Shown: piece after piece, positions 1 through 64,000 of the stretch | Position numbering within the stretch: the first letter of the stretch is position 1 | Layout of the letters: every line of letters starts with the position of its first letter | Program-made: the position numbers and the translations under genes | The notes under the pieces: model-generated | Database searches by the model: none | Told to the model about the DNA's origin: nothing | The model's input: the letters and a program-made list of their open reading frames with translations, nothing else | Assembly: GCA_947650285.1 (NCBI GenBank) | Contig: CANTFL010001490.1 | Coordinates: forward strand, 372,001 to 436,000 | DNA: 64,000 bases | Origin: Hyaloperonospora brassicae | Lineage: Eukaryota; Oomycota; Peronosporomycetes; Peronosporales; Peronosporaceae | Direction of reading: 5' to 3'

Positions 1-1
1 G

Positions 2-355
2 CTAAGACCAAAAGCTTGCGAGCAAACGTGCCACAGACTGCACACTCGCCATCGCCCAGAGGCGGACATCAACAGTCGAGAGGACACCCGCCGCTGACAC
101 GATGTGCCCGATCTTGCGCTCAAACGCCGTGTGCCAACTACTCCTCTCCGAGACAACTGTACTGAGATACACGCCGACCTGCGAGAGCTTCATCCCATGC
201 TCATCAGCATCAATCGCTTTTGTCTCGATCGTTTCGACTAAATCCTCAACCGCCCGCCAAGCTATCTCGTTCGCTCGAGTGTTACAACACTGACGTTGTG
301 GTGGGCTGTTTGCGCTGTTGCACATCCCGAGCAAGCCTCGATTCACCTGCAACAA
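2..355 (-). CDS. hypothetical protein or exon, unidentified
   Basis: An open frame on the minus strand ends in TAG at 2-4. The first ATG in it is at 325-323 (starting MCNSANSPPQ), giving about 107 residues; the frame remains open upstream to a TTG at 355. The translation is alpha-helix-like, with a charged middle (EDLVETIETKAIDADEHGMK) and a hydrophobic C-terminal stretch, but no family is recognised. A pyrimidine-rich stretch ending in CAG lies just upstream on this strand (about 347-360), so this could be an internal or last exon rather than a complete gene. It is divergent from the acetolactate synthase gene. Confidence is limited because the gene may continue outside the open frame through splicing. 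Confidence 0.4.
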   Translation of the reverse strand: MLQVNRGLLGMCNSANSPPQRQCCNTRANEIAWRAVEDLVETIETKAIDADEHGMKLSQVGVYLSTVVSERSSWHTAFERKIGHIVSAAGVLSTVDVRLWAMASVQSVARLLASFWS

Positions 356-863
356 CTACAAATTAGACAATGCCAATGCGTGCTCTCATCGAGCGCCCGT
401 ATGTAGTCCTCCGCCGACGAGATACGTCACACGCTCTGCCAGTCAGCAGCAGCAGCAGTCCATTGCTCACCATCAGATGTAAAGCAATCGGCTGCCTTCC
501 AATTCCTCGACATTTGTCCGCCTGTTTGCGTCCAGTGGGTCTTGTCGTCTCATTTGCGCTTTTTCTTGTGGTCGTGACGACACGCGCTATTTGCGGCGAC
601 CCGCCAGCCGTACCACTCCAGTCCGCTCACAATCGCACGACAACAAACGTGGCCATCCCCAGCCAGTCAAGACGAGACAAGTACACCGTTTGCGCAGTCA
701 GAGATGGCCAACGGGCTGTTCTATGCACCCAATCGACGCACGAGCACCACCAGCAGCTCCGTAGCTCAGCTCAGAACGCAATTTGCCGCCGAGCAAACAA
801 CAACAACTGCGAGCGAGCGAGTCCATCATCGAGCTGACGAGTCCACCATAGAGCAGACGAGCC
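356..863. promoter_or_regulatory. upstream region of acetolactate synthase
   Basis: About 500 bp separate the divergent hypothetical frame from the acetolactate synthase start codon. It contains short CAG/ACA-rich simple repeats (around 448-465 and 800-812). Open frames here are weak and overlap on both strands, so I read it as promoter plus 5' leader. No defined operator or core promoter element is identified. Confidence 0.4.
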
Positions 864-2834
864 ATGTTCCGCGCGCGCAGGTTTGCCCGTGCTGTGCACG
901 CCGCTTCCACTCGTCTCGACCCGAAGAAGACGCGTCAACCGGTTTTCGTGGCTGCTGGTGGTCGTCGGTGTCGGTCGCGGCACAGCTGTGCCACTATGGC
1001 GACAAGCCTGTCGCGAGGGCTGTCGACGTCGTCCGCGCCCGACGAGCACAAGCGCCTGCCACCAAAGACCACCGACAAGTTCGTGGGCAAGACGGGGGCC
1101 GAGATCTTCCACGAGACGCTGGCCGAGATGGACGTGGACTGCGTGTTTGGCTACCCCGGGGGCGCCATCCTGCCCGTGTTTGACGCGATCCACGAGAGCA
1201 AGTACTTCCAGTTCATCCTCACGCGGCACGAGCAGGGCGCGGGGCACATGGCGCAGGGTTACGCGCGTGCCACGGGCAAGCCGGGCGTCGTGCTGGTGAC
1301 GTCGGGTCCGGGCGCTACGAACACAGTCACGCCGTTGCAAGATGCGCTCATGGACGGCACGCCCATTGTGGTCTTTAGCGGCCAAGTGGCGACCCAAGTG
1401 CTCGGGACCGACGCTTTCCAGGAGGCCGATATCTTGGGCATCACCCGTCCGTGCACCAAGTGGAACGTGCAAGTACGGGACATTCGGGACTTGGCGCGTA
1501 ACATTCGCGAAGCTTTTCACATTGCTACGACGGGACGTCCCGGTCCTGTGCTGGTGGACCTGCCAAAGGACATTACCGCGGGACTGTGCAAAAGCGCCGT
1601 GGTCACCGAGCCACAGCTTCTGGGATACTATGGCGAGAAGAAGATTGCTGGCAATCGTGTGAACCAGGACGCAAACCTAGCAGCGGCCGTCAAGATGATC
1701 AACCAGGCGAGGAAGCCTGTGATTTTCGCCGGTGCGGGCGCGCTCCATGCGAGTCAAGAGCTTCGTGCGCTGGCGTGCCAGGCGAACATTCCCGTGACCA
1801 CGTCGTTACAGGGAATGGGCGCCTTTGACGAGCGTGATCCGCTCAGTCTGCACATGTTGGGCATGCACGGCTCAGTGTACGCAAACAAAGCCATGCAAGA
1901 CGCTGACTGCATCATCGCCCTCGGTGCCCGTTTCGATGACCGCGTGACGGGCCGTGTGCCTGACTTTGCGCGGGAGGCTCGGCGTGCGTCCGCAGAGGGT
2001 CGAGGTGGTATCATCCACTTTGAGATCACGGGCAAGCAAGTGAACAAGATCGTACCTGCTGATGTGGCTGTGCTTGGCGACGCAAAGTACAACTTGCAGC
2101 AGATCCTGCCCAAGGTGGAGTCCAAGCCGCGCACCGAGTGGCACAGGAAGTTGCAGGGATGGAAGGCACGGTATCCGTTCCGGTACCGTCCAGCAGCTCC
2201 GGGTGCACCGATGAAAGCGCAGCGGGTTATCGAGGAGCTGTACAAGCAGACCAAAGGTCGTGACGACGTTCTGATTACAACGGGTGTTGGCCAGCACCAG
2301 ATGTGGGCAGCTCAGTTTTTCCGGTGGTCACACCCAAACACGATGATCACGTCCGGCGGTCTGGGTACAATGGGCTTCGGTCTGCCTTCAGCCATTGGCG
2401 CCAAGGTCGCCAGGCCCGATGCGATCGTTGTCGATATTGACGGCGACGCTAGTTTCTCCATGACGCTGTGTGAGATGGCGACGGCCGCCGAGTTCAACAT
2501 TGGCGTGAAGGTGCTGCTGCTCAACAACAACTTCCAGGGCATGGTCAAGCAGTGGCAGGATTTGTTTTACGAAGAGCGGTACTCGGGCACCAAGATGAAC
2601 AACCCGGACTTTGTCAAGTTTGCCGAGGCCATGAACTGCGAAGGGTTCCGCTGCTCGGAAGAAGCGACGCTAGAGGCGGACATGGCGCGGTTCCTCGCGG
2701 CGGAGGGTCCTATCCTGGGCGAATTCGTGATTGAGCAGAACGAGCACTGCTACCCCATGGTCGGAGCAGGCCGTTCGCTGGACGAGATGATTATTGGCGA
2801 CTTTGACGACTGCTCGGGCACGACGTCGGTCTAA
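864..2834 (+). CDS. ILV2: acetolactate (acetohydroxyacid) synthase, catalytic subunit, mitochondrial
   Basis: An intronless 656-residue protein. It condenses pyruvate with pyruvate or 2-oxobutyrate in the first common step of valine, leucine and isoleucine synthesis, using ThDP, Mg2+ and FAD. The first ~65 residues are rich in Arg, Ser and Ala with few acidic residues, as in a mitochondrial presequence. The N-terminal ThDP domain has the catalytic Glu123 in RHEQGAGHMA; GQVxxxxGTDAFQE follows at 173-187; the central FAD-type domain spans about 270-430; the C-terminal domain has the metal/ThDP motif DIDGDASF at 524-531 and the NNN at 554-556. Trp564 matches the conserved herbicide-site Trp. Residue 176 is Ala where plant and yeast enzymes have Pro. 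The start at 864 is chosen because it supplies the presequence; an internal Met at residue 45 is an alternative. Confidence 0.96.
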   Translation: MFRARRFARAVHAASTRLDPKKTRQPVFVAAGGRRCRSRHSCATMATSLSRGLSTSSAPDEHKRLPPKTTDKFVGKTGAEIFHETLAEMDVDCVFGYPGGAILPVFDAIHESKYFQFILTRHEQGAGHMAQGYARATGKPGVVLVTSGPGATNTVTPLQDALMDGTPIVVFSGQVATQVLGTDAFQEADILGITRPCTKWNVQVRDIRDLARNIREAFHIATTGRPGPVLVDLPKDITAGLCKSAVVTEPQLLGYYGEKKIAGNRVNQDANLAAAVKMINQARKPVIFAGAGALHASQELRALACQANIPVTTSLQGMGAFDERDPLSLHMLGMHGSVYANKAMQDADCIIALGARFDDRVTGRVPDFAREARRASAEGRGGIIHFEITGKQVNKIVPADVAVLGDAKYNLQQILPKVESKPRTEWHRKLQGWKARYPFRYRPAAPGAPMKAQRVIEELYKQTKGRDDVLITTGVGQHQMWAAQFFRWSHPNTMITSGGLGTMGFGLPSAIGAKVARPDAIVVDIDGDASFSMTLCEMATAAEFNIGVKVLLLNNNFQGMVKQWQDLFYEERYSGTKMNNPDFVKFAEAMNCEGFRCSEEATLEADMARFLAAEGPILGEFVIEQNEHCYPMVGAGRSLDEMIIGDFDDCSGTTSV

Positions 2835-3058
2835 CTCGGCCCGAGCGAGCGACCTAGTCATCAAGCAAGTACCAGACGTGGAAACAACACTGTAGCAGTA
2901 CGGCAGCAGAGCAGGCAGCCCCCTTAGAGAGACGATACAGAGATACACAAACCTGTTTCACACCCGTTACCTCGATGGCTTTCTATTCTCGGTCGGGTCG
3001 ACAATCTTCCGTCGCATCGTCGCTCCTGCTACATCATTGCCCCATGTCCCACACTGCA

Positions 3059-3561
3059 TCACACCTGCTCTTGCCCCAGCAGTGGCACGAGCTCATTTCG
3101 AGCGTGCAGGTCCAAGACATCGTCGCAGCCGCCAACGTGCTTGCCGTTGATAAAGACGTTGGGCACCGTGCGCTGGCCCGTGAGACCGAAGAGCAGCGCC
3201 TGGATCTCATCTCCGTCGTCGCGCGTGTCGAGCTCCACGACTGCGTACTTTGTTTCGAGCACATCCAGCGTCGCTTTAACGCGCGTACAGAACGGGCAGT
3301 GGGTCTTGGAGAACACTAATACTTTTTCGTGGGCAATCGCGTCCTAAGAAGACAACGACAGCAGCAGCAGCAGCAGACGTTAACGCAGTCGTGAGGTGCA
3401 GTGAGCGAGCGACACACGTCAGTGCAGTGCATATAGCTACATACAGTGATGGACGCGCTGGACGCGTTGAGGTGGAGGCCACGAGCGCCGCCGAGAGACG
3501 AGCGTAACGCGCGGGTCCCGGCGGACAAGAGACGGGAAGCGCGCATGAGGGTCTGGTGCAC
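3059..3561 (-). CDS. glutaredoxin (dithiol CPFC type), probably mitochondrial
   Basis: Two exons are read on the minus strand: 3561-3445 (39 codons) and 3343-3059, joined across a 101-bp GT-AG intron (3344-3444) in phase 0, giving 133 residues. Exon 1 begins MHQTLMRASRLLSAGTRALR, an Arg/Ser/Leu-rich presequence without acidic residues, suggesting mitochondrial import. Exon 2 carries the thioredoxin-fold features: KVLVFSKTHCPFC with the active-site Cys pair, the TVPNVFINGKHVGG glutathione-binding segment and a GCDD turn. The enzyme reduces disulfides and glutathione mixed disulfides. The intron contains a CAG run. The gene converges on acetolactate synthase, with only 224 bp between the two stop codons. 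The splice sites are inferred from sequence only. Confidence 0.9.
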
Positions 3562-3918
3562 AACGTACGTACTAAAGGCGAGCTGTCCAGCGTATGTGGT
3601 GTGAGAGGGATATGCTCCGGTAGTGTATGCGCTTTGCTAGTTGTATATGGTATTGTCGAAAATGTAATTCAAGAGGTGATGAATTCTGCGTGATGTGATT
3701 GATGTTGTTTTACGCGATGTGGAGAGACTGGTCATGACTATTCGATCTTACAGGTGATAAAAAGAGCAGTTGGTCTGCAAAATGATTCCGAGTGTCCCGA
3801 TAGTATCAGGAAAACCCTTGCAGAGGCCGAATGGTCTTGTGACAATATCTTCGCTTCAACATCAGAAGGACAATTGGCTCTTGTGATTCCCGACGTACCC
3901 GCAACACCACATTCGGCC
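3562..3918. other. intergenic region between glutaredoxin and a small membrane protein
   Basis: This is the divergent upstream region for the glutaredoxin gene (minus) and the small membrane protein (plus). The plus frame is open back to an ATG at 3754, but the residues before 3919 look like leader sequence rather than a folded domain. No recognisable regulatory motif was identified. Confidence 0.35.
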
Positions 3919-4164
3919 ATGCCCAACGACGAGCTGGCAGACTTCCGAGCGCGCATGGCGCAGCCGCCCAAGGACTGGGTCGAGGCCGCGCTCGTGGCAG
4001 TGCTCAAAGATCCCGTGTTCTATACTGCGGTCGGACTCGGCGCTTTCTTCCTGCTGGTGGTCCTGGCGCTCTTTGCGACAAAAGTGCTGCTGGACGACAT
4101 TGGAGCGCACGAGACGCAAGCGGAGCAAGCGATGGAGCGCAAGACGGACAAGAAGGAGCAGTAG
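3919..4164 (+). CDS. small single-pass membrane protein, unidentified
   Basis: An 81-residue protein starting MPNDELADFRARMAQ. An upstream in-frame ATG at 3754 would extend it to 136 residues, but that extension is Ser/Asp/Thr-rich and lacks features, so I prefer the shorter start. One clear hydrophobic helix lies at about residues 34-58 (FYTAVGLGAFFLLVVLALFA and following). It is preceded by an amphipathic stretch (KDWVEAALVAVLKDP) and followed by a charged tail ending KTDKKEQ. The layout resembles a small organelle or ER membrane subunit, but I do not recognise the family. It converges on NAA35 with 182 bp between stop codons. Confidence 0.6.
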   Translation: MPNDELADFRARMAQPPKDWVEAALVAVLKDPVFYTAVGLGAFFLLVVLALFATKVLLDDIGAHETQAEQAMERKTDKKEQ

Positions 4165-4346
4165 CTGAGCGACACGCGATTGCTTGTCACCATCGACGGC
4201 ACCGCATTAACAAAACTCTAAACCTCAAGCTCAGCAGCAGACCGACCGACCCAACAGCAGCAGCAGCAGTCGCTTCGACTTTTCTAGCGCAGCCAAAGCG
4301 ACCTGTCACTTGTCTGTCTGCGTCGTCCGTGCATTCTCTCTCCTGA

Positions 4347-7121
4347 TTACGACAGAGGGAACACTACCACTGGAAACTGGGGGTGCGTGGAAAAGTCAAA
4401 CTCGATCGGCGTCGCGGCTCCTTGCGCGACCTTCTTCGACTTGCCACCGCCTGTAGTCTGGCGCCGTTGGGCGAGACGAACGCTGTTGGCAATGGACACC
4501 TTGAGGAGCGCCTGCAGCTCCATACCACGGACGAGCTTCTTGCCGGTTGCAGTAGCAATCGTGTTGAATCCTTCTTTGTCGCTCAGCAGCTCCTCGGCAT
4601 GTGCTCGAGCTGTCTTGAAACACTCCTCGACTGACTTGTAGATGAGGTCCAGCTCGTAGATAGAGAAGTCGCTATTCTCGTTAAAGTCCACGTACGTCAG
4701 TGCAGCAGGGTATTGGAGTTTCTGGAACGGCGCAAAGCGATGCTGGAATCGAATCGTAAACGTGCTGTACATGGGAGACTTGGCCTCCACCAGCCCCTCG
4801 CGTTCGAGTGCGTTGAACAGCTGGAAGTACGCCCGCATCAGACTGCGCATCAATTCCGTATACTTGATCTCACGGAGAAACCGAGCCCTTGTGCAGTCAA
4901 CGGATTGGCGCATAATATCCGAGGACTCGACGATGGCTGCCCCAACGCCATTGTGGTGCTTCTTGTGCTTTGTCTTCGACTTCTTCGACGTTTTACTCGT
5001 CGCAGAGCTAGCTTGCGATGCCAGGGGTGTAACAATCTTCGGTTTGCACTGCTCGGTTGCCGGGCGTTGTGGCATGAGCTGACTCATCTTCTCGACAAAC
5101 GTCCACGTCACGTTCAGATTTTGGAGACGTGAGCCTTCCAAGTAATCCAGGTACCTGTATCCGGTCATGTCATTGATCGGTAAGAACAAACATCCGCACA
5201 CAAAGCAATGCGCACACGTACCAGTACGCGGTTCCAAACTCTGAGGGCGCATATAGTTCCAGCTCCAGCCCCAACACCACGTATTGAGTCATGAGTTGCA
5301 CCGATTCCTCGAGAGTCCAAGCCGTGAAGTATCGCGGGTTTGCAGCTTTCTATGCAACGTCGTCAGCGTAAGCACATTCAACGAATACACGCGAGCCAAT
5401 CAAGAACAGGAGCGTACCGGGATGCTCATCTCCATCATAAACCTCTCGTCTACGGCAGCAGCTTCTGCCTGAAGTATGCTCCACTCATCCAATAAATATT
5501 CGATTCGCGCACGCTGTCGTGATCGGTTGTGCAAATAAACCTTGAGCGACTCGTACATAGTCTCAATGCACCGCGATGAATACAGCACGCCTTCTTGCGT
5601 CGAGAGCAGCACGGAAGGAACTCCATTCATCACCATGGCTGCCGACAGCCAATCCATGAAGCTGTATTTGCCATAAACTTTGCTGTCAGCGTACAGGAAA
5701 AGCTAGATTAGATTTGAAAACAAGTCAAATGTAAGATGGTTGGCAGTACACAAACGGCATTTGGAAGCACATACCAGTACGTAAGAGCGCGCCACGATTG
5801 AGGGACGCTGCCTGGAAAACTCGATCAAGAAAATGCGCAAGTCTTCCATGCACGTCCATCCAGTAGGAGAGCAGCCAGTCACCAACTCTTCCAGCACTTT
5901 TTTCATCTGACCCAACGCCTCGTCGATCGAGGGCACCTTGATATCGCGCGGTGGTGCGCCGAAGAGAAGGAAACGGCTGATACTCGAATCAAAGCCGATC
6001 GGCTTTCCACTGAAGCACTCTACGTCGAGCTCGAGCCTCTCGGTGGACAACTCCCCGACCAATTCATGAGCACGATGGAAACCATCCCTCGCATGCTGCA
6101 GATCCAAACCGTTCTCTGCTCTGCCCAAACCCGCATAGGTAGCAAGCAATTCCCTTCGCAGCCGAACTCGTCGAATGAAGGCTTCGCACGTCAAGGCACC
6201 AACTCGGGGATTCGGACACAGCGGTTCATACCCAGACGGACTAGGTCGTTTGCTGCTGTTTGAACATACGCTACTTGTTCTTTTGTTGTGCTTCTTCTTT
6301 GATGCTTTTTTCGGCAAGACAGCTTTGTGCTGCTCAACGAGGGCCTCCAGCCGTTCCTGTGTTACTTGTAGCACCGTATCCAGCGTATCAACAGATACCC
6401 GCGTCAGGACTCCGGCGTTGAAACCACTTCCGGGCGAAAAGTCTTCTTCCTCGTATATATCCGCGCGTAGAGCAGCGTCACGGATAAGATCCGCAGTCTT
6501 CAGCGTAGCGAGGATCATCGCACACATGACAAGCAGCAACGTGTCTTTTGCCGAGTCGCCTACGTTGCTCTCGATAACATCGCGCACGTCTGCGTCCGTT
6601 GCCACCACACTTTCCAACGGCGAGACAAGCTGCGACCAAAGAGCATTCAGCGGGTCCCGGTGCAAGTACACACTCGTCAGCAGCGACTGTGCCAATGGCA
6701 AACCGGTCAGCCACCCCGTCTCGCAGCAGAACAACTCATCCAGTGTGGCCAGCACGTCACGAGCCGACGAAAACTCCAACAGCACCGATTTGTTTTCCAG
6801 TCGAGCAGAAACGGACTGTAACGGGGCTCCATCAACCAGCATCCCCGAGTCCATCTTCGGGTCCATGAGCTCCAGTGCCGACATGCAGTCAAAGAGCTTA
6901 AAGTCGTCTTCGTGGATCAGCTGTCCGACCTTCAGCTCCTTTGCTGCTGCACTTATCAGCTGTCAAGTACCCCGATGCAACATGAGAAATGCCCCACCAT
7001 CTCAGCATCACCAACCAAACCAAAGCCTCTCACCTGCGTGACATCTCGCCAGCCCGCGTCAACCGGCGAGTACTGCAGCTTCAGCTTCGCTTCTATCTCT
7101 TCACGGATCTCCCCCGAGTCA
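4347..7121 (-). CDS. NAA35: N-terminal acetyltransferase C (NatC) auxiliary subunit, Mak10/NAA35 family
   Basis: A multi-exon minus-strand gene; NatC acetylates nascent N-termini that begin Met-hydrophobic. Exons inferred: up to 7034 (ending EAKLKLQYSPVDAGWRDVTQ), 6959-5775, 5702-5418, 5349-5222 and 5154-4347. Introns are GT-AG and 67-74 bp (6960-7033, 5703-5774, 5350-5417, 5155-5221), all keeping frame, and predict about 830 residues, somewhat longer than animal homologues. The family signature ALELMDPKMDSGM lies just after HEDDFKLFDC. The last exon has a Lys-rich insert (SKTSKKSKTKHKKHH) and the conserved C-terminal part. The first coding exon is unresolved: the frame upstream of 7121 meets a stop without an ATG, so a short 5' exon probably lies further upstream. 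A CTGCAG acceptor at 7122 is one candidate boundary. Confidence 0.9.
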
Positions 7122-8311
7122 CTGCAGTCCGAGAGCGTTGCAGCAGAACATCAAAGAAGACAGCAACAAAGTCGTTAACCCCACACAGCTGTGGATGATA
7201 ACTACCACCACTTTGTAGCCATGTGATCGGCTTTTTCAATGCCATCGCACCTCATTGTAACCTCTTTCGTGCTTGTAGCAGGTGTAGAGAGAGAGAGAGA
7301 GATAGAGAGACAGCTGTGGGTACACCTGTCGAGCTTATCGGGATGTGGTGAAAGGAGAGGGATGGTAGGAAATGGGGAGGAAAGCGGGCTATCCTACAGT
7401 CCAGGACGTCCTACAACACGAACGCAGTCGAGCCGAGGTTTTTCCCGAGCCAAGGTTGGCCTAGTTTAGGACAGGAGAGACGCACCCAACAGACAGACCA
7501 TCAAGGAGAGAGAGAACGTTCGCTTTACTAGTATACAACTATACGCTTTATCGCTGAACCCCAAAGCACGCACAGCTGCAGCCAAACCGGACCTACAGAT
7601 ACGCCGAGAAACCTACATGCCACACACGCACAATCGAATCAATGAGCGCGAGTCTACTTCAGCCCGTGACTATGTTTTCTTGTGTCGAACAACACCTTTG
7701 CCCTCGCTTTCCCCGGCCGGCTCGCTCCCTTGCACTCTTTGTCGTACCAGGCGCACTGCCCTCTCTTCTCGCCTCCCCCGCCTTCACCTTCGCATCATCA
7801 CCACTCATTACCCTCACTTGTTCCTTTCAGGCGCCGCTTCCACCACACACATCTTGCAGCGGCCAAGCGATCCCCCGTCTCTCCACTTTCGTCGTCACAC
7901 CAGTAACCGTTTCGTCCCATGACACCTCGACGCACTCAGCCAGCACACCCCATCCATGGAAGGATGTAGAGCTTCAAGCTTCCTGCTTTGTCCGCTTCTT
8001 CACTCGCGACGATGACGCATCCGCAGTCAAGTTGGCTTCGCCCTTCCGTTTAGCTCCTGTAAGAGTCCGTCGCTACCGAAGGCAACACACATAATTACAG
8101 CTTCTGTTAAAACAGAACAGAGATAGATAGACACATAAGTCGAACCACCTCATTGAACGACATGCCCTAAGAAACAACACGCAGTACACACACAGGCACA
8201 CAACCACTCCTCTTTCTACCAGGCACCCTGCACCTCTATACACGCTAGCAGCACTGCACAGCTGAAGCGGGGAGGATGCAAGCAACCAGCTTTACCACCA
8301 CCTGCAAGCTA
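7122..8311. other. intergenic region between NAA35 and CK2 beta
   Basis: About 1.2 kb lies between the 5' side of NAA35 and the 3' side of CK2 beta, both minus. It contains a GA microsatellite at 7286-7312, pyrimidine-rich stretches around 7690-7900 and a CA/ACAC-rich tract near 8185-8205. Several plus-strand open frames (up to 150 codons) have low-complexity Pro/Ser/His composition and resemble no family, so I treat them as non-coding. It probably holds NAA35's missing first exon and promoter. Confidence 0.5.
7286..7312. repeat. GA microsatellite
   Basis: A run of GA dinucleotides interrupted once by GATA, upstream of NAA35 on the opposite strand. Confidence 0.9.
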
Positions 8312-9456
8312 TCAAAACAGCTCGCGATAGGCAACAACGCTAAGGAAGCTCTCCGATGAATTCGGAGCGCATTCTCTTTCCCTTTTCCTCCATGCACGCG
8401 TGTATGCAAACGACAAATAGTGCAGCTTCATCTGGCAATCGTATCGCACCTGCTGTTGAGTCTTTTCTTCATCCGCGCCTTCTTTCGCGAGGATAGCAAG
8501 GCGTCGACGATTCTCCGACTTATTGTAAATCTTGTATCCAAACACCCGCGGTACATACAAATGTGTCGACGGTGCCGGCTCCAGCTCTCTATAGGTCAGA
8601 AAAAACAAGTGCGGAAACGTCGTGCCAAAATACGCTCCGTCAACTGCAACAAGCCAGCAAAAAAACCGTGTTAGCCGTACGGCAACGTAGCATGCCACCA
8701 GGCCAAGCTGTATGAGCCGAATACGTACCAGTTGGAGCCTGGTATTCGGTAGCTGGTGTGTACACGTCTCGACACTTGGGGCAGTAGACTTTCATCTCTG
8801 ATTTCTTCCACTCGTCGTGGAGACCCGCCTGTGTCATGCATACACACAACCCAATCAATGAGTCCGTCGCCCAGCCGCACTCACTCTAACAACACAGTCG
8901 TGGTGCACATGACGCCAGCGTACCGGCACAACCGGTTGCCCTTCGCACAGCGCCCTTGGACACATGCCAAAGTCCCCTTCGCGGTACTTCTTCATCTGCA
9001 CGACCACACATCCACCACAAAAGTCACTCGACGCAACGCTTTCCCCCGTCTCCCACTTGATAACACGCTCGCTACCATCGCATCCAATCCATGGGCCGTG
9101 ATGATATATCGCGCATGGATCAGTCCGTATAGCTCTGCTGCATACGCCGGCACGTCGTCGTCGTAGGGAATGTCTATAGCCACCAATAGGTCAACAGTGT
9201 ACAAAGCATCAGTTCGGTTCGTACTTAGTGCATACAGCAATCAGGCCCGCAAGTCAATCGCTCTCCAGTACTACTGACCCGTGAGGTCGAGAATGATGTT
9301 CAGGGCGTCCTGGTAATTGGGCACCATCGCGCGCAGACCGTAGAGGTTGAACGAGTCTTCGATGTAACTCTGCGCGACTTCGCAGAACGACTCGTTGCCC
9401 GAGAGACTGCAGAACCACTGCACCCACTTCTCTTCCTCCTCCTCGTAGTCCGACAT
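8312..9456 (-). CDS. CKB: casein kinase II regulatory subunit beta
   Basis: Five exons on the minus strand: 9456-9279, 9173-9076, 8995-8924, 8828-8729 and 8643-8312. Introns are GT-AG and 80-105 bp (9174-9278, 8996-9075, 8829-8923, 8644-8728). The predicted protein is 259 residues, normal for the family. CK2 beta dimerises and docks two catalytic alpha subunits. Visible hallmarks are the acidic start [20 protein letters not shown] with [18 protein letters not shown], then [33 protein letters not shown], the second Cys pair in VYCPKC, and [14 protein letters not shown] with [10 protein letters not shown]. The paired CxxxxC and CxxC form the zinc-binding dimer interface. The C-terminus after DEEKTQQQ is uncertain: a GTGCGA donor at that point could start a further intron, otherwise the frame stops at 8312. 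Confidence 0.93.
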
Positions 9457-10816
9457 GTTCGTGGCAGTCGCTCGTCTACACACACAGACACACACGCAGG
9501 CGCACTCGAAGCTTCGCTCCGGTCCACCGAGCTGCTTTTTTGCCGAGCTGGGGGACTCCCTGTCGAACTCGATTGTTGTAGCGCACTTAAATCAGCGCGA
9601 GTGGAAATGATTGTATCGCAAGAGGTTATACAATACTACAAAAAAGAGGTGGTCATTCGAGTCCGGGTATTTTAAGCCCCGAGCACCTGAGCTGGCAGTC
9701 GACTTTTGCCACAGGCGAGCAGACCGTAAACATGTTTGTCATGACGTGTTAGGTCTAAAGCAGGAACTTGTATCGCATGGCACAGTTTGGCGAACAAAAG
9801 ATCTCTGGGAACACATTGATGTGCCGCTTACTGATTCACTCGTCCCACACGAAGGCTCGCTACGACGTCATCTACTAAGGTTGCTACAAGCCGCATGTTT
9901 GGTCTTGACATGTGTCGAGTGGAAGGAGAACGAACACAATGAACACCGAACTAGCGGCTTGCACATGATCTGGAACGCGAGTAAGCTAGTTGCTATGAAA
10001 CAGGTCTGGACAGAGGCATGACTTTTGCAACTTGTTGGCCTTCGATCTCGTCAAGACCAGGGTATGCTTACACCTCACGGCGAATGTGTTGAGGGGAGGC
10101 GTTCCATTGATAGCCGACAAGAGAGCATCGCAGAAGAGCACATGTGAGGACAACTGATATGGATCCACCCGACGTACACGCACGGAAGCCTGTGACCGCA
10201 CTGACGCTTTTGGCTATCTGCGCGGAATCTGTCGTCTTGTTTTATATGCATCGGTCCACGGATAAACTTATCGGTGATGTTGAAATCGAGGTAAGATCAG
10301 TCGTGTGAGCGCTCGGGCGACTACAGCTACTTCGATGCTGTCATCCATCGATCAAAGACGAAGACATCACGCAATCTAACGCTTGAAATGGAATATGGGT
10401 TGCACTACAGTCCACTTCATGTGCACATTTGTATCGACACGGCATGGATCCGTCTAATGGGAAGGAGCGAAGGTAATAATACCATTTATCCCACGAGGCT
10501 CGTTTATCAATGGCGCCTATTGATATGTCTGGTACGAGGATTTTTCGACGAAGACGACCTCTCCAACTCGAGTGGTGGTCGTTATCCAATTGTGTCGCCA
10601 AACGTACCAACCCAAAGAACGAGAGTCCAGCGCGTGTTTCATGCACCACGCTTCCGAACAAAGCGACGACAATCGAAAAGTTACAATCGCCGGCTGTCGT
10701 GTACTATGGCCCAAATATTGCAAGTGTCTAGTATTGTCTTGCAGTCCACACGACCACTCAATGTTGTGATGCTTTGGCGATGGCAGACTTAGAGCCGGGT
10801 GAGCGCGTAGCACACG
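9457..10816. other. gene-free stretch between CK2 beta and transposon-rich DNA
   Basis: Open frames of 100-136 codons occur on both strands (for example plus 9611-10021 and minus 10341-10661) and overlap one another, but none resembles a known family and they lack splice context. I see the CK2 beta promoter at the left edge and otherwise nothing I can assign. It may contain decayed coding sequence. Confidence 0.4.
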
Positions 10817-11056
10817 AGTAACGGGGCGAACCTGTTGCATGTCATTGGCACGTATTGTGTCAATGTAAATACCATCGTGATTGATGCTATTCTACAATTT
10901 TACTCTCGCGAACCAATTAAATAGAAATATTACCTTAGAGGTAACACTTACACCGATTCTTGATTGCTTAGGCCACGACTAGGGGCACACCCCATTTTTG
11001 CTGGGGCGCACCCGCCCTCCTAAAATGATAAAAAGGACCTCACATTTTATGGTGCA
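10817..11056 (+). repeat. eroded Gypsy LTR relic, forward orientation
   Basis: It starts GTAACGGGGCGAACCTGTTG, resembling the TGTAACGGGGCACACC start of the intact LTRs. It contains a segment (about 10,972-11,055, with ACTAGGGGCACACCCCATTT) found as a near-identical reverse complement at about 20,473-20,560. The right boundary is unclear. This is an older LTR subfamily related to the two intact elements. Confidence 0.5.
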
Positions 11057-11562
11057 GAGTAAATATAACACGCAGTCACTTACTACTGCGCGATATGTCC
11101 CTATCTTAAACGGTAAACGCACTCATGCGTACATTTTCATCAATATATCTTGGCCAGGGCGGTATTAAATGGGCAAAGTTTGCTGGGATCTCTACTGTCT
11201 CGAAGACGGTATACAATCCAATAGTACCATACCAAGATCCGGCCATCGGCAGTGGCAACGACATCCGAGTTTCTACGTGCTCACAGTCACGAGTCATTTG
11301 TAGCCGGGCCCCCAACGATTTACACGAGTCGAGAGCCTCAATTCGTCGCGGACTTTGCCGAAGATTTCTACTCGCCGCTAACGTGGAGATACTTCTGCAA
11401 GCTTGGAACAAACTTCGCGCGTGGCAGGAGGCACGCAAGTCGAAAAGCTTTCAATTGAACGTTCGAGTATTGCGTGCAAATTGTGGTATGACTTGCACGA
11501 GTCGCCGACGTTACAGCTTGGAGCGTGGTCGAAAGAGAAAGACACAGCGCTTCGACGGGTGG
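11057..11562 (-). pseudogene. decayed coding-like segment left of the Gypsy insertion
   Basis: On the minus strand, two overlapping frames give protein-like text: one with cysteine-containing LERSIESFSTCVPPATREVC, the next with SLPLPMAGSWYGTIGLYTVF. They are broken by stops and frame changes. The segment is immediately interrupted by the Gypsy element; the other flank (19,554-20,155) also carries minus-strand protein-like frames. I infer, without certainty, that one older gene lay here. No family is recognised. Confidence 0.3.
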
Positions 11563-11953
11563 TGTAACGGGGCACACCCTTGCGTGAACTTAACGCAAGG
11601 GTTTCGGTGCCCCGACAGACGTACACGTGGCAAGCGAGGAAGCGTAGGTAAGGTAAAAGCAGAACTGTTATATTAATATAATTAAGTCTTTTAACTACTG
11701 TCTCTCTGTTTGACTTAACTTAATTATGTTAATATAACTGAGTGTATGGTGACGTCTCGTCACCACTCATTGCGCGCGTCTTGCGGCGATTGGTGGGTTG
11801 ATATCATCAAGATATCAACCAATGAACAGACCCTTTGGTCGACCCTTCAATATCACCACTTTGGTGATATATTTCAAAGAATATTCAACTTCATATTCTT
11901 TATTGTCACTTTCCTTAAAGTGACAATTTCATGTAACGGGCTGCCCCGTTACA
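11563..11953 (-). repeat. 3' LTR of Gypsy copy 1
   Basis: 391 bp, TG...CA ends. Successive perfect stems are visible, such as arms CCTTGCGT/ACGCAAGG, GTTGATATC/GATATCAAC, TGTCACTTT/AAAGTGACA and the terminal TGTAACGGG/CCCGTTACA (11,932-11,953). It differs from the 5' LTR at two sites near its right end. Confidence 0.97.
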
Positions 11954-11969
11954 TCACCCCCCCCCTTAA
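11954..11969 (-). promoter_or_regulatory. polypurine tract, Gypsy copy 1
   Basis: On the minus strand the sequence directly before the 3' LTR is TTAAGGGGGGGGGTGA, with nine consecutive G. That is the expected position and composition for the plus-strand DNA primer. Copy 2 has the same tract with six G. Confidence 0.85.
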
Positions 11970-12086
11970 CTGATAGTCACCGCGTGACTATCGAAAATAT
12001 GGAGGCCACCCGTTGGCCACCATTGGGACAGGGAGCACTTGTTGGGTCCGTTCCATTCACTTTCCGCTTGACCTCGCATAGTTAAC

Positions 12087-12704
12087 ATGTCTATGCGAGG
12101 TGACTCAAGACCTACACAGCCCGGTGCTGTGACAGCCTCTGCGGCAGACGATTCGTCGTCTGCTGCTCCTTCTGTGCCTGCAGCAACAGGTGCTGCAGGT
12201 GCACGCGGCACATCACCGCGTGCGCATGATGACCTCGACGTAGAGGTCATCTACTCTGGCGAGTCAGACGTGTCTGACTCGGGCAATGCGCCAGAGGCGT
12301 CTCGCTCACCGGCGACGCCTCAGTGTTCGCCAAGGCCACTGCCGAACGAACGGACTCGTGATTTGCATCACAGTCTGTTCGGCAGTGATGACGATGATCA
12401 GGGCGGTGAGGAATATTATTCCTTACCACCACCGGCTCGTGCGTCTTCGCAAGAGCGTGATGAAGATGGCGTGAGCCGTCGTCAATCTGGGAGCCGTGGT
12501 ACCGACAAGGGTACCTCTGTGAAGCGTGATGAGTCGAAGCCGTGGCGTTTGCCCGAACGGCTCATTAATACCTTGTCTCACGAGACAAGCCAACACCATC
12601 GAATACCCTTATTCGATGCGACTGAGCATCACGGCTTGAGTTTTAGCGCGAAGAACTTTCGCGCTGAGGAAGATTTTTATCTCGATGTCTTTCTTAGACA
12701 TTGA
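12087..12704 (+). CDS. antisense ORF, part A, Gypsy copy 1
   Basis: A 205-codon frame on the strand opposite gag-pol, between the 3' LTR and the pol stop. It starts MSMRGDSRPTQPG and has Ala/Ser-rich and acidic parts (EVIYSGESDVSDSG, SLFGSDDDD) and a basic C-terminal third. Against copy 2 the two length differences are multiples of three, and by hand count about 17 of 36 base differences fall at third codon positions. It stops at TGA 12,702, but the same frame resumes after a second stop at 12,738. No family is recognised; an accessory protein is possible. Confidence 0.55.
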   Translation: MSMRGDSRPTQPGAVTASAADDSSSAAPSVPAATGAAGARGTSPRAHDDLDVEVIYSGESDVSDSGNAPEASRSPATPQCSPRPLPNERTRDLHHSLFGSDDDDQGGEEYYSLPPPARASSQERDEDGVSRRQSGSRGTDKGTSVKRDESKPWRLPERLINTLSHETSQHHRIPLFDATEHHGLSFSAKNFRAEEDFYLDVFLRH

Positions 12705-12743
12705 TGGTACAACAGCAACCAAAAGCGTGACAAAGCATAGCTT

Positions 12744-13694
12744 TTGGCTGCGTGGAACGCGTTTGTTCAAAACGTAAAGAATTTTGGACGAGAAGGGTGG
12801 CTTAAGAAACTTGAGGCGACACGCCTCAGGTTCGAAAGGCGAACGCCAACCGGTGCTAGGTACCGGTTGCACTGTTTGTCGAGTGAGGCAGGCATTCCTT
12901 GCCTCACACGGGGAGACCCTTGTGCGAGTTGTGTTGACAACTCGCAGCGTGCACATAGGGATGTGTATTCCCTAAATTTGCCCTGGGGAAGGGCACACAT
13001 CTCGGCTGCGATGCGTGACGCGATTGCTAGCTTGCAATCCGTCTACAAGCGCCTAGGGCGCGTGTTTACCGATGGGCCACAGGACTTATCGGATGGGTCT
13101 CGTCATACTGGCGGACGAGACCTTCAACATCCATCAACAGCTGAGAGCGGGGCTCCCAGCTGTTCCAAGAGGGTGGATACCCCCGCCACTGGACGAGGTA
13201 GCTCGTCCTTGATCCTGAATCGTCACGGTGATTCAAGATACGCTCCACTAGAAAGCGTTGATCACCGTGAGCATCCACCAAAGGATGTGGTGGAGGAGGA
13301 AAGACCTCCTCCAGATGATTCGGTTCACCATCTCGACCCTTACGAGATGAATCACGCAATCGATGAATTGCGCGATGACTTGAAGCACGAGCGCGACCGG
13401 CGCCACGCTTTGACTGATACCGTGCGGAAGAAACACAAGGATCGCGGGGCTGATCGGGCTAGAGATCGCGCCGATTATGCCACAGCGCAGCTTCAGGTCG
13501 AGCGGGATGTCCGCTCCCTATTCGGCGAGCTGGCGACAGCTCACGGGGAGATATCTCGGTTGAGTTCCGAGGTATCATATCTGCGCGACCAGACGGATTG
13601 TCTGGAGCGCGACCACAAGAACTTGATGGATGTTCTTGAACGTGGGGGCTATCTTCATCGGAAGAAGAAGGCTCGTACTGACAGTACGGCCTGA
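12744..13694 (+). CDS. antisense ORF, part B, coiled-coil protein, Gypsy copy 1
   Basis: About 316 codons in the same frame as part A, separated by two stops (TGA 12,702 and TAG 12,738) shared by both copies. The first half contains a [19 protein letters not shown] segment whose Cys/His spacing resembles a small zinc-binding motif. The second half (about residues 200-300) is a charged helical stretch with heptad-like Leu spacing, ending in basic HRKKKARTD. From 13,066 on it overlaps antisense to the integrase tail and chromodomain, so both strands are open. It may be a real accessory gene or partly a shadow of pol; the part outside the overlap favours the former. Confidence 0.5.
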
Positions 13695-14298
13695 GCCTCC
13701 CCACGTAAAACGTAGGATGCGTGCGCATCCTACGTGGCAATTCGAATGTGTATGCATTGCCCTTGCGATGCAACACTCGAAATGGCCCAATGTACTTCGG
13801 CATTAGTTTACTACTGCCGAAACTAGTGACTGCATGTCCAGGTAAGTTTACCGTAGACAGTAGTACTAGGTCGTTAACCTTAAATGAAAGAACATTTGCT
13901 CTTCCATTCTTGTCTGCGTTCCGTTTCTGACGGTCCACCGCATTTGCGATGGAGTCCTGAACGAAACGGACTACCGCTTCTCGAGTCAGCAGGAAGTTCT
14001 CTGCTGACTCGTTGTTTTGTCTTTCAGTGCGCTTCGTGCGCACTGCTAAGAGATTGGTCTCTTCTTCAGCGAGGTTGTCTTCTTCCTCGCTGACATAATC
14101 GTTGACAATGCTGAATATAACAGCATCGTCATCATCATCCGAGTCAATAATAGCGTCATCGCTATTATTGAGGTGATCTTCTTCATCTATGTCGACTTGA
14201 TCGACATCGGCATCATACGTGACGACGTTAGCGTCGACACGTGATGAGCAAGAGCCAAAACGGTTTTTGCTCGAGCGAGTCCCTCCCCCCTTATCCAA
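13066..14298 (-). pseudogene. pol: integrase C-terminal region plus chromodomain, copy 1
   Basis: The integrase tail is recognisable by KVNDLVLLSTVNLPGH and KYIGPFRVLHRKGNAYTFEL. An acidic Asp/Glu-rich patch precedes it and a Ser/Arg/Pro-rich linker follows. The final domain is a chromodomain ([20 protein letters not shown], then [15 protein letters not shown]), which targets chromovirus integration to marked chromatin. A TAG (TCG in copy 2) near 13,460 breaks copy 1. In copy 2 the same region is one open frame of 410 codons. The last 630 bp overlap an open frame on the other strand. Confidence 0.88.
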
Positions 14299-15179
14299 GA
14301 GTCACGCTCTATAAGGGTGGGCACTCGTGGATGGCGTAAGCCATTCACGTAAAACGGTGTGTGCTGTGTGGAAGCATGCACCGAATTATTGATGGCGAAT
14401 TCCACCATGGGTAGGAATTCGCTCCGACTCGGAAACGATTGGACGTATCCTCGAATAATCTCTTCGAGGACACGGTTCGCACGTTCCGTCTGACCATCTG
14501 TTTCGGGATGGTCAGAAGTGGACATCTTCAATCGTGTTCCGAGAGTACGGAACACGGTTTGCCAAAATGCCGCCGTGAACCGAGGGTCACGGTCGGATAC
14601 GAGTTCACGGGGTCACCCGTGGAGTCTAAAGACCGTGTCTAGAAAGACACGGGCACAACCTTGAGCCTTGATCGACTCAGAGACAGCAGCAAGATGGACC
14701 ATCTTGCTGAACCGATCAACAAACACAATAATACCATTATTTTTGTGAGCGTCTTCGGGAAAACCGAAGACGAAGTCCATTTAAACGGACTGCCAGTACT
14801 CTGTCGGAACAGACAGAGGCTGCAATGGCGCACGGGATGAAGGACTAGGCTTCACCCGTTGACAAACCTCGCAAGCACGTATGTACTTGCAGAACAAACT
14901 GATACTGGCGGGGCCAGTAAAAGTCACGACTTACCGTGAGGTAAGTCTTTTCTCTACCACGATGGCCGCTTGTTGGGGCATCGTGACACTCATACATGAT
15001 GCGTAAACGCAAATCATGATGAGCGGGTACGACGACGCGAGGCGTGTCGTCGGCAACAGCTGTATAGTACAGCAATCCGTTGCGTGTACTATACCGATCC
15101 GATGAGGATCGGTACAAAGCCGGTAAATCCCTCATGGATTTACTGGATGGATTCACCAGATGATCCATCAATCGCAGAA
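14187..15179 (-). pseudogene. pol: integrase core of Gypsy pol, copy 1, broken
   Basis: The N-terminal zinc-binding part (HHDLRLRIMYECHDAPTSGH ... then C..C of the HHCC finger) is followed by a +1 frameshift near 14,890. The catalytic core shows the first Asp in MDFVFGF, the second in VSDRDPRFT and the Glu region ERANRVLEEIIRGY. A copy-specific TAA (TCA in copy 2) sits just before the first catalytic Asp. Integrase inserts the cDNA and here would have made the 5-bp TSD. Confidence 0.88.
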
Positions 15180-15759
15180 GATCATTATCTTCCGCGTATG
15201 CCTTTCGTACGTCGTCAAGTAAACTTGACGACGGGACACTGACTGACAGTGTCGCAACAGTGAGCTTATCCTCACTGTTGAATTCTGCGACCGGCTCGAA
15301 ATCGGGCCGGCGCGAAAGCGCATCAGCGACGACATTGAGTCGTCATGGTTTACACTCCACGGAGAAGTTATACTCCGCGAAGAAAGACAGCCACCTCGCC
15401 ATTCTTTGCGAGATGTGTGGGCTGTTTACGGTCGTGCGTAATGACGCATGGTCCTTATAGACAACAAACTGTCTATCCTTCAAGAGATAGACGCGAAACT
15501 TAGCCAGTGCGTACTTCATGGCAAGGAGTTCCTTGTCATGCACTGGATAATTACGCTCAGCTGCTTGCAGCTGACGCGACTGATAACAGATGACGCGCTC
15601 CGCGCCATCTGCATCGAACTGCATTAACGCACAGCCGATTGCGAATTCGCTGGCGTCACATACCACATGAAATGGTCTGTCCTGATCTGCAATCGCCAAG
15701 ATCGGCGATTGTATCAAGCTTTGCTTGATACCCTCAAAGGAACGCTGGCACTCAGCGTT
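15180..15759 (-). pseudogene. pol: RNase H domain of Gypsy pol, copy 1, broken
   Basis: It carries the RNase H motifs: VVCDASEFAIGCALMQFD (first catalytic Asp), HDKELLAMKYAL (Glu) and VYKDHASLR (Asp). The phrase SQRMARWLSFFAEYNF precedes a TGA around 15,340 that is Gly in copy 2. The frame then continues with ADALSRRPDFEP. It removes RNA from the RNA:DNA hybrid during reverse transcription. Confidence 0.88.
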
Positions 15760-17521
15760 TCATGACCACTTGACATTTTTCTTGAGCAGACAAGAAAGAT
15801 GAACAGTCATCTCGGCGTAGTTGCGCGAGTACTTGTGCAAGTACGCCGCAAGACCAAGGAACTTCCTTAGTCCCTTGACATCGACTGGCACTGGCCAGTC
15901 GGTGATCGCCTTGATCTTTTCGGTATCAGGGCGTACGCCGTGTTTACCCACGATGCACCCAAGAAGTGGTATTTCGCTAGCCGCGAATATACACTTCTTG
16001 AGGTTGGCGTACAACTTATACTTGCGCATAAGTTAAAGAACCTGACGAACGTGAGTTCTGTGAACTTCAACGTCCGTCTTTCCGTCCATAGCCCGGCTAT
16101 GGACGAACACATCGTCGAAGTAACTCGGTGCGAAGTCTCGCACCGGTCTCAACAGATTTGTAACACATCGGTTGAATGTTGCAGGGGCATTACTCAGCCC
16201 CTGTGGCATCACTAGCCACTCCCACAGCATCCCGCTGGGGGTACTCACTGCCGTGAACGGGACGTCCCGTTCACGCATCAGGATCTGATAGAATCCATCC
16301 ATCAGATCCATGGACGAAAAGATGATACTCTTTGACATACCATCTATGATTACGTCCTTCCTCGGTATCGGCGTCGGAGCCGGTACCGTTGCAGCATTCA
16401 ACTTGTTGAATGCGTGCACTATCCGCCATCCTCCTGTGGCCTTTCGCACACAGAAGGTCGGAGAGCTGTGAGGGGATGTTGATTCCCTCACATGGCCCGC
16501 TGCTAAGCGATCGGCAGCTATTGTCGATCGCTAGTACTTGTTCACGAGGCAGTGGCCACTGCTTCATGATACAGTACTTCGAGCCCGGTTTGAGCTCGAT
16601 CTCGTGTCGAGTGCCTTTGTCCTTAGGCAACTCGCAAGGTACGGATTCAGGGAACACATCCCTGAATTCGATCAAATCCTTATACAAAGGATTTGCCTGA
16701 AGTGACTCCCAGGATTGGGACGCGTATCGCTCAATCCGAGTCTTCTCATCGAGGACACTTTCGTCCATCGATGAGCTGCTGAGAACCCGTTCGTTCTCAG
16801 CAAATACTGTTGCCGACCGAATGTCGGTCACATACTCATCCTCTGTGACGAGTATGCAGATCTGCTTGACTTTGCCACTACGCAGATCACGCAAGAACCG
16901 TTTCGGTTCTATCGTTGGCAACTGAGTTATCTCTGAAGTTAACTTCAGAGGCACAATCAGATCAAGCGTATAAGCGCCTACGCTTGATCCGTCATTAACC
17001 AAGACGTTCAACGTCTCGGTTTCTTCCTGGGAACTTGCTTCCACAGGTTGCTGAGGGCCTAATCCCTCAGCAAGCGACTCTTGAGTAATTCCTTCCTCAA
17101 GTACGTGGGGACTTATTCCCTCGACGTCTTCCGACTGTGGATGTGCAACCACAGTCAGGAACCGATCCTCTACGGTCGACTCTCCAGTCGACCTAGGATT
17201 TTCATTTTGCCCCTTGGGGGCAACAGATTTCTTTTTTCTAAGATGCTGCCCGCTAGGCATGCATCCATGTCCCGGTCCACTCGACTTATTCGAGTGGTGG
17301 ACCTTCGGCGTAGCCTGTACATCTGTACAGCCGCCGGGAGCTTGCTCCACATTGTAGTAATCAACTACACTGTGATCTTGTGCAGTCGTGCTAACGACCG
17401 TACCGCAAGTGAGGCCATCGCACTCACTCGCAGAACATCCACACGCTTGTGGACGCTCCAAGATGTTCATCAGATGGCCATCTGATGAACAAGCGGCAGG
17501 CATCTTCACGGATCGATGCTG
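15760..17521 (-). pseudogene. pol: reverse transcriptase domain of Gypsy pol, copy 1, broken
   Basis: The protease-RT linker and RT start run in one frame to about 16,510 (EFRDVFPESVPCELPKDKGT). A frameshift near 16,510-16,530 moves to the frame holding SSPTFCVRKATGGWRIVHAF, LSNAPATFNRCV and the catalytic YFDD (Tyr codon 16,122-16,120). A copy-specific TAA at 16,033 follows, then the thumb region (KIKAITDWPVPVDVKGLRKF) to a TGA at about 15,760 that again sits at an expected Trp. The frameshift and that TGA are shared with copy 2. The domain order and spacing are otherwise normal for Ty3/Gypsy. Confidence 0.9.
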
Positions 17522-17977
17522 TCAGCTCACCCTTGGCTCGTACTTTGTGAGCCAAGGTAATCCCAGGATGACATCAAATTTGTCATCCAGATCTAGTACG
17601 ATGAAGTCATAATAGTACTGTTCGCCCTCTAACGTGTAGTGGATTCCTACTACACGTTTCTCAACGGTTATCGATGCGCCTGTGGTAAGGCAAACCGTCA
17701 TCCTCGTTAGGAGTATGTCGCGCTCAACGAACTTGAGCCTACGATCATCTAGTGACTGGCGTCGAACAAAGTTGTTCGACGCTCCACAGTCTACTAGGGC
17801 ACGAAGCGACAAATCATTTGTCGCTTCCAACTTCAAGGTGATGAGCGAAACGTCATCACCAGGTGCAGAGACACACAATGATTGTGTATCTGGAGCAACT
17901 TTCGTCAAGAGATTTGCAAATTCTCTTGAGTTTGCTGGATCAGTAGGGCGCTCCGCCCCTACTGACCCCGACCATTT
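17522..17977 (-). CDS. pol: aspartic protease domain of Gypsy pol, copy 1
   Basis: Open in the same frame as gag, immediately after the gag TAA. The retropepsin active site is DCGAS in LRALVDCGASNNFVRR, and a FDVILGLPWL segment matches the second conserved part of the fold. The frame stops at TGA 17,522-17,524, where the next residues suggest a Trp codon (TGG to TGA) shared by copy 2. The protein sequence of this domain is identical in copy 2. It would mature the Gag-Pol polyprotein. Confidence 0.85.
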   Translation of the reverse strand, partial: KWSGSVGAERPTDPANSREFANLLTKVAPDTQSLCVSAPGDDVSLITLKLEATNDLSLRALVDCGASNNFVRRQSLDDRRLKFVERDILLTRMTVCLTTGASITVEKRVVGIHYTLEGEQYYYDFIVLDLDDKFDVILGLPWLTKYEPRVS

Positions 17978-19114
17978 TTATGATGGTCCGTCTCGCTGTT
18001 GCGGCTTCGCAACAGCGCTGGACCCACGCCCATTGCCCTTTCTGGCGAATGGTCGTCCATTTCGCTCAGTACTGTTTGGTAGTGGGCGTGGAGCACTACA
18101 CTCGTATGCGTAGTGCCCTAACTTCTGACAGCGATTGCACCTCTGCAATCGCTTGTTGTTTGTAGAGCGAGGTCTCTCGCTCTCAACATAGCAGAGGTCC
18201 ATTGGTTTTGGACCTCCGATCTCTTGTCGTCTCGGTGGACGGTAAGAGTTTGAGCTAGCATGAGCCTGTCTCATGCTAAAGTCTTCCTGTTCCGCGGCTG
18301 ATATCGTATCTTCCAGCGTATTCAGCTCAAGGCGGAACAGATGGCTCCTGACGGGCCCTTCTGCGAGCCCTTGCATGAACACCGTAATCAACGTGTGTTC
18401 ATGAACTGGGTTGGCAGTTATACTACTCGCAAGGAGTCGTATATGTTGTGCGTAAGCGTGCACATCACGCTTACCCTGCTTGAGTTTCAGGAGCTCTGAA
18501 CGAGCCCTGAACTCAGCACGTGGCGGCTCAAACGTTTGTCTGAGCCGGGACTTGAAGTCATCTAGCGACCTAAACACGTTTGGGTCGCTACTCTCGAGTC
18601 CCTGGGACCAAGTTTTGGCACGCCCTGCCAAGTGGGTCTGAGCAAATGTGAGTTTCATTTGCTCATCTTCGACGCGACGAGCCCTTAGGGCTCTGTCGAG
18701 TTCGACAAACCACAGTAACAGGGAGTCCTCCGGGACTCCAGTGTACTTGGAGATGTCGACTTTCATGACTTCGGGACGACGCGCATGCGCTGTCTCGCCC
18801 ACAGCAGCATGGAATTGCTGCTGTCTCAACAGCTCTGTCTGTTGAGCACCGAGTTCTCTCAACTGCTCGACCTGTTGAGAGCCTTGCTGGTGAAGCAATG
18901 CTACTTTCTCCCTTTCGGCGACAAGTTCATTTTGAATGAACTTGGCGATAGCGGCATGTTGTTGGTCTCTGTCTAGAGACTCCAACATGGTGCTAACGAC
19001 GAGTTCGCCTACGGTAGAACTCATTCGTTCTACCGCACCCCATTCGATGTCACTCAAATGGGTAAACCCTTCACGCGTGGCGTGAAAGGTCTCTTCATCA
19101 TCCAACATGTTCAT
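17978..19114 (-). CDS. gag: Gag of Gypsy copy 1, intact frame
   Basis: A 378-residue capsid/nucleocapsid protein. The N-terminal third is helical and Glu/Gln-rich (LLHQQGSQQVEQLRELGAQQ). A retrotransposon-gag capsid region follows (KYTGVPEDSLLLWFVELDRA ... FAQTHLAGRAKTW), and a zinc knuckle CNRCQKLGHYAYEC lies at about residues 323-336 before a basic tail. It ends in TAA at 17,978-17,980, but the protease continues in the same frame right after, in both element copies. The ATG lies 44 bp inside the 5' LTR. This is the only long intact gag-pol domain in copy 1. In copy 2 the same gene has a 1-base insertion. Confidence 0.93.
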   Translation of the reverse strand: MNMLDDEETFHATREGFTHLSDIEWGAVERMSSTVGELVVSTMLESLDRDQQHAAIAKFIQNELVAEREKVALLHQQGSQQVEQLRELGAQQTELLRQQQFHAAVGETAHARRPEVMKVDISKYTGVPEDSLLLWFVELDRALRARRVEDEQMKLTFAQTHLAGRAKTWSQGLESSDPNVFRSLDDFKSRLRQTFEPPRAEFRARSELLKLKQGKRDVHAYAQHIRLLASSITANPVHEHTLITVFMQGLAEGPVRSHLFRLELNTLEDTISAAEQEDFSMRQAHASSNSYRPPRRQEIGGPKPMDLCYVESERPRSTNNKRLQRCNRCQKLGHYAYECSAPRPLPNSTERNGRPFARKGNGRGSSAVAKPQQRDGPS

Positions 19115-19140
19115 GTTGGATGTTGTGGTCTTTGGAAGGA

Positions 19141-19156
19141 CTACTAAGTGCTACCA
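19141..19156 (-). promoter_or_regulatory. candidate primer binding site, Gypsy copy 1
   Basis: Two bases inside the 5' LTR the minus strand reads TGGTAGCACTTAGTAG. The TGG start complements a tRNA CCA end, as expected for minus-strand priming. The matching tRNA was not identified. Copy 2 differs by one base. Confidence 0.6.
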
Positions 19157-19158
19157 GG

Positions 19159-19549
19159 TGTAACGGGGCACACCCTTGCGTGAACTTAACGCAAGGGTTT
19201 CGGTGCCCCGACAGACGTACACGTGGCAAGCGAGGAAGCGTAGGTAAGGTAAAAGCAGAACTGTTATATTAATATAATTAAGTCTTTTAACTACTGTCTC
19301 TCTGTTTGACTTAACTTAATTATGTTAATATAACTGAGTGTATGGTGACGTCTCGTCACCACTCATTGCGCGCGTCTTGCGGCGATTGGTGGGTTGATAT
19401 CATCAAGATATCAACCAATGAACAGACCCTTTGGTCGACCCTTCAATATCACCACTTTGGTGATATATTTCAAAAAATATTCAACTTCATATTCTTTATT
19501 GTCACTTTCCTTAAAGTGACAATTTTATGTAACGGGCTGCCCCGTTACA
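19159..19549 (-). repeat. 5' LTR of Gypsy copy 1
   Basis: 391 bp, matching 11,563-11,953 except for two transitions (CAAAGAATATT versus CAAAAAATATT, and CAATTTCATG versus CAATTTTATG). This LTR would carry the promoter for gag-pol. Confidence 0.97.
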
Positions 19550-19553
19550 GGTG

Positions 19554-20155
19554 GCCACGGGACAAGAAGACCTGAATCTATGCTGCTGAACTTTGAGACG
19601 CTTTCGAGTCTCTTTTCCGTTTGACACGCTAAGATTCAGTGTTCGTCTGTCGCTTGCCGTATGTTGAGACAAGCGAGAAACCTCATGCAATACACCACTA
19701 TGATGTGCGACCTGTGACGACGGGCACCCCGCAACGCAATGCTGTCGCTCGCAAGAATAGACTAGTGAGGCACAAGAGGTGGCGTTTTGCACGCAACAGC
19801 CGGATTTGCGTGACGCCGGGACAGGTACACTAAGACGTATGTCAACATGCATGGACTTGGCACGTGTCCGCCAAATCAATCTCTTGAGGTACGCCAAACA
19901 ATACACCATGTTTCACAGGAATTTCAGCTTTTTGAATGACGTCAAATGACCGTTGCGCCGCTGCAGCATCTTCAGCACCTTCGCTACTCCACAAAACCAA
20001 GTCGACCGAGAGTCAATGCGATGCCAATGAGCACAACAGCGACTATCCACAGCGCGTGACTGAACTTGAACGTTTTTTTCGGCTGCAGCGGACGCTGCTT
20101 AAAAACAGCTTTGTTCTCGGCAGCCTCGGTCTTACCCAGCAGACGGCCATCTTAG
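19554..20155 (-). pseudogene. decayed coding-like segment right of the Gypsy insertion
   Basis: On the minus strand a segment beginning near 20,155 reads KTEAAENKAVFKQRPLQPKK followed by a hydrophobic helix (ALWIVAVVLIGIALTLGRLG), as in a type II membrane protein. After a frame change it continues with AAAAQRSFDVIQKAEIPVKH, then a Cys-rich frame up to the Gypsy insertion. A TAA precedes it and the right edge abuts a gag scrap, so the 5' part is missing or spliced. I cannot name a family. Confidence 0.4.
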
Positions 20156-20189
20156 CGTATTTTCCCCTCCTTCCTCCTTGGTATCAACA

Positions 20190-20326
20190 AATCTGATTGT
20201 TGAGCACCGAGTTATTTGAATTGCTCAGCCTGTTGAGAGCCTTGCTGGTGAATCAAGGATACTTTCTCTCGTTCGGCGCCAAGTTCATGTTAAATAAAGC
20301 TGGCGATAGCGGCATGTTGTTGGTCA
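20190..20326 (-). pseudogene. gag fragment of a related Gypsy element
   Basis: About 137 bp closely matches the N-terminal gag region of copy 1 (about 18,835-18,972), including GTTGAGCACCGAGTT and GGCGATAGCGGCATGTTGTT, with scattered changes. No other internal sequence adjoins it. Confidence 0.75.
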
Positions 20327-20472
20327 TGGCTTTACGACTATTGACATCGGTTAACTGGTGCGTTGCAGCTCGAGTGAGCTTCTCCTTAGCTTCCTCAAGC
20401 CACGAAAAGACACATACCGCGTGCAGTATTTGTAAAATTACTACAGCTAACGTCTGTGACAAGGTACATACC

Positions 20473-20873
20473 TAATCATAAAATGTGAAGTCCTTTTTAT
20501 CATTTTAGGAGAGCGGCTGTGCCCGCAGCAAAAATGGGGTGTGCCCCTAGTCGTGGCCGATTGCTTATTATAGGCCATGATATCAATCAAGACAACCACC
20601 AATCGCTGCTGGACGCGCGGGATGGGTGGTGAGCGAGATCCTGCATCGAAAAGTCTGTAGTCCATTTCAGCTCAAGCAAGGCAAAGATAGTATATTAAAA
20701 AAAACTCGACTGTATTCAATACATTTTTACTTTTCCCTGACTGAGCAATTTCTCGCTGAGCTAAATATCTTCTTCTGCACGTAACGTGTACGTGAGGTTT
20801 GAGAGCGCACACCCTCGCACGGTTCAGTACAAGGACTTTACATTTATTTGGTAACATAATGTGCCGTATTACA
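20473..20873 (-). repeat. eroded Gypsy LTR relic, reverse orientation
   Basis: The reverse complement carries the family's CACC...GCGCGTC...CGATTGGTGG segment and a GATATCAT stretch in the same order as intact LTRs. The right end reads GTGCCGTATTACA, a decayed LTR terminus. It contains the 85-bp block also present inverted at about 10,972-11,055. Boundaries are approximate and no target duplication was recognised. Confidence 0.6.
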
Positions 20874-21499
20874 CCTGATAGCACTCCAAGGTATGTCCAG
20901 CGACAACGTTCGTCTAATTAATATACCCGAAGAGCATATGCGATAAAGTGCGCGTTACAGGGATGGCGGAATGACTTGTGCTAAACTTGTTTCCAAATTA
21001 TTGAGACGGAATCATGAAAACGCAATTTCATTGTTTTGACAAGATGAACCTTTGACACTCGTTCTCCTTACAGCCGTTCGACCGTGCTCTTATGCCACTA
21101 ATTTGTCGTCACTGCCATAATTACTAAAGTTACGCATTAAGAACATTTTTAATAGAACTTAACATGCGTGTTCCTAGTCACTCCAAAAGTTACGGAGTAA
21201 TCACGTACTATGCTTGTGTTTACAGTTCAATAATCTGTCTTTTGAAACACTATCGGCAAAGTTTGATCAAGGTCGCGACAAAAAGACATGTAGACCAAAC
21301 ACAGCCTTACCGTCAAGAGTTGGCCTACATATTGCAAAAAGTGCATTTACGTGTTCTGTATTTTCTAACGATCGTAAGTTATGTCAACATTTCAAACTAT
21401 ATTCTGATTGGTACCAAAGCGGGTTTGTCTATATTCGACCATCGCAAATGGTCATACTATGTCGCATCAAATTAAGCTAGACATTGGAACGCCCACGAA
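20874..21499. other. gene-free AT-rich spacer
   Basis: No supported gene. Open frames of about 100 codons at 21,164-21,480 lie in several frames with no recognisable product. Confidence 0.4.
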
Positions 21500-24400
21500 T
21501 AGGGCTGGGAAAATCGAATGTTCGACTCGAACATTCGAAATCGAATATTCGAAACCTTCAAAATCAATCGAGCTAATCGATTGTCGCATGTTCGAGTGCT
21601 CTGGTCGATCATTAGTTCGAATAACGACGGTCACTCTCCAATTTCAGCTCTTCGACCTACAACGGTCACAGATGAAGATCACCTGAGAGATCTTAGCTTT
21701 TCTGCGCGTACTACGGGAGGCTACGCAGCGTGCAACCCGAAAGTAAAGCAATACCCCGGTATTACGGATAACAAGATATGTAACAGAGATTGATATACCC
21801 GTGCCAACGTCCGTTTCTATTCACGAAGTGCCTCACCTCGCGACTACCCGTTCGCTGTGTGTACAGGCCGCTTATGCAGGGCAAGCACCAGGCCAAGATA
21901 TTCTTCGTTGTGTGGTGCGCCAGGGAAGTCTGCAAAAGTTGTGCAATGGTATCGGCGTAAAGAGCAGATCAAGTCGATCACCACGGAAGCGGTCAGAAAT
22001 TACGTCAAAATGGCACGCTAGGACTTCCGAAGTGGATCAGGCCTCCTAGCCATGTGTTTTCTACCTTCTCAAGCAGATGCAAGCGCGACGCGACGCTTAG
22101 CCTAGCCATCCGGCCAAGCGTGCGCACAAAATTTGAATCTCGTATTTGGCCAGCATTAATTATCACGTGACCTTTCGAGAGTGCCCCCCCGTGACGTCTG
22201 CAGTATCAAGCAAGAAGAAAGAGGGACGTGGAAGGAGAATGTTCTTGTCATGGGAGATGACAGAGATGGTTTCCACCCTATTTTGTCGTACAAGTGATAA
22301 ATATCTCTAATATAGACGATCTGAACTCATGATAAGCGAATCTTGAACCTGCTGCCAATGTATTGATTTCAGCGTACTACTTACGTGCCTCCCATGTAAG
22401 ACAATTCATAAGGCAGCAACTTGCGCGAATGGTGCGTGCCTCCAGTGAACATCGTTCGTCAGTAAACAACAGGCTTGCCGCGGAGAAAGCTCGTTCTAAT
22501 GATGTCGAGGTCCCAGGAATGGCCAGACAGTCCATTACCATTTTCGCCAATGTTACCAACGTTGACTTCCACCACAAAAGTGGTAGTGTCATAGGAACTT
22601 CTTGTGCGCCTAGCAAATATATGTCGAGTTCATCAATGGATGTCACAAGGGCCGTCATTGGCATTTGAAACATTCGGCTTCCAAAATCATTAGGGATACA
22701 ACTCTGCAATTCTGTTTCGGCGGCATCCTATTCGCTTGTTTTATAGTCTGAGGTGTATATATGTCGTGCAATTCGAAGTATATCCTCTGTGTCTTTGTTC
22801 TTGTAAGGGTCCTCATCATATCGCACAGAGTAGTAGCCAAGCCGAAATCGTGGATCAAGCAGAGTCGCCATTGTGCAGCTATGGCTTGTAATGTCGTAGT
22901 AGCGTTCAAGAGTGTCCTTGTATTTGGCTAATCGCTCCTTTAATCTCGTTTGTGATCGTCGAATTCGCCAAAAATATATCAATGTGATCCAATAGCTCGG
23001 TGTAGAGCGGTGCCCCTTTAGATAGCGTAACGTAGATGTCACCGCATGTCATTTCCTTAGCGCTCGTGAAGGCCCATAAAAATTCGTGAAGAGTATTGAC
23101 AGTGTCCCACTCTGTGGCCGACAGCTTGAACTTTAAAAAAAGTTATTTTAAAATGCTGCAACACCATCTCGTGCTGCGCGTCGTTGTTTTCTTTGCATTC
23201 GTGCTTCTTCATCGTCGGCCAAATTGTGCATATACTTGGTTAATGGCTTGCGTAAACTTAACGCCCAGTCCAACATGTCGAATGTTGAATTCCTACGCGT
23301 CTTAACGTCCATCACGGGATTTATGAACTTTATTGGAGCACTCTGGACGTTTCATCTTTATTTGCCTTGCAGTAAGGTATCTTCCAGCTGTTTCATTTTG
23401 CGAGGCGAGTATCGAGTAGCATGGGCGGCGTCTCTACTGGCGGTAATACTGCCTTTCTTGGATCCCATGGTGGTCTGGACCGCTAAGTTTATAACATACG
23501 CAAAGCAACGAAAGTGCATGTCTGGAGACAGCTTCACATTAGGTTCATCCTGTAGCTGCTTGAGCATCGTTTCGTTATCTCTCGCATTGTCAACGGTAAA
23601 CATCAAGGTCTTGCCGAAAATACCGTATCGTCTCATGAATTTTTTAACCCCACCTTTGCCATGTTCAGTCCTGTTGTGAACCAGGTACCTGCACAAAATA
23701 AATCGTCAGCGATTGAAGTTTCCAGTCGGCAATAAAATGCACTGTAATAGTCATTAAAGGGATATTAGCTGGCGATGTCCAAATATCCATTGTAAAAGAT
23801 AGCTTTGATTGAGGTTTCGTGAGAAATTCGGCTATTTTTTGTGTTTTTTGAAACGCGGCCTTGATACGGCGGGTCAAAGTTGTTCTTGAATAGATATTCA
23901 CGTGGCTATTCAGTACCTTCACCAACTTTTAAAACTTTCACTCTCGATCAAAGCAAAAGGCTGATCAGTTGGTAGAAGAAATTCCAAAAGTGCCGCCTAA
24001 AACTTATCTTGAATATTGACGCCAGAAAATTGCAAAAATCGGGTCACTTCACCGCCTGGGCGTCGTTGCGAGTCGTGAAGAGACACCACAAGCTTGGTCG
24101 GTGTTTTTCTTGGACCTGCTTGGTCAAATCCCATTTTGTAGTTTTGTTCACCCAGTAAGTTCTCTTGCAATGAACGCACGTGGCTAATCAGGAGTCTTTG
24201 TCCACTCCAAAGTGATCATTAACTTTTACATTAAATCTCCAAGGTCGCTTATTCTGATTTGGCCAAATCTTGAGCATCAACATCAGGAATTGCCATTGAT
24301 TCGGCTGCGGCGGCAGTCGAGCTTAATGATGTGATGGCGGAACTAGAGCTTGAGGTGGCGGATGCGGTCGACCTCAAGGTTACCTTGTGGTCCTTTTTTA

Positions 24401-24704
24401 TTATCAATGAATATTTTGTATTAGCTATATACAACATATACATTAATGCAGTCAGCAATTCTGCTGTAATGATAATGATTGGTTCTTGAATTGGTCCAAA
24501 TAAATAAGCTACTTCAATTCTGTTGATATCAACTGGCTACTTTATCAAAACGCTTGTATTTAATGTATTTGTCTATAATTGTTTGAATCAAATATTCGAG
24601 CCGCTTAAAATCTTCGAGTCGAATATTCGATGCTGTCAGATGTTTGAGTCGAATTATTCGAAGGGATCTCAATGTTCGACGAATATTCAATTTGCATAGC
24701 CCTA
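21500..24704 (-). mobile_element. hAT-family DNA transposon, decayed
   Basis: 3,205 bp. The left end starts TAGGGCTGGGAAAATCGAAT and the right end reverse-complements to TAGGGCTATGCAAATTGAAT, giving imperfect terminal inverted repeats. The flanks are CCCACGAA (21,492-21,499) and CCCACGGT (24,705-24,712), an 8-bp target duplication with six matches. Just inside both ends are clusters of TCGAATATTCGA-like subterminal repeats, as expected for transposase binding. It encloses a broken hAT transposase on the minus strand. The region 21,800-22,370 has no assigned content. Confidence 0.88.
22377..23925 (-). pseudogene. hAT transposase, broken
   Basis: Fragments of one protein in order on the minus strand. 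KLSFTMDIWTSPANIPLMTI is the RNase H-like core start; TLMFTVDNARDNETMLKQL and FRCFAYVINLAVQ are the next conserved blocks. LLDPRFRLGYY follows, and the hAT C-terminal dimerisation region has LDIYLL, PLLWWK, LAIPGTSTSLERAFSAAS and TIRASCCL. Frames change near 23,690 and 23,360, with a stop near 22,728. An N-terminal BED-type DNA-binding region is not clear; upstream frames to 24,458 are Ser/Ala/Thr-rich. Not functional as read. Confidence 0.88.
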
Positions 24705-27108
24705 CCCACGGTAACAAACACGTTTCCAAACGGACTATGGTGCTAGTATATATAAAGCATTCACATTTCTCAAAGCGCTTTCGTGTAGTGTTATGATGTA
24801 TTTGAAGCGATACGTTGTATTTTTCTTCAGTTGTGCTTTCTTGATCGCACAGTTTCGATGTGATATAAATAAATAATTGATGAAGCGCACTTACACATGG
24901 TGGATCAAATGAAATCACGTGCTAAATAGTATATGGAAAACTTTAAATTCATTGAGATCTTTAGGATATAAGCTAGTAATTATAAAATTTGTAGCCCAAA
25001 AAATAAAGCCATTTTCTGCAGTTGATGCTCCTAAAATAATCTTGCGCATTACCTGCAGCAAAATATACCGGAAGATGAAAAAATGCTGAGAAAAATAACG
25101 ATGAGGCTGTCGAGCGAACGGCAAGACGTAGCATGCGCTTTCGTGCAAAATTATGATTTTGCCGTTGCGTTAAAAGCACTGCAGCTAATAAACGGTTAGG
25201 TCCCCATGTGTAAGCTAAGAAGTGCTGGTTCGTAGATTATCTCCGTCGTACTTATTACATGTCGAATGTTCGCTTGACCTCACACAAAAATTGTCTTGAA
25301 CACGTAAAGCAAACCGCTTCTGCTCGAGCCAACCAATCCTATAGTACGATATCATCTTCCAGTGAAAGTAATTTGGAGCTAATCTCTAAATGAAGTATCA
25401 CGTTTCCATTTCATTTAGTAGTTCATTCCGACCCAATTAAAACCTCTACTATTCAATTTCTGGGCCTAACAAAATCTGATATCTCTGCTGAAGCCTTTCA
25501 CCGCATTAATATATATTCGAAAGACACTTAATGAAATAAAGATAATGGTGATCATATAAATTCTTGATAGTTTTTTTTGATAACAGAGACATATAAATGA
25601 GTCTATCAAAGGCACTGAGATAACGTGTGCGTAAATATGTAGGTACGCTGGAAACTTCCTCATAAATTATCATAACGTTTCGTTTCAGGTACATTTGACA
25701 ATGACCACACGTGCCAATAATATCAGAGCTTCTTCAATTGTATCAAATTTAAAACCTAAATTTTGCGGTCCGCATTCTAGCGTCGGTATATGTCTACGCT
25801 GGATGACGAATTAAGCCATCTCGGTGGCATTCCAACGATCCTGGGTTACTAACTGTAAGAGAAGATGAGTAAGCTTGGACAGGGTGAGAAATACGATTTA
25901 TAAATACGAATTATTGAATCCATTCTATAATTACATATAGAACAAACTTTATTCTGCTAGCGACGCGAGCTTCATCGAGAAATAAAAATCATCCGAAAAA
26001 GATATTGGAAACTATTGTTTAACGATTTAAAAATTACATTGGTGGTCATGGTGCATAAAGACCGAAGAGATCAGCTTCATGCTGTCCCGATCAGTCTCAG
26101 TTATCACTTGATATCAAAATCGTATCGCCTTGCTCAAACAGAACTATGATAACGGTAAATTTTAACATATTGTGGTTCATTTGATGAAAACTGAGATGTG
26201 ACAAATGATTTAGCACCTAACACAGTAGAACTGATCATATTGAAAGATCGCAATAGGCCACTTCCTAGGCTTCAACCCTCACACACATGTATGTTTGGCG
26301 GGATAGTTGCCCGACGCATTTTTTAGCACTTTCTATTCGTAATAGTGACCTATAATTTCATTATTCGTAATTCTAGAATATTTTCCTGTACTCATGACCA
26401 TCAATATATGATCGATTAAGTCGCTGTCTATTCCAGCGCTACATCCGAGGTGAGATTTATGTCTTAAACATTATGATACATCAATAATATTGTCGAATAC
26501 GGTTTATGTGTATATAAATAACTTACGCCAGAAATATGACACATTTGGGACCTATCCAGTACCATTATATTTTCCATTGCGCATAACTATGATTTGTATC
26601 ACAAATATACCTTGTTTTTCGTGTGCTATTACCACGCATTACGGTGACACCGTTTCAGTTATTCAACACGTTTAGCGCTATTGCGAATTCGTCAACTTCC
26701 ATCGTAGTTTGAGAAGTACGTGACAATATGGTATACAACAAAGCTTCACTCGACGACTAGTAAGTAGTCGAATTGTAACCTTCGATAGTACAAACCAATA
26801 TTTGTGCATTTTGTAGCAGCTTATGCGTAAGTTTTGCCGTCAAATATATATGTTTTTATTTCTGCTTGTAATAGAATATATGTGTACCTTAAAGATAATG
26901 GAATATAGAGTACGCACACCCTATAGCCTGAGACCTTTCGGTTCGGCGGACAAATTTGAAAAGAAAAAATGTTTTACGCCAATTACTCAACCAAAATCAG
27001 CTTTCTAACGCTTTTGTCGCACTGCACACAATGATTACGTCTGTTGCACTTGTATAACTCCAATTTATTTACAAATCAGTCAACAACCACCAACAATTAC
27101 TGACTTTA
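24705..27108. other. AT-rich gene-free DNA
   Basis: Only short open frames (under about 80 codons) and no recognised product, RNA gene or repeat structure. Confidence 0.5.
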
Positions 27109-27538
27109 TTATTGTCTATAGTACTTGTAGTCTCTGAGGGTCGTTGCTGCGCCCGCAGTTTCATCCACAATCAATGAGATTACGAGATCCGAAAAGTGCT
27201 TTTGGAAGAGGATACCACCGAGGCCGACCATCATATCATTTCGGCTTAATTCTATTGCGAACTGACCTAAAACAAAATGTTTCGGGGAAAATCGAAATGC
27301 CATGCTCGAAAAAATCGCCACTGCAGGTTGTAAGGTCTCGATCATATGGCCCCAAAATCTGTTGAATTCGTCTCTCAGTACCACCCGCCGCCGTCCTCGA
27401 AAGTGCTTTCGTTGCGTCGGCGTATATCGCAAGATTCTGAATAGGCAGACTGCCGAATACGCTGCGAAGAAGTGTTGGTCCCACGGGTAAGGTCCCATAT
27501 TCAATTTTTACGGATGTGAACGTTTTAATTGCTGCCAA
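27109..27538 (-). pseudogene. possible decayed coding segment, unidentified
   Basis: Two overlapping minus-strand frames (131 and 100 codons) are unusually long for this AT-rich block and locally richer in GC. They give protein-like text such as LPVGPTLLRSVFGSLPIQNL and RFSPKHFVLGQFAIELSRND. They look like one protein with a frame change. I do not recognise it; a transposon remnant is the likeliest explanation. Confidence 0.3.
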
Positions 27539-28239
27539 ATGCTATGATTTGCAATGGTTTTGGTAAAGCGTGATGGGTTTTGATGATTTGGACAATTGAA
27601 TCCGCCATTTTACAAAAAATAGGATATCAACAGTCAAACAATGCCGTCGAGGGATAATTCATCTACTTTTGTACTGTTTATAAGTGCAAAAATGGTTGGC
27701 GCCCTTTGTTCACTTAGTTTTAGAGAATTGTGAAATGCACGCCTTTAAGTTGTTAAGTGTACGCCTTGCTACATGTACGCCTCTTTTTGCTAACGTAACC
27801 CACCATGGGCTTTTATTAGACAGAATATTCAACACTGTTATCAACAATTTGATCAGTGGTTGCCTATTTCTGCGTAAAGTGACTGACCGCCGCCTTATAT
27901 TACTTCTTGAAGACATGGAGACAAAGCACATTACAAAGTAAACTTACGTAAAACTAAATGCATGCTGACTCCACCCAAACACACCTACGACACTTACGAG
28001 AATCTTCGTGTCTCCGTGTGTGCTTTTACCCGCACTCAAGGGTGAAACGTTTCAGTCGCACGATATAGTGAAGGCTGCAAGCATTGATTGAAGTGCGAGT
28101 GTGGTGAGATACCACGTCGGGTGTCCGAAGAAAAACGCGAGCGTGAAGGTGCCACAAATAAATGCGACTGTAAGCTCCAGCTTTAGCCCGGGTCAAAAAG
28201 GATGGCATTTGGCCCATAAAAGTCAAAAATGGAGCGCAT

Positions 28240-29612
28240 ATTCATCCACCCACTCTTGATATAGCTGGTCATACAGCTGCACGATGCCTAAAACAGACAC
28301 AGAAGCTAATGGTGGAGCTTAATATCAAGTCGGGTGTGTCCCCGAGAAATTCTATAACCGCATTAAAGAAAGAGAACCGAGGAAAACTAGCGCACGCAAG
28401 AACTATACAAAACGACCTAGTACGCATCCGGAAAGAGAGCTCAAAAGGAAAGGAACCGATGGAGGCACATATGGATCATTCGGTCGAAGGAAGTACCGTT
28501 TTCAGTACGAGTGTGATCGCGAAGGTCAAATAATCACCTTCTGTTATCATCCAATTGCAATCGATCTTCTACTTCAGTATCCGCATGCGCTGTTGATGGA
28601 TTGTACGTACAAAACTAACAGATTTGTCATGCCACTTCAGCACCTAGTTGACCTTACCAGCGTGTACACTTCAATCTCCGTGTGCTTTGTTCAAATGAGA
28701 CAGAAAGACACCGAATCATACGAATGGGCGCAAGAGCGTGTTGCAGAGTTGTAAAATCCCACGAAACGCCATACCGCGCCTCGTGTCATCAACCCGATTG
28801 CGATTACAACCAATTGTGGTGATGGTCTGCTTGCCGTGATTGATAGCATATTCCCGCTATCAAAATATTTAATGAAACGTTGGCATATTCCAAAACAAAT
28901 GCTTAAGAATTGCCGCAAGCATTTTAATGTGGATGATTGGGAAGAGTATGTGAATAATTGCATGGAGGCGAGTTCATGTAGCTTTTTCAACCAAATTTGC
29001 TTGCTTACTCATATTTTTGTTTTGTTTACTTGCAGATGGTGCGGTCAGACACAAAAGAGACATGGACTCAGGCGTGGGTGGTTTCTAAAAGAAATATATC
29101 GAGAAATATAGAGAAAATTAACTACATTACAAGCCTGTGGATTTCATTGATTACCCGCTTTGTCTTTGCATGGACGAATAAGGTTTGTATTATATCAATG
29201 TGAACAGAATAAGCGTGGAGGGAGTGGATGCCTCGTCTAAAACGTATATCAAGGTATCGACCGTGGACCATGGATTTGTGGCATGTGTGCAATACGATCG
29301 AGATTGCTTTGCTCAATGTTCTGACTGAATTATGAGCTTCCGTAGGCGGTTGTGCCATTAAAGTGTGGAAAGATCACAAGAGTAAATATTCTGCCGGAGT
29401 AATTCAACCTATGTCAAGATTCGCGCTTATGCAATTTTACGAGCAAATGCTACTATGAGATGGACCAAACGTGTGTCGACTTCATTGTTCTGGGGCATTT
29501 GGCAACACATTAGGGTTACCGTGCGTGCACAAAGTTCTAGCACAAAAGCTCTCGGGAAGAGTCCTCGATATAGGTGACTTTCATGCGCATTGGCACATTC
29601 AGCGTGTATAAA
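28240..29612 (+). pseudogene. Mutator-like (MULE) transposase remnant
   Basis: Pieces of a MULE transposase lie in order on the plus strand, with stops and frame changes between them. They are an N-terminal block (GVSPRNSITALKKENRGKLA with EPMEAHMDH), then YPHALLMDCTYKTNRFVMPL (the conserved DDE-domain start) and SVCFVQM...ESYEWA. Next come VIDSIFPLSKYLMKRWHIPK with KHFNVDDWEEYV, a later VEGVDASSKTYIKVST, and a C-terminal block with LGLPCVHK and FHAHWHIQ. Recognition rests on the family's order of motifs. No terminal inverted repeats or target duplications were found. Confidence 0.8.
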
Positions 29613-30827
29613 TATCAACCAATTTACCATATATGCATCTAAACGTGTAAAAAGGATATTGACAGCGTGGATATAGAATATCTCGTTCAAATTATGCTAT
29701 CAACTTATCGCTACTTGGCTTCCCATTATCAGCTGGCCATGCAACACCAGCTTGCAGAGATGGGGTCGCAGACATTCATTTTGGCGAATTAGGCAATGGC
29801 AAGGGCGAAAGGTCGCCCCAACGGGGACAAAATTAGATTCCACCGGAAATCATGCCAAATAATGTAGTTCGACTCAGTGAGACTCGTTATAATTCGAATC
29901 AGTTGAAGCGGCAGCTGGCAGGAAGTGCGGTGTATGTGGCCAAAGGTATTTTAGGCGTAATGCAAGAACTTGTCCACAAAGAGACGCGAAGGCATCTGGA
30001 ATCATTGGCACTTACACTGACAGCAATACATCAGCAGTGACTTTTCCCTTTTAATCTACTGTGTAACTCGGATGAGGATCACTTAAGTCACAGCTATGTG
30101 TAAGGAACTATAGTGAAGGTGAGACAAGAGTCTGTTGCTACTGTATTACTCACTTGTAATATTTTTATCGTAGTGGTGATCCTGCAACGTTTTTGGTGGC
30201 AGATACAGTGGAATCGGTCTTAACTATCCTACGTAAAATTGGGAGCATCAGATTAGCTATTATGTCGAACCATACGATGCCATACTTCCTGGTAGCATGG
30301 ACTTTTCTTTCAACGTTATTTGACGCCAAACAAAACTGATTGTATGCATGACTTAACAGTACGTGAGCTGTTGGAAAGCCTTTTGCTAAGACTCAGTTCA
30401 TTGCTACCATCTGTCGTCAAGCAAAATTATACAGGAAAGTAAACAATAAGGATAGTAATTATTAATTTACACCTATATACGGTTGGCTCGATACATTTGT
30501 TCTGTACTGACACGTCGCAAAAAAATCCTTTTCCTGCACGCACAAGTGGTGCTTTTCCTTCTCACCGATCACAGGCAGCACTATGTCCATACTAGATTAC
30601 ATTTCGAATGTACAGCTTTTTTGGCGTAGCATGCAACCGTCCGCGACAACTTGCTTCTCCATTACAGTTTTAAAATTATTTGTTGCACTTTGCACGCTGC
30701 AATGAGACCAGTGTATTCGAGCGGTGGCTCCGGTAGACCTAATCCAGCTGTCGAACTTGCTACAATTTATTATTGCCATTCGATCTCTAGTTCAAGTTGG
30801 CATATGTTAGCACAAAAAGCAAAAGAC
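29613..30827. other. gene-free AT-rich DNA
   Basis: No supported gene. A 62-codon plus-strand frame at 29,852-30,040 has no recognised features and could be further transposon debris. Confidence 0.4.
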
Positions 30828-30890
30828 CTCGTCAGCGAGTTGACCGCAGCCCCACACTCATCTCACACGTTTCCGCTACGTACACCGTCC

Positions 30891-30950
30891 TGTGTATCTG
30901 ACGACAAGATTGTCGCCCGATGAGCCGCCGTGTGACGGGCGAAATCTTTT
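30891..30950 (+). ncRNA. hammerhead-ribozyme-like motif, unit 1 (decayed)
   Basis: In order: TGTGTATC (candidate U16.1-H17 cleavage site at T30,897/C30,898), hairpin with arms CGACAA/TTGTCG, CCGATGAG (30,917-30,924; core CUGAUGA with one change), a stem around CCG/CGG with loop TGTGA, then CGAAA (30,940-30,944). Stem III is weak (two pairs next to the core), so activity is doubtful. Confidence 0.45.
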
Positions 30951-31045
30951 GTTACACAATAGAGTGCATATGACAATAATTTACTCATCAGCAAGTTGTC
31001 AGCAGCCGCACACTTATCTCACAAGTTCCCGCTACGTACATCGTC

Positions 31046-31106
31046 GTGTGTATCTGACGACAAGATTGTCGCCTTATTAGCTGCCGTGTGACGGGAGAAA
31101 TCTTTG
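31046..31106 (+). ncRNA. hammerhead-ribozyme-like motif, unit 2 (decayed)
   Basis: Same order as unit 1: TGTGTATC, hairpin CGACAA/TTGTCG, core CTTATTAG, stem CCG/CGG, then AGAAA. The core has two changes from CUGAUGA. Confidence 0.4.
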
Positions 31107-31201
31107 CTACACAATAAAATGCATTTGACAATAATTTACTCATCAGCAAGTTGTCAGCAGCCACACACATATCCCACAAGTTCCCGCTACGTACATCGTC
31201 G

Positions 31202-31260
31202 TGTGTATATGACGACAAGATTGTCGCCTTATAAGCGGTTGTATGACGAGCGAAACCTGT
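31202..31260 (+). ncRNA. hammerhead-ribozyme-like motif, unit 3 (decayed)
   Basis: TGTGTATA, hairpin CGACAA/TTGTCG, core CTTATAAG, a stem TTG/CGA with loop TATGA whose sequence differs from units 1-2 but still pairs with a G-T wobble, then CGAAAC. Confidence 0.4.
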
Positions 31261-31393
31261 TTCTAAAAATATGGTGCATTTGACAACATTCAAATGCACA
31301 AGCTTGTTAAGGAAAGCTTTCGCTTATTAACTCATCAGCAAGTTGGCAACAGCCATACGCTCATCTGAATTGTTCCCGATACGTACATCGTCC

Positions 31394-31450
31394 TGTGTAT
31401 TGGACGACATGAATGTCGCTTGATGAGCAATCGTGTCGATTAAAGCTCTT
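31394..31450 (+). ncRNA. hammerhead-ribozyme-like motif, unit 4 (decayed)
   Basis: TGTGTATT, hairpin CGACAT/ATGTCG, core TTGATGAG (one change), a 5-bp stem AATCG/CGATT different from the other units yet fully paired, then TAAA in place of GAAA. Confidence 0.4.
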
Positions 31451-31470
31451 CGCAGATGTTCTTCGTAATA

Positions 31471-34400
31471 AATGTATTCGATCACGTTAGGCGCGGTGCT
31501 GGCCATCTGCCATTATTTTAATCCCAAGATCGCAATATTTTAGAATATTGACATCTGTCTTTACCCATTCGTAGTGAGACGAGACATACAAATAAGAAGC
31601 ATGTCCCAAAGATTGATAAAGCAGCATCGTTTCACAAGAACGATATAAAACCTCTTCGTGCGTTAAAACTAAATGCAACAGGTCAAGTGCTTAGATAGTT
31701 GTCATTAGCCTTCTTTAACGATCCGATTATCATCCTGCTGCTCTAGTAAATGTAGCTTCGTATCGAAAAAGTAAACATGATCGGTGTAAATAGCATTCAG
31801 AAAAGATTGAATCGTTTACGCATGTGACTTTCAAGCAATTTGCTTAGGTTTTGTCAACAAACCTACATTTTACGATTTCTTGGTATTGTTCGGTGATAAT
31901 TAAGATGGATGAAGGAGTCAGCAGGTTCAAATCTTACTCCGTGACGATTCAACAAACATCAGTCTCGTTCTTCTTGTGGAATAAATAGGATTAAAAGCTA
32001 TTATCATTTGTAAGTTATCACAGTTCAGTATTTACAAAAGCCGGCGCCTTTACTACCACGTACGCAAGATCACCACCGCCTTGCTAATCTTTCTGTTTCT
32101 GCTATATGATATACCACATAGGTTGTTTACAGTAATTTATCAGCCCTATGCAATATTCTATACTGCGTCTCAGTATCGAGCGGTTGCTTTTAGGATGTAT
32201 TGCTTACGAGGTGCCCCATAATTATGCTCTTTTTTATCGGTGGTAAACTCGGTGGTACAGATGCTGTGCATATGTTCGTCAACCTTGAGGTGCACAAATT
32301 CTATAAACAGAACCACGCGGAATATTGAAGATGAATCTGACTGGTGTCTATTACTCAAAGCTTTACTTATCTCCATATAGTCCGAGCTCATAAAGGCGCT
32401 ATAATTACGTTCGTATAGGCGATCCATCCGCTTTTTCGAACTATAAAGATCAGTTCGACTTAGTGCGGGCAAATAATGTTATGTTATGGCCAATTCTTGT
32501 GCACCTTCTACTCATTAATCTTCTCGATTATTATATCTAAACTATGACGACTTTATGATTCAAATAACTTAAGTATCGGATATGTGACTTTGCAATAATC
32601 CTAAATAATATGGTAGTGGATTGTATCCGTTGACCATTGAGTCAAGTCCTAGTAAGAGAATAAGTAGATGGTAAAGTCTAAGCCTTTATCTGAGAATGAC
32701 ACATGGTAGATTCGCCACAGTTGATTGCAAGTGCACGTGTAAATGAGGCTATCTATAATTTACTTTTCGATTCTTCTGCGCACTATCTCGTTGTCATAAT
32801 TATAGACGTGAGCATCACCGGTACTTTCATCATTGCCACCATAAATTTTAATTTATTTGTCTAATGTAGTTCCAAATTCTAAACGCTTCCGTAAATTGTT
32901 TAGGCAACGGCTTACAATTAGCTCCGCTGCACGAAGAATGGATAGGTTTTATAGCATTTATGAATGGCCTAACAATATATGCAATACTTGCACGACAAAT
33001 AGCATAAGGTTAAACCCTTATATCTGACCAGACGTTTACGTTTGCAGCGTTTATTGAAATTACTGACATGCTAAGATAAAGGATGGATGCCCAGTGTCGT
33101 AGAATGTGGAATATGACGCACTCTTCGGTGACTTGGTAATACATCATCCGTATAACCCTCATCGATCGTGACTTAATTTGGCAATTGACCAGATGCTCAT
33201 CGACTTTGACATTTTAACAGGGCACATCCTATTTAGTAAGAACATCGCGGGACACAGTTTGTACAATTAAATCATTCTAAATTCTCCTCGCGGCTTTGGG
33301 CCAAGCGAGATACAAAATTTCCCGGTATTTCGAGCAATGCTATCTCGCGTAAAGAGTCACTACTTCATAGCTGCGCCCAACTATTACGGGCCAGACGATG
33401 TAAGAACGTAGACGCATTTTAAGACATTTAAACTATTAATGGTAAACAGCGCAAATGCGCAAATGGCTGAACAAGCCGCTTTAACGGTCAAAAAGCTTGA
33501 CATAGGTAAAGTGTAATAGGAATATGGATAGGCACATTTGACTGGTTTTGACTTTACGATCCATTTGATATTTAGTCAACAAACTATGTTGAGCGTCAAC
33601 TTTACCATCGAGGCTTTCCCAAATTTGTATTTTCTGAAGCAATATACTGTCAGATAGACTTGTATGTCTGTCTTTACATTGATTCTTTCTTTACACTGAG
33701 TGACTCCCGATATATTTATAATGGTTTTCCACTCCACTTTACGTATTTTTATCTTTTGAATACGTTTGTGTATAGTTGCTGCTCATTTCAGATAATGACT
33801 TAACCTTTAAAAAGTTATGATACAATTGATGTGGCCCGGCGCTACATATCGAATTAATTTACTAACGTGACCTTTTTTTCGTACCATTGCGTTTTACGGT
33901 AAGAGGTGCCAAGTAAAAGTCGGATGACGAGCGGAGAAGTATAAGGCGCAATCAAGTAGTATAAAAGTGGTGAGCTGAATTTTAAGAAGTGCGTTTTGTT
34001 TCGATAGTAGACCAACTTACCTTGCAAAGGCAGTAATCGCGAGCTTACAGTCCGAAATTGAGCACAACACATGGAGATATGACATAACATCAAACAAAAT
34101 TCGATTTCTTACCCGGTCAAGTAAATTTGTAAGCCACGACGAATTCAATAGAACTTGTACAAGCGGATCATAAAAGCATATTATAAAGAGGGTCAAACAG
34201 TGGCGTGAACGGCGCAAAAAGAAGCGCCAGTAAAAGTATGTCATGATTGTGGACATCGAATTTCGATGAGTCGAGTCTAACGTAAGACAGAGTTACTGTC
34301 TTCTTCATTCAATCAAGATGAGGAAGTGAACTAATTCAGGAGCATAGTGAGATCTGTATTCAATTATACGGTATAGAAACTCAGACTCTTGAAAGCCACA

Positions 34401-37400
34401 TATGTTGATCGGCAGAAAAAAGTGAGTTTTTCTTACTGAACAACAAATTCATCCAAACGACGAGAGCCACATCTTTGCGGCTGTTAAAAAATACGTAACC
34501 TCGGTTTAGCACATCACTAGCCTTCGGTACCTCGCAAAATATTTACGGCACAAAAATCATGGGAAAGGTATTGAGTGAGTAAAATTAAGTCGGCGGAGGT
34601 GCTTAAAAGCTTAAAGATACATCAGACGGTGTCGGGCGCTCCCCGGCGGACCTACGTAAATTCGACACCTATAATGAGTTGCAACGATCGCGGTGTGCCT
34701 TTATACGTCTCTTAAGACAACAAATACGTTAGGAGGTCCCCTTTCGGCTAGAAGCAAATCTAGCGAAAACTATAAAGGAAATCATTTTTATTTGATTTTT
34801 TAAGGCACGCATCTGTAAGCTTTGCACTAACATTACGCAAACCGCCTTTATGAACTTGCGCGTCAAACATCAACGACTTGAAGAGAAACACAACTAACAT
34901 AACGCTTGGAGTAATTGAAACGGGCAAATCCGCACTACCGATTGAGGAGAATTAAGACAACAGTATCGACTATTAACATAGAAATTACACTGTATAACAG
35001 ACAGCTATGCGTCTTGAGCAACGACAACACTATCGTGTAATTTGCGAAATCTTAATGCCTACACGGCTTTGACGCACAAGCACACTACCTTGCAAAATCG
35101 CGATGTACATCATCGTATTGGCTCTTTAGGTTGAAAGGAAAATAATAAATGATTGAGCGGAGTGGATCGCTCCACCGAAAATTTAAGGTGCGAGGGCGTT
35201 TCGTTAGGGTTGTATTTTCTTTTGATGACGTGAGTAATGGATCTCTTATTATTGCATGCCTGACCGCTCGATGGAAATCAGTCGCATCATGAAGGCGAAA
35301 CATATTCTTGTACAATAATTCGGTCGTGTCAGAGCAATTATTGATCGGCGTGGGAGCTTCAGCCGCGATCACGAGCGAAATTAATCGTGCCTTATTTTAA
35401 GCCGCTAAGATGTCCGATTATCCACCATTCGGGAACCGCGGCTTTCCTTCGTGGCCTCCGCTAGTGACCAGTACAACCATCGGAACCTATAGTGAAGGGA
35501 CGGTTGTGCTAGATGTACCCTAGGTGATCCAGATTGGCTTCGGAGGCCGGATGACTCTTTTAAAACACGGTAGAAGAATTATTTTCGACAGCATAAGAGA
35601 CAAGAAGAAACAGCAGCGTTCACCACGACATTTTTGTGGAATTCTGGCTTGATATCTCGGGCTAGTAAGACAGAGTTGCGGCCTGAGCAGATGACAAATG
35701 ACGATAGGCAACAAAAGGACACGAAAGAGTCACAGCCGACAGACGAGACCATGATGCACATGATGAGGCAGATTAGGCTTGCAATGATACTTACACAACG
35801 ACCACAATTATGAAGCTGTCGCTTTCCAATCAGCGTGAGATATTTACGTGTCGATGGTGTCTTGATACAAAGTCATAAAGGAATCGCGGGAAATCATGAT
35901 TGAGCGCTGGTGTAGCAAGTCGCTTTTACATCAGCTTCGCCTTCATTATATATCATACAAAAATCCGGCTTAGTAGATGTTGAATCGATAAAAGTGGATC
36001 GCGCATGAATAATTAGGTTCATTGCTTGTAACATGAAAAGTCAGTTTGAGTTGCTTGATATACAGTATGCCGTGAGAAATTGCTATCACTACTGCCTAAA
36101 CCAATTTAAATAGTATCTGAATCTGTTGGCAATGGCACAAACAAGCGTCACTGGTTTTGGCGGCATTAAATATATTCAATCGATCGACTTTTCATAAAAA
36201 TTGTTCTTCCGGATGAATCAACAATCGTTAACTTTTATTAATCGGCAGCTACTCTAATAGCGTCACGCGATAGGTTTGTGCATGATTGACAATAAATACA
36301 TCGAGTGTAGAAAAAAACGCAGACGATGTCGTCTACTTAACTTCATTGCGTAAGAGGTTGAGGACGTTTGGCGCGACGGAGTCAGTGGCGCTAAAAAGAA
36401 GGATTGATTATTGTGTTCATTTCTATTAACAGCAGATACCAAAATTACTTATAAGTGATAAGTTGTCTTTGCTCCTCAACTTACACTTAAGTACTGTACC
36501 GATTCAAGGACCACTAAGTCTGAGTAGATCGGATGCTGCGAGAATAATGTAGCTTGGACCTAAGAACAACGAACATCGTATAACCCGTCGATGCGTGTAC
36601 GGAGGTTTTAGCCTTATACTTTAGTAGGGGTGTATTATATTTTGAGATCGATATGATGTTCCATAATATTGACGAACACCTTTTCAACAAAATATTGACG
36701 CGCTCCCTTATTTTATCGGCGTTCGAGGAAATCACAGTCTAGTGTGAAGAGGTATCTGCATTATTAGTAATATACGCGTTTAAAAAGAGGTGGTCTCGAC
36801 GAAGGCATTCATGTCTTGTTATCTTTGATGTCAAAATTGATGTCAATAGAAAAGTCAACTGTGTACTCTACAGCGTTTCGCGCATGATGAAACAATAATC
36901 GACCGAATCCGAGGCGCTGGTGCATTCTTAGTCAATCGAGAAATATCAATACAAACGTCCTTGTTATCGTGTATATGTGCGCGATAGCAATCGATATAAA
37001 GCGCATCGAAACATATAAAAAGGAGACTCTGTAACGCACTGACAGTCATTTCACGATGGAACGTAAATCCTAAGCATTAATACATGCGGTGCTATATTAA
37101 TCGCATTATTAAGAGGTTATCCTTGTCGTACGACGACTGACGGTGGATCAAACCTATGTTTTAAGTACTTACGCATCGATGAGCTGATAAGCTTAACGCA
37201 AGAGGGTAATGGACGCGCGAAAATCTCGGCTGTAATTTTGGTATAGTTCTCAGGCAATATATGTTGCCTATATTGATTACTATACCACTTAAAGACAAAA
37301 TGATCTGGTCCTAAAACGACGATGTATGAGATCTGTATTGCATTTATGATACGTCCCACAAATTGCGCAGTCTCCATCATATTCATTATCATCAACAATT

Positions 37401-40400
37401 TTTCAGACAAATTAATTGACAACGACAATGAGTTATAAAAAACGGCGCATTTCGTGCTCGTGATCACTACTGGGACGTCTTGACACAAAGTTTCAAATAA
37501 TATTCTTGCTGGCATTGTAGTGCACCAAACAATTGTGCTCTGCGCAGTAAGACATTTACTGAATTGCGAGCTGATATACATACGTATGAGCTCTTCATTG
37601 CATCATATACGAAGAATTATAAGTGTACGACAATTTCATCTTCTCGCTGATCAAATTTACTCGAAATCGAATCAGACGTAAGGCGTGAAGAGGAGAGCTT
37701 TATCGTGTACCCAATATTACTTCTCCGGCCATTTATATCTGTCGTGAATAATATGTCGCGACATGCTCGAATCCATCATTCTCATAATACAATAGGGTAA
37801 TATGATGGTGAAGTTTATCGCATATCGCATCGCGTGAAAGAGCTATAAATTGTAGGGAAGGAGTAGGATTAGTGCTTGCGACAGTCCTGCGTCCCAGGAA
37901 CCGAGCAGTAGGTGCTCTATTTTCACGCGACATTTGCTTGAAAAAGCAAAGCCTAGGATTTTATCGAGAAGATATAGTATACGTGTATTGTTGACTATAG
38001 ATTCGCGAGCCGATACTATTAATGGAGTTTATTTATTTATATTGTACTGTTAAATGATCCGTCGGCGTGATTGTTTATCGATAGGAACGAACTACCTCAT
38101 TCTAGACGTAACACATAAGCAATTCAAGTTTCCGTCCGCAAAAGACCCCGGTTTAATTCCTATACAGATTGTTGTCGCGCGTTACTTGACATATCTGTCC
38201 AAATTGTCTCACCTAAAATCCTGTGGCACGAAGGCCCTTTCTAGAGGGGCTATCATAAACCACATAATTATATAAGCACTTGATTATTCGACAAGTGTAC
38301 GAAAAATCTTCGTAATCATACGACTAAAGCGTTCACGTATTATTTGGACCTTATGGTATTTCTAGCCATTCTACAACAAATCGAATGATGTGCAATAAGC
38401 GTTGTATCGTTCATTAAGTTGTTGAACGAGGATTTATCAGAAGCCGTGTAGTTGATATTTAGCACTGTAAACCCTGCTGCGCGACAAAAACGATATTTAT
38501 ATATTTGTGAGTAACTGGCACGGTGCTATAATAGCGGCAAGATTCATCTGTGAAAGATTAACAGCGCTACACTTCAGTGTCATTATTGATAATATATTCA
38601 GGTTTGAAGGGAAGATATATGGTGTTGCATACTTTTGTAGACTTTAAGCGCCCTTCATATAGCTCTTTAATTTTTTGACCTTCTCACGCGGCATTGACAG
38701 CATCCGCGTCACGCACTGGTTGAAAGCGAACGCGAGATTGATGTCGTGAGCCACAGCCTATGTGTAATGAAATAGGTACATGTATGAGGAGGACGTCCAC
38801 AAAACATTACCAATGCCATCGACCGGTTTCATCGAACAGATGCGTAATGTTAATCGATGAGCCGCGATTCGTGGCAAAAAAAACGTTGGATCGCCGCTAA
38901 AAGGTCAAGCCGCTGCATCGATCGTGTTTGTAATTTGGAGTAACTCATCTTGATTTGTGATTCGTACTAATTAGTAGCTGTAACATAACTTTGTATCGTG
39001 GATACGTTTTATGACGAGAAGGTCGTTATCCCATTATACAACCTGCGTCTTAATATGGGTTCATAATAGACAGTGCGGCTACTATTTTTTCTTATAATTG
39101 AATGGAGAAATACGACGCCTTTACGATCAGGCTTATATCGGCATGGCGTTAATACTATATGCATCTCGGGCTTCTGCTACATTACGGAAGTAGGCCACCA
39201 GCGGCAAAATCTGTACCCGATTAGTATGACGTTTATCTAAGGCATGTATTATTAAATACTAAACTTGAGAGCGCCTGATCGTTCAATCGGGTTTCTTTTT
39301 TAGTGCTGTGCTCAATCACTTCTTATTGGTGTGAAACTCATGATCGACCACCATTATAAAAGGTAAGTAATTTTTAATAAACTTCGTACTCCTCTTATTT
39401 AGATGGGAGAAATCATTACATACTGACTTTCAGCGCTTTATATTTCCAGAAAGTGGCACTATTAAAGGTAGCCGTTAATGTCAAGTAAAGTGTATGTTTT
39501 AACTTAATTGCTACCATAACTACAGTTTTAAAATAGACTTTTTTATTTCGATGCTAAACGCCGTTTTCGCCCAACCTCATTGCGCTACAAGTCGCACTCC
39601 CTTCCGCCCTATATCACTGTCGTGTTTAAGGAATACAGAATTAAACCTGGGAAGCTGGGTGTAATGCATAGCAGTGCTGTTCATTTGATATATTAGGAGC
39701 TGAAGGTTCGAATTTACGCCAACTTTGCATAAAGCCCATATCGATAAGCTGCCAATATGATGATGTTGTACTCGATCTACAAGGTACATGTACAATATAA
39801 TGCGCATTTCCAGTCAGATTGAATGGCATCTTCGTACCCTAGACATACGTCTATCTCTGACCTAAGCCTGTTCTTATACGTACCCGCTTGCCTGTATAAG
39901 ATCCCTGTTTCGACGAAAGGCCTATTCGGGTCACATAAATGTAATCAGAGACTTTGCCTTTTACAGAGAATATGATACCGCAGAATAATTTGTAACTTCA
40001 TGAGTATGTCCTTCAAAACAATCGCATTTATCATTCTTTGAGATGTTGGTGTTGCGCCTCCCTCAAATATATCATCCATTTACTAGTTTTCGAGCTTCAG
40101 TATGCCTTTCGCGAATCTTCAGCAAATAATTTTGATACAATGTCGATGTACATCGCGGTTCGATGAGAGCCAGCATCGATGCCTTTTGTTTTTTTACATT
40201 CAATGCATCATAACTTATACCTTTTAAATTAGCTCATGCTCCATTTAATCGACTTGTGGTGAAAACCCTTGCCCGATCATGTTTTTTGTGCGAGATCTCC
40301 TTCTCGTCACTTCGATTATGAGTGCAATTAGATTATTGATCACTTAGGATGTTAGCGAGAATTTATGCTTCACCACCTCCTTTTCTAAGTTATCCTTCTC

Positions 40401-43400
40401 ACGGCCACATAATTGTTTGTATATATGCCATCAAGATCACCAAGCAGAAAGGGCTAGCGCACTCGCGGTGTTCACACATGGTGCAGTGAAGAATTCATCA
40501 GCGACTAGGATAATTAGTAAATCAGAAGATATAAACAGCGATTGATTAAACACTGCATTTTCATTAAAGTCGAAAAAAAAGTTTACTCAGCGGTCAATTC
40601 AATGTATATGCGTTTATTACCTTGTTCTCCATAGTATCTCAGGATAAATTATTTATAAGTCATCTTTTAGACGGATATATTCACCTTTGATCTAAGAGCC
40701 GTCGTCAGTGAGCGGTAGCATCACTAAAAGATGAGTCACGCAATTATATTTACCTTCGGCTAGCTGCTCGATAAAATCACGGCTATACTGTATACCTATT
40801 CGAAAGAAGTCATCACATCTAAGCACGGTCCAGAAACAATGAGCCGACACACCGATTTTACCAGGTCGCCTGGTCGACGCCTTGATTCAGGGGCGTAAGA
40901 ATTAGTTAATAATTTTGTCTCTTACCGCTCATATGTTATATGCTGTTAATGCTACCTTGATGCGTAATGCTCAAAGAGAACAAACGTTATTGGCGTACCA
41001 GGGATTCATAAATTCCCGTTTGCTACCTGCATCATATTTATCGGATAGTTTTTGTCAGGAAACCCGGTGGTCAGTATCTTTTTTACAGTGAAAGTTGGCA
41101 GATGAGCCGGTGCGGTAGCATGGTAAAGAGATGCGCGAAGACGTAGCACGTTACACCAAAATCTATCCTTGGTCGTCGAAAGCTCTCTATACTCTTTTGC
41201 CATACGATGTTGCGAGCCCGAACGTTTCAAGCACCAACTTTGGTCGGCATATAAATATATTGGGATAAATTGGAGGATATAAGCTAAACTTCGAAAGCAT
41301 CACCCCATAAATCTTGCGCTGAGTAAGGATATAGTATGTAACCAATTCGAGATGGCGCACATAACAGAAAAGGGTGTTAGTACTTTATTTAAACCATGAT
41401 AAAAGTGGAGAACATGTGATTTCATGCCGGTGGGTCTCGTAATGACACGATCCAATGAGGTGAGACTGCATAACATATTCGATCATATATCACCGCCTTA
41501 ATTCAAAGCAATCAAGCTTGCAGGCGTGCATTGTATCATGGAAGCTGATATGCACTCAGAGGATTTCTATTCAGACCGTGCAGAATAATAAACGCATTAA
41601 TGGACACAGTGAGATTGCCGATGGAATAACTCTTGTTGAAGTCAGAAGAAAGCAAGCGTAAATCAACGATAAAAAACTTATAATGACTAAAATCCATGGC
41701 ACTATACATGTAGCGAAACTACTGATACAAACAAATATGTTCTTAGCCGATGTAAGCAAAAGCGGACGATTTATCTGATGGCACCGTTTCTTGAGATGTG
41801 TCTTGATCTACCCTACCATTCAAGTCAAACCCACGCACGGTTTTTATTTGTGACTTGGCTTTGGAATTCGGGCGTTGCTGAGGTCACCAGCAACGTGAAC
41901 GAAGGTTAACTTCCACGATATTCGACTTTAAGCTGTCTGTTAAATCGTTTTTACGAGGCGAAATGAGGAACCGCTACGTGACAGATCGACGTCACGAGAC
42001 GCTTTCAAGACTCCATCAGACACATTTTGAGCTCATGAATTGGTACAAATACTAAGTTATTGTAGATGAAAATAACTTGACGCTTATCTTTCTCTCTCCC
42101 ACTACATATTGGTAAATGTGTATTGCTTTAGAAATAAATATTGTTCTGATACTATTTCACCCACTTGATAATTTTTCCAGGCTACTAAAATCCACTTTAG
42201 AAAGTGTACTTCAGATCATGTTGTTTGGGCCTTGATAATTAATTTTTTTAATCAGTGGTGGATCTCAACATACTCCATAAGATAGAGTTTAAAGCATATT
42301 CCTATGTAATGGTATCACCTTTACATGTCGACGATAACAATCTTAGTGCTCTGCGTGAAGCGCCAAATGCTAATCATTGTGCGCTCAGGTATGCAAAGCG
42401 TACTCATGGAAAAGCGATCCTCTGCACAATCCTTTGAATATGGTGAGCTTTGCTCTTTCTACACCATGTGCTACAAAATTGTGACGCGGATTCATATACC
42501 GATGCGCCATGCATAACTTATCATACGAATGCCAGCGTAGGCATATTTTTCACTTCATTATCTGGGAAATCTTCGTCCTCACAATAATGTTAAAAGTGAG
42601 CGGTAATATATGGGTAAGCTTTGAGCGGTAGATCACCTATAGTATGCGGCACAAACTTTTTGACTACATTTGAATTCCGTATCTTCTGTTGCTGTCTTTT
42701 CGCATCTTAAGATTATACAAGTTAACTATAGATACTGTGAGATGTCCCATAAGTATGACAATGATACGATAAATCAATATACATTGGCCAAAGGAATTAC
42801 GCTATGAAGCTCACGCTTATATTCAAACGTTCGTATGCCGCATAACATTTGTTCCTTCTAGGCCAATTCAGATCGCGCAATCGGACTGCAAAGATATGCA
42901 CTCAAATCGTCGCTCACTCTCACCACGTAATCGATGTTTCATGTATACCACGCATTCGATAGAAGAAGCGCCGTTTATATAAGTGTCACGTAACACGCTA
43001 GCACACACGAATACTTCTTGACCCCCGGAATCTTTTTAAGTTTCCAATTTATCAAATAATTGCTTTTATTTATAATTCTATTTCGTAGGCATCTTATTTG
43101 CATACATACTAAAACATCGTGCACCACTTCAATAGCCCGGTCCCTATAGGACGTCATTGCGACGAGCGATCGCCCGTAGCCGACCTCGATTAATGTCCCG
43201 TGGACCACAAAACCGTACCATTAACTTCCTTTCCGACCTCATTGTTCTTACTGCAGTTCATCAGTGCGTGCATGTTTGCAAGCATAAAGATATCCCGCGC
43301 ATTCTTCATCACATCGGCTACCATCTTTTTCGACGGTAGGTAGCGCGGTAAAACGAACTCCGTCTCGCTTGGTCACACCCAATTTTACCCCTGATGGTCA

Positions 43401-45684
43401 ACGTACTTTGCCCGTACAATCAACACTTTGCCTTCCATATGATTGATTGCATACTGATCATTTTTATAGCCATTTAGGTTGTTATTTCCACAAACAGTAC
43501 ATGAGCAACCCCTCTACAAAAGTACCTCTCTTGAAGAGTCATATGCGGAGAGAAATTACGCGCCCATAGTAGTGAATCCAGATTGTTCTTTCATTTTTGT
43601 GTGTTACTAACTGGAAAGTATTCCGTTGAGCATTACGAACGCTTCGGCCGTCGCCTTTTGGTCTGTCTTTTTCATATCAAAGTCATTAGATTTGTAAGCT
43701 TAATGATCGAGCTTTTCATTATCGTTCAACTATGCAAATGAATATATACTGAGCATCTTAGTGCCCTTCAGGTGCCACAAATTTCGCTTTTGATATACTA
43801 CTAACAAACACTAGGCTGTAGTTTTTTCCGGGTTGCCCAATGTACAGAATTAGCGATCCTTGAACGACTACATCGCGTCACTTAAATGAACGTATAGACA
43901 AGAGACATAAAACGCCAATACCGTATCAAGTTTTATCGATCGAATTCCTTTTTTAACAGTCATGCCCTATTGTCGTCTTCATGTATTTGACCGAGCCTAC
44001 CTCTGCATGATGGATGATATCGTTGATTGCCACTTCTACTTCAAGGCACACCTGCCGCTCTCGATGTGGTGAATACGCCTTCTGACAGGGTGTTTGAATG
44101 CACCAAGCTAATCCTTCGATAAGGATGTAACGCTTCGAAAAAAGACTCCGGTAGTTTATCGTTTCTAGATGTTCCGTAGGTATTTATTAAAAGCTAACAT
44201 GTGGTTGTCGAAATGTTTGAATACCGACACATGTGGGTACCGTAATCCCTAAATCCAGCTCCAATCTGTTTGTCGTGAAGTTAGTACGAATCGCCTATCC
44301 CAGCCTGCTTGAGAAAGAAAGCGTTTACTAAGTTGCAATACAAGCTCTGTAGTGCCTTGGACTACAAACTCACTTAACTCAATACTAAATGTATTTATTT
44401 CGCTTAATTCGTTTGGGAAACATCCAAACATTTACCTTGTCTACCTGCGTGTAGGCATTTCGCGAGTCGCCATGTTGATCTGTAACACTCAGAAAATTGC
44501 TAGTGCATTTATCAAATTACTGGCAGATATGTCTATGACGGCCGCAAAGTTATAAGCAATAAACGATAAAACTTGTGCGCGTTTCCACAAGCCACAAAAC
44601 AAGCCTTTTAGCGCCCGACTTGACCATTGTTGTACGTTTTTGTATTACTAGATAAATATTAATTCAACGCATTGCTGTGTCGAGTTTCCTTAATGACTAT
44701 AAGCTATCTCAGGCTATTATCGTACAAATTCTTCTCTTCATTGCTTGATTCATAAAAACCTTAAACTCTTCATAGTATAATCACATTTACGTAGATTACG
44801 CTAGAAAGTATGGTTGCATACGTTTTTATATGTATCGTTCTGCTGTCCGGTAGAATAATTTTATCTTGCAATCGAGCTTGTCGAGCGTGTCGCGTGCCTT
44901 GATTTCTTCCAAACATCCATTTATATCTGTTTTACGGCCACATCTTCTACAAGTACGGCATGCAAGGATGAACTCGTGTCAATGCGTTCCAACAAAACCT
45001 CGACACCTATATCACCAGACGTTATATCATGCTGATATTGCTGGTTCTGTGCTTCGTTCAGAGCCCCAATATGCTTGACGATCTATTTAATTTATCACCC
45101 TGTATTTTATTAATACACACGATATCAATTCACCTCGTCGCTATTGTCACCAATAATTCAAACTCGCAATATGTATGGCAAAGGGTATTTGCGCGAATCT
45201 TTGCACACCTATCATGATGTACCCAATGCTAAGATAAAGCACAATGCCAGGTATTCTACTTCAACTATAAAGAGGCGATGCACTATTCGTGCTAACGCAA
45301 CTTAGGTCTCAACAGAGGACGAATGTCATATAGAATAAGGCGTCGCTTCATGTATATAGCGGTAATTAATTGCAATATTCATGCACCAATTAAAAGCCAA
45401 TATTGTATAGATCATGCGTTCTGCTTGACTATTTAATCGACGCTTACATACTTAATCTGTTAAATTGCCACGCGACCCCATTTTGCTTAAAGCAAGTCTA
45501 CATTCTGGCCACTCGCCGCCGTCGTACGTGCGCAAGAAATAAACGCGACAGTCACACATTATTTATGGAGAACAAGAAGGGTTTTTAGTAAAATGTGATA
45601 AAAAAACAAAATTCTTGCAAGATGTGATACAAGGTATCTATAAAAGAAAATATATAAATTACAACGATCGAAATGATAGCTACC
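31471..45684. other. 14-kb AT-rich gene desert
   Basis: No recognised coding gene, RNA gene, LTR or transposase on either strand. The longest open frame is 154 codons (minus 37,117-37,581), with composition typical of random AT-rich sequence. Simple tandem repeats are few. Any transposons here are too old to recognise by eye. Confidence 0.55.
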
Positions 45685-45689
45685 TTAAG

Positions 45690-46080
45690 TGTAACGGGGC
45701 ACACCCTTGCGTAACTTAACGCAAGGGATTTGGGTGCCCCGACGGACGTACACGTGGCAAGCGAGGAAGCGTAGGTAGGGTAAAAGTAGAACTGTTATAT
45801 TAATATAATTAAGTCTTTTAACTACTGTCTCTTCGTTTGACTTAACTTAATTATGCTAATATAACTGCATGTATGGTGACGTCTCGTCACCACTCATTGC
45901 GCGCGTCTTGCGGCGATTGGTGGGTTGATATCATCACGATATCAACCAATGAACAGACCCTTTGTTCGACCGTTCAATATCACCACTTTGGTGATATTGT
46001 TTAAAGAATATCCATCTTTATATTCTTTATTGTCACTTTCCTTAAAGTGACAATTTCATGTAACGGGATGCCCCGTTACA
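45690..46080 (-). repeat. 3' LTR of Gypsy copy 2
   Basis: 391 bp, TGTAACGGGG...CCCCGTTACA. Relative to copy 1 several differences fall in hairpin loops while the arms are kept (GTTGATATC/GATATCAAC with loop ATCAC instead of ATCAA). Confidence 0.97.
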
Positions 46081-46093
46081 TCACCCCCCTTAA
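46081..46093 (-). promoter_or_regulatory. polypurine tract, Gypsy copy 2
   Basis: The minus strand reads TTAAGGGGGGTGA directly before the 3' LTR; six G against nine in copy 1. Confidence 0.8.
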
Positions 46094-46210
46094 CTGATAG
46101 TCACCGTGTGACTATCGAAAATATGGAGGCCACCCGTTGGCCACCATTGGTCCAGGGAGCACTTGTTGGGTCCGCTCCATTCACTTTCCGCTTGACCTCG
46201 CATAGTTAAC

Positions 46211-46711
46211 ATGTCTATGCGAGGTGACTCAAGACCCACACAGCCTGGTGCTGTGCAAGCCTCTGCGACAGACGCTTCGTCGTCTGCCTTTTCTTCGCCT
46301 GCAGCAACAGGTGCTGCAGGTGCACGCGGTATCACACCGCGTGCGCACGATGACCCTGATGTAGAGGTCATCTACTCTGGCGAGTCAGACGTGTCTGACT
46401 CGGGCAATGCTCCAGAGGCGTCTCGCTCACCGGCGACGCCTCAGTATTCGCCAAGACCACTGCCGAACGAACGGACTCGTGATTTGCATCACAGTCTGTT
46501 CGGCAGTGATGACGATGATCAGGGTGGTGAGTTCTATTCCTCACCACCGCCGGCTCGTGCGTCTTCGCACGATCGTGATGACGATGGCGCGAGCCGTCGT
46601 CAATCTGGGAGCCGTGGTACCAACAAGGGTACCACTGTGAAGCGTGATGAGTTGAAGCCGTGGCGTTTGCCCGAACAGCTCATCAATAGCCTGTCTCACG
46701 AGACAGGATAA
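46211..46711 (+). CDS. antisense ORF, part A, Gypsy copy 2
   Basis: 166 codons, the counterpart of 12,087-12,704 in copy 1, with the same acidic EVIYSGESDVSDSG and SLFGSDDDD segments. It is shortened by a TAA at 46,709 where copy 1 has CAA. Two internal length differences from copy 1 are multiples of three. Confidence 0.5.
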   Translation: MSMRGDSRPTQPGAVQASATDASSSAFSSPAATGAAGARGITPRAHDDPDVEVIYSGESDVSDSGNAPEASRSPATPQYSPRPLPNERTRDLHHSLFGSDDDDQGGEFYSSPPPARASSHDRDDDGASRRQSGSRGTNKGTTVKRDELKPWRLPEQLINSLSHETG

Positions 46712-46879
46712 CACCATCGAATACCCTTATTCGATGCAACCGAGCTTCACGGCTTGAGTTCCAGCGCGAAGAACTTTCGCGCTGAAGAAGATTTTTATCT
46801 CGATGTCTTTCTTAGACATTGATGGTACAACAGCAACCAAAAGCGTGACAAAGCATAGCTTTTGGCTGCGTGGAACGCG

Positions 46880-47812
46880 TTCGTCCAAAACGTAAAGAAT
46901 TTTGGACGAGAAGGGTGGCTCTAGAAACTTGAGGCGACACGCCTCAGGTTCGAACGGCGAACGCCAACCGGTGCTAGGTACCGATTTCATTGTTTGTCGA
47001 GTGAGGCAGGCATTCCTTGCCTCACATGGGGAGACCCTTGTGCGAGTTGTGTTGACAACTCGCAGCGTGCACATAGGGATGTGTACTCCCTAAATTCGCC
47101 CTGGGGAAGGGCACACATCTCGGCTGAGATGCGTGACGCGATTGCAAACTTGCAATCCGTCTACAAGCGCCTAGGGCGCGTGTTTACCGATGGGCCACAG
47201 GACTCATCGGATGGGTCTCGTCATACTGGCGGACGAGACCTTCAACATCCATCAACAGCTGAGAGCGGGGCTCCCAGCTGTTCCAAAAGGGTGGATACCC
47301 CCGCCACTGGACGAGGTAGCTCGTCCTTGATCCTGAATCGTCACGGTGATTCAAGATACGCTCCACTAGAAAGCGTTGATCACCGTGAGCATCCACCAAA
47401 GGATGTGGTGGAGGAGGAAAGAACTCCTCCAGATGATTCGGTTCACCATCTCGACCCTTACGAGATGGATCGCGCAATCGATGAATTGCGCGATGACTTG
47501 AAGCACAAGCGCGACCGGCGCTACGCTTTGACCGATACCGTGCGGAAGAACCGCAAGGATCACGAGGCTGATCGGGCGAGGGATCGCGCCGATTACGCCA
47601 CAGCGCAGCTTCAGGTCGAGCGGGATGTCCGCTCCCTATTCGGCGAGCTGGCGACAGCTCACGGGGAGATATCTCGGTTGAGTTCCGAGGTATCATATCT
47701 GCGCGACCAGACGGATCGTCTGGAGCGCGACCACAAGAACTTGATGGATGTTCTTGAACGTGGGGGCTATCTTCATCGGAAGAAGAAGGCTCGTACTGAC
47801 AGTACGACCTAA
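46880..47812 (+). pseudogene. antisense ORF, part B, Gypsy copy 2, broken
   Basis: Counterpart of 12,744-13,694. A TAG near 46,920 (AAG in copy 1, one base different in phase) interrupts the N-terminal part. From 46,994 the frame is open for 272 codons with the [15 protein letters not shown] motif, the charged coiled-coil and the basic HRKKKARTD end. From 47,184 it overlaps pol on the other strand. Confidence 0.5.
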
Positions 47813-49287
47813 GACTACCCACGTAAAACGTAGGATGCGTGCGCATCTTACGTGGCAATTCGAGTGTGTATGCATTGCCCTTGCAATGCAACACTCGAAA
47901 TGGCCCAATGTACTTCGGCAGTAGTTTACTACTGCCGACACTAGTGACTGCATGTCCAGGTAAGTTTACCGTAGACAGTAGTACTAGGTCGTTAACCTTA
48001 AATGAAAGAACATTTGCTCTTCCATTCTTGTCTGCGTTCCGTTTCTGACGGTCCACCGCATTTGCGATGGAGTCCTGAACGAAACGGACTACCGCTTCTC
48101 GAGTCAGCAGGAAGTTCTCTGCTGACTCTTTGTTTTGTCTGGCAGTGCGCTTCGTGCGCACTGCTAAGAGATTGCTCTCTTCTTCAGCGAGGTTGTCTTC
48201 TTCCTCGCTGACATAATCGTTGGCGATGCTAAATATACCAGCATCGTCATCATCATCCAAATCAATAATAGCGTCGTCGCTATTATTGAGATGATCTTCT
48301 TCATCGATGTCGACTTGATCGACATCGGCATCATACGTGACGACGTTTGAGTCGACACGTGATGAGCAAGAGCCAAAACGGTTTTTGCTCGAGCGAGTCC
48401 CTCCCCCCTTATCCAAGAGTCACACTCTATAAGGGTGGGCACTCGTGGATAGCGTAGGCCATTCACGTAAAACGGTGTGTGCTGTGTTGAAGCATGCACC
48501 GAATTATTGATGGCGAATTCCACCATGGGTAGGAATTCGCTCCGACTCGGAAACGAGTGGACTTATCCTCGAATAATCTCTTCGAGGACACGGTTCGCAC
48601 GTTCCGTCTAACCATCTGTTTCGGGATGGTCAGAAGTGGACATCTTCAATCGTGTTCCGAGAGTACGGAACAAGGTTTGCCAAAATGCCGCCGTGAACCG
48701 AGGGTCACGGTCGGATACGAGTTTACGGGGTAACCCGTGCAGTCTAAAGACCGTGTCTAGAAAGACACGGGCACAACCTTGATCCTTGATCGACTCAGAG
48801 ACAGCAGCAAGATGGACCATCTTGCTGAATCGGTCAACAAACACAAGAATACCATTATTCTTGTGAGCGTCTTCGGAAAACCCGAAGACGAAGTCCATTG
48901 AAACGGACTGCCAGCACTCTGTCGGAACAGGCCGAGGCTGCAATGGCGCACGGGATGAAGGACTATGCTTCACCCGTTGACAAACTTCGCAAGCACGTAT
49001 GTACTTGCGAACAAACTGATACTGGCGGGGCCAGTAAAGTCGCGACTTACCGTGAGGTAAGTCTTTTCTCTACCACGATGGCCGCTTGTTGGGGCATCGT
49101 GACACTCATACATGATGCGTAAACGCAAATCATAATGAGCGGGTACGACGACACGAGGCGTGTCGTCGGCAACAGCTGTATAGTACAGCAATCCGTTGCG
49201 TGTACTATACCAATCCGATGAGGATCGGTACAAAGCCGGTAAATCCCTCATGGATTCACTGGATGGATTCACCAGATGATCCATCAA
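47184..49287 (-). pseudogene. pol: integrase and chromodomain of Gypsy copy 2, broken
   Basis: The integrase zinc region is followed by a one-base deletion near 49,037. The core motifs MDFVFGF, VSDRDPRFT and the Glu region are present across stops. The C-terminal part is a single uninterrupted frame, 48,416-47,184, of 410 codons. It contains the acidic patch, KVNDLVLLSTVNLPGH, the Ser/Arg-rich linker and the chromodomain with [15 protein letters not shown], better preserved than in copy 1. Confidence 0.9.
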
Positions 49288-49311
49288 TCGCAGAAGATCC
49301 TTATCTTCCGC

Positions 49312-52093
49312 TTATGCCTTTCGTAAGTCGTCAAGTAAACTTGACGACGGGACACTGACTGACAGTGTCGCAACAGTGGGCTTATCCTCACTGTTGGATT
49401 GTGCGTCCGGCTCGAAATCGGGCCGGCGCGAAAGAGCATCAGCGACGACATTGAGTCGTCCTGGTTTATACTCCACGGAGAAGTTATACTCCGCGAAGAA
49501 AGACAGCCACCTCGCCATTCTTTGCGAGAGGTGTGGGCTTTTTACGGCCGTGCGTAATGACGCATGGTCCTTATAGACAACAAACGGTCTATCTCCCAAG
49601 AGATAGACGCGAAACTTAGCCAGTGCGTATTTCATGGCAAGGAGTTCCTTGTCATGCACTGGGTAATTACGCTCAGCTGCTTGCAGCTGACGCGACTGAT
49701 AACAGATGACGCGCTCCGCGCCATCTGCATCGAACTGCATTAACGCACAGCCGATTGCGAAATCGCTGGCGTCACAGACCACATGAAATGGTCTGTCCTG
49801 ATCTGCAATCGCCTAGATCGGCGATTGCATCAAGCTTTGCTTGATACCCTCAAAGGAACGCTGGCACTCAGCGTTTCATGACCACTTGACATTTTTCTTG
49901 AGCAGACAAGAAAGATGAACAGTCATCTCGGCGTAGTTGCGCGAGTACTTGTGCAAGTACGCCGCAAGACCAAGGAACTTCCTTAGTCCCTTGACATCGA
50001 CTGGCACTATCCAGTCGGTGATCGCCTTGATCTTTTTTAGATCAGGGCATACGCCGTGTTTACCCACGATGCACTCAAGAAGTGGTATTTCGCTAGCCGC
50101 GAATATACACTTCTTGAGGTTGGAGTACAACTTATACTTGCGCATAAGTTGAAGAACCTGACGAACGTGAGTTCTGTGAGCTTCAACGTCCGTCTTTCCG
50201 TCCATAGCCCGGCTATGGACGAACACATCGTCGAATTAACTCGGTGCGAAGTCTCGCACCGGTCTCAACAGATTTGTTACACATCTGTTGAATGTTGCAG
50301 GGGCATTACTCAGCCCCTGTGGCATCACTAGCCACTCCCACAGCATCCCGCTGGGGGTACTCACTGCCGTGAACGGGACGTCCCTTTCACGCATCAGGAT
50401 CTGATAGAATCCATCCATCAGAACCATGGACGAAAAGATGGTACTCTTTGACATACCATCGATGATTACGTCCTTCCTCGGCATCGGCGTCTGAGCCGGT
50501 ACCGTTGCAGCATTCAACTTGTTGAATGCGTGCACTATCCGCCACCCTCCTGTGGCCTTTCGCACACAGAAGGTCGGAGAGCTGTGAGGGGATGTTGATT
50601 CCCTCACATGGCCCGCTGCTAAGCGATCGGCAGCTATTGTCGATCGCTAGTACTTGTTCACGAGTCAGTGGCCACTGCTTCATGACACAGTACTTCGAGC
50701 CCGGTTTGAGCTCGATCTCGTGTCGAGTGCCTTTGTCCTTAGGCAACTCGCAAGGTACGGATTCAGGGAACACATCCCTGAATTCGATCAAATCCTTATA
50801 CAAAGGATTTGCCTGAAGTGACTCCCAGGATTGGGACGCGTATCGCTCAATCCGAGTCTTCTCATCGAGGACACTTTCGTCCATCGATGAGCTGCTGAGA
50901 ACCCGTTCGTTCTCAGCAAATACTGTTGCCGACCGAATGTCGGTCACATACTCATCCTCTGTGACGAGTATGCAGATCTGCTTGACTTTGCCACTACGCA
51001 GATCACGCAAGAACCGTTTCGGTTCTATCGTTGGCAACTGAGTTATCTCTGAAGTTAACTTCAGAGGCACAATCAGATCAAGCGTATAAGCGCCTACGCT
51101 TGATCCGTCATTAACCAAGACGTTCAACGTCTCGGTTTCTTCCTGGGAACTTGCTTCCACAGGTTGCTGAGGGCCTAATCCCTCAGCAAGCGACTCTTGA
51201 GTAATTCCTTCCTCAAGTACGTGGGGACTTATTCCCTCGACGTCTTCCGACTGTGGATGTGCAACCACAGTCAGGAACCGATCCTCTACGGTCGACTCTC
51301 CAGTCGACCTAGGATTTTCATTTTGCCCCTTGGGGGCAACAGATTTCTTTTTTCTAAGATGCTGCCCGCTAGGCATGCATCCATGTCCCGGTCCACTCGA
51401 CTTATTCGAGTGGTGGACCTTCGGCGCAGCCTGTACATCTGTACAGCCGCCGGGAGCTTGCTCCACAGTGTAGTGATCAACTACACTGTGATCTTGTGCA
51501 GTCGTGCTAACGACCGTACCGCAAGTGAGGCCATCGCACTCACTCGCAGAACATCCACACGCTTGTGGACGCTCCAAGATGTTCATCAGATGGCCATCTG
51601 ATGAACAAGCGGCAGGCATCTTCACGGATCGATGCTGTCAGCTCACCCTTGGCTCGTACTTTGTGAGCCAAGGTAATCCCAGGATGACATCAAATTTGTC
51701 ATCCAGATCTAGTACGATGAAGTCATAATAGTACTGTTCGCCCTCTAACGTGTAGTGGATTCCTACTACACGTTTCTCAACGGTTATCGATGCGCCTGTG
51801 GTAAGGCAAACCGTCATCCTCGTTAGGAGTATGTCGCGCTCAACGAACTTGAGCCTACGATCATCTAGTGACTGGCGTCGAACAAAGTTGTTCGACGCTC
51901 CACAGTCTACTAGGGCACGAAGCGACAAATCATTTGTCGCTTCCAACTTCAAGGTGATGAGCGAAACGTCATCACCAGGTGCAGAGACACACAATGATTG
52001 TGTATCTGGAGCAACTTTCGTCAAGAGATTTGCAAATTCTCTTGAGTTTGCTGGATCAGTAGGGCGCTCCGCCCCTACTGACCCCGACCATTT
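49312..52093 (-). pseudogene. pol: protease, reverse transcriptase and RNase H of Gypsy copy 2, broken
   Basis: The protease (51,638-52,024 and the stretch back to gag) is identical in protein sequence to copy 1, with DCGAS intact. RT follows with the shared TGA after the protease and the shared frameshift near 50,630. The codon for Tyr of the catalytic YFDD is TAA (50,238-50,236). RT thumb and RNase H motifs follow (VVCDAS-type block given as MVCDASDFAIGCALMQFD, and DHASLR), ending at a copy-specific TAA at 49,312. A further TAG lies near 49,812. The element cannot supply its own reverse transcriptase as read. Confidence 0.9.
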
Positions 52094-53231
52094 TTATGAT
52101 GGTCCGTCTCGCTGTTGCGGCTTCGCAACAGCGCTGGACCCACGCCCATTGCCCTTTCTGGCGAATGGTCGTCCATTTCGCTCAGTACTGTTTGGTAGTG
52201 GGCGTGGAGCACTACACTCGTATGCGTAGTGCCCTAACTTCTGACAGCGATTGCACCTCTGCAATCGCTTGTTGTTTGTAGAGCGAGGTCTCTCGCTCTC
52301 AACATAGCAGAGGTCCATTGGTTTTGGACCTCCGATCTCTTGTCGTCTCGGTGGACGGTAAGAGTTTGAGCTAGCATGAGCCTGTCTCATGCTAAAGTCT
52401 TCCTGTTCCGCGGCTGATATCGCTATCTTCCAGCGTATTCAGCTCAAGGCGGAACAGATGGCTCCTGACGGGCCCTTCTGCGAGCCCTTGCATGAACACC
52501 GTAATCAACGTGTGTTCATGAACTGGGTTGGCAGTTATACTACTCGCAAGGAGTCGTATATGTTGTGCGTAAGCGTGCACATCACGCTTACCCTGCTTGA
52601 GTTTCAGGAGCTCTGAACGAGCCCTGAACTCAGCACGTGGCGGCTCAAACGTTTGTCTGAGCCGGGACTTGAAGTCATCTAGCGACCTAAACACGTTTGG
52701 GTCGCTACTCTCGAGTCCCTGGGACCAAGTTTTGGCACGCCCTGCCAAGTGGGTCTGAGCAAATGTGAGTTTCATTTGCTCATCTTCGACGCGACGAGCC
52801 CTTAGGGCTCTGTCGAGTTCGACAAACCATAGTAACAGGGAGTCCTCCGGGACTCCACTGTATTTGGAGATGTCAACTTTCATGACTTCGGGACGACGCG
52901 CATGCGCCGTCCCGCCCACAGCAGCATGGAATTGCTGCTGTCTCAACAGCTCTGTCTGTTGAGCACCGAGTTCTCTCAACTGCTCGACCTGTTGAGAGCC
53001 TTGCTGGTGAAGCAATGCTACTTTCTCCCTCTCGATGGCAAGTTCATTTTGAATGAACTTGGCGATAGCGGCATGTTGTTGGTCTCTGTCTAGAGACTCC
53101 AACATGGCGCTAATGGCGAGTTCGCCTACGGTAGAACTCATTCGTTCTACCGCACCCCATTCGATGTCGCTCAAATGGGTAAACCCTTCACGCGTGGCGT
53201 GAAAGGTCTCTTCATCATCCAACATGTTCAT
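52094..53231 (-). pseudogene. gag: Gag of Gypsy copy 2, frameshifted
   Basis: Same protein as copy 1 gag. A one-base insertion near 52,423 (ATCGCTATC versus ATCGTATC) splits it: the N-terminal 260 or so residues are in one frame, and the part with the zinc knuckle CNRCQKLGHYAYEC is in another. It ends with the same TAA, followed in the same frame by the protease. Confidence 0.92.
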
Positions 53232-53257
53232 GTTGGATGTTGTGGTCCTTGGAAGGA

Positions 53258-53273
53258 CTACAAAGTGCTACCA
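53258..53273 (-). promoter_or_regulatory. candidate primer binding site, Gypsy copy 2
   Basis: The minus strand reads TGGTAGCACTTTGTAG two bases inside the 5' LTR, one base different from copy 1. Confidence 0.6.
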
Positions 53274-53275
53274 GG

Positions 53276-53667
53276 TGTAACGGGGCACACCCTTGCGTAA
53301 CTTAACGCAAGGGATTTGGGTGCCCCGACGGACGTACACGTGTCAAGCGAGGAAGCGTAGGTAGGGTAAAAGTAGAACTGTTATATTAATATAATTAAGT
53401 CTTTTAACTACTGTCTCTTCTGTTTGACTTAACTTAATTATGCTAATATAACTGCATGTATGGTGACGTCTCGTCACCACTCATTGCGCGCGTCTTGCGG
53501 CGATTGGTGGGTTGATATCATCACGATATCAACCAATGAACAGACCCTTTGGTCGACCCTTCAATATCACCACTTTGGTGATATTGTTTAAAGAATATCC
53601 ATCTTTATATTCTTTATTGTCACTTTCCTTAAAGTGACAATTTCATGTAACGGGCTGCCCCGTTACA
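53276..53667 (-). repeat. 5' LTR of Gypsy copy 2
   Basis: 392 bp. Differences from the 3' LTR: GTGGCAAG/GTGTCAAG, a one-base indel in CTCTTCGTTT/CTCTTCTGTTT, TTGTTCGACCG/TTGGTCGACCC and GGGATG/GGGCTG. Confidence 0.97.
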
Positions 53668-53672
53668 TTAAG

Positions 53673-56600
53673 GCCCAAATTACTGTATAGTTGTTTAAGT
53701 ATTGGAGAGGCACATCTAGCTATTCGCATCTGATTCCGCACGCAAGACGGGAGAGGCGCTTACTCCTGAAGATACACTGCGAGTTAATAAGTGGATTATA
53801 AGTGACGTATCGCAACGCACTTGCAGTGGGCGGGGGCTTTCACCGCGTCACGACCGCTGAGAGTGTGGCAGCTGAGGTGTAGCCCTACACGTACTTCTAA
53901 TACAAACTCTCATCACCGAATCCGAAGACGGCACCTTATTAGTCTGATTCTGAACCTGCGTCCTCGCGCGGGATCACGCAGATTTTATTGGCAACGAACG
54001 AGAGTGCGAGCCATGTTTGTTCCTGTATCGTGCCAATCAAATATGCCATTCGCAGCCCGAGCTCGCACTGTTACACTGTAATGAAAATGATGTCCCAGCT
54101 CTCGTAGACATGACAGCGCATTTACCTTGAGCGACTGCAACAAATATCAAGTGCTTTGAAAGCTGCCTTTTCCGTAGTCCATCGTTTCGCCCTCAGGTCT
54201 TCCATCATTTGTTTACGTTAGTGCACGAATAAGAGAATTTTTATTGGGATCATGAGTGCTATATAGAGGAATTTGCTCGATTTTGCGACAACTTTTCATG
54301 ATTGACTCCAGATCGTGATAAAATATCTTCAGATCGAGATAATACGCTTCAGATCGTTTAGACCTAAAATCACTAGCATTATTTAAGATGCAATAACACT
54401 ATCATAAATAGCCCTAGATTGTGATAAATCGCCTCAGATAGAGATCATTAGCTTCAGGTTGAAATAAATAACATTGGTTCATTGCATAAATAGCTTCAGA
54501 TCATTGTAATCTAAATTATATCTTTTTATGAAATACCGTGTATCGCATCTTGCAAAGTTTTCGTTTTTGTATCACCTATAGAAAACCCAAACAAGAAAGT
54601 GCTGTAGATTATAGGCTACTACATAGCTCCTAATAAGGAGCACACGGCAATAAATCGACTTATGGTCGGTGAGATTTATTATTATGGTTATTTAGAACAA
54701 TTTTTCGAAGTCATCGGAGCCTTAAAGTCGCTCCATATCACTCCTTCAATATTTTTTGAGGTCAAATAAGTACCGAGTCTTTTTAGGACTGGTCGCATAT
54801 TGCCTGCTTGTCTAAGACACAAGTTTATCGCCACTTACGTGTCTTATTGCGTGATTAATCCTGGGCCTTGAGTCCTTCGCCATAAGATAAGTGGTGCCGT
54901 ATGAAGAGTGAGCCAAGCCACGAGAAACTGCTCCATTGTACCGCCATAAGCCTCCATTATTTATTTTGGAAATCGTCTCTACGTTAAAAACTACCATGCT
55001 CACATCAATTGGCTTCTCGCCCAACGGCTAGGCTTAGATAGAACCCCCATCTCATCATTGCTCATCGGAACGTCAACAAGTGCCGTACAGGCTTGGAAAG
55101 CACTAGCACCGACGACAGTTTGAGAACATGATCTTGACCATCTTGTTGTTATAACTTTCGTAAAATGATATATTTCTTATGCTCGTGGTGCAAGGCAATA
55201 GTCGGTCAAGTTCACAATGCAAGGTCACACAGCGGATGATGCCTACATAAGCACGTATCGGACCTTCGTGACGCGTAGCGATTGCCCCTTTGTCATCACG
55301 CACTTTCTGTCGCAACTGCGTGAATTTTCAAGCATTTGATAATCAAACACAAGGTTTCGACTAGACCCGCTGTCCAAAGTTACATTTATCATGGACAATC
55401 TACTGGTCGTTTACCACGTCGAAAGCCATAAATGATCCAATCCATTTCGTTTACTTTCGCACTTGCTCTTCTTATTACGGCATTCCGTCGCGATATACGT
55501 AGCTTTGTTACGGTGTAGAACGTCCGAATTGACTGTATTGGCTGCGTAGATCCAACATCCAGCACAACGCCTTTCCCAAAGCCTCGGAGCCACCCACATT
55601 GGTTTCAATATGTGCAAAACGCGCCAGATTTTTGGCGGTTCTCAAGTTGTCAGTACGATTATAGTCGTACATTCAGTGGAGGTGTACTGTACAGCATTAT
55701 CGGGATCTTTGCTTCTGCACCACCTGTCGCGTCACTGACTGCGACGAGATCTAGGTGATGTTTAGTATACGATCATCTCAAAGTCTCTCTGCAGCGATTC
55801 AGGGATATTCATGGACGCTCACATAATCGCGGATTGCTTGTGGTCTACATCAAGCACTACTGGGTAGCGAGCCATCACTCATTTCCTTCAACAGACTGCT
55901 AACGGCCTACACTGGGTCATACATCGAGTGAATGGGTTTCTTATTGTCGTCGAATCGAAGTTGGTACAATTTCAATAGCAGAGGAGCAATCCGACTCTCG
56001 TATTCGCAGCATATGCAATACTAGATATGTATCCCTGTTGACTTATCCAACCATCAATGACACACACGCATGCGAGGCGTTACAACTAAACTTATTCCTC
56101 GAGCAAAACGGCATGTGTAGCCAGCGCTCACGGAGGTCATTTTGCGATTTCAAACTCTTGTTAACGCGACAGACGGGGCGGGATTAATGATGAAGAATAC
56201 ACCGACAGAGATCTGGGCTCATAGACATGCCTTGAGGATATATTTGGTGTGGGTTTGCTACCGGTTCACATATCATCATTTAAATCTGACCAGTGTCCAC
56301 CCTATGCAACCGCTCACCTTTTCACTTTCGACAAGTAGAAATAGGTATGTAGCCCGTTTCCTGCAGCCTACTGCTACCGATTCGACTCGATCGACACCAC
56401 TTGATCAATTTCGTGGCCCGTTCTGTCCGGTAGACGATTGCCTACGATTCCATTGATAAAGCCTGTTGCATCAGCTTTATGCGATCTACCTGTCGTTTAT
56501 AACCACTGTCGACGCCGATATCACATCGCCACCATAACATCGCGGATAAAAGTGTCATAACGATAGACTCGCCACCATCATCTTTTTTAGTCTGAATGGA

Positions 56601-56724
56601 TTACTTTTCGGGTCGAGAAAAAGACTCATCGTGTACACCTCATGCGATTTGTAGCTAATCAAAATGAAGATCGTATTCACATTTTTAAGACTGCAAGGGA
56701 GCAAACAGGTGTTGAGCGTTTACA
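53673..56724. other. gene-free accessory DNA
   Basis: Open frames of up to 104 codons (for example plus 56,142-56,456) show no recognised product. It contains one short-period tandem repeat, annotated separately. Confidence 0.45.
54308..54512. repeat. degenerate ~20-bp tandem repeat
   Basis: Successive variants of CAGATCGAGATAATACGCTT (with CAGATCGTGATAAAATATCTT, CAGATAGAGATCATTAGCTT and CAGGTTGAAATAAATAAC) repeat with a period near 20 bp, interrupted around 54,365-54,415. Confidence 0.75.
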
Positions 56725-56729
56725 GTGGC

Positions 56730-57173
56730 TGTTACGGGGTAGCCCGTTACATAAAAATTAATACAAAGGTATCAATTTTGAACATTATCTATTTTGATTA
56801 TATTCACTTTGCATTACTAAAGAAGAGTAATGTTGTAGGAATATTACCCCCGAGGGTAATATTCGTGGGTGCCCCACTACTTGGTAGACGTGCACGGCAC
56901 ATCAATCCAAACTAACCACCAATCGCTGATCGACGCGCGCAATGGGTGGTGGACAGACGACCCACATAGGTGATTGTAATTCAATATAGTTAGATAAAGA
57001 TGAAAGATGATTTAGCATGAAACATAACTGTATTAAACAACAGTTCTACTTTTACCTCAAGACAGAGCTTTCGGGTTCTATTTGGCTTGGTCGCGCTTTC
57101 TCACGCCACGTGTACGTGACGTCGGGCGCACGCTACCTTGTGTTGATTTGAAACAAGGTCTTGCCACGTTACA
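56730..57173 (-). repeat. solo LTR of an older Gypsy relative
   Basis: 444 bp beginning TGTTACGGGGTAGCCCGTTA and ending GCCACGTTACA, flanked by the 5-bp duplication GTGGC (56,725-56,729 and 57,174-57,178). The reverse complement has the family segment CACCACCCATTGCGCGCGTC ... GATTGGTGG, so it is reversed relative to the plus strand. Strong hairpins remain, for example arms AATATTACCC/GGGTAATATT near 56,840-56,865. Internal sequence was lost by LTR-LTR recombination. Confidence 0.9.
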
Positions 57174-57178
57174 GTGGC

Positions 57179-59078
57179 TCATTGGACCCGGTTGGACGTC
57201 ACGACTGCTCAATTACACGTGTACAAACAAGCTGTGTTATCCAGATCGGATCCAGGTTTACCGCCGAGAACAAGAGCGGGGATCGGCCGCATGATTTTTG
57301 GACCGGCGGAATCAATTGGTGGGGATAATGAATAAATCTAGTGGATGGTCTGGTCCGTCTACTTTGTCATTCTATGATCTCAGTGGAGATAAGAGGTGCA
57401 ATAATGATAGGGGGTAACAACTGATCAAGAGAAACCATAAGTGTGACAAACACTCCTTTGTCAATATTTTGCGGTCAGAGAATTCAATTTCGACCGGAAC
57501 GGGGACGACAGAAAACGTTTACCTCCAGCGAAAGATATATTTCGAGACCCAAGCCCTTTGCGGCAGTTCGCTCATCACCACCCTAGAAGAATGCTTACTC
57601 CACCGACAGGAGAGTTACAGCGTTCAGAGTATTTTCAGAAATCTTGTAAATTGTAAAGATAATAGATGGCATGTATCACTCTCGTACAACGTACCTTGAT
57701 ATTTATATATCAAAGAAAATGTTCAGGTTTATAATGGAATTGCCACAGTCTTTGGATAAACCTAATAGCTCAATCTAATGAAATTACTAATCGCTGCCAT
57801 ACGCGCGCAAACTTTGGTAAGCTTGTATCTTCATCAATTAGCTGTGTGTGAGTTCGTCATGCTAAGATAGAAGAGCCATATTTGCGAGACGTTTGCTATC
57901 AATCGATACAGTTCTGCGTTGTCCTATATACTAAGCGTGTTCGTCCTATAGACTTATATTCCTCTGCCTGTAAATTGTGCATGAGGTAACGAAGCTCCAA
58001 CTCACACCGTGGTCAGCGTAGGTAGCTTGTACTGTGTCGTTACAAGCGTCCGATGCCCGTTACACAAGAGGGCCGCACCCTTTGCCGTGATGCCTTTCCC
58101 GTGAGTTCAAACTCTCTATCAAAAGATGCATCTCGCCCACTGATCGGGAAGGCAGCCTGATATGTGGAATCGCTAACCATATCTTACCACCGACCCTATA
58201 CTCATGACTGCCGTACACTTGACCCGTCACCGACGGCTATAAAAGTCTCGTAACATTGAAGGTGTGGGAAACAGAGAAAGCATGAACGTGGCTTCTGTGA
58301 TAAGAGTTAGCCATACGCGTTTCGGCCGACCGCCCGTGGACTCGTGAGTGGCTTTTTCAATCTAGAAGTAAGACATTGCTCTATCTGCGCTAAGAGACGA
58401 AGAACTTTCCAAAACTTATTGTAATCACACAAATCACCCACTATAACTGTTCAGCCTGGCAGCTGGGGCGTCGACACGGAAGGGAGTGTCCGCTATGACA
58501 ACTCTGCTTTTAGTAAAAGGCCCTTTCCCTCTATATCTCGGACGCCCGCCTTGCTGAGGTGTTTAGCGCATAAGTGGCCTTTCACTATCGGCCCTTTTCT
58601 TCACCGATTGGTTACTATCATCATACATCTTCTGGAACGAGATCTTCGCCTATTACAGACGCCATCAGCTTCATACGCGTTTACTCCTGCCACCGATGAG
58701 AAAGTCGCGTCTGCAGTTCAACGACCCAAGTAAGTCAGGCAAGGCGGCGTCCTATCGTTAGATCGCATTGCCCAGTAAGCGTGTTGTGCCACTATGTACT
58801 CTGCTCTGATTCAATGAGATCACTGCGCCGCAGACTGGGTAGTGTGCCATCCCTACAATAAGACCAATTGTATGAGGAACAACGTGCTCAATATTGAACA
58901 TACGCGAAGGTACATGAAGTGTCGATAGCTTCGTTAGCCCACAAATGTAGAAACTAATTCACACTAAACTATCGACTTCTTCAGTTTCGTCAATAACGTG
59001 TCGGCCGACGTCTCGTATGACATACGATCGAAATTTGCGCCATTCGCCCTCCGCGTTCGTAGCGTGATAGGCTATGAT
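57179..59078. other. gene-free accessory DNA
   Basis: No supported gene or RNA; short open frames only (76 codons at most). Confidence 0.45.
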
Positions 59079-59539
59079 TGTAATGGGACACACTTCTTAC
59101 CGAATAATTGGTAAGCACTGAGCTGAAACAGTACAAGGGTGTGCGCTCTCAAACCTCATGTACACTGCACGTGCAGACGAAGAAGAATCTATACGAGAGT
59201 TGGTCAGAAGGGAAGAAATGTAAGGCATCATCTATTATAGCTAAGCAACTCTATTACAAACGAATCATTTATCTTGCTTAAACTATTCTAAACTACAAAC
59301 TTGAAATATGGAAATTCACTGACCATCTATCGAGCGCGTTTAGCAGCGACTGATGGTTCATTCGGCTAATATCATGACATAATTACGAAATAGTATAGCG
59401 GTGCCGAATTATATTTCTGATACAATATATCTGTAACATTGACTCGCACAAGAAATTTGTTTAATTTTATCAATAACGATAATATCTTCATTGACACAAT
59501 TCGTGCCAATGACATGTAACAGGCTCACCCGATACTACA
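59079..59539 (+). repeat. eroded Gypsy LTR, forward orientation
   Basis: Starts TGTAATGGGACACAC and ends near ATGTAACAGGCTCACCCG, resembling decayed LTR ends. A segment with GGGTGTGCGCTCTCAAACCT is the reverse complement of part of the relic at 20,770-20,850. No clear target duplication. Confidence 0.5.
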
Positions 59540-59818
59540 GTACGATAGTTCAGCTTTACCGCAATTTACTCGGTGTTTGCCAACACCGCGTCTGACCAAC
59601 GCTTTACTGGCAGCTCTCTCAAACACTGTTTGCCTGGTCCGCTACAGGGTCGCGGTAGGCTCCGTGAATCTCCAGCAAATACGTTTACAAGACGTGATCA
59701 ACCACAGCTGACGTATTCTGCCGAGTTTACTCTGCAAAAATCGGCGGCACTTTCATGTTACGAGCTGCTTATAACCGGCTTCTACTCAGCGGACAACTAG
59801 TGCTTCAACGCATTCGAG

Positions 59819-61019
59819 TCAGCGATTATCTTGATAGGGCGTAAAACCAATGATCTCCCTCAGCGGCTTCAGCATAACTTTCACATACGTCATAGCCGAC
59901 TCCGCGTCCTTACTACAGAACCGCACAATCACAGCGTTTGACCCCAGCGGGCTTGCCGATGAAATCACATTTGGAAACGCATTGGCCGTCGCAAGACGAC
60001 CATGAGGTGTGATCTCCCGTGCATTGTGGAGTTTCTTGCGGGTACTCAGCTCCAGCAATTTGTCCATGACAATCTTTAGCTTGGACCCAGCTACCACCAT
60101 TAGGCCCAGCACATGCATGCCGTACATACGCTGAGGTAGACCCACATTTTCTTCGTCTGCGTAGCCACAAAGTGTAAGAACATACATACACGTGTGAATG
60201 CAATCAATCGAAACACTCGAGAAACATTCAGTTTCCACGCGGTACCTTTCAGACAAACACGGTCTGTCACGAGGCGCTCGCCGCCGACAAAGATCTCCGA
60301 AATCGTGTCATAGCTGTCAAACTTCCAGTGTTCAAGCGTCTCCTTACGGATATCACGAAGCGAGCCTGTGGACAAGTAGTTCCGCTTCCGACCACTCGTG
60401 AGCCAGTCGACGAACACGAGATTTGCGTTCAGTTCAAGATGAAATACTTGCGACTGTCGATATTTAGCGCTTTTGAAACAGGTTACAGGGTCAGGAACGA
60501 ACGCCAGGGTAGCATTGTTCGCCACCGAGAACGTGAAGGTCTGCGACACGTATTGGCTCTTTTCCTCCGACTTGAACACTTTGGTCGTTGCTTGTGTACA
60601 CAGCGCGACTACATCGACCGCACCACGACGAGACAGTGACTTGTTCGTTCATTATCACCCACTCTAGCGTTAGTGAAAGCGCCTTCGATCGTACCTGCTG
60701 TGCCAGGACCCAGTTCACATTCAACGACAATGGAATCGCCACCCACTAGACCTCCACCATATCCCAAAATGTACTGAACAAAGCACATCATGAACGATGT
60801 GATTACAGGTGGCTGCTACCCGCGCACGTAATCGCAACAAAGGTGACGCACGGTGATGTACGTATCGAAGTCCTGGTGGATCGTGCGTCGAGGGTGCAGG
60901 AACTTGAGTGGATACGTTGCGTACACGTGCGTAGCGGCAGTGCGGCCCTCCACGACCTCGTACTTGAGCTTACCGGTCGGTCGCTCCTCGCGCTTTTCCG
61001 TGTTTGTATCCGCTGCCAT
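59819..61019 (-). CDS. ureD: urease accessory protein UreD/UreH family
   Basis: Four exons on the minus strand: 61019-60852, 60773-60695, 60608-60246 and 60156-59819. GT-AG introns are 78, 86 and 89 bp, giving 315 residues, normal for the family. UreD binds apo-urease and, with UreF and UreG, helps deliver nickel to the active site. The family pattern is clear: LKYEVVEGRTAATHVYATYP with PLKFLHPRR, then YILGYGGGLVGGDSIVVECE, LCTQATTKVFKSE, LAFVPDPVTCF, LVFVDWLTSGRK and FDSYDTISEIFVGGERLVTD. The C-terminal exon has MYGMHVLGLMV and AMTYVKVMLKPLREI. The start MAADTNTEKREE is at 61,019. It is divergent from NAD kinase with 775 bp between starts. Confidence 0.92.
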
Positions 61020-61794
61020 GAAAAAAAACACTGTGGGTGGGCTCGTGGATCATGAGCCGGTCGCGCGGACCTCGTAAATGGACCAATGGCAGACGGCAGA
61101 AAGACGGTCGACAGACTGGATCGTCTCTGGATGGATCGTGGCTGACAATGCATCGAAAAAAGTTGACCATCAAAGCAGCAGCGATTCATTGACCGCACGT
61201 CCGACACGTTCGTCGCAGAGATGACAGCGTCGTCTGGATCTACTGACGAGCAACGATTACGGCCTTCAGTGCGAGTGGTAGCCATCGAATGCATCGTTTA
61301 TAACCAGGCTGTCATGTTGCGACTTGTCAAGAGAGAGAGAGAGACGCCACGTCACAGTGCGTTATCGCTCCAACAACGGCGTTTCTCGTCTGATGTTAGT
61401 GCTTTTTGCAGCAACGTCGACGCGCACGTTGTCGGACATGACACTGCGATGCTACCGGCGGAACCCGAACATTCGTGATGGTCCTACAATAGCGTCGAAA
61501 CGGGTATTGCTAGTCGCAATCGATCCTTGAAACACCCTGACAACTTCAATAACCTGTAAGTAAACTTGACCCCTCGAGAGTGGCTCGTCGTCCAACATAA
61601 GCTGGATTGAAAGCCCCCAATCCGAACGTGTCGGTACACTGTACCCGCATATCAAGACAGACAGGTATGATAGCTGATAGTGTCAGCTATCGTTCCTGCC
61701 GACAAGCACGACTTCAGGCATCTTGTAACTCCTCCTCACCCGCTCACTGGACGCTGAGCTCTCTGCAGGTCGCTCGACTTGACAGTTGCATTGT
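61020..61794. promoter_or_regulatory. shared upstream region of ureD and NAD kinase
   Basis: 775 bp between two divergent start codons. It contains an A run next to the ureD ATG (61,021-61,028) and a GA run at 61,331-61,342. No specific factor site identified. Open frames here are short and overlap on both strands. Confidence 0.5.
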
Positions 61795-63532
61795 ATGAGC
61801 GCTTCCCCACGAAAAGGTCACTCGGCTGAAGCGGACGCGGATGCACCCGCACTGCGCTCGCCTTGCGATCAACAAGCCGAGGAGTTCACGTGCCCGAAGT
61901 CAGAAGAGGTGAGAGACCTGTGCGATGCCAGTCAAGTGCACCTGGACTCGACTAACACTTACTGTGCCATCCAATTGCTTCTTCGAATGTATTGTGCCTG
62001 TGAACATGGAAACAAAGCAGCATCGCGAGCTGATGACGACCGATCGTTCGGCCACGGACGACGAGTGTACGCTGGAAGACGATCTGCGCGTCATGAACGA
62101 CAAAATGAAGCGCTTGGCAGCTTTCTGCGAGGCCCAACGCTGTGAAACTCCACTGCATCTGCGTAGTAAGATCGCTGGCCTGGAGGAGAAGCTGCGCCAA
62201 GTCACTGCCGAGAAAAACTACTGGATGAACCGCTGTAAGGATCTCGCTGATGACCAGCCGCCCGCTGCTGAGGTCGCCAAGGCGGACTTGCAGAGCGCCA
62301 AGAACAAGTCGCACGAGCGCACTAACTTGAAGTCCGGTGTGGGCGCCAACACGCGCGCGCAGTCTCAGTGCGACGGCTTCCAGAACGAAGACGCCTCCAG
62401 CGTGACGACGGGTGACGCGTCTTCACCATGTTGCGACGATAAGCTCATGAACGGCAATCCTGCCCCGCGCTCGCGCTTCCGACTGTTGCAGTGCTCGGAC
62501 GAGCAGTGCGAAGTGTTTACGCCCGTCAATCGCAGCATTTGCACGCAGCATCGCTCGCGCAACAACGTCCAGCTCATGTGGGATGAGCCGCCCAAGACGG
62601 TGCTCATCGTGAAGAAGCCCAACGAGCCGGAAATAACGGACATGCTGGTGCGACTGGCTTCGTGGCTGCAGAAGGAGAAGAACATCGATGTTTTTCTTGA
62701 GCCCTCTGTGTACAAAGAGGTCACGTTGCCGAACGCCAAGACATGGGGCAGCAAGTCGGCGAACTGGGACCATTGCCAAGGCAAGATCGACTTTGTGCTC
62801 TCACTGGGCGGCGACGGCACGGTATTGTGGGTCTCGTCGCTCTTTAACAAGAGTGTTCCACCCGTCTTTTCACTGGCCATGGGATCGCTGGGATTCCTGA
62901 CCCCCTTTGACTCCAAAGACGCCGTGAAGCAACTTGAAGCTGTCATCAACGGCGGATTCTACATGTCGCTGCGCTCGCGCCTTGTATGCACAATTTTTCG
63001 TGGGGACAAGGAGCGCGAGATCGGTGGCAACCTGCATGCGCTCAACGAAGTTGTGATTGATCGCGGCCCGTCGGGCGCGCTTGTCGAACTTGACTGCTAC
63101 TGTGACGGCCTGGCGATCACCAAGATTGCAGCGGACGGCATCATCATTGCCACGCCGACAGGCTCTACAGCTTACTCACTCTCAGCTGGCGGATCCATGG
63201 CCCACCCGTCGGTGCCGTCAATGTTGTTCACGCCCATCTGTCCGCACACACTGAGCTTCCGGCCTCTGATTTTCCATGATAGCGCCACGCTGAAGATTGA
63301 GTTTCCTTCCAGCAGTCGTGCGTCCGCGTGCTACGTGTCATTCGACGGCAAGAATCGCGTGTGCATGGAGCGTGGCGATAGCATCGTTGTCCGTGTGTCA
63401 TCGTACCCGCTGCCCTCGATTTGTCAGATCAACGAGAACCAGGACTGGTTTGAATCGATGATTACCAACCTGAACTGGAACCAGCGCCGCGCTCAGAAGC
63501 CCTGGCAGTCGCCTGGAGCCAGCAAGATGTAG
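61795..63532 (+). CDS. NADK: NAD+ kinase
   Basis: Phosphorylates NAD+ to NADP+ with ATP. The preferred model has exon 1 61,795-61,908 (MSASPRKGHSAEADADAPAL ... SEE), a 109-bp GTGAGA-AG intron (61,909-62,017, with a CTAAC branch-like site) and exon 2 62,018-63,532, giving 542 residues. An unspliced alternative starts at 61,925. The N-terminal ~200 residues include a coiled-coil-like stretch and a Cys-rich patch (LLQCSDEQCEVFTPVNRSIC). The catalytic domain starts KTVLIVKKPN and has the GGDGT motif in FVLSLGGDGTVLWVSSL. It also shows SLGFLTPF, the LHALNEVVIDRG block, GIIIATPTGSTAYSLSAGG and FTPICPHTLSFRPL. The long N-terminal extension is usual for eukaryotic NADKs. Nearest neighbour is divergent ureD. 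Confidence 0.95.
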
Positions 63533-64000
63533 GTGCTCCGCTCGTGTCTCAATGCCTTTGTGCCCATGGTGGACTCATGCTCTGATAGCACTGCGCGCCC
63601 GCTTTGCGCAGGTGCCTCGTTCGTACGTGCACCAGTGCTCACGTGCCGAGTATATTCTGCATTCAATGCGTGTGTACGATAGACAAATCACTGCGCAAGT
63701 CGATTCTTCGTCTGCGCTGGCATTTCTTCTCCTGCAGCCGACGGACGTTGCACATTTCTGCTGCGTGTGTCGGTCCCAATCGTTTGCTACGCACCATAGA
63801 GACACGACGGTGGTGCTGGTCGATACCATTACAGCGCGCACCGGATGGAGGAAGCGCCAAACGTCGCCTGCTGCCGTTGCTCGATCTCTGCTGGACATCG
63901 ACTTAAACTGATTGTGCCACTATCTCTGCCGCTGGACACACAGTCTGCTGCCATCTGATTCTGACGCGGCAGGTGCCTTTGAGGTCACTCCACGGCACAT
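63533..64000. other. 3' flank of NAD kinase, window end
   Basis: Open frames of 100-119 codons occur on both strands but overlap and match nothing I recognise. It probably holds the NAD kinase 3' UTR and the start of the next intergenic region. Confidence 0.4.

Follow-up and report, generated by a model that had tools for sequence, protein, structure and literature searches.

The locus described here raises the question of why a retrotransposon should carry short perfect inverted repeats along its entire length, and what keeps them there. The window, a 64 kb stretch of Hyaloperonospora brassicae DNA, contains at 11563-19549 on the minus strand a Ty3/Gypsy chromovirus LTR retrotransposon (copy A). 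This is flanked by a 5 bp TSD (GGTGG; 11558-11562 and 19550-19554) and bounded by two 391 bp LTRs with TG..CA ends, the 5' LTR at 19159-19549 and the 3' LTR at 11563-11953 (both minus strand), which differ at two positions. Gag, with capsid and zinc knuckle (17978-19150; Retrotrans_gag 3.1e-16, Ty3_capsid 8.1e-08), is followed on the same strand by protease (17522-17977; RVP_2 3.4e-10), reverse transcriptase (16033-16530; RVT_1 6.4e-20), integrase zinc-binding (14845-15342; Integrase_H2C2 3.1e-12) and integrase C-terminal SH3-like regions (13459-14301; SH3_Tf2-1 1.4e-13). A second copy of the family (copy B) lies at 45690-53667, also on the minus strand, and its LTR ends were located. The domain order gag, PR-RT-RNase H-integrase and chromodomain is in pieces in the window copies and complete, unedited, in the ORF of another copy, L077, in which the open pol has a Chromo domain after the SH3-like region (7.4e-13). 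LTR ends, TSD length and these domains are as in oomycete Ty3/Gypsy chromoviruses, to which this element adds the hairpin tiling and an antisense ORF. The latter is present on the plus strand of copy A as two open pieces, 12072-12704 (210 aa; no Pfam match at E 0.01) and 12741-13694 (317 aa; coiled-coil-like, with only weak matches below curated cut-offs), and is a single 539-aa ORF in L077. Nearby genes in the window encode TPP-enzyme/ALS-like, Mak10/NAA35 and NAD kinase proteins. Protein relatives of the element occur in Peronospora, Phytophthora and others, and one query each against plasmid, viral-contig and genome-contig collections returned no DNA relatives elsewhere.

The original observation was that hairpins tile the LTRs, gag, pol and antisense region end to end, and this was borne out. 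With loops of 3-30, the number of perfect stems in copy A (11563-19549) is 138 for arms of 7 bp or more, 99 for 8, 63 for 9 and 35 for 10, where 20 dinucleotide shuffles give 11.8, 2.8, 0.4 and 0.2, respectively, and across 11450-19650 a set of 137 non-overlapping stems (arms at least 7, loops 3-60) covers 46% of the sequence, loops counted. Copy B shows tiling of the same kind (93 stems of at least 8 bp versus 3.0 in shuffles, with 46196-53700 tested). About a dozen stems of at least 7 bp had been reported for 17521-18300, where we counted 14, with 1.0 in shuffles. Likewise, all five hairpins that had been named individually were found in place, at 17803-17827 (arm 11, loop 3), 15210-15233 (arms given as 11, but 10 with loop 4 in our stem scan), 15255-15280 (arm 10, loop 6), 14144-14171 (arm 12, loop 4) and, at the LTR end, 11931-11954 (arm 10, loop 4), the last two reaching further than first described (14146-14169 and 11932-11953). 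When the window was divided into 64 bins of 1 kb (arms at least 8, loop at most 15), there were 5-13 stems in each of bins 12-20, 4-15 in bins 46-54, and 0-2 in the remaining 46. Outside both copies the window is near background, its left and right parts lying close to shuffles and the middle (20500-46000) slightly over them (stems with arms of 9 bp or more: 8, versus 2.1 in shuffles).

Preserving the encoded protein did not reproduce this density. Synonymous-codon shuffles gave 1.6 stems against 49 observed, and in L077, with 109 perfect stems (arms of 8 bp or more) over 7.6 kb, or 14.3 per kb, codon-preserving shuffles gave 0.63 in gag (16 seen), 1.62 in pol (68 seen) and 0.55 in part of the antisense ORF (18 seen), so that the real density is far higher than in either codon- or dinucleotide-preserving controls, and the equality with shuffles that would have refuted the observation does not hold. 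Folding energies, also proposed as a check, were very low; across 26 windows of 300 nt the mean z was -8.6 on the sense and -8.4 on the antisense strand, with all 26 below -4 on each strand and none above -4.3, while host stretches had z near 0. Chance, base composition or an assembly artefact is excluded by the two kinds of shuffle, by the 29 of 29 compared copies of the family at 12.9-14.6 stems per kb, and by long open frames in many copies, and we consider such an origin exceedingly improbable.

The trait had been treated as the property of one family, but sister families with their own hairpin geometry had gone unseen. Other genomic copies of the family of copies A and B (F1) have ~14 stems per kb, whereas 30 of 30 other sampled RVT_1 loci have 0-0.8; L069 and L075, distant Gypsy-type loci in this genome, show background density. 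Hairpin arms are 8-9 in sister family F2, and sister family F3 has 13-nt hairpins in which 5-bp arms enclose a 3-nt loop; spans are 24.5±2.8 nt in F1 and 21.6±2.0 nt in F2. The sister-family hairpins mostly lie at positions differing from those of F1, which shares 0 of 37 hairpin centres with F3 (1.0 expected) and 4 of 63 with F2 (1.5 expected; p=0.048 with a tolerance of 1.5 nt and 0.34 with one of 4 nt). Comparison of the antisense ORFs of F1 with those of F2 and of F3 showed no clear relationship. Beyond 10 bp the F1 arm counts fall 33:10:2, approximately as chance extension would give, and GC content declines with arm length in F1 (rho -0.32, p=0.0003), a relation not seen in F2 (rho 0.08). 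The stem excess is mainly at loops below 15, although F1 arms of at least 8 with loops of 15-40 also number 13 against 2.9 expected. Spacing is random in F1 (CV 1.06 versus 0.99), with ~40% covered, and regular spacing was sought in F1 and F3 and not found, while F2 hairpins are spaced a little more evenly than random placement would give (p=0.02). A complementarity-by-distance profile carried little signal. Hairpin arms are under-represented in the codon register that allows the fewest synonymous changes (8 of 49, where 36% would be expected; p=0.003), and F1 hairpin codons sit at residues where families without those hairpins differ from one another as well. In the open-access literature, judged from titles and abstract openings, we found no described retrotransposon family with such tiling.

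We assessed whether the stems are kept using variants among F1 copies, which are related and were picked by similarity, making the p-values that follow optimistic. At third codon positions, variants found in at least two of 29 copies were scarcer within stems than outside, whether stems were taken from copy A (6/306 versus 46/853, p=0.015), copy B (5/322 versus 47/837, p=0.002) or copy L076 (1/225 versus 45/775, p=0.0002), while singletons differed little (19/322 in stems versus 70/837 outside, p=0.18; 15/225 versus 61/775, p=0.67). Non-coding LTR sites variable in at least three of 21 copies gave 0/138 in stems and 14/254 outside (p=0.003). Transmitted variants caused 6 stem losses where 21.7±4.5 were expected, and 3 gains where 3.2 were expected. 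Among the 219 private variants, a mixture of reverse-transcription errors and later mutations, there were 50 losses (64.1±5.0 expected) and 9 gains (7.3±2.6 expected), and since these losses are also below expectation the contrast between private and transmitted variants is a matter of degree. With transmitted variants strongly depleted in stems and private ones little or not, the stems are kept during element replication, and the hairpins are apparently under purifying selection while the element replicates. Part of the coding constraint could come from correction together with protein constraint, and the LTR constraint could alternatively come from regulatory sites.

Template switching by reverse transcriptase that perfects quasi-palindromes had been suggested as one cause. 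In its developed form, the nascent strand would snap back on a short arm during reverse transcription, copy a family-specific patch of ~5, 8 or 10 nt and return, so that hairpins would arise and be repaired as a by-product, with protein-level purifying selection doing the rest. This would account for perfect Watson-Crick arms on both strands, for arm lengths that are sharply defined in each family and exceeded only about as often as chance allows, for random spacing in F1 and F3, and for absence of the trait from the other sampled families. It is also favoured by compensated pairs between families (2 of 305 for F1 versus L076; 7 of 164 for F2 versus L070) and by two loop inversions between intact arms, found on alignments in L027 and in the diverged LTR L093, which indicate strand switching or recombination at hairpins, although intramolecular recombination could also yield them. 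Small hairpin-loop inversions in chloroplast DNA likewise flip a loop between intact arms; those hairpins are isolated and are not known to form a whole-genome pattern. However, private variants are not enriched in stem-forming changes, and the balance among transmitted variants comes from suppressed losses and not from raised gains. In addition, were correction unbiased, per-site rates should be unaffected and compensated pairs should arise, yet LTR stems are depleted in variants and none of the five transmitted stem variants was compensated. We think a mutational origin unlikely, although it stays a strong rival.

The other suggested cause, selection for a folded genomic RNA, fares well as to selection, given the suppressed transmitted losses, but less clearly as to its target. 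Here, as in GORS, selection would pack the genomic RNA or mRNA into an unusually perfect structure as protection from nucleases, sensors or small RNAs. The very low folding energy fits this, as does the base composition of F1 loops, with A at 0.32 and T at 0.24 in the sense orientation. Hairpins with a single mismatch lean towards G-U over A-C in F1 copies (31 versus 26, 34 versus 24, 12 versus 6, and 24 versus 13 in one count of copy A), although another count gave 22 versus 24, and of the five transmitted stem variants four were A-C and one G-U. The two strands of L077 are equal in MFED (49.9 sense, 49.5 antisense) and in G-U fraction (0.052 on each). We had taken these strand tests as evidence against sense RNA, a use withdrawn after the phages MS2, Qbeta, GA, SP, PP7, AP205 and PRR1 were run through identical code, with the odds moving towards sense RNA. 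Pooled, these seven gave G-U 52 versus A-C 36, a small bias roughly like that of F1, and their sense MFED (19.4-30.1%) exceeded antisense in six of seven; with so small and uneven a sense bias in folded RNA genomes, the strand tests have little power. The phages resemble F1 as strongly folded coding genomes but differ in having 0.2-1.7 perfect stems of at least 8 bp per kb, against 14.3 in L077, and in a sense-strand G-U use of 0.72-0.83 of the shuffled rate, against 0.43, which disfavours plain folded RNA.

PMC7642675 describes coronavirus genomes with stem-loops throughout, pairings not conserved between relatives, a suggested shielding from host recognition, and an MFED of 15% in SARS-CoV-2 and 23.4% in the highest vertebrate RNA virus. 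F1 is alike in genome-scale ordered structure, with folding energy far below shuffles along the genome and pairings in F1 not conserved in F2 or F3, and this also favours selection on sense RNA. It differs in that the carrier is an LTR retrotransposon, in an MFED of ~45-50%, above those values although obtained by somewhat different methods, and in perfect stems whose arm length is set by the family, where that paper describes duplexes as typically interrupted. Selection on RNA alone also leaves unexplained why F3 keeps to arms of 5 and a loop of 3. Folded sense RNA is to our mind an unlikely, if again strong, rival.

Two further targets of selection were weighed. Hairpins could fold the minus-strand cDNA bared by RNase H digestion, protecting it or preventing misannealing. 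In duplex DNA, G-T offers hardly any advantage over A-C as a pair, which would match the near-equal G-U and A-C counts, and the strictly short loops would suit folding during synthesis; antisense MFED also exceeds sense in eight of ten loci, several of which are copies of one family. However, the strands of full-length L077 are equal, and we know of no need for cDNA hairpin folding in Ty3/Gypsy elements; we consider this reading improbable. Alternatively, by analogy with the dispersed packaging signals proposed for RNA phages, each hairpin might be a low-affinity site for the Gag of its own family. This would explain a geometry that varies by family and perhaps the loose base preference that F2 arms have in common. 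In packaging hairpins the loop is usually the recognised part, yet no loop motif was apparent in F1, F2 or F3 by eye and in base counts, both strands are equally structured, and RNA phages themselves lack such perfect stems. We give this idea little credence.

The explanation that we tentatively prefer, though at less than even odds, is that the tiling is held by purifying selection with self-complementarity itself as the target and escape from small-RNA silencing as the benefit. The whole Ty3/Gypsy genome, LTRs, gag, pol and antisense gene alike, would have been shaped into close-set, perfect Watson-Crick, short-loop hairpins, which purifying selection during replication would maintain. The selected property would probably be self-complementarity of ~13-28 nt stretches up to a stability threshold, which predicts the lower GC of longer arms in F1, and the benefit, of which we are less sure, may be evasion of host silencing, since guide and target would both be self-folded and arms of ~10 bp would be too short for Dicer. 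What speaks for the explanation is a stem density beyond every shuffle control, a geometry particular to each family, the much tighter constraint on transmitted than on private variants, strands alike in structure, stems placed at variable residues, the fall-off of arms past 10 bp and the avoidance of the least free codon register. According to PMC3804510, Phytophthora small RNAs fall into 25/26-nt and 21-nt classes, the longer mainly from transposable elements; that F1 and F2 spans are close to these sizes is a numerical coincidence and no test. Against a shield stand the 13-nt hairpins of F3, which it does not predict, and the 30 sampled loci that lack the trait, when many families persist without it; random F1 spacing with ~40% coverage and the missing arm-GC relation in F2 weigh against the explanation as a whole. 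None-the-less, a shield against host small RNAs remains the leading cause, with sense-RNA folding and hairpin-templated mutation as its strong rivals. Going further, and with more doubt, we raise the possibility that a clade put nearly its whole genome under a second code, local self-complementarity, superimposed on the genes of either strand, and apparently did so on three occasions, each with its own hairpin size, such that any short piece from either strand would fold on itself, host small RNAs would fail, and protein sequence at free sites would be steered by pairing.

The hairpin tiling suggests that an entire mobile genome can be shaped in a manner not described before. If true, the pairing of neighbouring bases would constrain such a genome along its full length, coding and non-coding parts alike, to a degree beyond the seven phage genomes compared, and variation at third positions and in amino acids could not be read as neutral in these elements. 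Three related families with differing hairpin size in one host, with hairpin-free elements alongside, form a natural test system for small-RNA escape by self-folding, for extreme genome-wide RNA structure in an LTR element, and for a reverse transcriptase that writes its own hairpins, and each of these answers would be new.

The element at 11563-19549 (minus strand; copy A) is itself an ordinary Ty3/Gypsy chromovirus, recognised by its LTR pair, TSD and domain matches. Its LTRs are 391 bp each with two differences between the pair, the TSD is GGTGG, and the domain pieces comprise gag with a zinc knuckle, protease, reverse transcriptase (RT) and integrase, in reading frames that are partly broken. 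A second copy (copy B) was delimited by its LTR ends at 45690-53667. Elsewhere in the 100.6-Mb genome many copies have open frames of 1339-1666 aa across RT, and in L077, a full-length copy of this family (F1), the open frame over RT ends in a chromodomain. The family has at least 150 copies, since all 150 RT places scored genome-wide match the query at 96-100%. Oomycetes including Peronospora and Phytophthora supplied the named protein relatives. Just outside the element, at 20181-20325, lies a sequence 85% identical to a 145-nt stretch of gag (18823-18967), 1.36 kb from it.

The original observation was that perfect short inverted repeats tile this element, and the excess was borne out, with all five example stems present. 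At minimum arm lengths of 7, 8, 9 and 10 bp, with loops of 3-30 nt, copy A contains 138, 99, 63 and 35 stems, and 20 dinucleotide shuffles give 11.8, 2.8, 0.4 and 0.2; for copy B (46196-53700 tested) the figures are 135, 93, 59 and 33, with 12.0, 3.0, 0.8 and 0.2 in shuffles. The window's left and right portions were near their own shuffles in stem count, and its middle had a slight excess at ≥9 bp (8 vs 2.1). Folding z is near 0 in host stretches; in the element its mean over 26 windows, each 300 nt long, is -8.6 on the sense strand and -8.4 on the antisense strand, with no window exceeding -4.3. The excess likewise survived codon-preserving controls, with 49 stems in the 3.5 kb coding sequence of one F1 copy (L010) compared with 1.6 (maximum 6) in 200 synonymous-codon shuffles. 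In L077, gag, pol and part of the antisense ORF have 16, 68 and 18 stems where such shuffles average 0.63, 1.62 and 0.55, and the F1 LTR, outside the gag and pol frames, holds 8 stems against 0.22 expected.

Across the genome, stem density over the RT region is 12.9-14.6 per kb in the 29 F1 copies compared, the top hits of a search. In all 30 other RT loci, taken as best matches to the Pfam RVT_1 model, it is 0-0.79; four of these loci were scanned, and all four are LINE-like. Eight further Gypsy-type loci were chosen for diversity. Density was 14.3 per kb in L073 (95.8% DNA identity to F1), 8.7 in L076 (92.9%; F1b), 5.0 and 2.0 in L071 and L070 (57% aa), 0.3 each in L072 and L074 (46% and 55% aa), yet with raised MFED, and 0 and 0.3 in the distant L069 and L075 (25-27% aa).

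We compared hairpin geometry in full-length examples of F1 (L077) and two related families, F2 (L078) and F3 (L079). F1 has 35, 37 and 33 arms of 8, 9 and 10 bp (1.4, 0.1 and 0 in shuffles), with 10, 2 and 0 of 11, 12 and 13 bp, roughly the level of chance extension. F2 has 33 and 16 arms of 8 and 9 bp, then 1 and 1 at the next lengths, and F3 has 5-bp arms around a loop of exactly 3 nt (63 vs 4.9 in shuffles), its stem counts dropping about fourfold per extra pair (196, 43, 11, 4, 1). Arm sequences are diverse, with a preference in F2 for an outer G and an inner C, and in F3 for a C-G closing pair. In F1, GC falls as arm length rises (rho -0.32, p=0.0003), a relation absent from F2, and mean hairpin energy goes from -10.0 at arm 7 to about -14.5 at arms 10-12; F2 reaches -12.5 with shorter, GC-richer arms. 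F3 hairpins are far weaker (-4.4), so one common stability threshold fails to cover this family.

In the compared stretches, 21 of 33 F1 centres coincide with one of 22 L076 hairpins (0.8 expected), and 5 of 21 F2 centres with one of 13 in L070 (0.25 expected). Between families, coincidence was 0/37 for F1 at F3 hairpins (1.0 expected), 1/23 for F2 at F3 (0.6 expected) and 4/63 for F1 at F2 (1.5 expected, p=0.048; 5 vs 4.0 in a wider window, p=0.34). One F2 hairpin is compensated relative to L070 by a synonymous and a Lys/Arg change, and at this site F1 holds a wholly different hairpin. The register that sets third codon positions opposite one another is under-used by the arms (8/49 vs 36% expected, p=0.003). 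F1-F2 identity is 0.398 at F1 stem codons vs 0.526, and as F2-F3 identity is equally low there (0.389 vs 0.506), F1 stems are sited at naturally variable residues.

F2 and F3 also have an excess of 8-mers directly repeated within 30 nt (37 vs 5.75 in F2; 26 vs 3.5 in F3, partly from tandem repeats), with none in F1 (4 vs 4.5). The F3 LTR (L079 751-1229 and 8022-8501) has internal repeats with 46-bp matches, and 13 hairpins of 5-3-5 form against 0.49 expected. Each of the three hairpin families analysed at full length has a long antisense ORF near its 3' end. In copy A it is in two plus-strand pieces (12072-12704 and 12741-13694) between pol and the 3' LTR, and it is unbroken in L077 (539 aa, 6052-7668, minus strand), with counterparts in F2 (465 aa, L078 6850-8244, minus) and F3 (472 aa, L079 6616-8031, minus). 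The F1 and F2 proteins have weak zipper or coiled-coil matches, none of which were found for F3, and the F1 protein has no clear similarity to those of F2 and F3.

A mutational origin of the hairpins remains a strong rival and accounts well for their shape and spacing; constraint on variants, which it explains poorly, was assessed in the 29 F1 copies using stems defined in outgroup copies. At third codon positions, variants in at least two copies occurred at 5/322 stem vs 47/837 outside sites for copy B stems (Fisher p=0.002), 1/225 vs 45/775 for L076 stems (p=0.0002) and 6/306 vs 46/853 for copy A stems (p=0.015), p-values that, like those of the other variant tests, are indicative because the sample consists of related copies picked for their similarity. 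Third-position singletons were at 19/322 vs 70/837 (p=0.18), 15/225 vs 61/775 (p=0.67) and 18/306 vs 71/853, respectively. In the LTR, minor bases in at least 3 of 21 copies were at 0/138 stem vs 14/254 outside sites (p=0.003), with a smaller gap at a threshold of 2 (7/138 vs 21/254) and singletons at 14/138 vs 39/254 (p=0.17). Among 219 private variants, eight of which come from a single loop inversion, 9 lengthen a stem to at least 7 bp (7.3±2.6 expected) and 50 shorten one (64.1±5.0 expected), a mild depletion. The 73 transmitted variants include 3 that lengthen a stem (3.2 expected) and 6 that shorten one (21.7±4.5 expected), which indicates that high stem density is kept mainly through suppressed losses and not raised gains. 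Two loops are inverted between intact arms: an 8-nt loop of L027 (3.5-kb alignment, columns 62-69) and a 7-nt loop of L093, a diverged LTR (6 nt within the span scored), each read as the reverse complement of the corresponding loop in other copies. The hairpins therefore act physically at times, which may be a consequence and not a cause.

The best-fitting reading is selection for perfect local self-complementarity, and our leading explanation, a possible one, adds escape from small-RNA silencing as the most likely benefit. Dicer substrates have a length requirement; with arms near 10 bp, both guide and target would fold without becoming such a substrate. According to PMC3804510, Phytophthora small RNAs form 21- and 25/26-nt classes, the latter chiefly from transposable elements, and inverted repeats are strong sources of them. 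F3 geometry, random hairpin spacing and incomplete hairpin cover speak against small-RNA escape.

Selection on folding of the sense RNA also remains a strong rival, rated level with the mutational one and below the leading explanation. In L077, MFED is 49.9 vs 49.5 by strand and predicted G-U use 0.052 on each. Its non-overlapping hairpins with one inner mismatch comprise 22 G-U, 24 A-C and 18 other (1.5, 1.6 and 6.8 in shuffles), or 31, 26 and 23 with arms from 7 bp; G-U vs A-C counts are 34 vs 24 in copy A (24 vs 13 in a cruder count) and 12 vs 6 in L076. Outside stems neither kind of transition predominates (private 37 vs 41; transmitted 18 vs 15), and the five transmitted stem variants are four A-C and one G-U. 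Seven RNA phages (MS2, Qbeta, GA, SP, PP7, AP205 and PRR1) served as positive controls. In all except Qbeta, MFED is higher in sense, by 1.1-8.2 points; G-U use normalised to shuffles is likewise higher in sense in all except GA, by 0.01-0.13. Their pooled mismatched hairpins are 52 G-U vs 36 A-C, with SP supplying 15 vs 2. As this sense bias is small and uneven, the strand test is weak, and we dropped strand equality as an argument against sense-RNA selection, which became a separate rival. Our confidence was lowered both in the leading explanation and in the broader reading given below. What sets the element apart from the phages is perfection of the stems (14.3 perfect stems per kb vs 0.2-1.7), with G-U use at 0.43 of the shuffled rate vs 0.72-0.83.

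The nearest described property is GORS (PMC7642675), which shares a folding excess and non-conserved pairings and differs in its interrupted stems, in the family-fixed arm lengths of our element and in its carrier. Our search of the open-access literature found no retrotransposon with such hairpin tiling. Novelty belongs to the trait and not the element, and rests on quantised perfect geometry and not the strand test; if sense-RNA folding is true, the trait would be less new and closer to an already known kind of property. In a broader and more doubtful reading, this would be a retrotransposon clade with nearly its whole genome under a self-complementarity code, making host small RNAs fail.
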